Assembly: GCF_016808095.1 (NCBI RefSeq)
Contig: NC_068979.1
Span: forward strand, 21,597,444-21,661,443
Source of the DNA: Vigna angularis
Lineage: Eukaryota > Streptophyta > Magnoliopsida > Fabales > Fabaceae
DNA length: 64,000 nucleotides
Direction: 5' to 3'
In this document: positions 1-64,000 of the stretch, in pieces
Position numbering within the stretch: the stretch's first letter is position 1
Layout: every line of letters starts with the position of its first letter
Notes under the pieces: generated by a model
The model's database searches: none
What the model was told of the DNA's origin: nothing
What the model saw: only the letters and a program-made list of their open reading frames with translations
Translations under genes and position numbers: made by a program

Positions 1-615
1 AAGTAAAAACACAGATCCAGAAGTGCTTCTACGATCATCCAAGTCTCCAGCAAAGTCACTGTCAGAATAAGCCACAACATTTGTGCTGCCACCCTTCTTG
101 TAAAAAATGCCCAGTTCAGTGGTACCTTTTAAGTACCTTAATATGCGTTTTGCTGCCACCCAATGTGATTCAGTTGGACAAGACATGAATCTGCTAATTA
201 AACTTACTCCATACATAATATCTGGACGAGTAGTCAAGTACATTAGACTGCCAACTACTTGCTTAAACATGGTTGGATCAATTTTAGTCCCTGCAACATC
301 CTTTGACAGTTTTGTACCTGGGACAATAGGATTCTTTACTGCATTGCTATTCTCCATGCCAAACCTTGCTAGTATCTCATGAGTATATTTTCTTTGACAA
401 ATAAAAATTCCATTTGAATTTTGCACAACCTCTATTCCAAGAAAATACCTCATTCTTCCTAAATCAGACATGTCAAACTCTGACATCATTGACTTTTTAA
501 ATTCATCACATATGCCCCAATCATTTCCAGTATATATCAAATCATCAACATAAAGGCTTACAATTAAAATTTTACCTCCCTCTTTTGATTTTGTAAAAAG
601 AGTATGTGGTACGAC
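1..615 (-). pseudogene. Ty1/copia pol fragment (reverse transcriptase to RNase H)
   Basis: The minus strand is open for about 205 codons and runs off the left window edge. It reads as the C-terminal half of a Ty1/copia polyprotein. The polymerase motif SLYVDDLIYTG lies near 535-560, followed by the conserved YLTTRPDIMYG block and by the RNase H stretch AYSDSDFAGD near 49-80. The enzyme would copy element RNA into DNA in virus-like particles. Upstream coding sequence (gag, protease, integrase, start of RT) is absent: the frame is cut at 615/616, where a sequence starting TGTCGCGG begins. This is a fragment, not a functional gene. Copia superfamily is secure; the lineage is not resolved. Confidence 0.9.
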
Positions 616-2233
616 TGTCGCGGTCATACAAATTTGATACAAGAATTAATGCAGTATATTACTAGGATTTGACTCCTAGGTCGTCTCTCAAGGACCAATT
701 TATGTGGTTCAGTCTCAGATTTTACACACGAAGTGGGGGGGGGGGGGGTTGTGAATTGATTAAATAAAACAGAATTTAAAAACACTGAAACAAGTTTTAA
801 CGGTGGTAAAAACTGAACGGTAAAAATGGAAAAACGTAAAATGGAAAATTCAACAATGTTTGAAATTAAAATACTGTAACAATAAACATGCAGAAAACAT
901 AACAGCAGTGTAGATAAAATTTACCCAAAGCAACAGTGAAAATGACAGTAAAAACGACGTTGAAAATAAACTGAACGGTAAAAAGTAATGACTGAAATTA
1001 ACGATATGGAAAACATAACCGGTAAAATAAAAATAGAAAACATTTAACTGGAAATGAAATTCATCAAAGATTTAACACTTGAAATAAAAATTCTTGAACA
1101 ATACAATTAAAAATGAACGAGCAAAGGTGACACAGCTTCAGAAATTAAAACTACATTTTGGCACTGTTTGAAATTGAAATTCAGAAAGGAAGAGAGGAAC
1201 CGAGAGTTGCTTCCTAACTATCCTAAATCCTACTCCTAAAATCTAATGAATTCTACTCTGATGCTGCTTGCATCTTATAGCAAATTCTCTCTGACACATT
1301 CTGCATTCTCTGCCTACCATCCTTGTTTCCTATTCCTCTGCATGCTTATGCTTGGATGAAGAAACCCGTGAGCTCTTTTACTTTGTGGTGGTCCCCTCAA
1401 TTGGTTCAAATAATTCTGAAAGAAAGGAGTTGGAGTTGCAGCCGTGAAACATTGAATAAAATTCAGCACTTTGTAGCTTCTTTTTGGATGTGAGATTTCA
1501 ACGTGTGGTCCCCTCTTTTCCATCCATTTTCACGTACACTTCATTCTAATGTGGCAGCACATTTGTTTTCTTCTAGCTATAAAACCGTGAGGTTATAATA
1601 AGTGGTGGCCCCAATTTTATTTTACAATTTCCTTATGCCAAAGTATCCTAAGTGATGGCTCCCATCTTTGCCAAAATAATTGTCCATGTGGATTGCTTTT
1701 CAATTTGGTTTGGACGTATGCAAGCTACTCTTCTGAACTTATTTTGCCAATCATCATATAAGCTTCTCAATAAAACCGTGAACACTTGCAAAGTGGTCCC
1801 CTCCTTTTTTTCCTTTCAATATATGTAATGCTTGCTACAACAAAAATGAATGGTCGTGTGGTGCATTGTTACAAGCTATTTTATGCTTCTTGAAATTGAA
1901 TAAATGAAGTACTTTCTTCCCATGAAAGTTGTGCTTATGTGAATGTTTCCAAATGCATGTCTTGCACCTCAAATGATCAATTCCAGCCACCACAAGTACT
2001 AAACATCAAGCAAACAATGCAAACATTTTAGAACACTCAAAACAGTAATTACTGGACTGACATAGGAGAGTAAAACAAATACTGGGAACAGCACAAAACG
2101 AATTTTAACAAACGAAAAGCTATACGTGAAAATAGACATCTAGACGAAACTATGAAAAAAAATTGCATGCAAAACGGATAAGAATTGAACTCAAACGAAG
2201 ACACACAAGTTGACACAACATTCACGCAGCACT
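616..2233. other. Unassigned AT-rich segment, possibly an LTR or retroelement 3' region
   Basis: No gene seen. The segment starts abruptly with TGTCGCGGTCATACA, which breaks the copia frame; read on the other strand this ends in CGCGACA, as an LTR end could. Near the start it holds CTAGGTCGTCTCTCAAGGAC and a run of about 15 G (near 736-750). Between about 1360 and 1810 a loose motif recurs (CCGTGA followed by GTGGTCCCCTC). The last stretch, to 2233, is A-rich. I could not find the matching second LTR or a target-site duplication, so the LTR reading is inference. Confidence 0.3.
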
Positions 2234-2579
2234 GGTAATCGTTTACAGCACCCCTGTAAACGATTACCCGAGAGGAATTGCAAATTTGTACAGAAAGTCC
2301 AACACAGGTACTCAGTCAGGTGAACATAGGTCACCATTGGCAAAAAAACTGACTCTTAGGCACTTCTGCCCCTGTCTGAGGCTTGTTCAGGTGTTCCAGT
2401 GGTGGGAGAGGGTGGATGGTGATGTGATGTGAGGCCAAGGAGTGTGGGGTGACCCTCGTGACTTGGAGGAGCAAGCTGTGCAAGGAATGAGTGAGAGTGT
2501 TCAAAAAGGAACTGGTAATCGTTTACAGCACCCCTGTAAACGATTACCCGAGAGAAATTGGGAATTTGTACAGAAAGTC
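2234..2579 (+). repeat. 1.2 monomers of the ~281-bp hairpin satellite
   Basis: Contains the hairpin GGTAATCGTTTACA-loop-TGTAAACGATTACC twice, about 281 bp apart, with the downstream monomer landmarks (ATTTGTACAGAAAGTC, GTCTGAGGC, GTGGTGGGAGAGGGTGG, GGAGCAAGCTGTGCAAGG). Same orientation as the large array at 20090-42451, but more diverged. The second monomer stops at 2579 and the same register resumes at 6512. Confidence 0.9.
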
Positions 2580-4320
2580 TAAATGTCCAAAAATATTTTC
2601 CAAAATTTTTCCTACACTCAATAATGTAAATAATTCGTTTCAGATAATTCAAATTAATTAAAATAAGAATTTCTGATCGGATTAGGCTCAATTCAGTAAA
2701 ATGGGAAAATACTGGACAATTAAGCACAATTCCCTGATTAATTCTAGCACAATAAACTAAATGAAGTGAATAAAATAATGATTCATCAAAATAGACCACA
2801 CTTAGTCTTTTGCACTCCTGGGCAAAATTAAGACACAAATCAGGGAATAATTCAAAGGACTTTCAGGAATGGTGACATAAAACGCAGCACACAGAAAATA
2901 AAGATTCACGAGAAAAATAAACCAAATTTACACAGTTCTCAAGAATTCTTGGACAAATAAAAGAAGTAGAAATTATCCAACACAAATCAAATAAAGCAGA
3001 TACTTACAGAAATCATCCAAGCAATTCAATACACAGCAAAATGATTAATCAGCTCAAGAGGTGATTCAAAAATAACTAAACCTCACAGATGCACTACAGT
3101 GTTTCTCTCAAGTGTTCAAGGTAAATCAATGTCACTAAATGCACTCAAGAAAGCAAACACAAGCAGACTTGACAAGTCTCTAATTATCAATACTTAAAAC
3201 ATATGCATGTTCAGATCAAAAGGTCTTTACTGGGTTGTAATGGGGCCAAGGACAGGGGAGGATAAATTTGGATAAGTAGCTATAGCTCAGAAGAAATAGA
3301 GGTGCACTAGGGAAAAAATGTAAACACAGTGAAATCTCACCCAAACCTCTAATTCAATCCTCTTCTCGACTCCATTATTCACAAAATTATTTTTCAATTT
3401 TTCTCTTTTTCTCATCATTTTTTTTTATCCTGTCTTCTTTTTTTTTTTTTTCACACAACAGGATATAAATTATCATTTCAAAACATGATGAGGAAACAAC
3501 TAGCCAATTCATCAGAATTCCCAAGGAGACCACACTTATTCACAAAACATTTCTATAGCTCCAGACTTTCCTAAGGTTAAGGTAATCATTTATTTTTCAC
3601 TTAGGATCAGTGTATGAGCTTCAACACAAAGAAATATATACAGTATAGGCTCAAAGGGGTTATCAAAGGATAATAACATGGTAGGCTTATTTGGCTAAAG
3701 AGGCTCAAGAACAAAAATGCCTTTATCACTTCTAAACATGCATATCAATCAAGTATTTCAAAAAGAATCAAGCCAAGGCATATGTGCAAGCAATCAAGAT
3801 ACATATCACACACAAGAAAGAAAATTAAGTGGCTCAAATCTCACACAGGGTATTCGTCACAATCAAATCAACCTCTCAAACGTATAATCATCTTTCCAGG
3901 TAGAGAAAAGCAAGGATTACAATCTATAAGTAGTAAGTAAGTGAAGGAAAAATCTACAACTTAGATAATCCAGAAATCAAGAGAAAAATGTAAAATTTAT
4001 TGCACACAAAACTGGATAAAAATAACTTAAAATAGAAAAAATTTAACACACAAAATGCATACTAACAGAAACTAACAGAAAAATCAGAATTTCTCCCCAG
4101 TAGACCACACTTAAATCACACAATGTCCTCAGTGTGTAACAATCATCAGATTATCAATTTCAGAGCAGTCAAATAATTTAGACAAGTGCAATAAAAAGTA
4201 GGAAAAAGGGAAGAAATTTTCAGTGACACCCATCAGTAGATGTCGTCAGATAACATCCATCAGTAGATGTTTAGATCACCTAACACCCATCAGAAGATGC
4301 TAATAATTTTTAATTTTTTT
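2580..4320 (-). other. Noncoding, retroelement-like 3' region
   Basis: No convincing ORF. Read on the minus strand the segment has the look of the untranslated region downstream of pol in legume Ty3/gypsy (Athila/Tat-type) elements, for example TTTAAGTGTGGTCTACTGGG near 4095-4115 and a polypyrimidine/poly-T tract near 3400-3455. Three short repeats with the core CCATCAGTAGATG (one as CCATCAGAAGATG) lie at about 4229-4300. The lineage is inferred by resemblance only. Confidence 0.35.
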
Positions 4321-4339
4321 TTTTTTTGAAAAAGGAGAC

Positions 4340-4413
4340 CGGTACTGTGACAACAGTCTCGGTGGCAAAGACCGGAACTGTTGCTACAGTGGAAAGAAAG
4401 CTGGCTATAAAAG
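4340..4413 (+). promoter_or_regulatory. Core promoter of WOX copy 1 (TATA box)
   Basis: A TATAAAAG box lies at 4406-4413 at the start of a CT-rich leader typical of a plant 5' UTR. Just upstream, the block GACCGGAACTGTTGCTACAG is shared, with small changes, with the region upstream of the second homeobox copy, where an AATAAAAC box occupies the same position. Conservation between paralogues supports a real promoter. Confidence 0.6.
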
Positions 4414-4602
4414 GGTACCTCCTCAGCGTCAGAGCGCCATTTCCTGACCTAGCCTCTCTCTCTGCTCTCCTCTCTTCTCTCTTCTCTCTTTCTCTCTCTG
4501 CTCTCTTCTCGAGCATCTGGATCTGCGAGGAAGCTCTGACACCGTGCCATCTGAAGTGTCCGAGATCAGCGAGGAGCTCCTCTGCCAACCCTACTTCTCC
4601 GG

Positions 4603-5256
4603 GTAAGTCCTCGACACCTTCCTTCTTTCCTTTATGTACGTTATCACTTTTCTTCTTTCCTTTCTTTCCTCCCTTTACTGCTTTTTCTGCTATTATACCT
4701 TCTTTCTTTCTTGCTTTCCTGCTTTCCTGCTTTCCAGTCTTTCATTTCATTTTTTTTTTCTTCTGCCGATTATTTTCCACTTCCTGCTTTCCTTTATATT
4801 TCATCCTGTCCTGCTCTCTGTATTTTTTTTTTCTTTTCTGCAATACTTGTCCTCTCCCCCTGCCCGATCTATCTTCTTTCATCTCCTACAATTTCAGCTT
4901 TTCCAGTTTTCTGTTTATTATTACTCACACTAAAAACAACTAAAAATCAAACTAAAATAAAAAAGAATGGACAAAACACTGGACCTAGATCCGTTAGGAC
5001 CCTATGCGAGGACCTGGACCTAAACATGGACAAAACTGATGGACCTAAAACTGGAAAATGGACAAACCTGAGACAAGACACAGAAACATCAAAGACTGAC
5101 AGGACAAAATAAATTTAACGGGAAACAAGAACAAATAAAGAAAACACAGAACTAAGAATCTAATTTTTTTTATGCTTTTTTTTTATGTTTTGCTTTTCTT
5201 TTTTTTATGTTTTTGTTCTTTTTATTCTTATATTTTATTTTTTTTTATTTTTTTAG
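4603..5256 (+). other. 5'-UTR intron of WOX copy 1 (predicted)
   Basis: Donor GG/GTAAGTCC at 4603 and acceptor TTTTTTAG/AATA at 5255-5256, only 18 bases before the ATG. The interior is T-rich as expected for a plant intron. The second copy has the same arrangement: a GG/TAAGTC-type donor after a CT-rich leader and an acceptor just before its ATG. No transcript evidence. Confidence 0.55.
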
Positions 5257-5274
5257 AATACTAGTAGAGGAAAG

Positions 5275-5830
5275 ATGACGAGCGAGATGGAATCAGAGAG
5301 ATACACCAGTCAGCGGTGGCGTCCTACCGAAGATCAGACCCAGATGATGACCAGAATCTACAACTTTGGGGTCACACACCCAAGCCGAGCGCAAGTCGTC
5401 GAGATCACATCTCGACTAAGGATCTTTGGAGATGCCAGCGAATACAACGTGCACTGCTGGTTCAACAACCACGGCAATCGGGTCAGGCGTTGGCAAGCGG
5501 AGATAGACCCCACTGGCACTCAGTTTTCACAACTGCCGCTATATATGTACGGTAAGACTCTGATCACACCTCAATTTTTATTGATTTTTTTTTCCTCTTC
5601 AATTATTAACACAAGTTTTTTTTTTTTTTTTTTTGTTGAAAGAATACGACTGGGTGATAATGAGGGCACCGAGGCTGCTGAATCTGTTTCCCGTTCCGAT
5701 CATCATTGACGATGATAGAGATGAGAGACAAATCCCTCCACCCATGCTTCTCACATTCCGAACCAGAGCTCCCTCAACGGAGCTCTCCCTTAGACCACCA
5801 CAACCAGCTCGAGAATTCTTCCATTTTTAA
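5275..5830 (+). CDS. WUSCHEL-type homeobox (WOX) protein, copy 1
   Basis: Predicted DNA-binding transcriptional regulator in the nucleus. The CDS is 5275-5551 joined to 5643-5830, a 91-bp phase-1 intron with GTAAGA donor and GAAAG acceptor, giving 154 aa. Residues 14-73 match a WOX homeodomain: RWRPT at 14-18, Q21, Y29, G32, PS at 36-37, ITSRLRIFG at 44-52, NV at 58-59 and WFNNH at 62-66 (family WFQNH). After the intron come LLNLFPVP (104-111), like the WUS box (LxLFPx), and TELSLRPP (138-145), like an EAR-type repression motif. It is shorter than typical WUS or WOX proteins (about 180-380 aa). Unusual: the usual Q50 and A54 of helix 3 are N. The gene lies in mobile, repetitive DNA with a paralogue at 56252-56807, so it is probably a mobilised family. 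WOX identity is strong by eye; expression is unknown. Confidence 0.75.
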
Positions 5831-6511
5831 TGTTTTTTTTTTATGTTTTTATTGGCCAAGTGTGGCCAGAATATTAATGAGGCATGTAATATGAACAATT
5901 AATTTTTTTTATGTTTTTATGTTTTTATGTTTTTTTTTTATTATTATATGGCTTGTAATATTAACGATCAGAAATGATCGACCCCCGAACATCTTAATTT
6001 TCACAAATGAATCTACTGCAAATTTTATTTTCAGATCTGTTAAATCTCCAATTTTCCATTACTGTAATTTTGCATTGATGAATGAAATATTTTCTTAGTC
6101 TAAACAAATTCTCAAACAATACTGAGTATGAAATAACTAAGAAATTTATTTACAGTGAAGGAAAATAAGGAAAATTAAGATCAGAAGTGAAAATTTTTAT
6201 TGGTATGAAATAATAAGATAGTGAGGGTCAAAATAAAATCAAGGAATATGCAAAATAATTTTTTTGAATTTTTGATTTTTTTTATATATATTTAGTAAAA
6301 ACTCTAAAAATCACGAAGCAAATAAAACACAAAACACATTATTTTTTTTTTAAATATATGAAAAATAAATATATGTACATCTCATAACAATTAAATTTTA
6401 ATTGAAAGGAAAGATTTTGCACGCTTTAAACAATTTTTTTTTTTTAACACAAATTTTTTTTATGTTTTTTTTAAAGATAACAATTCGAAAACTAAGAAGA
6501 AAAGGAAAATA
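5831..6511 (+). other. 3' flank of WOX copy 1 with a conserved small stem-loop
   Basis: No gene. AT-rich, with several poly-T runs. At 5965-5980 the stem CGATCA-GAAA-TGATCG follows GGCTTGTAATATTAA. The same arrangement, with loop CCAG, follows the second homeobox copy (56197-56212). The rest, including the ATTTTTTTTATG-type runs and TATATATATTTAG near 6285-6297, shows nothing I recognise. Confidence 0.4.
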
Positions 6512-6713
6512 AATTTGTACAGAAAGTCCAACACAGGTACTCAGTCAGGTGAACACAGGTCACCATTGGCAAAAAAACTGACTCTTAGGCACTTCTGCCC
6601 CTGTCTGAGGCTTGTTCAGGTGTTTCAGTGGTGGGAGAGGGTGGATGGTGATGTGATGTGAGGCCAAGGAGTGTGGGGTGACCCTCGTGACTTGGAGGAG
6701 CAAGCTGTGCTAA
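6512..6713 (+). repeat. Partial ~281-bp satellite monomer
   Basis: Continues the monomer interrupted at 2579, from AATTTGTACAGAAAGTCC through GTGGTGGGAGAGGGTGG to GGAGCAAGCTGTGC. It then joins, at TGC/TAAGAAATTAT, a copy of the right end of the Ulp1 transposon. Confidence 0.85.
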
Positions 6714-7016
6714 GAAATTATCAAATTTTGACATGTATAAGATGTTCAAATATGTACCTAATGTTATTTGACAATTTTTACATGTATAAGATGTTCAAAT
6801 ATGTACCTAATGTTATTTGACAATGTACAGTTGTGTTTGTAATAAGAATAGTGGTTGGATTTCGAAATGAATTGTTTTTACTTTGCGTTTGTGTTTGTTA
6901 TAATGACAAAATTAGTGATTGAAAAATGAACGCAGCATTATAATAAAGATTTGAAAAGTACGAGACCATTTTCACTAAAATTAATGGTAATTAATGCGAA
7001 GGATTTGATCAATTTC
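6714..7016 (+). mobile_element. Truncated second copy of the Ulp1-transposon right end
   Basis: Matches 19780-20089 almost base for base: CTAAGAAATTAT, two tandem copies of an ~47-bp unit with ATGTATAAGATGTTCAAATA, then GAAAAATGAACGCAGCATTA, GAAAAGTACGAGACCATTTT and the edge of the satellite. Only the untranslated 3' end plus terminal region is present; no coding exons precede it. A second, mostly deleted transposon copy therefore lies here, in the same orientation as the main one. Confidence 0.85.
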
Positions 7017-7605
7017 TGAGTGGGGAGATGGGTGTTGGTGATTGATGTGAACGCAAGAAGCGTGGAGTGACCCGTGATGAGTAGGGGGACGAAGTAGTGC
7101 AAGGAATGAGTGAGACTGCAGAAAAAAAGGCTCTGGTAATCGTTTACAGCACCCCTGTAAACGTTTACCCGAGAGAAATTGCCAATTTGTACAGAAAGTC
7201 CAACACAGTTACTCAGTCAGATGAACACAGGTCACCATTGCACAAAAAAGTGACTTTTAGGCACTTCTGCACCTGTCTGAGGCTGGTGCAGGTGTTGCAG
7301 TGGTGGGAGAGGGTGGGTGGTGATGTGATGTGAGTCCAAGGAGGGTGGGGAGACCCCTCATGAGTTGGAGGAGCAAGCTTTGCAAGGAATGAGTGAGACT
7401 GCTGAAAAAAGGGGCTGGTAATCGTTTACAGAACCCCTGTAAACGATTACCCGAGAGATATTGCCAATTTGTATAGAAAGTCCAACACAGGTACTCAGTC
7501 AGATAAACACAGGTCACCATTGGACAAAAAAGTGACTTTTAGGCTAATCTGCACCTGTCTGAGGCTTGTGCAGGTGTTCCAGTGGTGGGAGAGGGTGGAT
7601 GGCTT
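7017..7605 (+). repeat. Short plus-orientation satellite array at a transposon end
   Basis: Begins with a diverged edge monomer (GGGTGTTGGTGATTGATGTG, GTGGAGTGACCCGTGATGAG) that grades into normal monomers with hairpins near 7135 and 7415. One arm in the first monomer carries a mismatch (AAACGTTTACC). The array stops at about 7605 inside a monomer. Confidence 0.85.
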
Positions 7606-7740
7606 GTACAGAAAGTTCCAACTGGAGTAAGTGGTATTGACTTGCATGCACCAGTATCGTATCTTAGTTGGCCTGCATCACTGATGATGTTATTTGTCAT
7701 GGAAGAACTGAATCCAAATTTTGTACCCAAACAATTAAAA
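7606..7740. other. Spacer between two head-to-head satellite arrays
   Basis: About 135 bp of unrelated sequence, from CTTGTACAGAAAGTTCC to ACAATTAAAATTTTG, between the plus array on the left and the minus array on the right. No ORF of note. It could be a relic of the sequence that once separated two transposon copies. Confidence 0.5.
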
Positions 7741-8687
7741 TTTTGTAAACGATTACCATACCCTTTTTTGAACACCCTCACTCATCCCTTGCAGAGCTTG
7801 CTCCTCCAACTGATGAGGGGTCACCCCACAGTCCTTGGACTCACATCACATCACCAACCACCCTCTCCCACCACTGAAACACCTGTACCAGCCTCAGACA
7901 GGTGCAGATTTGCATAAAAGTCACCTTTTTTTCCAATGGTGACCCCTGTTCACCTGACTGACTACCTGTGTTGGATTTTCTGTACAAAATCCAGTTTTGT
8001 CTCGGATAATCGTTTACCAGGATGCTGTAAACGATTACTATACCCTTTTTTGAACACCCTCACTCATCCCTTGCAGAGCTTGCTCCTCCAACTGATGAGG
8101 GGTGACCCCACACTCCTTGGACTCACATCACATCACCAACCACCATCTCCCACCACTGAAACACCTGGACCAGCCTCAGACAGGTGCAGAAGTGCCTAAA
8201 ACTCAGCTTTGTTTCCAATGGTGACCCCTGTTCACTTGACTGACTACCTGTGTTGGACTTTCTGTACAAAATCCAGTTTTGTCTCGGGTAATCGTTTACA
8301 CGGATGCTGTAAACGATTACCAAACCCTTTTTTGAACACTCTGAGTCATCCCTTGCAGAGCTTGCTCCTCCAACTAATGAGGGGTTACCCCACACTCCTT
8401 GGACTCACATCACATCACCAACCACCCTCTCCCACCACTGAAACACCTGGACCAGCCTCAGACAGGTGCACAACTGCCTAAAACTGAGCTTTTTTTCCAA
8501 TGGTGACCCCTGTTCACCTGGCTGACTACCTGTTGGACTTTATGTACAAAATCCAATTTTCTCTCGGGTAATCGTTTACCAGGATTCTGTAAACGATTAC
8601 CAGACCATTTTTTCAACACTCTGACTCATCCCTTGCACTACTTCGTCCCCCTACTCATCACGGGTCACTCCACACTTCTTGCGTTTA
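7741..8687 (-). repeat. Inverted satellite array, left end of the Ulp1 transposon
   Basis: Three to four monomers in minus orientation, with hairpins at about 8008-8042, 8285-8322 and 8567-8603. Arms are the same as in the plus arrays but the loops are different (CAGGATGC or CGGATGC instead of GCACCCC). The array ends with the diverged edge monomer (ACTACTTCGTCCCCCTACTC, GGGTCACTCCACACTTCTTG), mirror image of the edge at 20090-20180. The edge monomer is split at 8687 by a solo LTR and resumes at 11586. Confidence 0.85.
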
Positions 8688-11585
8688 TGTAAGGAATCGT
8701 AAATTAAAAAAAAAAAAAAAAAAGAGAGAGAGAACGGGGAGGAAGGAACGTGCGCTGCCACAAAGGGACAGTGAACGTTGCTTCCCCCTTTGAAAACAAA
8801 ACCAATAGAAAACAAGAAAAGGAAAGAGAAGAAGAGGGGAAGAGGGAAGAGTTTGGGAAGTTAAAAAGGGAAGCTATGGGTTCTGCTGGGAGGGGAAATG
8901 ATTGCTGCCAAATTTTTGTGAGAGAGGAGAAGTTCTTGCTGCAAGTTCTGGGAAAGAGGAGAAGTGGAGAACTTTTAAAGTTTTGGAGGAGATAGACTCA
9001 AATAATTCACAAAGGAAGTCTTCAAGAGGTAAGGGGTGCTAGATTTTGCGTTTTGATTAGTTAATTTTACTGTTTTTGTAGAAATCTAAAAGCTTTAGAG
9101 TTAAAAATGGAGGTTTTCTGGAAAACCTGTGATTCTGCAGAATCTGTAGAATCGCGTTCATCCAATTTGGTTTCAAATTGGACGTTCGTCCAAATTAAGA
9201 CGAATTGAACGTTCGTCCACTAGACAAATTGAACGTTCGTCCACGTTGATTTGAACGCTCGTTTTTCTTTAGCCTGACGAGCGTTCGCTCATTGCGTTCG
9301 TCCAAATTATTCTGAACGTTCGTCCTAACAGTATATGACCTAATATAGGTTGGTTTCTGAGCGTTCGTTCATATATAGTGGATTAACGAGCGTTGGTGAT
9401 AAGGATTTGAGTAGAGAGCGTCTGTGTGCGCCTGTGAACGTTCGTTCATTCCAGGTAAGGGAAGCTTATTTAATTTAACTGGTATGATGTATGCTATGTG
9501 AACGTTCGTTATTTATTTGTAAGAAAATAAGGCATGATGTATGAATGAATGAACGCTCGTCATTTTACTGTTGTATGCTTCTATGATTGGCTATGTGACG
9601 TTCGTTATTTGATGGTATGTGTATAATGCATGATATCTGATTTATTGAACTGCATGAACGTTCGTTTTCTCGGTGAAATGAGATGTATGAATTTACATGA
9701 CATGGATTGTATAAAATGTGGAAGTTGATGTTGATATGAACGTGTGAAATCTATGAGTATGAATGACAAAAGATGAACTGGAATACAAAAGAAATTGACT
9801 AAGAAACTTTCCCTATGAATATATACGTTCGTTGCTGAACGGTCCTTGACCGTTCGGTTTTCCTGATAAAGTAGTAGAAGTGGGATTCGTTCATTTGGAA
9901 GGATCCCTTGTTGAGGACGAGCGTCCTCGTGTCTAAAGGCTATGCTTGAGCGTTCGGCCAAGCACTGTGTTTGGTATTCTTTGATAAAAGCCCTTCTATT
10001 GTATGCACATATGTAATAGTGTATTTTACCGTTCGTACTTCTTCGATATCACAGTCTATTATTTTAAGGTTATTAACGTTCGGTCTCACACCAGCGTTCG
10101 TCCTAAAGGGCGTTCGGTTCTATACTGAACGTCCGTCCTAATTGGTATTTAATCTTATACTGAACGTTCGTTCTGTTTAGTGTTCGTTCATAATAGTGCT
10201 CGGTCTCCAACTGAGCGTTCGACCTAATAGTGCTCGGTCTCCAACTGAGCGTTCGACCTAATAGTGCTCGGTCTCCAATTGAGCGTTCGTCCAAATAGTG
10301 CTCGGTATCACACTGAGCGTTCGTCCTAATAGTGCTCGGTTTTGAATTGAGCGTTCGTCCGAATAGTGCTCGGTATCATTTTGAGTGCTCGTACTATTTT
10401 CCACAAATAGCGTTCGTCCAGTGAACAGTACCAGACTTGTACATTTCTGAACTTAAACCGTTCGTTCTTTGATTCGAACGAGCGTCCTTTTTGGGTCTCG
10501 ACTCACAGCGTTCGTCCTCGGTCCTATTGGGGACAGAACGTTCGTTTTAATGGCTTCCTTATTAATGATGAAAATGATTATGGAATGATGACTAAGGAAT
10601 TATGAATAGTGAATGATGAACAGTAAATGATGAATGATAAATGATGAATAGTAAATGATGAAGAGTATATGAGATGAATGGAAATGTTGTGACTTTTGAA
10701 AGAGCGTTCCAAGGAGGAACGACTCAGAACTTGATTATTAAGAGTTATAATGTATGAATGTGGTAAGCTTATCCGGTTGTTCATCCTGATGTTCCGTGAG
10801 TACTCGTCCTCACGTAGAGGGGGTACGTCATGTGTGGGAACGGCAGGAGGTCCTAGTCCTGATGATTATTTGGACAGATAGGATTAACCTCGGGTGGCAG
10901 CTGATGAGAGTTCCAGTTACTACATCACCCGGGTGCACAAACACCGAAGCTACACAGAGTTCATACAGTCCGGACAGTCAGTCGTGTTGAGTTTTAATTT
11001 GTGAATACATTAAAGTGGGTCGTTATTTAATGAATGTGTATGTTGAAATATGCATGTATGTTGAATTATTTACCTGAAATTGTATGTTGATGCATGAGTT
11101 AAATTATGTAAGCTTACCCTTTCGTTTTCCTTGTGTTGTCCATTGTACTTGTACGTTCGTCTTGTCATTGCAATGATCATCCGTGTGGATGTGAGCAGAG
11201 GGAGATGAGCGTTTGGAAGATGCGTTGAATGAAGAGAACCTGGTTGATGTCGAAGTGAAGATCGAGCAGTGAGACGCTCTGCTATTAGTTGTTGGCATGA
11301 GTGGTCGTTCGACCTACTCACTCGTTTTCTGTTAAGTTTGACCGTTCAGTATTTGTACCGTGTAAACCGTTCGGTCAGATTTTCTTGTACGTTCGGTTTT
11401 AAATTATAAACTCTTGTGTGGACGTGCAGTTGTGCACGCTCGTCCCTTAATGTTGTACTGTACTCAAGGACGTTCGTCCTTGATCATTCGTTCGTTTTTA
11501 ATTTTTAGTGGAAAACTGTTTGAGATTATTATTAAATGTGATTTTTCTGAATTTATAGTTATGACTGTATTTTTGGGATGTCACA
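8688..11585 (+). mobile_element. Solo LTR of a chromovirus-type (Tekay/Del-like) Ty3/gypsy element
   Basis: Starts TGTAAGG, ends GATGTCACA, and is flanked by the 5-bp duplication GTTTA (8683-8687 and 11586-11590). Removing the insertion restores the edge monomer GCGTTTACATCAAT. Length 2898 bp and no coding domains, so it is a solo LTR left by recombination. The stretch 9360-10910 matches, in inverse orientation, the LTR at 42452-44451 that follows a chromovirus integrase/chromodomain ORF, which gives the family. It is packed with GTTCGTCC/GTTCGGTC motifs and has a short-repeat tract of ATGATGAATAGT type near 10565-10680. Confidence 0.9.
10180..10390 (+). repeat. 34-bp tandem repeats inside the solo LTR
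   Basis: Five to six copies of a 34-bp unit containing AGTGCTCGGTCTCCAACTGA and GCGTTCG; CGGTCT recurs at 10201, 10235 and 10269. A related tract lies in the opposite-strand LTR copy at about 42920-43110, so the repeats are an old feature of this LTR family. Confidence 0.85.
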
Positions 11586-11765
11586 GTTTACATCAATGAC
11601 CAACACCCGTCTCCCCACTCAGAATTTGATCAACTCCTTCCCATTAATTACCATTAATTTTACTGAAAATGGTCTCGTACTTTTCAAATTCTTATTATAA
11701 TGCTGCGTTCATTTTTCAATCACTACTTTTGTCATTATAAGTGAGATTAACACAAAGTAAAAATG
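11586..11765 (-). mobile_element. Left terminal inverted repeat of the Ulp1 transposon
   Basis: Reverse-complement match to 19945-20100: GACCAACACCCGTCTCCCCA, AATTACCATTAATTTTACTG, AAAATGGTCTCGTACTTTTC, TAATGCTGCGTTCATTTTTC and TTTTGTCATTATAA all occur at the right end in inverse orientation. The outer part (11586-11615) is the rest of the satellite edge monomer. The unique inverted repeat is about 150 bp. Element superfamily is not settled: Ulp1 cargo and long inverted ends favour Mutator-like elements. Confidence 0.8.
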
Positions 11766-12022
11766 ATAGAGCGAGAGAGCGAGACAACGACAGCGAAGAT
11801 GGAAGCTTCGAAGACGAACGACAGAGCGAGAGAGCGAGACACAATATGGAAGGGTTGAACGAACTTCTTTCCCACCCTAAATCGCCCAAACCCAATTCTT
11901 TAAATTTTACCCTGGAAATCCCAAAATACCCCTCACCCCGTAACCCTTTCTCTGTTTTATTTTCAAATTATTTATCCAATGCAGAGCTGACACGTGGCGT
12001 TGTTAAATATGTGTCAAAATTT

Positions 12023-12069
12023 CGTTGTCCAAATAACATTTTCCATAGGAAAATGTTATTTGGACAACG
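12023..12069. repeat. Perfect 47-bp hairpin (22-bp arms, 3-base loop)
   Basis: CGTTGTCCAAATAACATTTT(CC) is followed by ATA and its exact reverse complement. The right arm of the enclosing palindrome has no counterpart, so this is a separate small insertion or local inverted duplication. Confidence 0.9.
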
Positions 12070-12078
12070 TTTTTTTAA

Positions 12079-12703
12079 GGTTTAATCATTCACTAAGTCC
12101 CTATTTTCGCATGGAATCTCATTTTCGTCCCTTTCTTTCTGAAAATATCAATTGGGTCCCAATTTTATGAAAATTGCAACAAATCGATCCTTTCCGTTAA
12201 ATAGTGTCAAACGGCGTTAAAAAAATTGATGAGTGAATGCTGAGATGACAAACGAGCGCTCGTCCAGCAGCGAACGAGCGCTCGTCCAGCAGCGAACGAG
12301 CGCTCGTCCAGCAGCGAACGAGCGCTCGTCCAGCAGCGAACGAGCGCTCGTCCAGCAGCGAACGAGCGCTCGACCACCGAACGAACGGTCGTCCAGTGTG
12401 GAACGAACGGTTGTCCAGCAGTAAGAGGTCGACGAGCGTCCGTTCTCTGGTGGTCGACCGCTCGTTCGCTGGTGGACGAGCGCTCGTTCGCTGCTGGACG
12501 AGCGCTCGTTCGCTGGTGGACGAGCGCTCGTTCGTCATCTCAGCATTCACTCATCAATTTTTTTAACGCCGTCCAGCCAAATTAACGAAAAGGATCGATT
12601 TGTTGCAATTTTCATAAAATTGGGACCCAATTGATATTTTCAGAAAGAAAGGGACGAAATTGAGATTCCATGCGAAAATAGGGACTTAGTGAATGATTAA
12701 ACC
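12079..12703. mobile_element. Foldback Mutator-like nonautonomous element (9-bp TSD)
   Basis: Both ends read GGTTTAATCATTCACTAAGT inward, and the two arms (about 280 bp each) are almost identical, through TCTGAAAATATCAATTGGGT and TTGATGAGTGAATGCTGAGA. The flanks carry the 9-bp duplication TTTTTTTAA (12070-12078 and 12704-12712), the size typical of Mutator-like transposons. The centre (12248-12535) consists of 22-bp repeats built on AACGAGCGCTCGTCC. No transposase is encoded. The duplication is low-complexity, which weakens it slightly. Confidence 0.8.
12248..12535. repeat. 22-bp AACGAGCGCTCG repeats in the foldback core
   Basis: Five or six head-to-tail copies of a 22-bp unit (AACGAGCGCTCGTCCAGCAG plus CG) from about 12253, then diverged and inverted copies to 12535. 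The core GAACGAGCGCTCGTTC is itself a palindrome. The motif overlaps in sequence with the GTTCGTCC motif of nearby LTRs. Confidence 0.9.
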
Positions 12704-13449
12704 TTTTTTTAACACTGTTTTGACAACGCCACGTGTCAGCGCTTCATTGGCTCAGTGATTTGAAATGAAAACAGAGAAAGGGTTACGGGGCGAGGGGTAG
12801 TTTGGGATTTCCAGGTTAAAATTTTAAGAATTGGGTTTGGCGGTTTAGGGTGGGAAAGACGTTCGTTCTCTCGTTCTCTCGCTCTCACGCTCTCTCGCTC
12901 TCTCGCTCTCACGGTCTCTCGCTCTCTCGCTCTCTCGCTCTGTCGGTCGTTCAATCTTTACTGTAGTACGGACGTTTATTGGTGTAAGTAAAAATGGGCG
13001 AGCCCTGGCATTGTGTTTTACATTGTGTTTTTGGCGTTTCGTTAAGTTGAATGATATAACTGAGTGTGGAATGTTATCTTGTTAGGGTCGTTTCAATGGA
13101 AGGGAAAAAAGCAAGTGTAAGAAAAATTTTAATGTTGTGTTTATATATTATTTAATTATGGTATTAATTTTTGTTAGTAATAAATATTTATCATTTTTTT
13201 TGTAGTGGCGACTTCTTATCGCGATGGATTCATCGTTGATTATTGAAATGAATCGTTTACTCCGACAGTGTCATGTGGATCGGATTAGGATGACACCATT
13301 TATGTGGTGTTTGAATATTCAAAGGTCTGTGGAGGTGAATTTAAAATTATTGAAGGTTATGGTTTGCAGGTGGGTTGGAAATGATAACAGTTTTAGAGTT
13401 AGTCAAAAGTTGGTGCCCTTTAGAGTTGTTGATGTGTTCATGAGCTTAG

Positions 13450-16400
13450 TGTCAACACCCAATTTCGTCCGGATTGGCTAATAGATTTATTTTATTTTTA
13501 TCAGGAGTGTAAAATAAAAAATGTAAAAATAAATAAAATAAATAAAAAATAAAAAAAATAAATAAATAAAATGTAAGGGCGTTCGTCCTCTGACGTTCGG
13601 CTCCTTCCCCTACAAGAGCGTTCGTCCTCTGACTTTCGGCTCCGTCCTCTCCCTTTCGGACCGTTCGTCCTCTGCCTTTCGGACCGTTCGCTTCTCTGCT
13701 CCGAATATTTTGACAATCGGTTCCTTCCCTCTGCATGCAAACGTTCGTTCTTTATTGAATAATATCACAGACGTTCGTCTCGGTCTTTCAGGACGTTCGT
13801 CCTCGGCCTTTACCGTTCGGTCATCCTCAACCGTTCACTATTCGACCGTTCGGCCCTTCAGTCGTTTTGGACGTTCGTCCTCAGCCTCAACCGTTCGGTT
13901 ATCCACAACCTTTCCAACTGTTAGGCTGCTCGTCCTAAAGCGTTCGGCCATTTGGTGTCATGGACGTTCGGCAATTGTCAGCCTCCGGCGTTCGTTCGTT
14001 CAGCCATGTAGTGTTACCGTTCGTCCTTTAATTTTGTCAAACCAATACTTTCTCTCAGGTAGGGAGCGTTCGATCTTGATGTACTAGTTATGACTAGCGT
14101 TCGGTTTTGAGCGTTCGTCCTAGTATCTCATGATCTCTGGTCGTTCAGCAAATAACGTTCGTTACTGTTTTTATTGATCAAATAACGTTCGGTTTTGACG
14201 TGTTGAACGTTCGTACCTGATGTTGTAAAACTCATTTGAACGCTCGGTCTCCTGTCTCTCTTCAGCGTTCGTACGATGCTTATTTTCGTCCAGCGTTCGG
14301 TCATTTTCTTTTGTTAGTTGAACGTTCGGTTTTTATGGTTTATTCTCAATTTAACGTTCGGTCTCTGTGTCCATAGTGAACGGTCGTTCTATATGATGTT
14401 TGTATTCGTCATCGGCCGTTTGTTGTTTTGAGACGTTCGTCCAAGCAGTGGGGCGTTCGTCTTTTATTTAGTTGCACTTTATTTGTTTTAATAAAAATAT
14501 AATAATAAAAATAATGAAAAATAAAAATAAAAAAAATAATAAAAAATAAATAAAGATAAATGTTCATATGGTATGTGCCAAAACAAAGATCCGGAATCAG
14601 GAATGTGTCTCTGAATTCCTGGAAAGTTGTCTAAAAAAAAAAAAGCAAAAAAAAGACAAAACAAGAATCCCAGATTAAGGAGTATGTCTGACAGGATCTA
14701 TCTGGGCTCGTGGGAAGCACTGCAGCAAGCTTGGAGTTCCTTTTCCTTTAAATATGTTTGATCACAGATAGGGGGATCAATTTTCTAAAAAAAAAAAAGA
14801 GACCTTACAGAAGAGACAGAGAAAGGAAATCCAATCCAAGAAAATAAAAAAAAGAGAAGAGTTTTGTTTGAAGCTGCAAAGGTAAGTTTTTCTATCTAAG
14901 CTGTTGGCCTTGTCTGATGTGAACATATGCCCTCTGTTACGTGTTTAGATATGAATGAATGATGTTGGATATGAATGAACGATGCTCTCTGGATATGTAT
15001 GAAGGATGTTTGATCACTACATAATTGTTTTCCTCATTTGTAACTTCACCTGTTAATTAAAACTACACAAGGTAACAATAGAATATAGACGTTCTCCCTC
15101 AACATAAAATTTGAGTGTTCAGTCATTTATACCCAGAAAACACGTGAATAAAAGCAAGCAGCATCAGACAAGCAGAACCCATCATTTTCCTATTGTCCAT
15201 TCACTCTCACTCTCTTCCCTATTCACTCAACAAAATCACACCCTCCAAAACCAATTCTTCCATTTTCATCACCCGACAACATCCTTTCATCACCTGCACT
15301 TTTAACGGAACCATTCATTACTCATTATTTTCTCTTCACACTTCACCTTCTCCATTTCTCTCACCATCTTCAATAGAAGGAAATCATTTCCTCAGCCTCA
15401 TTCGTTCTATACCGAAGCCATCTCCGATCGTCAACAAAATGAAATCCCCAAGCAAGAAACATTATATTCCCAATCTCGATGATGATCAACGGTGCCGGTA
15501 AGGAACCACATCTCGCGGAAGTGGATCTGTAAGAAGATAAAGCCCAACTCGAAAGAGAAAAATCGTTGTTAGCATTCCAGCCCGTTGGTTGTGGAGTCCG
15601 AGCGGTTGCCGGCATCAGCCGCGCGTACCGACGGCAAGTCTGGGCCGTGCAAGAAGAAGACAAAAAGGGGAGCCCGTTACGATTGAGGCCGTGACCCGTG
15701 GCGGCCTGCTTGGCGGCTTCGATGGAGGCGGCGATCCGTGCGTGTAAGCTGGCGGAGGTGAATCCCTCCCTGGATTGCCGGCGTCGGAGAGAGGAGATGA
15801 ATTTGGGAGGAAAGGGGAAACGGCCCCTGGCTGCTGGCTGCCGAGAATGGGAAGAAAGAAGATCTCTGTCTTGACAAAGTTTACCCTACAAAAAGAGGCT
15901 TGGCTCCTGCCCGGTCCATGTTTTTGGAAGAAAGAGTATATGGTTTAACCCATCTTGCGAAAAAGAGAAGGAAATTTGGGCTTGGTCCAAATCTGAAATT
16001 TTAAAAAAAAGAAATAAATAAAATACGTGACCCGTTTTTTTTGAAACTCTGGAAAAAGAGTTTGGACTTTGGTCCATTTGTTTTATGGAGATTCCAAAAA
16101 TGGTATAGCTTAGTTTTTTTTATATACCACGTTGCTGCAAATATTGTTTTAATAAAATAAAAAATTTGAAAACATAAAATCACACAAAAATAAGTTTTAG
16201 GCTTTTATTATTCCCATAATTAAAAATTACAAAAAACAATATTTATTAGACTAGTTTGTTTCATATAAAAATTACAAAATAAGAAAAAATAAATACAATA
16301 TTAAAATTACCAATAAAATAATATTAAAAAAAAACCTTTTCACATTCTTTTCTCAAAAACAAATAAAAATAAAATAATAATAATAAATATATATAAAGCT

Positions 16401-17192
16401 TTAAAAAACATGTAATAATATAAATATCGGTATGAGTACTCGTGCGATCGTACGCATCAGCCTAGTACTCATTACGCAAAACAATAAAAAACAAAGAAAA
16501 AGCCGTATGAGTGCTCGTGCGATCGTACGCATCAGCCTAGTGCTCATTACGCAAAACAATAAAAAACATTACATTAAAAAATACTAAAAAATATAAAATC
16601 TTTAAAAATCAAAAAAAACAATCAACACTTTCAAACAACAAACAATCTTCCTAGCCAGAACTACGTGATCCTTGATTCTCCATCAAAAGTGGAGATACGT
16701 AGGAGCAAGGCTAGTCCTTGTCAGGTTCATTTCCCTAAAAATCCAAAATCATTTTCCAATCAAATTTTCTAAACAATTTCCAAACAAATTTCTCAAACAA
16801 TTTCAGAAACGAACTACGGAACCCTGATTTCTCATTCTGAATGAGAATACGTAGGAGCAAGGTCAATCCTTGTCGGGCCTAAAAAACCTAAAAAATATTG
16901 TTTGTTCTTTCGAGTTTTATTTCAAGGGAAAGTTAAACATTTTGAAAACCACATCCATATTCGCATATTTAATTAAAGGTATTGCCTTAAGGCAGGCGTT
17001 GTAGGGTGCTAATACCTTCCCTACACGTAACCGACTCCCGAACCAAGAATCTGGTTCTAATAGACCATGCCTTATCGTTTTATGGTTTTTCCGTAGTTTT
17101 CCAGAATAAACTATGGTGGCGACTCCAATCTCTTTTTCAAAATTCGTTTTTATTTTTCGGATCGTCGTCCCGTCGCGATCCCGGTTGCGACA
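13450..17192 (+). mobile_element. Ogre/Tat-type solo LTR inserted in the Ulp1 gene
   Basis: Starts TGTCAACACCCAATTTCGTC, ends CCGGTTGCGACA, and is flanked by CTTAG (13445-13449 and 17193-17197). Removing it restores the DUF1985 reading frame exactly. Both ends match the LTR at 46252-51382, which is followed by an Ogre-type primer-binding site, so the family is clear. Length 3743 bp, no internal region. Contents: GTTCGTCC-motif block (13575-14460), AT-rich tract (14470-14560), CT-rich leader-like stretch (15180-15420), GC-rich stretch (15600-15870), 67-bp tandem repeats (16430-16560), and the conserved 3' end with CCTTCCCTACACGTAACCGA. Confidence 0.92.
16430..16560 (+). repeat. Two ~67-bp tandem repeats near the LTR 3' end
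   Basis: Each unit carries TGCGATCGTACGCATCAGCC followed by ATTACGCAAAACAATAAAAA. The same unit occurs five times in the LTR at 46252-51382. Copy-number change at this site partly explains LTR length differences. Confidence 0.9.
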
Positions 17193-19774
17193 CTTAGGTT
17201 TAGAAATAGGTGGTTTAGAGATTCCCTTTGATGAAGTAGTTGGTGGATTGGTTGGTGAAATGTTCAAATCAAAAACCATCAGTTTGAAGGACTTGACGGA
17301 CATGTTTAATGTCATTGTTGATGATAAAAACATTGATGTTGATGTAGTGTGTAGGTTATATATATTAGTTTGTTTGGTTGTTTTCTATTTCCCTAGGAAA
17401 TCAAGGCATGTTTGTAACATGCCTTTTGGAGTGTTAGACGAGTTAGACCGTTTGTGTCTATATGATTGGTGCACCGGTGTACATAAACATATTGTAGAGA
17501 ATTTAAATAAATGTAAGAAGAAAATTATGGGAGCAGGTATCCCCCAGTCAGTCACTCTCAGTGGCAATGTGGCAGTGTTTCAGGTAATATGATATGTAGT
17601 TCACTATTTTGATGTAGTGCAAAACATTGTGAATTATGTTTGATGAAATAATTTTATCATATTTTAGGCTTGGGCGGTTGAGAGACTTTCTTTGCATGGT
17701 CATCCTTCGCACCGGTTTTTCCCGCGCATAATGAGGTGGTTCCTGTTTAAATCAAGGACGGAAAAAATTGAACATATTTTTATGACCGGAGATGTAAGTG
17801 TTTTGTTTTTCGTAATTTTGTATGTTAAAATGGATTGTGTATTTTGTCTGAATTTGTTGTGTGCTATTGGTGCAGTTAAATATGGAGTGGTATGTACGAA
17901 ATGAAGATCGTCATAGGCCGGAAATCCATGCAGCTTTCAACATGGATGACGGAGGAATGAGTGAAGGATCCTTGGGTGAAGGATCCAAGGTTGACAAAGA
18001 TGATGATGATGACGAAAGTTCTGATGACGGGGCATGGGAAGCAGGTGCGGAGGAGAGATTGAGGAAAAACAACGAAGATATCAGAGCATTGAATGCCAAG
18101 ATTGGAGTTCTGACTAGGGAGTTATTTGAAATTTATCAAACTCCAATCTTTCATGAAGCAGATGCATGTGGCACTGATGAAGAGGTTGGGGGTGGAGTTG
18201 ATGAAGGACATGGAGTTGGAGGTGAGGAGAATGCTGACGTTGGGGGAGAAGAAGAAGGTGATGGAAATGAAGTTGATGACCCCCTAGGTGCAGATGCTGA
18301 AGTAAGAGGGGATGATAATACTGTTGGTAACATCAATTTTATTGAAATAGATGATGATGCTGATGAAGAAGAACGGGAGGTCGTGCCATTGGCTATACCC
18401 CCATTGCGGAGTTTTGTTGGTGATCCAAGCACTAGTGTTGATGTAAACCAATTGTATACAGCAGTCAGCATCAGAGAGATGAACGTACACAGGTATATGG
18501 TATGAATTGTAGTTGTGGTTGAGGAATATGTATTGTTTGTGATTGACTAATATTTGTATGTTTAGGGTTGTAAGCGAAATAATTGGGCAAAGCTTGAGCA
18601 CGACTTCAATTTACACTTTGGCCCCAATGAAATACGTTGATAACATGGTTAGTATTGTCACATTTGGTTGTGTTTCATGTTTTAGTTTATGTTATTAATG
18701 TGAAATTTTTTTATTGTGTAGGTGGTGTTATTTGCTTCTACGATCTTTATGTACTTTGAGAAAAGGTTGTGCGGTGTTGTTAAGAGGATTCATTTTAGTC
18801 CGTTATACTCGGTAAATGAAATTTGATATTGTATCATATTTCTGATTGACGAAAGTATTTTTGATTGATTTTTTATTGATGATTTTGAAATTGTCCACAA
18901 CACCATATTCTTACATATTATAGGAAGCGTCCACAGAATCGCCATGTATTCACGCTTCATAACTATAACAGTTATTTGTGTTCCGATCATTTTGGACTTA
19001 AAGAGTTAGCCACAGCGGACTTTGTGAGTAACCTTGAATTTGCAAATTTTGTCGACTTTTGGTTGTAAATGTGTTACTGAAATTGTTTATATTTTTTGTA
19101 GTTGTTTCTGCCATTTGTCCACGATGATCATTGGTGGTGTTATTCAGTGAAATTGAGGTCAATGGAGATTTTTGTGATTGATTCATTGGGGAAGGGGATT
19201 AGAGACCGCAAAAGGATAGACACAGCCGTTGTAAGATTCAACATCTTTCATTGTTGATTACCGTGTGATTATGACATAACCCTGTATTGTTTAAGTATTT
19301 ATTGTATTTGTTAACTGGTAGGCTGAAAATATGGCACGACTTTTTTGCATCCTGATGAATACACCGGAAGGTAGTATTGGTCCTTTGACAGTTAAACAAG
19401 CAAATATCCCATCCCAACCAAACTTGTAAGTTTCTTCAACTGTACTGCCGGATTATATTGTGATGTATATGGGCAAAAGTAATCTGATGTTGTGGGTATA
19501 TTATTTCAGACATGATTGTGGAGTAATAATGTTGAAAGCAATGGAAATCTGGGATGGAGATGAAAAATACAACGGGAAAAGCATGCCTGAATATACAACT
19601 GTAAGTTGGAACTGTGTGTTTGATAATATTCTTGTATGTCGTGGTTTCTAATGTGGAAAATGTTGGTTTCAGGAGGAGCTGCTTGGGATTAGAAAGAAAT
19701 ATGTGTGTGAGTAGATCCTGGACAACAACAACATTAGAAGAATGGAAGCCCTACAGCTATACGGCATTGTCTAG

Positions 19775-20089
19775 GATTGCTAAGAAATTATGTAATTTTG
19801 ACATGTATAAGATGTTCAAATATGTACCTAATGTTATTTGACAATTTTGACATGTATAAGATGTTCAAATATGTACCTAATGTTATTTGACAATGTACAA
19901 TATGTGTTTGTAATAAGATTAGTGGTTGGATTTCGAAATGAATAGTTTTTACTTTGTGTTTGTGTTTGTTATAATGACAAAATTAGTGATTGAAAAATGA
20001 ACGCAGCATTATAATAAAGATTTGAAAAGTACGAGACCATTTTCACTAAAATTAATGGTAATTAATGGGAAGGATTTGATCAAGTTCTG
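19775..20089 (+). mobile_element. 3' UTR and right terminal inverted repeat of the Ulp1 transposon
   Basis: Follows the Ulp1 stop. Two tandem copies of an ~47-bp unit (ATGTATAAGATGTTCAAATA) come first. From about 19945 it is the inverse of 11616-11765, forming the terminal inverted repeat. It leads without a break into the diverged first monomer of the satellite array. A second copy lies at 6714-7016. Confidence 0.8.
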
Positions 20090-20659
20090 AGTGGGGAGAT
20101 GGGTGTTGGTGATTGATGTGAACGCAAGAAGTGTGGAGTGACCCGTGATGAGTAGGGGGACGAAGTAGTGCAAGGAATGATTGAGAGTGGTGAAAAAAGG
20201 GCCTCGTAATCGTTTACAGAACCCCTGTAAATGATTACCCGAGAGAAATAGCCAATTTGTACAGAAAGTCCAACACAGGTACTCAGTCAGGTGAACATGG
20301 GTCACCATTGGAAAAAAAAAATGAGTTTTAGGCACTTCTGCACCTGTCTGAGGCTGGTGCAGGTGTTCCAGTGGTGGGAGAGGGTGGCTGGTGATGTGAT
20401 GTGAGCCCAAAAAGAGTGGGGTGACCCCTCATGAGTTGGGGGAGCAAGCTGTGCAAGGAATGATTGAGAGTGGTGAAAAAAGGGTGTGGTAATCGTTTAC
20501 AACACCCCTGTAAACGATTACCCGAGAGAAAATGCCAATTTGTACAGAAAGTCCAACACAAGAGTCAGGTCAACATGGGTCACCATTGGAAAAAAAACTC
20601 AGTTTTAGGCACTTCTGCACCTGACTGAGGCTGGTGCAGGTGTTCCAGTGGTGGGAGAG
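20090..20659 (+). repeat. Start of the large ~281-bp satellite array
   Basis: The first monomer (20090-20190) is diverged and shared with the inverse left end of the transposon. Normal monomers follow with hairpins near 20208 and 20488; one arm reads TGTAAATGATTACC. The array is interrupted at 20659 by an LTR retrotransposon inserted at GAGAG and resumes at 25806. Confidence 0.9.
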
Positions 20660-20970
20660 TGATAGGAATAAGAAAAGGTGGTTAGTGTATGAGAGAAGGA
20701 ATAAGTGTAACTGACTATAACGAACTAACTGTCTAGGACAGTTAAGGGGAGAGCGTGTAAGATTGTATTAATACTGGCTGGTTAGAAGAGTTATGGGTTG
20801 TTGATTGTTTAGATTGTTAACGGGTACTTACCTGTTGAAGAGGGTTAGGCCTCTGGGTGCTGTTTGTACAAACCGTTTACTGTGAATACAATTGATTTCT
20901 TCCAATCTTTCTGTGTTTCTTGGAGTGAAAGTGAGCATTGATATTAGGTTCCCAAGTCTGGAACCTAACA
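20660..20970 (+). repeat. 5' LTR
   Basis: TGATAGG...CCTAACA, 311 bp. A possible TATA-like string (TGTATTAATACTGG) lies near 20763-20776. Same length and sequence as the 3' LTR. Confidence 0.95.
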
Positions 20971-20972
20971 TT

Positions 20973-20990
20973 TGGTCCGACCTGCCGGAT
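20973..20990 (+). other. Primer-binding site, probably tRNA-Tyr
   Basis: Two bases after the LTR, TGGTCCGACCTGCCGGAT begins with TGG, complement of the tRNA CCA end. The 18 bases fit the 3' end of plant tRNA-Tyr as I remember it (ATCCGGCAGGTCGGACCA). It is not the usual initiator-Met site (TGGTATCAGAGC). Confidence 0.65.
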
Positions 20991-21019
20991 CCCCAATCGG
21001 AGTGTCATCGCACGTAGAG

Positions 21020-24000
21020 ATGGAGGGAAGAATGGTGGTAGTCGAAGGGCACTTAGAGGCGGTCGAAGTGGCAATTGCAGAGATGAAAGCTGATACGGCG
21101 GCGATACGCCAGGACGTCCAGGCAATCTTGAAGGCGCTTGGAGAACGTCACCGCAATAACCACGGGAAGCAACAGGGGGAGAGTGAGTCGTCGGTGAACG
21201 ATAATGGTGGTGGTCCAAGCGGCGGAGGGGGAAGAAATGGAGACGGTAACCAAGGAGGTACGAGCCAATGGAGGAAACGAGTCGAATTACCAGTCTTTGA
21301 GGGGGGCAAACCTTGGGTATGGATTGGCAGAGCAGAGAAGTTTTTCGAAGTACAGAAGGTGGCGGAGGAGGAGAAACTGGAACTGGCCTTTATCAGTATG
21401 GATGGCTACGCCGGAAGCTGGTTCCGATTCTGGCGAGAGAAAACCAAGAACTCTTCTTGGGATGGGTTGAAGAGAGCTCTTGGTATCCGTTTTGGAGGAG
21501 GAACACGAGGAACGGTGTATGAAAGGCTGTCAACCATACGACAGTCGGGACCGGTGGAGGAGTACATACGCGATTTTGAAGTTCTGGTGGGGCAGACGAC
21601 CCAGATACCCGAGGAGCAGATCATGGGGTATTTCCTGTCCGGTCTGAGGGAGGAGGTGGGCGATCATGTCCGGCCACATGATCCACCGGATTTGATGACC
21701 GCCATGCGAGTGGCGAGGGATGTGGAGAAATTATGCACGAAGACCGGAGGAGGGTGGTTACCCAAGAATAAGAATTCTTGGGGGAAGGCGTCGGGTTCGG
21801 TGACGGTGCGAGGAGGAACGACGGAAAGTGTGGGGTCTGTTAATAAAGACGCGACACAGGGACGGAATAAGGGGCTGGCTACCAGCGGTGGAGGTGATCG
21901 GACTGTTCGCAATCTACCTTACCCGGAGTATCTTAAACGGAGGGAAGAGGGTCGTTGTTTCAGATGCGGCGGACCCTTCAGCCCCGGCCATCGCTGCCCA
22001 GAGAGGGGCCTCAAAATGCTAATTGTGGTTGAGGAAGAGGAAGAGGTCGAAGGCGAAGAAGTGTCAGAGACGAACCTTGCGACAATGGAGTTGTCGGCAC
22101 TGTCCGCCGGAGGGCTGACGACACCCAAGACAATGAAGTTACGAGGACACATCGGACAAAGAGAGGTAGTAATTCTAATTGATAGTGGCGCGAGCCACAA
22201 TTTCATTGATCGACGGTTGGTGGAGGAACTGCGGATGACGGTGACAAAAACACAGCCGTATTTGGTGAGTTTGGGGGACGGGCAGAGGAAGAGAATCAGT
22301 GGCTGTTGCGAAAAGGTAGCATTGGAGATAGGAGAGGCTCAAGTCGTGGAACGTTTTTACATCTTCAAGCTCGGAGGGGTGGAGGTCATCTTAGGGGTAG
22401 AGTGGCTAGCAAAGCTTGGGGAGGTGACGGTGGACTGGAGAGTTTTAACGATGAAGTACAGACAAGGAGACAAGAGGATAACTGTACAAGGGGATCCCAC
22501 GTTAGAGAGGAGGGTGGTGGGCCCCGAAGCTTTAAAAAAAATAGATGAGGTGGCAACATGTTTTTTGGTCTGGGAGTTGGGCTTGTGCGAGACTCATACA
22601 AGCAGCCCAAAGTGTTCGGGCCTTACTGAAAAACATAAGCAGCAGATGGGGGATTTACTAGAACAACATGACGTGGTGTTCACGGAGCTTGAGGGGTTGC
22701 CACCTAGCAGGGAGATGGTGCATCAGATACACCTTAAAGAGGGAGATGGTCCGATCAATGTCAGGCCGTACCAATACCCACATGTAATGAAAGATGAGAT
22801 CGAGCAGCAAGTTTCGGAGATGCTCCGATCGGGGGTGATCCGTCCGAGCCATAGCCCGTACTCCAGCCCAGTAATTTTAGTCAAGAAAAAAGATGGTAGT
22901 TGGCGTTTCTGCATAGACTACAGAGCCCTGAATAGAGCGACGGTGCCGGATAAGTTTCCCATACCGGTGATAGAAGAGCTATTGGACGAGTTAGGGGGGC
23001 TTCCTATTTTTCTAAGGTGGACTTGAAGGCCGGGTACCACCAAATTCGCATGGCCAAGAAGGATATCGAGAAGACGGCGTTCCGCACACACCAGGGACAT
23101 TACGAATTTGTCGTGATGCCTTTCGGGCTCACCAACGCGCCGACAACATTCCAGAGCACTATGAACCATCTCTTCAAGCCCTATTTGCGGAAGTTTGTGC
23201 TCGTATTCTTCGACGATATACTGGTCTACAGTCGAACCTGGGAGGAGCACTTGGAGCACGTTGGGAAAGTCCTGTCAACCCTGAGACGGGATCAGTGGGT
23301 GGCCAATTGGAGGAAGTGTGAGTTCGGGCAAACCCAAGTCAAATACTTGGGACACATTATCTCTCACAGAGGCGTGGAGATGGACGATGAAAAGATAAAG
23401 GCGGTGGTGGACTGGGAACGGCCAAAATCAGTGAAGAGTGTGAGGGGATTTTTGGGTTTGTCGGGGTATTATCGAAGGTTCATCAGGGACTACGGCAAAA
23501 TTGCCAGGCCTCTAACGGATCTATTGAAAAAAGGAGGATTTACCTGGAATGAGAAAGCAGAGGAGGCATGGCAAACGTTGAAGACAGCCGTCACGACAGC
23601 CCCGGTATTGTCCCTCCCAAATTTTCAGCAACCCTTTCACATTGAGTGCGATGCGTCGGGCAAAGGGGTTGGCGCTGTATTGATGCAGGGGAAGAAGCCG
23701 ATAGTCTTTTTCAGCAAGGCCTTATCGGAAGGAGCTCTCAGCAAGTCCATTTATGAAAAAGAACTGATGGCTCTGGTATTAGCGATCCAGCACTGGCGTC
23801 CTTATCTTTTGGGACAGAGATTCATAGTCCACATTGACCAGAGGAGCCTCCGGTATCTCTTGGAGCAGCGTATCACGACACAGAATCAACAAAACTGGAT
23901 AGCTAAATTGCTGGGATACGATTTTGAAATCATATATAAGGTGGGGACTACCAACCGAGTGGCAGATGCGTTGTCCTGGAGAGATGAGGGGGTGAACGAC

Positions 24001-25497
24001 GAAGATAAGGAGTTGTCGGTGATAGCCAGGCCCTATTGGCAAGATTTCGAAGAAGTAATGAAGGAGGTAGCTGAGGACGAGAAACTACGTAAGGTGATAG
24101 AAGAGATAGAGGTGGACCCAAATTCTCACCCAGCATACACGATAGAACATGGAAGACTGCACTATAAGGGGAGGTTGGTGTTGTCGGCGCAGTCTCCGTG
24201 GCTACCAAGATTGATGGCAGAGTTTCACCTAACGCAGATGGGGGGTCATTCAGGAGTTTACCGGACGTATAGGAGGATAGCTCAGTCCTTATTTTGGGTG
24301 TGGATGAAAAAGGACATTACAGAGTTCGTGGCTAAATGTCTTGTGTGCCAACAACACAAGTATTTAGCGTCATCACCGCAAGGATTACTACAACCCTTGC
24401 CCATTCCGAATGCAATATGGGAAGAGCTTAGCATGGATTTCGTGGTGCGGCTGCCTAAGTCTCAGGGGTACGATGCTATTTTGGTGGTGGTGGACCGACT
24501 GAGCAAGTATGCCCATTTCATACCACTCAAGCATCCTTATTCGGCAAGGACGGTGGCTGAGATTTTTCTAAGAGAAGTAGTACGATTGCATGGGATTCCA
24601 AAATCCATCATGACCGACAGAGACCCTTTGTTCTTAAGCATGTTCTGGAATGAATTGTTCAAAGGCCAAGGGACGCAGTTAAAAATGAGCACCGCGTATC
24701 ACCCGGAGACAGACGGGCAGACAGAGGTGGTGAACCGGGTGTTAGAGGGATATCTCAGGTGTTTCTGTTCCGAGCAGCCGAAAGGGTGGATGACTGTGTT
24801 ATCGTGGGCGGAGTTTTGGTATAACACGTGCTATCAGGGGGCAATCCGATGCACCCCTTTTGAGGCTGTTTACGGGCGAGCACCTCCCTCCTTGCACAGA
24901 TTCATTCCTGGAGAATCTCTAGTGGAGGCTGTGAATCAAGAGCTTCAAACCAGGGACGAAGCTTTGAAACAATTGAAGTTTCATCTTGAGCGCGCGCAAG
25001 ATCTTATGGTGCGACAAGCTAATAAAAAGAGGAGGGTTGCGAACGTGGCAGTAGGGGACTGGGTGTATTTGAAGATACGACCCCATAGGCAATCCTCGAT
25101 GCCTACCAGACTCCACCCAAAGCTATCAGCCAGATACTTTGGGCTGTTCCGGATAATTCAGATGGTAGGGGAGGCAGCCTGTAAGCTGCAGTTTCCAGAG
25201 ACAGCTCGAATACATCCTGTGTTCCATGTGTCACAGGTGAAAAAGGCAGTAGGAGAACATCAGGTGGAGAGGGAGTTACCACCGGACCTGCAGGCAGAGG
25301 GGCCTTCGTTTTGGCCCATGAAAATTTTGGGAAGGAGGCAGAGGACCGAAGAAAGAGGAAGTGTGCAGCAGGTGCTGGTCGAATGGCAACAAGGAGGGCA
25401 AGAAGGGGCCACTTGGGAAGATGAAATAACAATCCAGGAGCAGTACCCTGATTTCAACCTTGGGGACAAGGTTGATGATGAAGGGGGGGGGTATTGA
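21020..25497 (+). pseudogene. Gag-pol polyprotein with one frameshift
   Basis: Start at ATG 21020. Gag comes first, with CFRCGGPFSPGHRC at about residues 313-326. The protease site LIDSGASHNFI has Asp near residue 388. Reverse transcriptase follows: SWRFCIDYRALN and, after the break, VFFDDILVYS near 23205. RNase H has FHIECDASGKGVGA. Integrase has an HHCC finger (CLVCQQH), then MDFVV, TDRDPLF and AYHPETDGQTEVVN carrying the DDE residues. The C-terminus (VEWQQGGQEGATWEDE) is chromodomain-like. The frame breaks within the run of six G at 22994-22999, which is one base short for continuity, giving two overlapping frames (to 23026 and from 23017). A homopolymer assembly error is possible. The final stop codon is TGA at 25495-25497, the first three bases of the 3' LTR. 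Confidence 0.93.
25481..25494 (+). other. Polypurine tract before the 3' LTR
   Basis: AAGGGGGGGGGTAT immediately precedes the LTR start at 25495. It is also translated as the last residues of the polyprotein. It would prime plus-strand DNA synthesis. Confidence 0.85.
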
Positions 25498-25805
25498 TAG
25501 GAATAAGAAAAGGTGGTTAGTGTATGAGAGAAGGAATAAGTGTAACTGACTATAACGAACTAACTGTCTAGGACAGTTAAGGGGAGAGCGTGTAAGATTG
25601 TATTAATACTGGCTGGTTAGAAGAGTTATGGGTTGTTGATTGTTTAGATTGTTAACGGGTACTTACCTGTTGAAGAGGGTTAGGCCTCTGGGTGCTGTTT
25701 GTACAAACCGTTTACTGTGAATACAATTGATTTCTTCCAATCTTTCTGTGTTTCTTGGAGTGAAAGTGAGCATTGATATTAGGTTCCCAAGTCTGGAACC
25801 TAACA
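25495..25805 (+). repeat. 3' LTR
   Basis: 311 bp, read as identical to 20660-20970, followed by the GAGAG duplication and the resumed satellite. Confidence 0.95.
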
Positions 25806-26859
25806 GAGAGGGTGGCTGATGATGTGATGTGAGCCCAAAAAGGGTGGGGTGACCCCTCATGAGTTGGGGGAGCAAGCTGTGCAAGGAATGACTGAGAGTG
25901 GTGAAAAAAGGGTGTGGTAATCGTTTACAGCACCCCTGTAAAAGATTACCCGAGAGAAAATGCCAATTTGTACAAAAAGTCCAACACAGGAGTCAGGTCA
26001 ACATGGGTCACCATTGGAAAAAAAACTCAGTTTTAGGCACTTCTGCACCTGTCTGAGGCTGGTGCAGGTGTTCCAGTGGTGGGAGAGGGTGGCTGGTGAT
26101 GTGATGTGAGTCCAAGGAGGTTGGGGTGACCCCTCATGAGTTGGGGGAGCAAGCTGTGCAAGGAATGACTGAGAGTGGTGAACAAAGGGTCTGGTAATCG
26201 TTTACAGCACCCGTGTAAACGCTTACCCGGGAGAAATAGCCAATTTGTAAAGAAAGTCCAACACAGTTACTCCGTCAGGTCAACATGGGTCACCATTGGA
26301 AAAAAAAACTCAGTTTTAAGCACTTCTGCACCTGTCTGAGGCTGGTGCAGGTGTTCCAGTGGTGGGAGAGGGTGGCTGGTGATGTGATGTGAGTCCAAGG
26401 AGGGTGGGGTGACCCCTCATGAGTTGGGGGAGCAAGCTGTGCAAGGAATGACTGAGAGTGTTGAAAAAAGGGAGTGGTAATCGTTTACAGCACCCTTGTA
26501 AACGATTACCCGAGAGAAAATGCCAATTTGTACAGAAAGTCCAACACAGGTACTCAGTCAAGTGAACATGGGTCACCATTAGAAAAACAAGTGAGTTTTA
26601 GGCACTTCAGCACCTGTCCGAGGCTGGTGCAGGTGTTCCAGTGGTGGGAGAGGGTGGCTGGTGATGTGATGTGAGTCCAAGGAGGGTGGGGTGACGCCTC
26701 ATGAGTTGGGGGAGCAAGCTGTGCAAGGAATGACTGAGAGTGGTGAAAAAAGGGAGTGGTAATCGTTTACAGCACCCCTGTAAACGATTACCCGAGAGAA
26801 AATGCCAATTTGTACAGAAAGTCCAACACAGGTACTCAGTCAGGTGAACATGGGTCACC

Positions 26860-29800
26860 ATTGGAAAAACAAGTGAGTTTTAGGCACTTCTGCACCTGTC
26901 TGAGGCTGGTGCAGGTGTTCCAGTGGTAGGAGAGGGTGGCTGGTGATGTGATGTGAGTCCAAGGAGGGTGGGGTGACCCCTCATGAGTTGGGGGAGAAAG
27001 CTGCTCAAGGAATGACTGAGAGTGGTGAAAAAAGGGCCTGGTAATCGTTTACAGCACCCCTGTAAACGATTACCCGATAGAAATAGCCAATTCGTACAGA
27101 AAGTCCATCACAGGTACTCAGTCAGGTGAACATGGGTCACCATTGGAAAAAAATTGAGTTTTAGGCACTTCTGCACCTGTCTGAGGCTGGTGCAGGTGTT
27201 CCAGTGGTGGGAGAGGGTGGCTGGTGAAGTGATGTGAGTCCAAGGAAGGTGGGGTGACCCCTCATGAGTTGGGGGAGAAAGCTGTTCAAGGAATGACTGA
27301 GAGTGGTGAAAAAAGGGCCTGGTAATCGTTTACAGCACCCCTGTAAACGATTACCTGAGAGAAATAGCCAATTCGTACAGAAAGAAGAGGGTGGCTGGTG
27401 ATGTGATGTGAGTCCAAGGAGGGTGGGGTGACCCCTCATGAGTTGGGGGAGCAAGCTGTGCAAGGAATGACTGAGAGTGGTGAAAAAAGGGAGTGGTAAT
27501 CGTTTACAGCACCCCTGTAAACGATTACCCGAGAGAAAATGCCAATTTGTACAGAAAGTCCAACACAGGTACTCGGTCAGGTGAACATGGGTCACCATTG
27601 GAAAAACAAGTGAGTTTTAGGCACTTCTGCACCTGTCTGAGGCTGGTGCAGGTGTTCCAGTGGTGGGAGAGGGTGGCTGGTGATGTGATGTGAGTCCAAG
27701 GAGGGTGGGGTGACCCCTCATGAGTTGGGGGAGAAAGCTGTTCAAGGAATGACTGAGAGTGGTGAAAAAAGGGCCTGGTAATCGTTTACAGCACCCCTGT
27801 AAACGATTACCCGATAGAAATAGCCAATTCGTACAGAAAGTCCATCACAGGTACTCAGTCAGGTGAACATGGGTCACCATTGGAAAAACAAGTGAGTTTT
27901 AGGCACTTCTGCACCTGTCTGAGGCTGGTGCAGGTGTTCCAGTGGTGGGAGAGGGTGGCTGGTGATGTGATGTGAGTCCAAGGAGGGTGGGGTGACCCCG
28001 CATTGGGGGAGCAAGCTTTTCAAGGAATGACTGAGAGTGGTGAAAAAAGGGGGTGGTAATCGTTTACAGCACCCCTGTAAACGATTACCCGAGAGAAATA
28101 GCCAATTCGTACAGAAAGAAGAGGGTGGCTGGTGATGTGATGTGAGTCCAAGGAGGGTGGGGTGACCCCTCATGAGTTGGGGGAGCAAGCTGTGCAAGGA
28201 ATGACTGAGAGTGGTGAAAAAAGGGGGTGGTAATCGGTTACAGCACCCCTGTAAACGATTACCCGAGAGAAAACGCCAATTTGTACAGAAAGTCCAACGC
28301 AAGTACTCAGTCAGGTAAACATGGGTCACCACTGGAAAACAAGTGAGTTTTAGGCACTTCTGCACCTGTCTGAGGCTGGTGCAGGTGTTCCAGTGGTGGG
28401 AGAGGGTGGCTGGTGATGTGATGTGCGTCCAAGGAGGGTGGGGTGACCACTCATGAGTTGGGGGAGAAAGCTGTTCAAGGAATGCCTGAGAGTGGTGAAA
28501 AAAGAGCCTGGTAATCGTTTACAGCACCCCTGTAAACGATTACCCGATAGTAATAGCCAATTCGTACAGAAAGTCCAACACAGGTACTCAGTCAGGTGAA
28601 CATGGGTCACCATTTGAAAAACAAGTGAGTTTTAGGCACTTCTGCACCTGCCTGAGGCTGGTGCAGGTGTTCCAGTGGTGGGAGAGGGTGGCTGGTGATG
28701 TGATGTGAGTCCAAGGAGGGTGGGGTGACCCCTCATGAGTTGGGGGAGAAAGCTGTTCAAGGAATGACTGAGAGTGGTGAAAAAAGGGCCTGGTAATCGT
28801 TTACAGCACCCCTGTAAACGATTACCCGATAGAAATAGCCAATTCGTACATAAAGTCCATCACAGGTACTTAGTCAGGTGAACATGGGTCTCCATTGGAA
28901 AAACAAGTGAGTTTTAGGCACTTCTGCACCTGTCTGAGGCTGGTGCAGGTGTTCCAGTGGTGGGAGAGGGTGGCTGGTGATGTGATGTAAGTCAAGGGAG
29001 GGTGGGGTGACCCCGCATTGGGGGAGCAAGCTGTTCAAGGAATGACTGAGAGTGGTGAAAAAAGGGGGTGGTAATCGTTTACAGCACCCCTGTAAACGAT
29101 TACCCGAGGGAAATAGCCAATTCGTACAAAAAGAAGAGGGTGGCTGGTGATGTGATGTGAGTCCAAGGAGGGTGGGGTGACGCCTCATGAGTTGGGGGAG
29201 CAAGCTGTGCAAGGAATGACTGAGAGTGGTGAAAAAAGGGGGTGGTAATCGTTTACAGCACCCTTGTAAACGATTACCCGAGAGAAAATGCCAATTTGTA
29301 CAGAAAGTCCAACGCAGGTACTCAGTCAGGTGAACATGGGTCACCATTGGAAAAACAAGTGAGTTTTAGGCACTTCTGCACCTGTCTGAGGCTGGTGCAG
29401 GTGTTCCAGTGGTGGGAGAGGGTGGCTGGTGATGTGATGTGAGTCCAAGGAGGGTGGGGTGACCCCTCATGAGTTGGGGGAGCAAGCTGTGCAAGGAATG
29501 ACTGAGAGTGGTGAAAAAAGGGAGTGGTAATCGTTTACAGCACCCCTGTAAACGATTACCCGAGAGAAAATGCCAATTTGTACAGAAAGTCCAACACAGG
29601 TACTCAGTCAGGTGAACATGGGTCACCATTGGAAAAACAAGTGAGTTTTAGGCACTTCTGCACCTGTCTGAGGCTGGTGCAGGTGTTCCAGTGGTGGGAG
29701 AGGGTGGCTGGTGATGTGATGTGAGTCAAAGGAGGGTGGGGTGACCCCTCATGAGTAGGGGGAGAAAGCTGTTCAAGGAATGACTGAGAGTGGTGAAAAA

Positions 29801-31095
29801 AGGGCCTGGTAATCGTTTACAGCACCCCTATAAACGATTACCCGATAGAAATAGCCAATTCGTACAGAAAGTCCATCACAGGTACTCAGTCAGGTCAACA
29901 TGGGTCACCATTCGAAAAAAAAGTGAGTTTTAGGCACTTCTGCACCTGTCTGAGGCTGGTGCAGGTGTTCCAGTGGTGGGAGAGGGTGGCTGGTGATGTG
30001 ATGTGAGTCCAAGGAGGGTGGGGTGACCCCGCATTGGGGAGCAAGCTGTTCAAGGAATGACTGAGAGTGGTGAAAAAAGGGGGTGGTAATCGTTTACAGC
30101 ACCCCTGTAAACGATTACCCGAGAGAAATAGCCAATTCGTACAGAAAGAAGAGGGTGGCTGGTGATGTGATGTGAGTCCAAGGAGGGTGGGGTGACCCCT
30201 CATGAGTTGGGGGAGCAAGCTGTGCAAGGAATGACTGAGAGTGGTGAAAAAAGGGAGTGGTAATCGTTTACAGCACCCCTGTAAACGATTACCCGAGAGA
30301 AAATGCCAATTTGTACAGAAAATCCAACACAGGTACTCAGTCAGGTGAACATGGGTCACCATTGGAAAAACAAGTGAGTTTTAGGCACTTCTGCACCTGT
30401 CTGAGGCTGGTGCAGGTGTTCCAGTGGTGGGAGAGGGTGGCTGGTGATGTGATGTGAGTCAAAGGAGGGTGGGGTGACCCCTCATGAGTAGGGGGAGAAA
30501 GTTGTTCAAGGAATGACTGAGAGTGGTGAAAAAAGGGCCTGGTAATCGTTTACAGCACCCCTATAAACGATTACCCGATAGAAATAGCCAATTCGTACAG
30601 AAAGTCCATCACAGGTACTCAGTCAGGTCAACATGGGTCACCATTCGAAAAAAAAGTGAGTTTTAGGCACTTCTGCACCTGTCTGAGGCTGGTGCAGGTG
30701 TTCCAGTGGTGGGAGAGGGTGGCTGGTGATGTGATGTGAGTCCAAGGAGGGTGGGGTGACCCCGCATTGGGGGAGCAAGCTGTTCAAGGAATGACTGAGA
30801 GTGGTGAAAAAAGGGGGTGGTAATCGTTTACAGCACCCCTGTAAACGATTACCCGAGAGAAATAGCCAATTCGTACAGAAAGAAGAGGGTGGCTGGTGAT
30901 GTGATGTGAGTCCAAGGAGGGTGGGGTGACCCCTCATGAGTTGGGGGAGCAAGCTGTGCAAGGAATGACTGAGAGTGGTGAAAAAAGGGAGTGGTAATCG
31001 TTTACAACACCCCTGTAAACGATTACCCGAGAGAAAATGCCAATTTGTACAGAAAGTCCAACACAGGTACTCAGTCAGGTGAACATGGGTCACCA
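26860..31095 (+). repeat. 4236-bp higher-order block, copy 1
   Basis: Every irregularity of this block (short monomers, GTAGGAG variant near 26928, CTGAGAG variant, CCCGCATTGG variants) recurs 4236 bp downstream. Boundaries are approximate, within one monomer. Confidence 0.85.
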
Positions 31096-34000
31096 TTGGA
31101 AAAACAAGTGAGTTTTAGGCACTTCTGCACCTGTCTGAGGCTGGTGCAGGTGTTCCAGTGGTAGGAGAGGGTGGCTGGTGATGTGATGTGAGTCCAAGGA
31201 GGGTGGGGTGACCCCTCATGAGTTGGGGGAGAAAGCTGCTCAAGGAATGGCTGAGAGTGGTGAAAAAAGGGCCTGGTAATCGTTTACAGCACCCCTGTAA
31301 ACGATTACCCGATAGATATAGCCAATTCGTACAGAAAGTCCATCACAGGTACTCAGTCAGGTGAACATGGGTCACCATTGGAAAAAAAATTGAGTTTTAG
31401 GCACTTCTGCACCTGTCTGAGGCTGGTGCAGGTGTTCCAGTGGTGGGAGAGGGTGGCTGGTGAAGTGATGTGAGTCCAAGGAGGGTGGGGTGACCCCTCA
31501 TGAGTTGGGAGAGAAAGCTGTTCAAGGAATGACTGAGAGTGGTGAAAAAAGGGCCTGGTAATCGTTTACAGCACCCCTGTAAACGATTACCTGAGAGAAA
31601 TAGCCAATTCGTACAGAAAGAAGAGGGTGGCTGGTGATGTGATGTGAGTCCAAGGAGGGTGGGGTGACCCCTCATGAGTTGGGGGAGCAAGCTGTGCAAG
31701 GAATGACTGAGAGTGGTGAAAAAAGGGAGTGGTAATCGTTTACAGCACCCCTGTAAACGATTACCCGAGAGAAAATGCCAATTTGTACAGAAAGTCCAAC
31801 ACAGGTACTCGGTCAGGTGAACATGGGTCACCATTGGAAAAACAAGTGAGTTTTAGGCACTTCTGCACCTGTCTGAGGCTGGTGCAGGTGTTCCAGTGGT
31901 GGGAGAGGGTGGCTGGTGATGTGATGTGAGTCCAAGGAGGGTGGGGTGACCCCTCATGAGTTGGGGGAGAAAGCTGTTCAAGGAATGACTGAGAGTGGTG
32001 AAAAAAGGGCCTGGTAATCGTTTACAGCACCCCTGTAAACGATTACCCGATAGAAATAGCCAATTCGTACAGAAAGTCCATCACAGGTACTCAGTCAGGT
32101 GAACATGGGTCACCATTGGAAAAACAAGTGAGTTTTAGGCACTTCTGCACCTGTCTGAGGCTGGTGCAGGTGTTCCAGTGGTGGGAGAGGGTGGCTGGTG
32201 ATGTGATGTGAGTCCAAGGAGGGTGGGGTGACCCCGCATTGGGGGAGCAAGCTTTTCAAGGAATGACTGAGAGTGGTGAAAAAAGGGGGTGGTAATCGTT
32301 TACAGCACCCCTGTAAACGATTACCCGAGAGAAATAGCCAATTCGTACAGAAAGAAGAGGGTGGCTGGTGATGTGATGTGAGTCCAAGGAGGGTGGGGTG
32401 ACCCCTCATGAGTTGGGGGAGCAAGCTGTGCAAGGAATGACTGAGAGTGGTGAAAAAAGGGGGTGGTAATCGTTTACAGCACCCCTGTAAACGATTACCC
32501 GAGAGAAAACGCCAATTTGTACAGAAAGTCCAACGCAGGTACTCAGTCAGGTAAACATGGGTCACCACTGGAAAACAAGTGAGTTTTAGGCACTTCTGCA
32601 CCTGTCTGAGGCTGGTGCAGGTGTTCCAGTGCTGGGAGAGGGTGGCTTGTGATGTGATGTGCGTCCAAGGAGGGTGGGGTGACCACTCATGAGTTGGGGG
32701 AGAAAGCTGTTCAAGGAATGCCTGAGAGTGGTGAAAAAAGAGCCTGGTAATCGTTTACAGCACCCCTGTAAACGATTACCCGATAGTAATAGCCAATTCG
32801 TACAGAAAGTCCAACACAGGTACTCAGTCAGGTGAACATGGGTCACCATTTGAAAAACAAGTGAGTTTTAGGCACTTCTGCACCTGTCTGAGGCTGGTGC
32901 AGGTGTTCCAGTGGTGGGAGAGGGTGGCTGGTGATGTGATGTGAGTCCAAGGAGGGTGGGGTGACCCCTCATGAGTTGGGGGAGAAAGCTGTTCAAGGAA
33001 TGACTGAGAGTGGTGAAAAAAGGGCCTGGTAATCGTTTACAGCACCCCTGTAAACGATTACCCGATAGAAATAGCCAATTCGTACATAAAGTCCATCACA
33101 GGTACTTAGTCAGGTGAACATGGGTCTCCATTGGAAAAACAAGTGAGTTTTAGGCACTTCTGCACCTGTCTGAGGCTGGTGCAGGTGTTCCAGTGGTGAG
33201 AGAGGGTGGCTGGTGATGTGATGTAAGTCAAGGGAGGGTGGGGTGACCCCGCATTGGGGGAGCAAGCTGTTCAAGGAATGACTGAGAGTGGTGAAAAAAG
33301 GGGGTGGTAATCGTTTACAGCACCCCTGTAAACGATTACCCGAGGGAAATAGCCAATTCGTACAGAAAGAAGAGGGTGACTGGTGATGTGATGTGAGTCC
33401 AAGGAGGGTGGGGTGACGCCTCATGAGTTGGGGGAGCAAGCTGTGCAAGGAATGACTGAGAGTGGTGAAAAAAGGGGGTGGTAATCGTTTACAGCACCCT
33501 TGTAAACGATTACCCGAGAGAAAATGCCAATTTGTACAGAAAGTCCAACGCAGGTACTCAGTCAGGTGAACATGGGTCACCATTGGAAAAACAAGTGAGT
33601 TTTAGGCACTTCTGCACCTGTCTGAGGCTGGTGCAGGTGTTCCAGTGGTGGGAGAGGGTGGCTGGTGATGTGATGTGAGTCCAAGGAGGGTGGGGTGACC
33701 CCTCATGAGTTGGGGGAGCAAGCTGTGCAAGGAATGACTGAGAGTGGTGAAAAAAGGGAGTGGTAATCGTTTACAGCACCCCTGTAAACGATTACCCGAG
33801 AGAAAATGCCAATTTGTACAGAAAGTCCAACACAGGTACTCAGTCAGGTGAACATGGGTCACCATTGGAAAAACAAGTGAGTTTTAGGCACTTCTGCACC
33901 TGTCTGAGGCTGGTGCAGGTGTTCCAGTGGTGGGAGAGGGTGGCTGGTGATGTGATGTGAGTCAAAGGAGGGTGGGGTGACCCCTCATGAGTAGGGGGAG

Positions 34001-35331
34001 AAAGCTGTTCAAGGAATGACTGAGAGTGGTGAAAAAAGGGCCTGGTAATCGTTTACAGCACCCCTATAAACGATTACCCGATAGAAATAGCCAATTCGTA
34101 CAGAAAGTCCATCACAGGTACTCAGTCAGGTCAACATGGGTCACCATTCGAAAAAAAAGTGAGTTTTAGGCACTTCTGCACCTGTCTGAGGCTGGTGCAG
34201 GTGTTCCAGTGGTGGGAGAGGGTGGCTGGTGATGTGATGTGAGTCCAAGGAGGGTGGGGTGACCCCGCATTGGGGAGCAAGCTGTTCAAGGAATGACTGA
34301 GAGTGGTGAAAAAAGGGGGTGGTAATCGTTTACAGCACCCCTGTAAACGATTACCCGAGAGAAATAGCCAATTCGTACAGAAAGAAGAGGGTGGCTGGTG
34401 ATGTGATGTGAGTCCAAGGAGGGTGGGGTGACCCCTCATGAGTTGGGGGAGCAAGCTGTGCAAGGAATGACTGAGAGTGGTGAAAAAAGGGAGTGGTAAT
34501 CGTTTACAGCACCCCTGTAAACGATTACCCGAGAGAAAATGCCAATTTGTACAGAAAATCCAACACAGGTACTCAGTCAGGTGAACATGGGTCACCATTG
34601 GAAAAACAAGTGAGTTTTAGGCACTTCTGCACCTGTCTGAGGCTGGTGCAGGTGTTCCAGTGGTGGGAGAGGGTGGCTGGTGATGTGATGTGAGTCAAAG
34701 GAGGGTGGGGTGACCCCTCATGAGTAGGGGGAGAAAGCTGTTCAAGGAATGACTGAGAGTGGTGAAAAAAGGGCCTGGTAATCGTTTACAGCACCCCTAT
34801 AAACGATTACCCGATAGAAATAGCCAATTCGTACAGAAAGTCCATCACAGGTACTCAGTCAGGTCAACATGGGTCACCATTCGAAAAAAAAGTGAGTTTT
34901 AGGCACTTCTGCACCTGTCTGAGGCTGGTGCAGGTGTTCCAGTGGTGGGAGAGGGTGGCTGGTGATGTGATGTGAGTCCAAGGAGGGTGGGGTGACCCCG
35001 CATTGGGGGAGCAAGCTGTTCAAGGAATGACTGAGAGTGGTGAAAAAAGGGGGTGGTAATCGTTTACAGCACCCCTGTAAAAGATTACCCGAGAGAAATA
35101 GCCAATTCGTACAGAAAGAAGAGGGTGGCTGGTGATGTGATGTGAGTCCAAGGAGGGTGGGGTGACCCCTCATGAGTTGGGGGAGCAAGCTGTGCAAGGA
35201 ATGACTGAGAGTGGTGAAAAAAGGGAGTGGTAATCGTTTACAGCACCCCTGTAAACGATTACCCGAGAGAAAATGCCAATTTGTACAGAAAGTCCAACAC
35301 AGGTACTCAGTCAGGTGAACATGGGTCACCA
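31096..35331 (+). repeat. 4236-bp higher-order block, copy 2
   Basis: Near-identical to the preceding block with a few scattered substitutions, for example TAATCGGTTACAG near 28233 versus TAATCGTTTACAG near 32468. It indicates a recent segmental duplication by unequal exchange. Copies of the 734-bp unit continue to about 36800. Confidence 0.85.
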
Positions 35332-38300
35332 TTGGAAAAACAAGTGAGTTTTAGGCACTTCTGCACCTGTCTGAGGCTGGTGCAGGTGTTCCAGTGGTGG
35401 GAGAGGGTGGCTGGTGATGTGATGTGAGTCAAAGGAGGGTGGGGTGACCCCTCATGAGTAGGGGGAGAAAGCTGTTCAAGGAATGACTGAGAGTGGTGAA
35501 AAAAGGGCCTGGTAATCGTTTACAGCACCCCTATAAACGATTACCCGATAGAAATAGCCAATTCGTACAGAAAGTCCATCACAGGTACTCAGTCAGGTCA
35601 ACATGGGTCACCATTCGAAAAAAAAGTGAGTTTTAGGCACTTCTGCACCTGTCTGAGGCTGGTGCAGGTGTTCCAGTGGTGGGAGAGGGTGGCTGGTGAT
35701 GTGATGTGAGTCCAAGGAGGGTGGGGTGACCCCGCATTGGGGGAGCAAGCTGTTCAAGGAATGACTGAGAGTGGTGAAAAAAGGGGGTGGTAATCGTTTA
35801 CAGCACCCCTGTAAAAGATTACCCGAGAGAAATAGCCAATTCGTACAGAAAGAAGAGGGTGGCTGGTGATGTGATGTGAGTCCAAGGAGGGTGGGGTGAC
35901 CCCTCATGAGTTGGGGGAGCAAGCTGTGCAAGGAATGACTGAGAGTGGTGAAAAAAGGGAGTGGTAATCGTTTACAGCACCCCTGTAAACGATTACCCGA
36001 GAGAAAATGCCAATTTGTACAGAAAGTCCAACACAGGTACTCAGTCAGGTGAACATGGGTCACCATTGGAAAAACAAGTGAGTTTTAGGCACTTCTGCAC
36101 CTGTCTGAGGCTGGTGCAGGTGTTCCAGTGGTGGGAGATGGTGGCTGGTGATGTGATGTGAGTCAAAGGAGGGTGGGGTGACCCCTCATGAGTAGGGGGA
36201 GAAAGCTGTTCAAGGAATGACTGAGAGTGGTGAAAAAAGGGCCTGGTAATCGTTTACAGCACCCCTATAAACGATTACCCGATAGAAATAGCCAATTCGT
36301 ACAGAAAGTCCATCACAGGTACTCAGTCAGGTCAACATGGGTCACCATTCGAAAAAAAAGTGAGTTTTAGGCACTTCTGCACCTGTCTGAGGCTGGTGCA
36401 GGTGTTCCAGTGGTGGGAGAGGGTGGCTGGTGATGTGATGTGAGTCCAAGGAGGGTGGGGTGACCCCGCATTGGGGGAGCAAGCTGTTCAAGGAATGACT
36501 GAGAGTGGTGAAAAAAGGGGGTGGTAATCGTTTACAGCACCCCTGTAAACGATTACCCGAGAGAAATAGCCAATTCGTACAGAAAGAAGAGAGTGGCTGG
36601 TGATGTGATGTGAGTCCAAGGAGGGTGGGGTGACCCCTCATGAGTTGGGGGAGCAAGCTGTGCAAGGAATGACTGAGAGTGGTGAAAAAAGGGGGTGGTA
36701 ATCGTTTACAGCACCCTTGTAAACGATTACCCGAGAGAAAATGCCAATTTGTACAGAAAGTCCAACGCAGGTACTCAGTCAGGTGAACATGGGTCACCAT
36801 TGGAAAAAGAAGTGAGTTTTAGGCACTTCTGCACCTGTCTAAGGCTGGTGTAGGTGTTCCAGTGGTGGGAGAGGGTGGCTGGTGATGTGATGTGAGTCCA
36901 AGGAGGGTGGGGTGACCCCTCATGAGTTGGGGGAGGAAGCTGTGCAAGGAATGACTAAGAGTGGTGAAAAAAGGGGGTGGTAATCGTTTACAGCACCCTT
37001 GTAAACGATTACCCGAGAGAAATAGCCAATTCGTACAGAAAGAAGAGGGTGGCTGGTGATGTGATGTGAGTCCAAGGAGGGTGGGGTGACCCCTCATGAG
37101 TTGGGGGAGCAAGCTGTGCAAGGAATGACTGAGAGTGGTGAAAAAAGGGGGTGGTAATCGTTTACAACACCCTTGTAAACGATTACTCGAGAGAAATTGC
37201 CAATTTGTACAGAAAGTCCAACACAGGTACTCAGTCAGGTGAACATGGGTCACCATTGGAAAAACAAGTGAGTTTTAGGCACTTCTGCACCTGTCGGAGG
37301 CTGGTGCAGGTGTTCCAGTGGTGGGAGAGGGTGGCTGGTGATGTGATGTGAGTCCAAGGAGGGTGGGGTGACCCCGCATTGGGGGAGCAAGCTGTTCAAG
37401 GAATGACTGAGAGTGGTGAAAAAAGGGGTTGGTAATCGTTTACAGCACCCCTGTAAACGATTACCCGAGAGAAATAGCCAATTCGTACAGAAAGAAGAGG
37501 GTGGCTGGTGATGTGATGTGAGTCCAAGGAGGGTGGGGTGACCCCTCATGAGTTGGGGGAGCAAGCTGTGCAAGGAATGACTGAGAGTGGTGAATAAAGG
37601 GGGTGGTAATCGTTTACAGCACCCTTGTAAACGATTACCCGAGAGAAAATGCCAATTTGTACAGAAAGTCCAACGCAGGTACTCAGTCAGGTGAACATGG
37701 GTCACCATTGGAAAAACAAGTGAGTTTTAGGCACTTGTGCACCTGTCTGAGGCTGGTGCAGGTGTTCCAGTGGTGGGAGAGGGTGGCTGGTTATGTGATG
37801 TGAGTCCAAGGAGGGTGGGGTGACCCCTCATGAGTTGGGGGAGCAAGCTGTGCAAGGAATGACTGAGAGTGGTGAAAAAAGGGAGTGGTAGTCGTTTACA
37901 GCACCCTTGTAAAGGATTACCCGAGAGAAAATGCCAATTTGTACAGAAAGTCCAACACAGGTACTCAGTCAGGTGAACATGGGTCACCATTTGAAAAACA
38001 AGTGAGTTTTAGGCACTTCTGCACCTGTTTGAGGCTGGTGCAGGTGTTCCAGTGGTGGGAGAGGGTGGCTGGTGATGTGATGTGAGTCCAAGGAGGGTGG
38101 GGTGACCCCTCATGAGTCGGGGGAGAAAGCTGATCAAGGAATGACTGAGAGTGGTGAAAAAAGGGCCTGGTAATCGTTTACAGCACCCCTGTAAACGATT
38201 ACCCGATAGAAATAGCCAATTCGTACATAAAGTCCATCACAGGTACTTAGTCAGGTGAACATGTGTCATCATTGGAAAAACAAGTGAGTTTTAGGCACTT

Positions 38301-41300
38301 CTGCACCTGTATGAGGCTGGTGCAGGTGTTCCAGTGGTGGGAGAGGGTGGCTGGTGATGTGATGTGAGTCCAAGGAGGGTGGGGTGACGCCTCATGAGTT
38401 GGGGGAGCAAGCTGTGCAAGGAATGACTGAGAGTGGTGAAAAAAGGGGGTGGTAATCGTTTACAGCACCCTTGTAAACGATTACCCGAGAGAAAAGGCCA
38501 ATTTGTACAGAAAGTCCAACGCAGGTACTCAGTCAGGTGAACATGGGTCACCATTGGAAAAACAAGTGAGTTTTAGGCACTTCTGCACCTGTCTGAGGCT
38601 GGTGCAGGTGTTCCAGTGGTGGGAGAGGGTGGCTGGTTATGTGATGTGAGTCCAAGGAGGGTGGGGTGACCCCTCATGAGTTGGGGGAGCAAGCTGTGCA
38701 AGGAATGACTGAGAGTGGTGAAAAAAGGGGGTGGTAATCGTTTACAGCACCCTTGTAAACGATTACCCGAGAGAAAATGCCAATTTGTACAGAAAGTCCA
38801 ACACAGGTACTCAGTCAGGTGAACATGGGTCACCATTGGAAAAACAAGTGAGTTTTAGGCACTTCTGCACCTGTCTGAGGCTGGTGCAAGTGTTCCAGTG
38901 GTGGGAGAGGGTGGCTGGTGATGTGATGTGAGTCCAAGGAGGGTGGGGTGACCCCTCATGAGTAGGGGGAGAAAGCTGTTCAAGGAATAAATTAGAGTGG
39001 TGAAAAAAGGGCCTGGTAATCGTTTACTGCACCCCTATAAACGATTACCCGATAGAAATAGCCAATTCGTACAGAAAGTCCATCACAGGTACTCAGTCAG
39101 GTCAACATGGGTCGCCATTCGAAAAAAAAGTGAGTTTTAGGCACTTCTGCACCTATTTGAGGCTGGTGCAGGTGTTCTAGTGGTGGGAGAGGGTGGCTGG
39201 TGATGTGATGTGAGTCCAAGGAGGGTGGGGTGACCCCGCATTGGGGGAGCAAGCTGTTCAAGGAATGACTGAGAGTGGTGAAAAAAGGGGGTGGTAATCG
39301 TTTACAGCACCCCTGTAAACGATTACCCGAGAGAAATAGCCAATTCGTACAGAAAGAAGAGGGTGGCTGGTGATGTGATGTGAGTCCAAGGAGGGTGGGG
39401 TGACCCCTCATGAGTTGGGGGAGCAAGCTGTGCAAGGAATGACTGAGAGTGGTGAAAAAAGGGGGTGGTAATCGTTTACAGCACCCTTGTAAACGATTAC
39501 CCGAGAGAAAATGCCAATTTGTACAGAAAGTCCAACGCAGGTACTCAGTCAAGTGATCATGGGTCACCATTGGAAAAACAAGTGAGTTTTAGGCACTTCT
39601 GCACCTGTCTAAGGCTGGTGCAGGTGTTCCAGTGGTGGGAGAGGGTGGTTGGTGATGTGATGTGAGTCCAAGGAGGGTGGGGTGACCCCTCATGAGTTGG
39701 TGGAGCAAGCTGTGCAAGGAACGACTGAGAGTGGTGAAAAAAGGGAGTGGTAATCGTTTACAGCACCCCTGTAAATGATTACCCGAGAGAAAATGCATAT
39801 TTGTACAGAAAGTCCAACACAGGTACTCAGTCAGGTGAACATGGGTCACCATTGGAAAAACAAGTGAGTTTTAGGCACTTCTGCACCTGTCTGAGGCTGG
39901 TGCAGGTGTTCCAGTGGTGGGAGAGGGTGGCTGGTGATGTGATGTGAGTCCAAGGAGGGTGGGCTGACCCCTCATGAGTTGGGGGAGAAAGCTGTTCAAG
40001 GAATGCCTGAGAGTGGTGAAAAAAGGGCCTGGTAATCGTTTACAGCACCCCTGTAAACGATTACCCGATAGAAATAGCCAATTCGTACAGAAAGTCCATC
40101 ACAGGTACTCAGTCAGGTCAACATGGGTCACCATTCGAAAAAAAAGTGAGTTTTAGGCACTTCTGCACCTGTCTGAGGCTGCTGCAGGTGTTCTAGTGGT
40201 GGGAGAGGGTGGCTGGTGATGTGATCTGAGTCCAAGGAGGGTGGGGTGACCCCGCATTGAGGGAGCAAGCTGTTCAAGGAATGACTGAGAGTGGTGAAAA
40301 AAGGGGGTGGTAATCGTTTACAGCACCCTTGTAAACGATTACCCGAGAGAAAATGCCAATTTGTACAGAAAGTCCAACGCAGGTACTCAGTCAGGTGAAC
40401 ATGGGTCACCATTGGAAAAACAAGTGAGTTTTAGGCACTTCTGCACCTGTCTAAGGCTGGTGCAGGTGTTCCAGAGGTGGGAGAGGGTGGTTGGTGATGT
40501 GATGTGAGTCCAAGGAGGGTGGGGTGACCCCTCATGAGTTGGGGGAGCAAGCTGTGCAAGGAATGACTGAGAGTGGTGAAAAAAGGGAGTGGTAATCGTT
40601 TACAGCACCCCTGTAAACGATTACCCGAGAGAAATAGCCAATTCGTACAGAAAGAAGAGGGTGGCTAGTGATGTGATGTGAGTCCAAGGAGGGTGGGGTG
40701 ACCCCTCATGAGTTGGGGGAGCAAGCTGTGCAGGGAATGACTGAGAGTGGTGAAAAAAGGGGGTGGTAATCGTTTACAGCACCCTTGTAAACGATTACCC
40801 GATAGGAAATGCCAATTTGTACAGAAAGTCCAACACAGGTACTCAGTCAGGTGAACATGGGTCACCATTGGAAAAACAAGTGAGTTTTAGGCACTTCTGC
40901 ACCTGTCTGAGGCTGGTGCAGGTGTTCCAGTGGTGGGAGAGGGTGGCTGGTGATGTGATGTGAGTCCAAGGAGGGTGGGGTGACCCCTCATGAGTTGGGG
41001 GAGCAAGCTGTGCAAGGAATGACTGAGAGTGGTGAAAAAAGGGAGTGGTAATCGTTTACAGCACCCCTGTAAACGATTCCCGAGAGAAAATTCCAATTTG
41101 TACAGAAAGTCCAACACAGGTACTCAGTCAGGTGAACATGGTTCACCATTGGAAAAACAAGTGAGTTTTAGGCACTTCTGCACCTGTCTGAGGCTGTAGC
41201 AGGTGTTCCAGTGGTGGGAGAGGGTGGCTGGTGATGTGATGTGAGTCCAAGGAGGGTGGGCTGACCCCTCATGAGTTGGGGGAGAAAGCTGTTCAAGGAA

Positions 41301-42451
41301 TGACTCAGAGTGGTGAAAAAAGGGCATGATAATCGTTTACAGCACCCCTGTAAACGATTACCCGATAGAAATAGCCAATTCGTACAGAAAGTCCATCACA
41401 GGTACTCAGTCAGGTCAACATGGGTCACCATTCGAAAAAAAAGTGAGTTTTAGGCACTTCTGCACCTGTCTGAGGCTGGTGCAGGTGTTCCAGTGGTGGG
41501 AGAGGGTGGCTGGTGATGTGATGTGAGTCCAAGGAGGGTGGGGTGACCCCGCATTGGGGGAGCAAGCTGTTCAAGGAATGACTGAGAGTTGTGAAAAAAG
41601 GGGGTGGTAATCGTTTACAGCACCCCTGTAAACGATTACCCGAGAGAAATAGCCAATTCGTACAGAAAGAAGAGGGCGGCTGGTGATGTGATGTGAGTCC
41701 AAGGAGGGTGGGGTGACCCCTCATGAGTTGGGGGAGCAAGCTGTGCAAGGAATGACTGAGAGTGGTGAAAAAAGGGGGTGGTAATCGTGTACAGCACCCT
41801 TGTAAACGATTACCCGAGAGAAAATGCCAATTTGTACAGAAAGTCCAACACAGGTACTCAGTCAGGTGAACATGGGTCACCATTGGAAAAACAAGTGAGT
41901 TTTAGGCACTTCTGCACCTGTCTGAGGCTGGTGCAGGTGTTCCAGTGGTGGGAGAGGGTGGCTGGCGATGTGATGTGAGTCCAAGGAGGGTGGGGTGACC
42001 CCGCATTGGGGGAGCACGCTGTTCAAGGAATGACTGAGAGTGGTGAAAAAAGGGGGTGGTAATCGTTTACAGCACCCCTGTAAACGATTACCCGAGAGAA
42101 ATAGCCAATTCGTACAGAAAGAAGAGGGTGGCTGGTGATGTGATGTGAGTCCAAGGAGGGTGGGGTGACCCCTCATGAGTTGGGGGAGCAAGCTGTGCAA
42201 GGAATGACTGAGAGTGGTGAACAAAGGGTCTGGTAATCGTTTACAGCACCCCTGTAAACGATTACCCGAGAGAAATAGCCAATTCGTACAGAAAGTCCAT
42301 CACAGATACTCAGTCAGGTCAACATGGGTCACTATTAAAAAAAAAACTCAGTTTTAGGCACTTCTGCACCCGTCTGAGGCTGCTGCAGGTGTTGCAATGG
42401 TGGGAGAGGGTGGCTGGTGATGTGATGTGAGTCCAAGGAGGGTGGGGTGAG

Positions 42452-44451
42452 TCCACCCGAGGTTAGTACGCTCGTCCAAAGTACTCCTAAGGACGACGAC
42501 CTCCTGCCGTTCCCACACATGACGTGCGTTCTCTACTTGAGGACGAGCACTCACGGAACATCAGGATCGAACAACCAACATTAACTTCCCACAGTCATAC
42601 TTGACAATTTCCAATAATTTCCAAGAGTCGTTCCTACCTGGAACGCTCGTTCAATATTCATAACTTTCATTTCATCTCAGTTCATCATTCACTATTCATC
42701 AATCCATAATCATTTTCATCTTAATGGGGAAAGCATAAAAAACCGAACGTTCTATCTCCAAAGAAACGAGAACGAACGCTGTGAGCGAGACTAAAAGAAC
42801 GCTCGTTCGTATTAAAGTACGAACGGCAGAGAAACAATTACGTTCAGGAAATGGCCAAGTATGGTACTGTTCATTGGACGAACGCTATTTGATGGGAAAA
42901 GAGAACGAGCGCTCAAAATAATACCGAGCACTATTAGGACGAACGCTCATTTCAAAATTGAGTACTATTAGGCCGAACGCTCATTTCAAAACCGAGCACT
43001 ATTAGGACGAAAGCTCATTTCAAAACCGAGCACTATTAGGACGAACGCTAAGTGTGAGACCGAGTCCCAATTTGAGCGAGCGCTCGGATTAAGACCGAGC
43101 CTCATTTATAGCGAACGCTCGGTGTGAAACCGAACGTCACTCTAAGCGTACGTTCAGTGTAAGACCGAACGCTTTCCAGTACGATCGTCCGGTATGAGAC
43201 CGAACGCTATTCTGGACGAACGTCAGGTGTAAGACCGAACGTTCAATAACTCAGATTGATAGATCTTGAAAATAAACTAAGGGAGTTTTGAAGAAGTAAT
43301 ACGAACGAAATATGCACTGTTTCAAAGAAAAACCGAACGGTCAATGACCGTCCAGAACGAACGTACAATGTCTCATGGAAGGTTCATTTCTCATAAAATC
43401 ATATTCATCTCATTCGTTCATATCAACCCAAAATCTCAAATTTCATATATCTCATTTTATCCAACATCTCATGCATAATATGTAACTTAGTCATATATCA
43501 TTCTCATTCCATAAAAACGAACGTTCATGCAATCTACCACAGCAACATCATACAGTGAAATAACGAACGTTAATATCATCATTCATATCATCCATCATGC
43601 ATTTCCTTATACAGTAAAATAACGAACGTTCACACACATACATACATCAAAACAGATAAATTAAGTAAGCTTCCCTTACCCGGAAATGAACGAACGTTCA
43701 CAGACGCACACAGACGCTCTCCACTCAAATCCTTATCGCCATCGCTCGTTAATCCACTATTCAGAAGAACCCCAAAGACCAAACTCAGAACTTCTCTACT
43801 CAAAGAAAATAACGAACGCACAACTCAGAATTGAGTTTGCATGCACGAAGAACGAACGTCTGAGAGGAAGGAAAGGACTTACCGGTTCAGTTTTAACGAA
43901 CCGAACGTCCTTCTGGAGTCTTACGTCGAGCGTCCTTCAGCTGCGCCGGAGATACTGATCGGAGGAGGTGCAGTGGTGGTTCCTTAGAGAGGGAAGGGTG
44001 CAGAGAGTGTAGAGAGAAGGAGGAGAGAACTTAGGTTTCTCAGAAATGAAGTAAAGAGAGGGACATGCAGGGGAAGTGGGGAATAAGTTCAAAATTCCCA
44101 CTTGCCAGCGCACGTTCGCACTCCACCAGCGCACTCCATCCCGCCAGCGCACGTCTGCACTCTGCCTGCGCACTCCACTACGCCTCTGACAGCCCATGCC
44201 GGACGGTCGACCACGGCACTGTTGCCACGCGTCTTCCACCACCGCGGACGCACGTTCAGTCTGGCTGACACACTGTTCTCCACTACGCCGGACGCACGTT
44301 CCCACTGTGCTCTGACTCAGTTGGGCGTGCGACAGTTGGCGTTCGTCAGTGGGTGTCGGGCATTGTTGTCGGCCATGTGTACTGCTGAGGTGGCGTGCTC
44401 TCCTGCTGCCACGTGGACGCCACGTGGATGCACGTTTTTCGAGGCCTGACA
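42452..44451 (-). mobile_element. Truncated 3' LTR of a Tekay/Del-like chromovirus
   Basis: On the minus strand it starts TGTCAGGCCTCG right after a polypurine tract, and runs to 42452, where it is fused to the satellite. It matches 9360-10910 in inverse orientation (GCGTCTGTGTGCG, GTAAGGGAAGCTTA, CTCACGGAAC, CCACCCGAGGTTA), so about the last 680 bp of the LTR are missing. It is dense in ACGAACG motifs. The first part (44050-44440) is GC-rich and differs from the solo LTR at 8688, so the two are related subfamilies. Confidence 0.85.
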
Positions 44452-44461
44452 TTCCCCCAAC
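44452..44461 (-). other. Polypurine tract of the truncated chromovirus
   Basis: On the minus strand GTTGGGGGAA directly precedes the LTR start. The preceding TTCGAGGACGAAAATTTTTG is typical of Tekay/Del elements. Confidence 0.8.
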
Positions 44462-44485
44462 TACAAAAATTTTCGTCCTCGAAAA

Positions 44486-45118
44486 TTAGTACTGAGTCTC
44501 GAACAGATGGGGATACAAATCCTTAATGGCATCTTCCACCTCCCATGTAGAGTCTCCTGTCTTCTCGTCCCACACTATTTTTACCAATCTGACTGCTTTT
44601 CTTCTGTAGTATTTGGTGTCACTGCCTTCAATGCGTACCGGCTGCATCTCCAACGTACGATCTTGACGAAGATGAATGTTTTCTAATTCCAATATGTGAG
44701 AGGGGTCGGCTACATACTTCCGGAGTTGAGAAACATGAAAGACTGGATGCAAGTTTGATAACTGAGGCGGCAAAGACAACTCGTACGCAACTGGCCCAAT
44801 CTTCCTCAAGATTTGATAAGGTCCGACGAACTTGGGAGACAACTTCTTTGGTCGGATAACTCTCCCTACACCAGTGGTCGGATGTAGTCTAAGGAAGACA
44901 TGATCTCCTGCATCGAACTCCAAGTGTCTTCTCCTCTTGTCAGCATAAGATTTATGTCGACTCCTGGACGTCTTCAACCTTTCTTGAATCAGCTTCACTT
45001 TCTCAGTCGTCTGCTGAATGAGCTCTGGTCCTGTTAACACCTTTTCCCCTTCCTGGAACCAACACAAAGGCGTTCGGCATTTCCTTCCATATAGAGCTTC
45101 AAAAGTATCTAATGCATA
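44486..45118 (-). pseudogene. Chromovirus integrase C-terminus and chromodomain fragment
   Basis: The minus-strand frame reads TFEALYGRKCRTPLCWFQEG at its broken 5' end, then the integrase C-terminal region (HKSYADKRRRHLEFDAGDHV, LSPKFVGPYQILRKIGPVAY, LHPVFHVSQLRKYV) and a chromodomain-like end (VRLVKIVWDEKTGDSTWEVE), stopping at 44486. A chromodomain would direct integration towards marked chromatin. Everything upstream (gag, protease, RT, RNase H, integrase core) is missing: the sequence is cut near 45118. An internal ATG at 45067 is not a real start. Confidence 0.9.
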
Positions 45119-45140
45119 TTACCACACCAGTATTTTTATT

Positions 45141-45215
45141 GTAATCGATTACGAGGCTCAGGTAATCGATTACGAGGCTATTGTAATCGATTACGACCCT
45201 GTGGTAATCGATTAC
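45141..45215 (+). repeat. Four GTAATCGATTAC palindromes at exact 21-bp spacing
   Basis: The 12-base palindrome occurs at 45141, 45162, 45183 and 45204. Spacers vary (GAGGCTCAG, GAGGCTATT, GACCCTGTG), but the period does not. The motif is related to the arm of the satellite hairpin (TAATCGTTTAC). Confidence 0.95.
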
Positions 45216-45359
45216 TGTGTTCAGTTAATTAAACCAAATTATCCCACTGGATAACGTGTATAACTTGCAATCGTGTTCATAACCGCCCAAAACACATCCT
45301 TCCTCAAATTCGTTTCGAAAACCTCTCTTCTCTCAGTGCAAAACCCTAAACGAAATAGA

Positions 45360-46283
45360 ATGGCTGATCGTGGAACGAAGAAACAAAAGGCATCTTCTTC
45401 CATTGGTGGACGTCGCCGTCGGCGGAGTCCAACCCCGTCACCATCGTCATCCCCTCCAATGGCTACCAATGATCTCTTCTCGTCGGATGAGCAACAGGAG
45501 AAATATGCCCAACATTTCGTAAATCGGGAAATTTTGGAGAGTAAGTATCTAGAGGACGAATACTTTCAAGGAAAAAATTTTCAATTCTATGACATATTAC
45601 ACGAAGCTGGGCTGACTGAATTTGTGTGTTTAAGAAGACATTACCACCCACAATTAGTCAGAGTGTTCTATAGCAACATGTCAATATCGGATACTGGGGT
45701 TATTCGAAGCGAAGTTAGAGGTGTAAAAATTAGGGTCAGCCCTAATCTTTTTCAACAACTGACTAATCTCCCATCTGATGGTGTTTGTTACGAAGGCAAA
45801 GTTGTAGATGAGTGGAAAGAACAATACGATTCTGTCACTGCAAGGCAACTAGTGTGTAGAGATGATGCAGCCATACAATCTAGAATACTAGCGGGGCACA
45901 TGAAGGTTCAACCAAGGATACTTCATTACGTTCTCACTAGAGTATTAATTCCTCGTGCAACCAATATTGGTCAGGCATCCGAAGAGGATATTATGCTGCT
46001 ATGGGCATTTTTCAATTCCATTCACATTACCTGGGGACATCTTATTAGATATAAGATGAAAAGAGCATTAAGGGAGAACGCAAAGTTGCCGTATCCACAT
46101 TTGATAACCATCTTCATGGAACACTTTGAAGTGCCTACTGAAAGTTATCCCATTTCAGAACTGAAGTTGAAGCAAAGAATTGGTTGTGAAGTTGTAGCAT
46201 CATTTGGTTATATGCAAAATGATGAAGGAGAATGGGTTCCCAAAGGCAACGTGTCAACACTCAATTTCCTCCGGATTGACTAA
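45360..46283 (+). pseudogene. Plant-transposon-protein-domain ORF cut by an LTR
   Basis: ATG at 45360 in an AGAATGGC context after a leader with AAAACCCTAAACG. The protein begins with a basic/serine-rich tail (GGRRRRRSPTPSPSSSPP). Then comes a globular region I take for the putative plant transposon protein domain (PF20167-like): EKYAQHFVNREILESKYLED, HPQLVRVFYSNMSISDTGVI, GVKIRVSPNLFQQLTNLP, RILHYVLTRVLIPRATNIGQ, LPYPHLITIFMEHFEVPTES. Such ORFs occur with DNA transposons and as extra ORFs of Tat retroelements; the biochemical role is unknown. Native sequence ends at 46251; the last ten codons are LTR sequence. A homologous but diverged ORF lies at 61824. Confidence in the domain name is moderate. 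Confidence 0.65.
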
Positions 46284-49200
46284 ATATTTTTGTTTTATTG
46301 TATTCTCCTCATAAAAAGAAAAATTGAAAAAAATGTATATAAAATAAAAGTAAAAAAAAAAAAAAAAAAGGGATGAAAACGTTCGTCCAAACAAATACCG
46401 TTCGTCCTTCCCCACTGTTGCTGAGGCCGCTCGTCCAAACAGTGACCGTTCGGTTCTCCCCACTGAAACCGTTCATCCTTCCCCACTGTTACTGTGGCCG
46501 CTCGTCCAAACAGTGACCGTTCGTCCTCACCCACTGTTTCTGCGACCGTTCGCCCAGAAGCGACTGCTTGAGCGTTCGGTCTTTCACTATTCGGCCGTTC
46601 GGCCATGTGTTAATTTGGGACGTTCGTCCTCTGTTTTGAACCGCTCGTCCTCGCCTTTATGCGAACGTTCGTCCTCTGTTTCCAACCGTTCGTTTTATGC
46701 CTATTGCGAACGTTCGTCCTCATCTTAAAGCGTTCGTCCCGGTCTTTTAGGACGTTCGTCCTTTACCTTGTTCAACCGTTCGGCATTTCGTTTCCTCTGG
46801 ACGTTCGTCATCAACCATTCGGCCTGACAAGGTCGGTCAATGTTCAAGCTTGTGAGCGTTCGGTCTGTACTATTTGAACGTTCGTTCTTAATGTGTTTTT
46901 GTTCTCAGTTTAGCGAACGTCCAAGCCGAGCGTTCGGTCTGTTTGAGATGTCGAGCGTTCGGGTAGTGATTGTGAGCGTTCGGTTTTCGTTGGTTGACCT
47001 TGTGAACGTTCGTTCTTTGTTACTGTTTGCGTTCGACCTGTATCAGATTGTTTTACCTCGAGCGTTTGGTTTGAGCGTTCGTTCATTTAATATGAACGGA
47101 CGTTCGTTTTCTGTTTGACCGAGCGTCCAAATAGTTGGTGGCTACATTTTAAAATTGGTCTAAGCTTTCCACCAAGGATTCCCACCTCCAGCTGCCACTG
47201 TTCGCCATTAACGGTCTGACAAAGCATCCACAGTATGGGTTTCTGGCAATTAAAAAAGAGGGAGAATCATTTTGCTGGCACCTGAGTCTGCCTCCCATTC
47301 ATCTTGCTCCCACTTACCTTCAGCACCCTGGCTTCCACTCAACACCCAGACGGCAGAGAAATTGTTGGAGGCACGTGGTGAAAGCAAGCACGCGGCCAAA
47401 GTGAAAACAACTCGCAGTAGGGTTTTCACAATTTAAAAAAAGAAGAAGAGAATATTCCTAGCTGACACTTCCACCTGAGTTGGTCTTCCACGAGCGCCCA
47501 TCTGGAATCTCTGTACAGATTCCGTATGGCATCTATAAAGCCTGCTACGCCACTATGACATTCACCCACGGCCAACACCATGATCGGGGGGATTCTTTCA
47601 TCATCATGGATACAGGGAGGGGACACCAACCTTGGTTTTGGGGGCTCACGGTTAATCACCTCATCTTCACCTATTCCCAATAACCAATACGGAGGGCCAA
47701 CACCATGATCCTGATTCTTTGATCCTCCATTTTTTGGCACACAGCCGAGATCATCACCACCTTCATCCATATTCATTTACCACATTACTGAACACCATGA
47801 CCTTCAACTCCAACATCGCATGACCACCACCCATCACCAACACCTCACGGGTCAGCCTCCCAAAAGCCGCCTTCACCTCCATATTCCCACACAACCAACA
47901 ACTCACGGTCGGCCACCTTCATCTTCTTCATTTTCATCTCCAACGTCCATTGCCTCCAACCCATCATCCATCTCTGAACCAAAAAAAACTCTTCACTCAT
48001 TACCAACCACAGCGAAACCAGACACGACCATCACTCACTATAGGGGGATCCTCACCGAAAAAACCAGACAGAAGCTCCAGCTTCATCACTTCTGATATTC
48101 CTCTCGAACACCATCCACATAGCAACTCCAGCTCCATCGCACTCATCTTCATCCAGTAAGCCTTCATCCAGCATTGAAAACGCTTTACAACATCCCAGCA
48201 AGGAACATCCAATGGCTAGAGGAGTGCCTGGAAGAGGTGTTGCCAGCAGCACGTTACACCAGCACTTCCAACGACTGAGAGACCACTACAATACTCCGCA
48301 TTCAGAGGGAGGAGCACCTTATCGAAAGAGGAAAGCCAGCCACGAAGAGGACCCAGGGCTTAACAAAGATAAACCAAGCTTCAAGAGGTAAGTAATGCAG
48401 CCCGTTCCATGTTTTACTGAGTTTGGTTAGTCGTCTTTGAGTGTATCTTTGTCATACTGTTGCTACGTTTGCATGTGGATAAGTTTGCATGTATTAAGTT
48501 AAATAGATGTTGTGTGAATATTCGTACCAATCCATTGTTACCGAACAACCATCTTGACACCCACGGCCACTGCTAACACCCACGGCCAAACACCCATACT
48601 CGTCCACTCCAGCCCACCAACTTCATCATTACCATTCGACCAACTGCATCACTTCCATCTCCAACACTGTTCCAACACTACACCTATAACCCTTATACAC
48701 ATCAACATCATCATCCTCATCTTGAGACCTCGTGGCCATATACCCTTGCCCCTTTTGTTTTCACGGACAACGCTCCTTTTCAACTTCATCCCGATCACCT
48801 ACAACACCTCCAACACCCGAATCTTCAACCATATCACTTCAACCAAATCACCCAGCCACCTTGCGCCATTATCACTGAGACCACTGGTTCATCACTGTTA
48901 CCTCCCACCATACACCAACCGGGAAACCTGATACTACCAGGAACCCATCTTTGGGTCACAGCCGTCATCATCTCAAGCCCCTCAGCCACCATTTCCATTC
49001 TCAATATTACTGCCTAACTCCTTCATCACCATTGCACCACTTTATACTCCCCACCGTGACCAGTCTAAAGCCTTCCATCCAAACCACCAAGTTGTTGCCA
49101 CCATTCTTCAACCGCCGCTGTCATCCTAGTCACCGCCGCACTATCACCTTGCCTCACTACTCCCAGCCAAACTTCTCCTCCTCTCAAATCGCACCCCCAT

Positions 49201-51382
49201 CTTCATCATGTTCCCATCTAACCCAACACCACAGTGGCAGTCACTGTAAGCCGCCACCGAAACCACTTTCTTCACCGTGACCTGCGGCAATGGCACCTCC
49301 ACAACCAATGTAACAGTCACCACCGCAGCTCACTCCCCTCCGCATGCCATCACCTTCTCAACCCTGCTACCACCGTGACCACTTCGCCAGCTTCAGAACT
49401 AACGAACCCAACCATGGCTTTGGTAAACTCAGAAAACTCATCACTCCAGATCATCATCGCTACCATACTACTTCACGCGATTCAGCAGTGAAACCCGTCC
49501 CTTCACTGTCATCGTCTACACCACCTTCAAACCAAATCACCTTGAGTGTAACGAAGCTGCCATCGAGACCACCGCATTCATTCCCCATTGACGTGTCATA
49601 GCCATTAATACCACCATTGAAAGCCGTCAGCTTCCTTGCGCCACTGCGGCCTCGCGTCATCCTAGCCAACCACCACCACAACAACACAACCTTCTTTCCA
49701 TCATCAACCTCCCGGAACACCTTCGCGAGCCACTCATCTCCTCGACCACCGAATACTCTCATGCTTTCTTGAGCACCAAAACTCGCAACCAAACCCATAC
49801 CATATGTGAAACTCCCACCATAACTTCCCCCTGTAACACCAGCCCACACCGACCATCACCGTTCGCCGTCAACCGTTCATCTGCAGCGAAACCCTCAATC
49901 GCCGTATCATCAACCCATCACCTCACTTGCACCGATCTCGGGGTCACTATAGCGGCCGCCGTCTACGTCCAGGAATGATCACATCTGTAGGAGCGGTCTT
50001 GTTTGGCCTCCGCGTGAAGATTGAAGGGATTCTCTGCCTAGCAAGAATGAAGAAAGGCTTAGGCCACCCGAAAAAGGGCTTAGCCGTTTTTATTGTAATT
50101 CTGGAGATAAAAGGAATTTGGGCCTTGCGTCCACTTCCTTTCTTACACCCTCAATCTTTCATCCGCACCTCCATATTTCACCTGCACACCCCATATTTCA
50201 CTCACGCACCCCCTGTCCTTACCCTTGGGCTCGGACCCATGATAAAAAAAATGATAAAAAACAAAAGTTTTTCTCTTTGTAGCCCCTTGTACTATAACCC
50301 CTTGTTTATTTGTATATAGTAAGCTTATTTGTATTGTTTTGTATAAAAATTATAAAAATTGTAAATAATAAAAAAAATATATAAAACTTAAAAAACATTT
50401 AATGTAATAAATGAAAGCCGTGTGAGTGCTCGTGCGATCGTACGCATCAGCCTAGTACTCATTACGCAAAACAATAAAAAGAGAAAGCCGTGTGAGTGCT
50501 CGTGCGATCGTACGCATCAGCCTAGTACTCATTACGCAAAACAATAAAAAGAGAAAGCCGTGTGAGTGCTCGTGCGATCGTACGCATCAGCCTAGTACTC
50601 ATTATGCAAAACAATAAAAAGAGAAAGCCGTGTGAGTGCTCGTGCGATCGTACGCATCAGCCTAGTACTCGTTAAGCAAAACAATAAAGGAAAAGCCGTG
50701 TGAGTGCTCGTGCGATCGTACGCATCAGCCTAGTACTCATTACGCAAAAAAATATAAATATTACAATAAAAAATACCAAAAAATATAAAAATCTTCGGAA
50801 ACCAAAAACATTCACTTTTTCAAAACTACAAAAAATATCGCCTTGCAGAACTACGTGATCCTTGATTCTCCATCAAAAGTGCAGATACGTAGGAGCAAGG
50901 CCAGTCTTTGTCAGGCTCATTCTCCCAAAAATCCAAATTATCCATAACACGTTTTCAAACAATTTTCCAAACAAATTTCTCAAACAGTTTCTAAATGAAC
51001 TACGGAACCCTGATTTCTCATTCTCACATGAGAATACGTAGGAGCAAGGTCAATCCTTGTCGGGCCCAAAAAGCTAAAAAATATTGTTTGTTTTCTTTAG
51101 AGTTTTATTTCAAGGGAATGTTAAACACTTTGAAAACCACATCCACATTCGCGCATTTAGTTAAAGGTACTGCCTTAGGGCAGGCGTTGTAGGGTGCTAA
51201 TACCTTCCCTACACGTAACCGACTCCCGAACCAAGAATCTGGTTCAATTTGACCATGCCTTATAATTTTATGGTTTTTCCGTAGTTTTCCAGAATAAACT
51301 ATGGTGGCGACTCCAAAATCTCTTTTTCAATATTTTATTCCTTTTATTGGATCGTCGTCCCGTCGCGATTCCGGTTGCGACA
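46252..51382 (+). mobile_element. 5' LTR of an Ogre/Tat-type element
   Basis: Starts TGTCAACACTCAATTTCCTC, ends CCGGTTGCGACA and is followed by an Ogre-type primer-binding site. Length 5131 bp, in the range of giant Ogre LTRs. Contents in order: AT-rich start, GTTCGTCC block (46380-47120), unique stretch (47130-47460), strongly C/A-rich, G-poor stretch (about 47740-49950), T-rich stretch, five 68-bp repeats (50417-50755), and the conserved end with AATAAACTATGGTGGCGACT. No target duplication could be tested, as the right end of the element is not resolved. Short ORFs in it are not supported as genes. Confidence 0.9.
50415..50755 (+). repeat. Five 68-bp tandem repeats in the Ogre LTR
   Basis: Units contain AGCCGTGTGAGTGCTCGTGC, GATCGTACGCATCAGCCTAG and TACTCATTACGCAAAACAAT. 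Units 3 and 4 have single changes (ATTATGC, GTTAAGC). Two copies exist in the solo LTR at 16430. Confidence 0.95.
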
Positions 51383-51384
51383 GA

Positions 51385-51402
51385 TGGCGACTCCACTGGG
51401 GA
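51385..51402 (+). other. Ogre-type primer-binding site
   Basis: TGGCGACTCCACTGGGGA lies two bases after the LTR. It starts with TGG and agrees with the tRNA-Arg site reported for Ogre elements, from memory. A partial copy, GGTGGCGACTCC, lies about 75 bp upstream inside the LTR. Confidence 0.8.
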
Positions 51403-52242
51403 TCACCAGAGAGTCAGGCCATTTAATTAGATGTGCAAATTCAATGTGGTTTTTCTTTGTGTTCTTCTTCCTTTTTTTTTCTTTTTCTTTATCCTTATTT
51501 GATATTTGTCATAATTGTATCTGTGTTTGTTTTGATTATATTGAACCCTAGGATAGAAAACATGTTATATCTGCCTGGGAATTTTCTGGTTGTTTTGCAG
51601 GTGAGGGTTTGGGGTGTACAATTGCATTCTCCCTTCACACACACACATTATATGCATATCATGAGAGAGGCCCTATACCCGGGTCTGAGCGCAACTTAGA
51701 AATAGAGGGGTTGTGTAGCGGTGTCACTCTGGGATGTACTTCCTGTTTGGCTATCGTGAGAACCCCAGCCAGAGTCTGTTCTTTTCATTTGTGTCTCCAC
51801 ATCTAGTTGATTACTCTGACTGTTGTGGAGAAACAGTGAAAAGAGCCATAGCTCTGGTGGCCTGACTTAAGCATTAGGAAGCTATCCTTGTGAGTGCATA
51901 TATTTGGCTTTAGAACTTCAGTCATCCAACCTTTGATAAGGCACAAAAGGGAGAATTGTGTTTTCCTATAACCCTCATGTTCGCTTAATAAAAATCACGC
52001 ACCGCGTACATATCATCATATCTCTTTATGTTTTTTCTTTCTTTCTTTTGCTTTTTCCTTTTTCTTCGCTCATTGTTTTTCTTCATAGTCTTGTCATGTT
52101 TTGTGGATTCTAGTCAAAAATTATAAAGTTGTGATTAAGGCCTTAAGCTAAAAAGGGGAATTAACATGGAAGTTTGAGTCAAGAGGTATTCGAGTTCATA
52201 CATTTTGACGAAAAGATGCACGTCGAGTAAAGGAGGATAATA
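51403..52242 (+). other. Ogre leader between primer-binding site and ORF1
   Basis: Noncoding. Includes a T-rich tract (51450-51545), the string CCCTTCACACACACACATTA, and text typical of Ogre leaders. No conserved protein seen. Confidence 0.5.
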
Positions 52243-53750
52243 TTGGTGGGGTATAAGAATTTGTTGAGTCTGTTAGAGGTGGAGGTCCAAACATCAGCAA
52301 TTACTACTTTAGCCCAGTACTATGATCCATCACTAAGGTGCTTCACTTTCCAAGATTTCCAACTAGTACCAATAGTGGAAGAATTCGAGAAGGTCTTAAA
52401 TATACCTCTCAAGGAAAAAGCTCCATACAACTACCTTGAGCAGTATAAAGTACAGCCAATGAAGTTAGAAAGCGAGTTCACAATCAAGGGCAAAGTGAGG
52501 GGCCTTCCTCAAAGATACTTATAGGAATACCTACATCATTTGGCTTAAGAGGAAAATTGGGAAATGTTTACGGATGTATTAGCTCTTCTCCTCTATGGTG
52601 TCATGCTTTCTCCTAAATGTCAAAAACCTCGTCGATTATGCCGCTATGAATGCATTTGTGGGAGACAAAGAGCGCTGTGAGAATCTAGTCAGTGCCATCC
52701 TGGCTGAAGTTTATGAGACCCTTAATCGTTGTTATGAACTTAAAGGGGGAAGGATGTTATGTTGTCTACCAGTGTTGTATATGTGGTTCATTTCCCGTGA
52801 GACTGGAGATGCCTTAAATTCCCTGTACCCCATGGACGAATTATTGTGGTATATAATCGATTACAAGGACATTGTAAACGATTACCCGAGAGAAAGTTGG
52901 ATTTTGTACAAAAAGTCCATCACAGGTACTCAGTCAGGTGAACATGGGTCACCATTGGAAAAAGATATGATTTTTTAGGAACTTTTGCACTTGTCTTAGG
53001 ATGTTCCTTGTGAACCACATGTGAAAAGAGCAAATGAATGGGCGCAACTTTGTGCAAGTTTAAACGAAGAACAAGATAAATGGTGTGTCCCTTGGCAGCA
53101 TAGATCAGATTACATATCATTGCAGGAGGTATCCTAATGTACCCCTCATGGGTATTAGGTGGTGTATTAATTGCAATCCTATGTTAGCGCAAAAAATAAT
53201 TTGAGTATCCTGAGAGGATCGCTAACACCTGCATCTCTCGCCACATTGCAGATCATATGAGGCATGAATCTTTTGCTGAAATGTTTCATCAAGTTAAAGA
53301 CACTCGGGGAAATGTTGTTCGCTTCAAAGAAAGGTCCAAGATCATGGACTGTTAGTGGAAGTTTCCCTTAGCCAATGAATCACGGAAAGGGTTAAGACAA
53401 TCAAGTTGTAATTAATTTCCCTAACCCAAATTGCGAAAAGAAATTTCAAAATGATGAGCAGTGGATAGAAGCAACAATGACAAAACTAGAGAAGGAACGT
53501 TGCCATTCAGCTAAAAGGGGACATAAAGGTTGATGAGTCAGATGAAGGAATATGTCGTTGAAGAAGGACAAGTCACTCACAATTAGCTTTCTTCATCAAT
53601 GAAGTCATTGAAAATGTTCCTAAGATATTAGTTGATGCTGGGTCTGTAATGTCAATCATCAACCCGCCTAAGGGGATTGAAACATTCCTCAATTGCTGTG
53701 AGAAACTGATCAGACAAATGAAGAATGAGATGACTAAAGCCTGCGATGGT
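52243..53750 (+). pseudogene. Ogre/Tat ORF1, decayed
   Basis: Broken frames read as the Ogre ORF1 protein of unknown function that precedes gag: LAQYYDPSLRCFTFQDFQLV and VEEFEKVLNIPLKEKAPYNY near 52290-52430, MVSCFLLNVKNLVDYAAMNA near 52595, NEWAQLCASLNEEQDKWCVP near 53034-53090. There are several stops and frameshifts, and a 111-bp piece of the local satellite is spliced in at 52854-52964. The start is uncertain: 52243 is only the beginning of an open stretch, not an ATG. A short stretch near 53580-53700 (FFINEVIENVPKILVDAGSV) is open, but I cannot place it. Confidence 0.65.
52854..52964 (+). repeat. Satellite monomer fragment inside Ogre ORF1
   Basis: TAATCGATTACA, then ATTGTAAACGATTACCCGAG, TTTTGTACAAAAAGTCC and CAGTCAGGTGAACATGGGTC match the ~281-bp monomer from hairpin to about 110 bp. 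The left arm has ATCGATTAC instead of ATCGTTTAC. Confidence 0.9.
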
Positions 53751-54013
53751 TGACCAAGAATTCCTATGTCTAGCATTTTGGGGATTTCAGAATGATGAAC
53801 CACCTTATTGACTCTGTTTCGTGTTAATTTCCAAAATTATACCGGGGCAAATATTTTCACAGCTTTATAGTTTCTGACTAGAGAATTTGAACTATGTTTT
53901 CTTTTCTTTTCTTTTCTTTTTTATTTTTATTTTTCTTTTTTCTTAATTTGTTTCACAAAAAATACAGCTAAGCATCTAAGACACCCTAAAGGACACGAAC
54001 CAGTGGCAAAATC

Positions 54014-55404
54014 ATGGAGAACCAAGTAGAAGTTCAAGAGGGAATGAAAGCCGATATCCGACAGCTGAAGGAACAAATGAGACAGGTCCTAAAGACCCTG
54101 GATGCCTTACAAAGTCCTGGATGTTTATGCACACAATGATCACAACAAGGAGTTCCAGAAGCACAAACTTTCCCTTCCTATGGTCTTCCCCCGAATTATA
54201 CTCCACCCTCAGGAGTGGACTCGAGACATCTTGACACTCAAAAGGCCGAAGGTAATACAGCTGAAGTAGAAGATGAGCCTGGGGCAACCACTTTCACAAT
54301 TCCTAGGCAGACGATCCAACCAGGTATTGAGATCATGATAATGAAAAAACAACCTGAGACGAAGTCTCCATCTTGTGTCATTACACCAGCAGATTTTAAG
54401 GACGATAAGAGTAGATTAGAAGTCCTCGAAAAGAGGTTGAGAGCCAGAGAGGGTGAAGGAAGTTTTGAATCTGGAGATGCTAAAAAACTATGTTTAGTTC
54501 CCGATGTGGTGATACCTCCAAAGTTCAAGTTGCCAGAGTTTGAGCAATATCAGGGAAATACTTGCCCGAGGTGCCATATAACCATGTACTGCAGGAAAAT
54601 GGCAGCTTATGCCCGCAATGAAAAACTTTTGATTCATTTCTTCCAAGAAAGTTCAACTGACGAGGCTCTAACTTGGTACATGCACTTAGATACTACTCAC
54701 ATCTACTCATGGAAGCATTTGGTTGAGACATTCCTAAGGCAGTATGGATATAATAAAGATTTGACACCTGATAGAGCACAACTGTAGAACATGGTGAAGA
54801 AAGAATCTGAATCATTCAGAGAATATGCCCAAAGGTGGAGAGAGATAGCTGCTCAAGTAGAACCGCGTCTGAGTGACAAGGAGATGACTACCACGTTTTT
54901 GAGTACTCTGCAACCACCATTTTATGAGCACATGTTAAGCATCTCAGTCTCCTCAAGTTTTACTGACATAGTAGTAATTGGAGAGAGGGTTGAGAGTGGC
55001 ATAAGAAATGGAAAAATTGCACTAGGCCCAGAGCTAGTAGCCAGTTTAAACGAGTATGGTCCTAGACATGAGAAAGATAAGAAGCGAAGAGCTAATTCCC
55101 ATTTTACTGCCTATCCTCAAATGTCACATTCCTATGGGTCTAGTCGAGCCACTGAACGAAGAAATTACAATCGTGATGAGAGGGTCGCCAACTTCACTCC
55201 TATCCCCATGACCTATACGGAGCTACTACCAGATCTTCTCCGTAGAAACCTCATGAAGATTTGTCCAACTAGGCCTATACGACCTCCGTACCCAAAGAAC
55301 TATGACGTAAATGCCATGTGGACATTCAACTGAGGCATGCAAGGCTCTAAAACGTAAAGTGCAATCTTTGATCGATTCAGGATGTTTAAAGTTTGAAGAA
55401 ATGT
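54014..55404 (+). pseudogene. Ogre/Tat gag, decayed
   Basis: Begins at ATG 54014 (MENQVEVQEGMKADIRQLKE, a coiled-coil-like start) and continues in broken frames. The conserved capsid part is clear: KFKLPEFEQYQGNTCPRCHI, MYCRKMAAYARNEKLLIHFF, EALTWYMHLDTTHIYSWKHL (54525-54720), SESFREYAQRWREIAAQVEP (54800-54860). Gag would package element RNA into cytoplasmic particles. Stops occur near 54137 and at 54785-54787 (CTG-TAG), with a frameshift between. It ends near 55404 (LKRKVQSLIDSGCLKFEE). No protease, RT, RNase H or integrase follows, so the element cannot be autonomous. Confidence 0.85.
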
Positions 55405-56250
55405 AATCTAGCACTGCGGCAAGGCGTGAGTTCACCTCTACAAATGCCATGGACGAGTGAAGAGGACTCTCGGATTATTTGGAAAGCATAAGTTATTGTA
55501 AAAGTGGGAACTGATGTTGTTTTGCTCGAGCTTTAATTTGTCTCACTATGAGGTTTATGCTCATTGATATTACGCTTTCATCCATGAACTTTTAATGTGA
55601 ACTTTCATTACTTGGTATCTCCAAGGTTTACTGGAAATCATGTCCTAATAGGGTGTCGCCAAACAAAAAAAAATGATGATATAAAAAAAAAAGGTTTGTC
55701 GAAATTCGAATTGTGCAAATTTTGTTTACAAGTTCATTGTTCCTCTCTTCCTATTTCTGCATTGTCTCATATGCATAATGATTTCAAAATTTTGTTTTTC
55801 ATGCTCGTGGCGTTCGCTTTGGATTTCATTTCATAAGAAGTCATTTTTCCGTATTTTCTTTGTAAGTAATTTATTTTCTGATGAACCTGGTTTTCCATTA
55901 TTTCGTTTAGATTAGAAATTTTGTTTAGACTGAAATCAAAGAAAAACCGTAAAAATCTATTTTATTTCATCATTTGGGCAAGATTTACAGTAAGGTCGGA
56001 AAGATGATTTTGAACAAGGACATCAATTTAAATACACTCATACGATCTTAACATTTGAAAAAAAATGCATAAAAAAGAGAAAAAAAGCAGATATAACAAA
56101 AGGTGCAAAGTTACAAATTCGGAAATAAAAGCAAAATAAAACAAAAAAAAGCAGCGAAAAAAGCGGAAGCAAAGCAAATAAACAATGTTCAGAGTTCGAT
56201 CACTGGTGATCGTTAAGTTACAGACCAAAAAAAATAATAAGTGAAGGAAA
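55405..56250. other. Noncoding segment where pol would be expected
   Basis: Only AT-rich untranslatable sequence lies between gag and the antisense homeobox gene. On the minus strand it is the 3' flank of that gene, with the stem CGATCA-CTGG-TGATCG at 56197-56212 (plus-strand reading). I see no trace of reverse transcriptase or integrase motifs. Confidence 0.6.
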
Positions 56251-56251
56251 T

Positions 56252-56807
56252 TTAGCGAAAGTATTCCCGGGCTGGTTGCGGTGGTCTAAGGGAGAGCTCC
56301 GTCGAGGGAGCTCTGGTGCGGAATGTGGGAAGCATGGGTGGAGCGATTTGTCGTGTGTCCCTGTCGTCGTCGATGATGATCGGAACGGGGAACAAGTCCA
56401 GCAGCCTCGGCGCCCTCATGATCACCCAGTCGTATTCTTTCCAAAAAAAAAATAAAAAAAAAAATTGTCAATAATAAGATGAAGAGGGAAATTTTCAAAA
56501 AAAAAAAGGGGTGGAGGTGATCAGGATGCTTATCATACATGTATAGCGGCAGTTGTGAAAACTGAGTGCCAGTGGGGTCTATCTCCGCTTGCCAGCGCCT
56601 GACCCGATTGCCGTGGTTGTTAAACCAGCAGTGCACATTGTATTCGCTGACATCTGCGAAAACCCTTAGTTGAGACGCAATCTCGACGACTTGCGCTCTG
56701 CTGGGATGTGTGACCCCGTAATTGTAAATATTGGTCATCATTCTGACCTGATCGTCAGTAGGTCGCCACCGCTGACTGGTGTACCTATCCATCTCCATCT
56801 CGCTCAT
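56252..56807 (-). pseudogene. WUSCHEL-type homeobox (WOX) protein, copy 2, splice donor lost
   Basis: Paralogue of the gene at 5275. The minus-strand frame from ATG 56807 gives the same homeodomain (SQRWRPT, HPSRAQVVEI, NVHCWFNNHGNRVRR) with substitutions such as TSRLRIFGDA to ASQLRVFADV. The equivalent coding exons would be 56807-56534 and 56436-56252 (152 aa), with the intact acceptor GGAAAG and the C-terminal LLDLFPVP and TELSLRPP motifs. But the donor reads ATG/ATAAGC where copy 1 has ACG/GTAAGA, so normal splicing is unlikely. Read-through gives a 173-aa protein with a hydrophobic intron-coded stretch and no WUS-box-like motif. It lies antisense inside an Ogre/Tat element, downstream of gag. 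The conserved Gly after IF (copy 1 residue 52) is Ala here. Confidence 0.75.
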
Positions 56808-57580
56808 CTTTCCTCTCTAAGTTTTCTAAAAAAAATAAAAAAATAAAAAAAGAACAAAAACTTAACAAAAGCATAACAAAATTTTCTTTAGATTCTTTGT
56901 TCGGTGTTTTCTTTTTCGTTTTTGTGTCCTTTTAGTTTTTTGTCTGGTCAGTCTTTATTTTTTTCAGTGTCTGGTCTCGGATCTGTTTCACGGTCCTTGG
57001 AAGAGGGTCCTAAACGGATCTATGTCCTTTTGTCTTTGTCCATATTGTCCATGTCCGGTTCATACAAATTAATTCTCTTTTTAAGTTTTCTGATTTTATG
57101 GGGTACGTGGCGTTGTTCTACCCGATTGTCTCTGCCATACCTTCAAACGAAGGGAGATAAACGTCTGGTTTCCAGCCTATATACCCCTTAAGTTTAAGAC
57201 AGTTGTGTTTTTAAATGTTTTAAGTTTTTAAAATTAAAAAAAAAAAGAGGAAGAAAGAGGACTCAGAAAGAAAAGCAAAGAAGGGCAGGACGGAAATAAA
57301 AGCAGATAAATCAAAAGGAAGAATGGAAGAGCTTGCAGAAAATAAAAACATAAAGGGGAGAGGGGAAGGAAAGCAAAAATGGAAAGCGAAAGCGTAAAAA
57401 GAAAAGCAGAAGCAGAAAGCTAAAGAGTAAAGGGCAAGAACAGAAAGCGTGAAGGAAAGAAAGGCAAAGAAAGCGTAAAGGGAAAGAAAAGCAGAGAAAG
57501 GAGAGAAGGAAAGATCAGAAGAGTAGGAAAGGAAGAGGATTTAGAGCTCAGAAGACTTACCTGGAAGTGGAACACACACA
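56808..57580 (-). other. 5'-UTR intron and leader of WOX copy 2
   Basis: On the minus strand a leader ends CACTTCCAG/GTAAGTCTTC near 57562, and an intron runs to TTTTTTAG/AAAACTTAG just before the ATG. It parallels copy 1. The interior is T-rich near the acceptor and pyrimidine-rich near the donor (purine-rich on the plus strand, 57240-57540). Confidence 0.5.
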
Positions 57581-57790
57581 TAAGCTCCTCGGAAGACTCA
57601 GACGCCTTCGAAGGCACGCGGGGACAAAGGCTCCTCTCATAAATCCAGACGCTCAGAGAGAGAAGAGAGAGAAGAGAGGAAGAGTGAAGGATAGACAGAG
57701 AGTAAAATCAGAAAATTTTGCTCGACCCCGAAGGGATACCCGTTTTATTGCCGAGCAAATCCACTGTGGCTACAGTTCCGGTCGCTGCAA
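57581..57790 (-). promoter_or_regulatory. Promoter and leader of WOX copy 2
   Basis: AATAAAAC box at 57743-57750 (minus), preceded by GACCGGAACTGTAGCCACAG, the block shared with copy 1. The CT-rich leader (57660-57690) and GAGCGTCTGGAT also match copy 1. The changed TATA box suggests a weaker promoter. Confidence 0.5.
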
Positions 57791-60700
57791 ATGTCTGGTG
57801 TCGGTCTGATCTTTCTGAATTCATAAAAAAAAAAATTTGAAAATCTGAAAACGGGTAGGGTTTTGTTGGGTCGATCCGGCCCAATTCAAGACTTCTTAGA
57901 TGATCCGATTTCACAAAAAAATAATAAAACAAAAAAATCAAAAATATGATAAATGGAAAATTTTCAAAAATAATAATTGGAGTGATGTAAAATTTGAAGT
58001 GTTCAAAATTGTTTTTCATTTGCATGATAAAGGACATTTTTCAGGTTCATTGGGCCTCATTACCATGTTAGCATTCTTTAAACCCAATTCTTTCTGAAAT
58101 ATAAATTTCAGTGAAGAATTATTTTGGCAGGTTTGTAATTTCACATCACACCATTTTGTTTGTTTTTATTTCTTCTTCTACATTTTGAATAAATCTAAGA
58201 ACAAAAATATTGAAAAAGGAACAGTGCTCGAGCCCATTAGGCCCAATGGCCTTCGTGGTTTTCTCTCGAGTATACTTCTTTTGAAAATATGTCAAAAATA
58301 TTTTGTTTTCACATTTTTGCTGTTGAATGATGTTTTGTACATTTGTTCAAATTGGCTTGTGTAATTCTCTTTGCATTTGTAACAAAAATTTGAGAATGAA
58401 AGATGAACAGTTTTTGAGCCCATTAGGCCCCTTTGTCATATGAGGTTTCTCTTAAACTGGTGCATCCAAATTTCTGAAAAAATAAAAAATGCATGTCTTT
58501 GTAGATCTTGTGTTTTGAATTCAAATTTTCCTTTTCATTTGTGTGAACAAGTATTTGTGCAAAAGATAAAATTAAAGGAATTCAGATCCTTGTTTGAAGA
58601 TTTTGTCATGGTTGTAACAAGAATAGTGTTGGACTCATTGAGTCTGGTGGTGTTACAAAATTTTCTCTAGTTCAATCTTGTGAAATCTTCTCATAACAAA
58701 AAATGATTTTCTTTTAGCTTGTTCCATAAACTTTGAAAAATGCAAAAAAAAAAAATGTTTTCTTCGTCATCTTCTTGTGACAAGTTTACACGGCTCAGGT
58801 CATCTGATCCATTGGGTCAATGTACCTGGTAAGTCCAACTTCCTTCTTTGTTACTTCTCCTCAGGGCTGATCCGATCTGGATTTTCCCGTGTCAGAAAGT
58901 TGAACAAAAAAAAACATTTATTTTTCAAACGTTTTTTCTAAATCAAGTTTTCTCATATCAATTTTTGCATTGCTCACCAAGCCTAGTTTCTGCACTGGTT
59001 CCCAAGCCTTTGTTTCCATTTTTGCTCTCAAAGCCCATTTCCCATACTGGTCTGCAAAGCTCAATTCTCATGCTGACCCGCAGGACCCAGTTTCCATTGG
59101 CAAAAACAAATCCCATTTTCCATTGGCCAAGAAATCCCATTTCCCCAATGGCCAAGAAAGCCCATTTCCCATGCTGGTCTGCAAAGCTCAGTTTCCATAC
59201 TGACCCGCAAGACCCAGATTCCAAAAAAATCTCATTTTCCCCAATGGCTCACAAGGTCCAGTTTCCAGGCTGGTCCGCGAAGCCCGATTTTCAAACAAAA
59301 AAAATCTGTTTTTCAACTAGTATCATCATTTTCATTTCATTTTACTTTTCTTCATGCATAAAACCAAAAATACGTAAAAGTTGAGTCATTTTGTTTTCGA
59401 TGCAAATCATCCATTTTATGAGATTTCAAAAAAAAAATGTAATGGATGTCATAATCTCCTGTAGTCAAATGTTTGAGTCACATATTCTTAAGAGATATCT
59501 GTGTGTGCATTGCTTGAAAACATCATCCTTCAGCCTTCGCTATACCAATAGATTGGCCCAATCATGTTCTTGAGCCCAAATGATAAACATCAAGTTTTAC
59601 ACTGGGGCAGATTTTTTCGTTACCTCCACTGCTTTCATTTGGGAGATCCTGGAATCCGTTAGAAAAAAAAATTAAAAAAATGAAAAAAAGAATGAAAAAT
59701 GACTCTGTTGAGATCATTTAGTCTTTGTCTCTTAATTAATCTTTTGAAAATGAAACAACCAATATTTGAAATGATGTGTGGCCATTTTTCTTCATCCAAA
59801 AAAAAACAACAAAAAAAAAAAACAAAAATATATCCTTTGATACCCAATTTGAGCCAATAAGAAATTTCTTTTCAAAATTTTACCCAAACAAGGGTTACCA
59901 TCACGGTAGAAGTCGACTCAAATTGCAAGAGGAACACACTCAGTGATCAAATGAAGAAAATTCCTCAAAAGTGAAGTAAAAATACAAAGAATCACAAAGT
60001 GATGGCAAGCAAAGAATGAAATTTGAGAAAGGGCAAAGTAGTCAAAACAGTTTTGACGAATAACTGATACAAAGTATAGATGGTAACCCTTGTTTTTCAA
60101 AAAAAAAATACCCACAAAAATTTATTTGAGCCTTTATATCCTTTCTTTCAACACCCTTTAGCGCAAGCCACATTACCAGCCCAATAAAAGTCCACACAGA
60201 TTGAATAATGGTTGCTTAATTTTTCATAAAGTTTAATTTTCGAGACAAATCAAAATGACTAACAATGCAGTCATAAAAAAAAATGAAAAATGATGAAAAA
60301 TAAATGTCCTCGGATGAAGGGAACTCCCTTTTGATTAAGATTTTACAAAGGAAAATCAAACCGTTTGGGGCAATCTTTTCAAGCCAATCCTTTCCATATC
60401 CATCACAAATTCCTGAACACATTCAAATCCCATTCAAACTCTTCCCCCGGGTCCCAAACTTGGGGCAACTTTGTTAGTCTCAGATTTGTTCCATCTGAAC
60501 CCTTGTTGGGCCTCTCAGATTTGTCCGTACTGAAATTCATAGATCCACCCTCAAAACAGGGGCAGACACTTTGGGGTTTTGTATGATTTTGAGTCCATCT
60601 TATCATTCGTAAACTCAAAATGGGGGGCAACCTTTTGTTGAACCTCGCTTAATTGACTCATACCCAAAACCAAGGCGTGACTTTCATATGCTTCAGCCCA

Positions 60701-61820
60701 TTCAGAGTATTGAGCAACTTTGTTAAATCTCAAATTTTTTCATCTGAGTATTCAAAGCTCATACAAAGACTGGGGCATCCCTTGTTGGGCCTTGCATGAT
60801 CTTGGTTAGCCCCGAACTTCAAAGAAATCCATCACCACCAAAATTGGGGCAATTTGCAAATCCCACATGATATTCTCACTCCCCGGGTTCGTGACTTATT
60901 CCCTCACAATTCACAGATACATTTGTCCATGCAAATACTTTTAGCATGCTCCAAACTGGAGCAGCTTCTGGGTATCTACTACCTCACATGGGCCTTTGTA
61001 GCCGTTTAAGGAGTAAGAGGTTCAAGTAGCCAACCCGGTACTCTCCAAATCCTTCCAATCATCCTCCACATATTTTAACCAACCTCTGATATCAAGCATG
61101 TACACACTAGTATCTCGTCAAGAAATGCGTAGCACACAAACTTCATTTTGCACAATTGAATTTAGAATTGGACATCCATTGAAAGGAAATTGGAAGTCTA
61201 GATCGTCATAAATTTGATGATTTCAAAGGAAACAAATTGACTCTAAAAAAAATGTGTCACAGTTTCATAATCTACCCATACATCATGTACATGTTTTCAT
61301 CAACTTTGAATTTGCCTCCATGTATATTCATCAATTTTCCTTCCTTCAAAAACACAAAAAAAATGCATCAAAGTTTTCCTCTCTAATTTCAAAAATTTCA
61401 TCAAATTTTTCTTCCTTCAAAAAGACAAAAAAAATGCATCAAAGTTTTCCCCTCCATGTACATTACATCAATTTTTCTTCTTCAAAAAGACAAAAAAAAA
61501 TGCATCAAAGTTTTCCTCTCTAATTTCAAAATTTCATCAAATTTTTTCTTCTTCAAAAAGACAAAAAAATCAACATGTATCAAAGTTTTCTTCTCTAAAT
61601 TTCAAAATTTTCATCAACCAAGTTTCTCTTGCATATCAAGATTCCATATACTTGTACAAAAATGCAACACCTTGTTTCTTAATTTAAAAATTTTCAAAAA
61701 AAAAAAATCAAAAATCAAAATCAAAAATAAAAAAATTTTTCAAAATTTCAACCAATTCCAATTTTCAAATTCAAAGCAATCAAACATTTTGCTTTTTGTC
61801 ATTGGTATCTCGGCCCTCTG
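57791..61820 (+). other. Ogre/Tat-like 3' noncoding region
   Basis: No gene supported. The text is typical of the spacer downstream of pol in Tat elements: repeated AGCCCATTAGGCCC-type strings (58047, 58230, 58418), a degenerate tract with CTGGTCTGCAAAGCTCA (58974-59300), ACACTGGGGCAGATTTTTT near 59598, and recurring TTGGGGCAACTTTGTT (60461 and later). Poly-A and poly-T runs are common. Small ORFs are by-products. Confidence 0.5.
61335..61620 (+). repeat. ~65-75-bp tandem repeats upstream of the second transposon-protein ORF
   Basis: Four degenerate units with CTTCAAAAAGACAAAAAAAA, ATGCATCAAAGTTTTCCTCT and TTCAAAATTTCATCAAATTT. The units encode nothing conserved. Confidence 0.85.
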
Positions 61821-61823
61821 TAA

Positions 61824-62891
61824 CCATCAAGAAGAAGAAGAAGAAGAAGCTATGGATCGGAAAGCACACCTCTTGCACGTGGTCCAAATATTCATGGGTG
61901 GATTTCCGATGATGGAAAGCATGAAGAATATCTACAAAAGTGGAAAGAACGCAAGATTCTTCATCAAAAATTTGTAGATCTCAATTGGTTTACCACACAT
62001 CAATTTCAATTTTCTCAGCAATTGATTGAGCAAGGTGTTCAGCATCTACTGCAACTTCAAGGGAGTTACTATCCAGATTTGGTAAGAGTATTCTACTACA
62101 ATCTAAAATCCCAAAATGGTATTATTTACACTCGTGTAAAAGGGATAGATATCATTCTGGATAATGACATTTGGACAAATGTTGCTCATCTTCCCATCTT
62201 AGAAAATACCATGCATGTGCCAAATGACTTTGGTGATTTTAACAAAATTTTGGCATATCGCTCTTTCATGCGCAACCCTCAACAACATCTACCAAATAGG
62301 AGATATCTTCTTGGAGGAAATCTTAGAATGGAGGAAAGGGTTCTTCATTATCTTATTGTATGGTTGCTTTGTCCAAGAGGCTCAAACTTAGCACAATGCT
62401 TTGAAATTGATCTCATGATCATGTCTGCCATTACTCAAAATATCAAAATCAATTGGGCAGATCTCATCTCCGACACTATTGTAAGGGCAAAGAGGTATGA
62501 TAGAGGTCATCTTCCATATCCCCTCCTTATTTCCTTAATCTGTGTTTATAAAGGAGTTGATGTTACGGGAGAGAAATCTCTCACCGTCTTAAGAAATCAT
62601 GAAATTGAGGAATCAACATTGCATCAAATGGGGTTTATACGACAAGGAAATATGTTTGTCCGTGCTGAAGATGATATTGCACAAGAAGAGGAAGCATCAG
62701 CTGAAGAAGATGAAGATATTCCTCTGCCTCATCCAACAAATGTTGCTGGCCCATCCCATCCTCCACAAGAATATAGTCTAGAAAGTATATCTAGACAAAT
62801 TGAAGAAATGGCCTTTATGCAACAAAGAAGGATGGATGATATGATGACTTATCACACTTGTCAACACTCAATTAAAAAAAAATGTATATAA
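61824..62891 (+). pseudogene. Second plant-transposon-protein-domain ORF, cut by an LTR
   Basis: Open from 61824 to 62891, with native sequence up to 62859. Conserved blocks parallel the ORF at 45360: EEYLQKWKERKILHQKFVDL, GSYYPDLVRVFYYNLKSQNG, VKGIDIILDNDIWTNVAHLP, RVLHYLIVWLLCPRGSNLAQ, HLPYPLLISLICVYKGVDVT, then an acidic tail (EEEASAEEDEDIPLP). No ATG lies in frame upstream of the domain; the nearest, 61852, is in another frame, so there is a frameshift or an unseen intron. The frame ends in LTR sequence starting TGTCAACACTC at 62860. Role unknown; such domains occur in DNA transposons and as extra ORFs of Tat elements. Confidence 0.65.
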
Positions 62892-64000
62892 AAAGAAAAA
62901 AAATAAAATAAAAAAAAGGGATGAAAACGTTCGTCCAAACAAATACCGTTCGTCCTTCCCCACTGTTGCTGAGGCCGCTCGTCCAAACAGTGACCGTTCG
63001 GTTCTCCCCACTGTTGCTGAAACCGTTCGTCCTTCCCCACTGTTACTGAAAACGTTCGTCCAAACAAATACCGTTCGTCCTTCCCCACTGTTGCTGTGGC
63101 CGCTCGTCCAAACAGTGACCGTTCGGTTCTCCCCACTGTTGCTGAAACCGTTCGTCCTTCCCCATTGTTACTGTGGCCGCTCGTCCAAACAGTGACCGTT
63201 CTGTTCTCCCCACTGTTGCTGAAACTGTTCGTCCTTCCCCATTGTTACTGTGGCCGCTCGTCCACACAGTGACCGTTCGTCCTCACCCACTGTTTCTGCG
63301 ACCGTTCGCCCAGAAGCGACTGCTTGAGCGTTCGGTCTTTCACTATTCGGCCGTTCGGCCATGTGTTAATTTGGGACGTTCGTCCTCTGTTTCGAACCGC
63401 TCGTCCTCGCCTTTATGCGAACGTTCGTCCTCTGTTTCCAACCGTTCATTTTATGCCTATTGCGAACATTCGTCCTCATCTTAAAGCGTTCGTCTTTTAG
63501 GTGGTTCGTCCTTTACACTGTTCAACCGTTCGACATTTCGTTTCCTCTGGACGTTCGTCATCAACCATTCGGCCTGACAAGGTTACATTTCGGTCAGTGC
63601 TTGTGAGCGTTCGGTCTGTACTATTTGAACGTTCGTTCTTAATGTGTTTTTGTTCTCAGTTTAGCGAACGTCCAAGCCGAGCGTTCGGTCTGTTTGAGAT
63701 GTCGAGCGTTCGGGTAGTGATTGTGAGCATTCGGTTTTCGTTGGTTGACCTTGTCAAAGTTCGTTCTTTGTTACTGTTTGCGTTCGGCCTGTATCAGATT
63801 GTTTTACCTCGTGAGCGTTTGGTTTGAGCGTTCGTTCATTTAATATGAACGGACGTTTGTTTTCTGTTTGACCGAGCGTCCAAATAGTTGGTGGCTACAT
63901 TTTAAAATTGGTCTAAGCTTTCCACCAAGGATTCCCACCTCCAGCTGCCACTGTTCGCCATTAACGGTCTGACAAAGCATCCACAGTATGGGTTTCTGGC
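62860..64000 (+). mobile_element. Ogre/Tat-type LTR, 5' part, runs off the window
   Basis: Starts TGTCAACACTCAATT and matches 46252-47260 closely, through ACGTTCGTCCAAACAAATAC to GGACGTTTGTTTTCTGTTTG and CAAAGCATCCACAGTATGGG. Differences: about 60 bp missing after the first 15 bases, and a gain of ~120-bp units in the GTTCGTCC block (63000-63260). No polypurine tract precedes it, so it may be an independent insertion rather than the 3' partner of the LTR at 46252. Confidence 0.85.

Follow-up and report, generated by a model that had tools for sequence, protein, structure and literature searches.

An antisense WOX-type homeobox gene carried by Ogre/Tat retrotransposons and a second retroelement type in Vigna angularis

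We analyzed a window of 64,000 nucleotides of the Vigna angularis genome, by which we mean the whole stretch of DNA, in which two copies of a WOX-type homeobox gene occur. Copy 2 is a three-exon WOX gene at 56252-57783 on the minus strand, inside a plus-strand LTR retrotransposon. The gag remnant, primer binding site (PBS) and LTRs of this element all read on the plus strand, so that the first-pass annotation was right to place the gene in antisense within a plus-strand Ogre/Tat element. The features are as follows.

4350..5830, plus strand: copy 1, with promoter box, TATA, exons 2 and 3 and an open frame
46252..51382, plus strand: 5' LTR, TGTCAACACTC ... GCGACA (from LTR comparison with the related element X and the repeat of the start motif)
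51385..51401, plus strand: PBS, TGGCGACTCCACTGGGG (the same site adjoins the LTR end in X and in L057)
52231..53195, plus strand: broken ORF1 remnant (DUF7745)
53957..55400, plus strand: gag remnant, in-frame stop at 54785-54787
56252..56436, minus strand: copy 2 exon 3, with WUS-box-like LLDLFPV, EAR-like TELSL and stop at 56252-56254
56437..56534, minus strand: copy 2 intron 2, donor AT
56535..56825, minus strand: copy 2 exon 2, homeodomain, ATG at 56807
56826..57561, minus strand: copy 2 intron 1, GT...AG (by eye)
57562..57743, minus strand: copy 2 5' UTR exon, start approximate, end CCAG/GTAAGT (by eye)
57744..57783, minus strand: WOX promoter of copy 2, box GACCGGAACTGTAGCCACAGT and altered TATA CAATAAAA (motif scan)
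57790..61823, plus strand: spacer from WOX to the 3' end, common to other copies
61824..62891, plus strand: Transposase_32 ORF ahead of the 3' LTR start (Pfam)
62859..64000, plus strand: 3' LTR, leaving the window at its edge

The LTR start motif occurs at both 46252 and 62859, and the two LTRs showed 94.3% identity over 866 columns (46397-47247 versus 63147-64000). The segment 50354-51382 was 87.5% identical to the end of the LTR of X. As had been noted from the letters alone, gag is decayed (to about 55404) and pol is missing: the gag remnant contains a stop, and no pol match was obtained at E 1e-8 in 46001-64000. No purine tract of the kind found ahead of the LTR in X was seen before 62859. 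Since the Transposase_32 ORF, for which no counterpart was found in X, occupies its place, either the 3' end of the window element would have been rearranged or the junction at 62859 would be unusual. Two different Transposase_32-like ORFs, at 45264-46283 and 61824-62891, end just past the LTR starts 46252 and 62859; the Pfam match rests on the second, and the first may be left over from an adjacent unit.

We also conducted a homeodomain search of the 448-Mb, 33-contig genome, which listed 150 matches out of 631 candidates, and fetched 10-kb pieces around 20 matches and pieces of 1.2-1.4 kb around another 20. Of these 40 regions, 39 contain WOX copies of the same families (20 of family A, 14 of family B and five of family Bp). 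The count falls short of a census, as the 150 matches do not include copy 1 and some 108 of them were unread; the sampling leaned to matches of 177-186 bases. The only region resembling an ordinary WOX gene was L042, presumably WOX9. Long flanks were available for 22 loci, namely the 20 fetched and copies 1 and 2 of the window, and 18 of these could be placed in LTR elements that have their own marker. The other four are L026, which has an Ogre-type spacer, and L021, L028 and copy 1, which have no assigned carrier. When the carrier strand was read from the PBS, gag, ORF1 or pol marker, WOX was antisense in eight of eight Ogre-type loci and in all 10 loci of a second type, whose PBS corresponds to tRNA-iMet. 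Two loci have element pieces on the same strand as WOX: in L026 they resemble the Ogre LTR and lie outside the shared block, and in L028 the piece is an integrase match some 1 kb past the gene. These same-strand pieces were taken as probable neighbouring elements.

The eight Ogre-type loci are the window element, L010, L011 (a near-copy of L010), L016, L023, L024, L025 and L027, with L026 left out. The spacer beside WOX is common to the window element, L010, L011, L016 and L023-L027, its pieces being mostly 76-92% identical to the window. In L010 (open ORF of 1205 aa), L011 (99.7% identical) and L027, pol lies just upstream of WOX on the opposite strand, and L016, L024 and L025 contain ORF1 and/or gag, so that other Ogre/Tat elements do carry this gene, as had been proposed. 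L057, which adjoins L010, contains the PBS, ORF1 (513 aa) and a gag-protease-G-patch ORF (1207 aa). Given this anatomy and the strand of the three pol genes, WOX is therefore antisense just 3' of pol. An additional RNase H between RNase H and integrase is a mark of Ogre or Retand (PMC6317226). The window element has no pol, and this was examined on the pol of L010, which showed RT at 223-382, RH at 446-576, the additional RNase H (RVT_3) at 645-752 and integrase at 843-1016. The gag-protease ORF (L057, 1207 aa) is separate from the RT-RH-INT ORF (L010, 1205 aa), in pieces read apart, and ORF1 of L057 was counted as a 5' ORF with a plant mobile domain on a DUF7745 match of 433 bits, the mobile domain itself being below the cut-off (E 5e-4, 19.7 of 34.9 bits).

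X (C1:43958200-43996199, around L025) is a tandem LTR-internal-LTR-internal-LTR unit with the target site duplication (TSD) AACAC, and it contains WOX twice. Its internal regions showed DUF7745 matches, and gag, RT and integrase matches were all absent. This layout rules out a location of WOX inside the LTR, as L025 had hinted. A later, separate insertion of WOX with its own TSD was also rejected, as the position and the flanks are common to several elements. Unrelated flanks or a late insertion would have spoken against the first-pass annotation, and neither was found.

The Ogre/Tat assignment is supported for copy 2 and its relatives. However, the gene also has a second, non-Ogre carrier. 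In nine loci (L009, L012, L013, L014, L017, L018, L019, L020 and L022), WOX is flanked on both sides by repeats with matched lengths of 2.0-3.5 kb, whose pairs are 98.5-99.97% identical (some over 99.7%), and the PBS TGGTATCAGAGC (tRNA-iMet) is opposite in strand to WOX. The junction of LTR and purine tract was readable in most of the nine. Clear 5-bp TSDs were found in six: L009 (CCGGG), L012 (CCCGA), L014 (GACGG), L018 (TTTTC), L019 (TAAAT) and L022 (TAGAG). L013 has no TSD, L017 is a tandem with its far end outside the fetched piece, and the second LTR of L020 is incomplete in the match. With its LTR pair, PBS, purine tract and 5-bp TSD, the iMet-type carrier is an LTR retrotransposon, and these carriers have inserted recently. 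Full-length copies with both LTRs and a TSD, the evidence first asked for, thus exist for the iMet type and, on the Ogre side, for the pol-less tandem X. L015, which contains a family B gene, has the same iMet PBS and junction, and together with the nine elements it makes up the 10 antisense iMet-type loci. Queries derived from the window matched neither gag nor RT nor INT at E 1e-4 in L009, L014, L015, L018, L019, L020 and L022, which suggests that the iMet-type carrier is non-autonomous; L009 has short DUF7745-like matches within its LTRs. An LTR of the iMet type is 85% identical to window 8978-11395 and 71-79% identical to parts of window 42498-43760, but the carriers could not be read as Tekay, as no pol was linked to the LTR. 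Tandem LTR-internal-LTR-internal layouts occur in both carrier types (X and L017).

Copy 1 begins exon 2 with an ATG at 5275 and continues to 5551, followed by a GT..AG intron 2 and exon 3 at 5643-5830; in the homeodomain exon it is 86.5% identical to copy 2 at the amino acid level (copy 1 at 5275-5830, plus strand). The proposal that copy 1 is flanked by retroelement-like DNA of the minus strand was not confirmed: neither PBS type is present near it, and no Ogre protein match was found at E 1e-8 in window 1-21000. The segment 8978-11585 near copy 1 is 85-92% identical to parts of the LTR of the iMet-type L018, in an orientation that would place WOX on the opposite strand, and is perhaps a solo LTR.

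Next, we examined what the WOX copies encode. The homeodomain exon of copy 2 (56538-56807, minus strand) matched Pfam PF00046 at E 1.3e-7. P0002, a close relative of copy 2 (93% identical), matched STENOFOLIA (E 6e-11) and WUSCHEL (E 3e-10) in the PDB, and its predicted model (14-row alignment; pLDDT mostly 75-88 in the homeodomain and 59 overall) matched the DNA-bound WUS homeodomain with a target TM of 0.92. A WOX-type homeodomain is thus found in copy 2 by Pfam and in P0002 by both PDB sequence and model, and the sequence and fold matches of P0002 rule out a chance similarity to WOX. Family B has the motifs TLDLFP and ELSLRL, and family A, including copy 2, has LLDLFP. The WUS box follows the pattern TLxLFP, and the two family B motifs fit the WUS-box and EAR patterns. 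While the homeodomain fold and sequence resemble those of WUSCHEL/WOX proteins, the proteins differ from them in having about 150 residues, in occurring as many dispersed, element-borne copies, and in the recognition helix, which reads WFNNHGNR or WFQNYGYR instead of the WFQNHKAR of WUS. In a homeodomain tree of 23 rows and 84 columns, families A-C did not group with WUS/STF, with weak supports.

The gene structure is retained across copies. The intron-2 donor is GT in 41 of 42 copies, the exception being copy 2, and the acceptor is AG in 40 (exon 3 of L045 was not found and L047 was unclear); the 42 rows include the near-copies X2 (of L025) and L011. The expectation that antisense placement preserves introns therefore agrees with the 41 copies in which intron 2 is delimited. 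An acceptor AG precedes the ATG at the end of intron 1 in 21 of 22 loci, except in L023. All 22 loci with upstream sequence have a box near GACCGGAACTGTnGCnACAGT (up to three edits, no shuffled control), which starts 30-35 bp ahead of a TATA-like GCTATAA in 21 of them; L015 of family B has both, as family A does. The promoter palindrome was absent in all seven LTRs checked, so that direct control of the LTR through it is unsupported. In intron 1, a non-coding block, GGCTGGAAA...CTTCGTTTGAAGGTATG, looked alike in families A and B by eye (L015, about 4570-4650; copy 2, window about 57100-57190). Exon 2 has a premature stop in L023 and L054, and exon 3 is shortened in L046 and L053. Copy 2 itself is probably non-functional, because its intron-2 donor has changed from GT to AT and its TATA position reads CAATAAAA, the sole TATA loss among the 22 loci. 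Thus, the idea that a functional, intron-bearing gene is copied by the element holds for the introns kept across the family, but not for copy 2, which is damaged.

To characterize selection, we calculated dN/dS as summed NG86 values over pairs with dS > 0.05, leaving out L045 and L046. The value was 0.150 for family A (238 pairs, median dS 0.58), 0.145 for family B (61 pairs; pair median 0.34, range 0.05-1.54) and 0.50 for family Bp (10 pairs). Within family A, it was 0.164 among Ogre-type rows (28 pairs, including L026) and 0.358 among iMet-type rows (32 pairs, a set that contains L055, of unassigned carrier), with a median of 0.123 between the two carrier sets. As comparison genes, the pol of L010/L027 showed 0.104, and the gag of the window and L024 showed 0.52 and 0.34. 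We read these values as showing that selection has preserved the WOX protein; the high values (iMet-type A, Bp and the upper family B pairs) fit dead copies, as expected.

An alternative is that an ancestral element caught a WOX gene once and that the copies are intact merely through their youth. Several carriers are indeed very young, as their LTR identities show, and the dN/dS value is higher in the young iMet-type copies. The regions were also selected by homeodomain score, which biases the rows, near-copies among them, towards intact frames and pushes dN/dS down. However, we judge that this bias does not explain a value of about 0.15 at a dS of 0.6. Moreover, synonymous sites between families A and B are saturated (262 of 276 pairs), and yet the homeodomain, the LFP motif, the EAR-like motif, the splice sites and the promoter box (in family B, that of L015) have been kept. 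Such a passive passenger therefore seems improbable.

We also considered the possibility that the host expanded its WOX family for its own reasons and that the elements merely moved the gene. Gene annotations treat the copies in this way, with database names such as WOX5-like and WOX4-like, and a WOX family expansion has been reported for Vigna reflexo-pilosa, with no link to elements in the text available from that report (PMC10357499). Carriers, too, were assigned from the 22 long-flank loci, while 19 further copies lie in short pieces. However, the 18 long-flank loci in marked LTR elements and the Ogre-type spacer of L026 argue against this explanation, as does the finding of an ordinary WOX gene in just one of 40 regions, and we regard it as highly improbable. 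It is hardly credible that the antisense transcript is the functional product, by dsRNA or siRNA control of the element as proposed for antisense ORFs in general (PMC7264820), when the constraint is on the protein, with family A dN/dS values of 0.118 in exon 2 (homeodomain) and 0.200 in exon 3 (C-terminal).

We thus consider it likely that WOX is a selected, protein-coding accessory gene of Ogre/Tat elements in Vigna that is also present in a second carrier. Whether WOX and element phylogenies agree had been left as a check, and the answer was mixed. In a family A DNA tree of 23 rows, carrier type required one change (19 rows labelled, L026 as Ogre-type, and four unlabelled). On the other hand, WOX is the more diverged gene between L010 and L027, with a dS of 0.61 against 0.29 in pol, and therefore WOX and the element have not always travelled together; exchange of WOX between elements is likely because of this difference. 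The family B gene in the iMet-type carrier L015 would mean a further event or an older root.

Matching proteins are mainly from Vigna. All 57 protein matches of copy 2 were named Vigna angularis, and the family B gene of L015 matched 10 V. angularis proteins and one V. umbellata protein. An alignment used as query recovered P0072 of V. radiata, P0079 and, from other plants, six WOX-like proteins. Because the search depends on shared 5-residue words, absence in other species is weak evidence. P0079 (146 aa, on a 1512-base ENA contig) has TLDLFP and ELSLRI and is a distant WOX-like relative, which may be the same kind of gene outside Vigna.

Extra antisense ORFs are known in Tat elements, as the first-pass annotation noted: the accessory ORFs called aORF-3R include gene23 of maize Grande, RIRE2, ORF4/TRP28 of Silene Retand and PvRetro13 (PMC7264820, PMC11963269). 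Like the azuki gene, they lie in antisense downstream of pol and ahead of the 3' LTR in the majority of copies; gene23 of Grande is driven by a promoter of its own, and its product is nuclear (PMC7264820, PMC11963269). However, their proteins reportedly have no clear relatives outside elements, some having SMC or TRP28 domains, whereas the intron-containing azuki gene, found in two unrelated carriers, encodes a homeodomain protein of the WOX type. A screen of 121 angiosperm genomes reported 15 unusual domains; its main text contains neither 'homeo' nor 'Vigna' (PMC9289625). The same paper describes a large orchid Ty3/gypsy element with Ogre-like features and a host-type domain, an AlkB-type m6A demethylase, in an extra ORF; its cargo is an RNA demethylase, while that of azuki is an antisense, intron-bearing developmental transcription factor with its own promoter. 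Among the matches listed from the open PMC literature, no title or abstract start described a plant LTR element with a WOX or homeobox gene, in line with the earlier view that a homeobox cargo would be new. A review describes no clear protein similarities for plant antisense accessory ORFs and argues against their origin as transduced genes (PMC7264820). In contrast, the ORF described here is plainly a WOX gene, and its origin and function are therefore testable.

We propose that Ogre/Tat LTR retrotransposons in Vigna acquired a gene of the WOX family, which settled in them as an antisense accessory gene, and that a second, apparently non-autonomous retroelement type likewise came to carry it. 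Because antisense introns are not recognized in the element's genomic RNA, each transposition copies the promoter and introns along with the coding sequence, as the anatomy shows; this is a route for propagating an intron-bearing gene by reverse transcription. WOX would be transcribed from its own conserved promoter and spliced to give a protein of about 150 residues, with a WUSCHEL-like homeodomain followed by repressor-like motifs. The protein may repress in the nucleus through its EAR-type motif, to the benefit of the element. As a DNA-binding repressor acting in trans, it could tune where and how strongly elements or host meristem genes are expressed. WUS-clade proteins act in shoot stem cells. 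Germ cells descend from shoot stem cells (PMC7560203), and meristem action is therefore the most natural guess. We suggest, tentatively, that such a trans repressor would help the elements pass along the stem-cell lineage into the germ line. It is more doubtful whether retroelements took over a WUSCHEL-type repressor to alter host meristem or germ-line cells for their own spread, sharing it in trans with non-autonomous relatives. This would be a plant counterpart of growth-regulator capture by retroviruses, with introns kept through antisense placement. HBZ of HTLV-1 is likewise an antisense nuclear regulator in a reverse-transcribed genome (PMC11963269), although the comparison is one of working only, as HBZ shares no origin with WOX and belongs to another protein class. 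The WOX expansion reported in Vigna (PMC10357499) may also be element cargo and not host gene duplication.

Two further features lie between the WOX copies of the window. A tandem array at 25800-42450, about 16 kb long, consists of copies that are mostly 94-99% identical, and a 150-bp segment of this array has further matches in the Ogre-type internal region and close to copy 1. At 20969-25497, long open Ty3/gypsy gag-pol frames contain RT, RNase H, integrase and a weak chromodomain.
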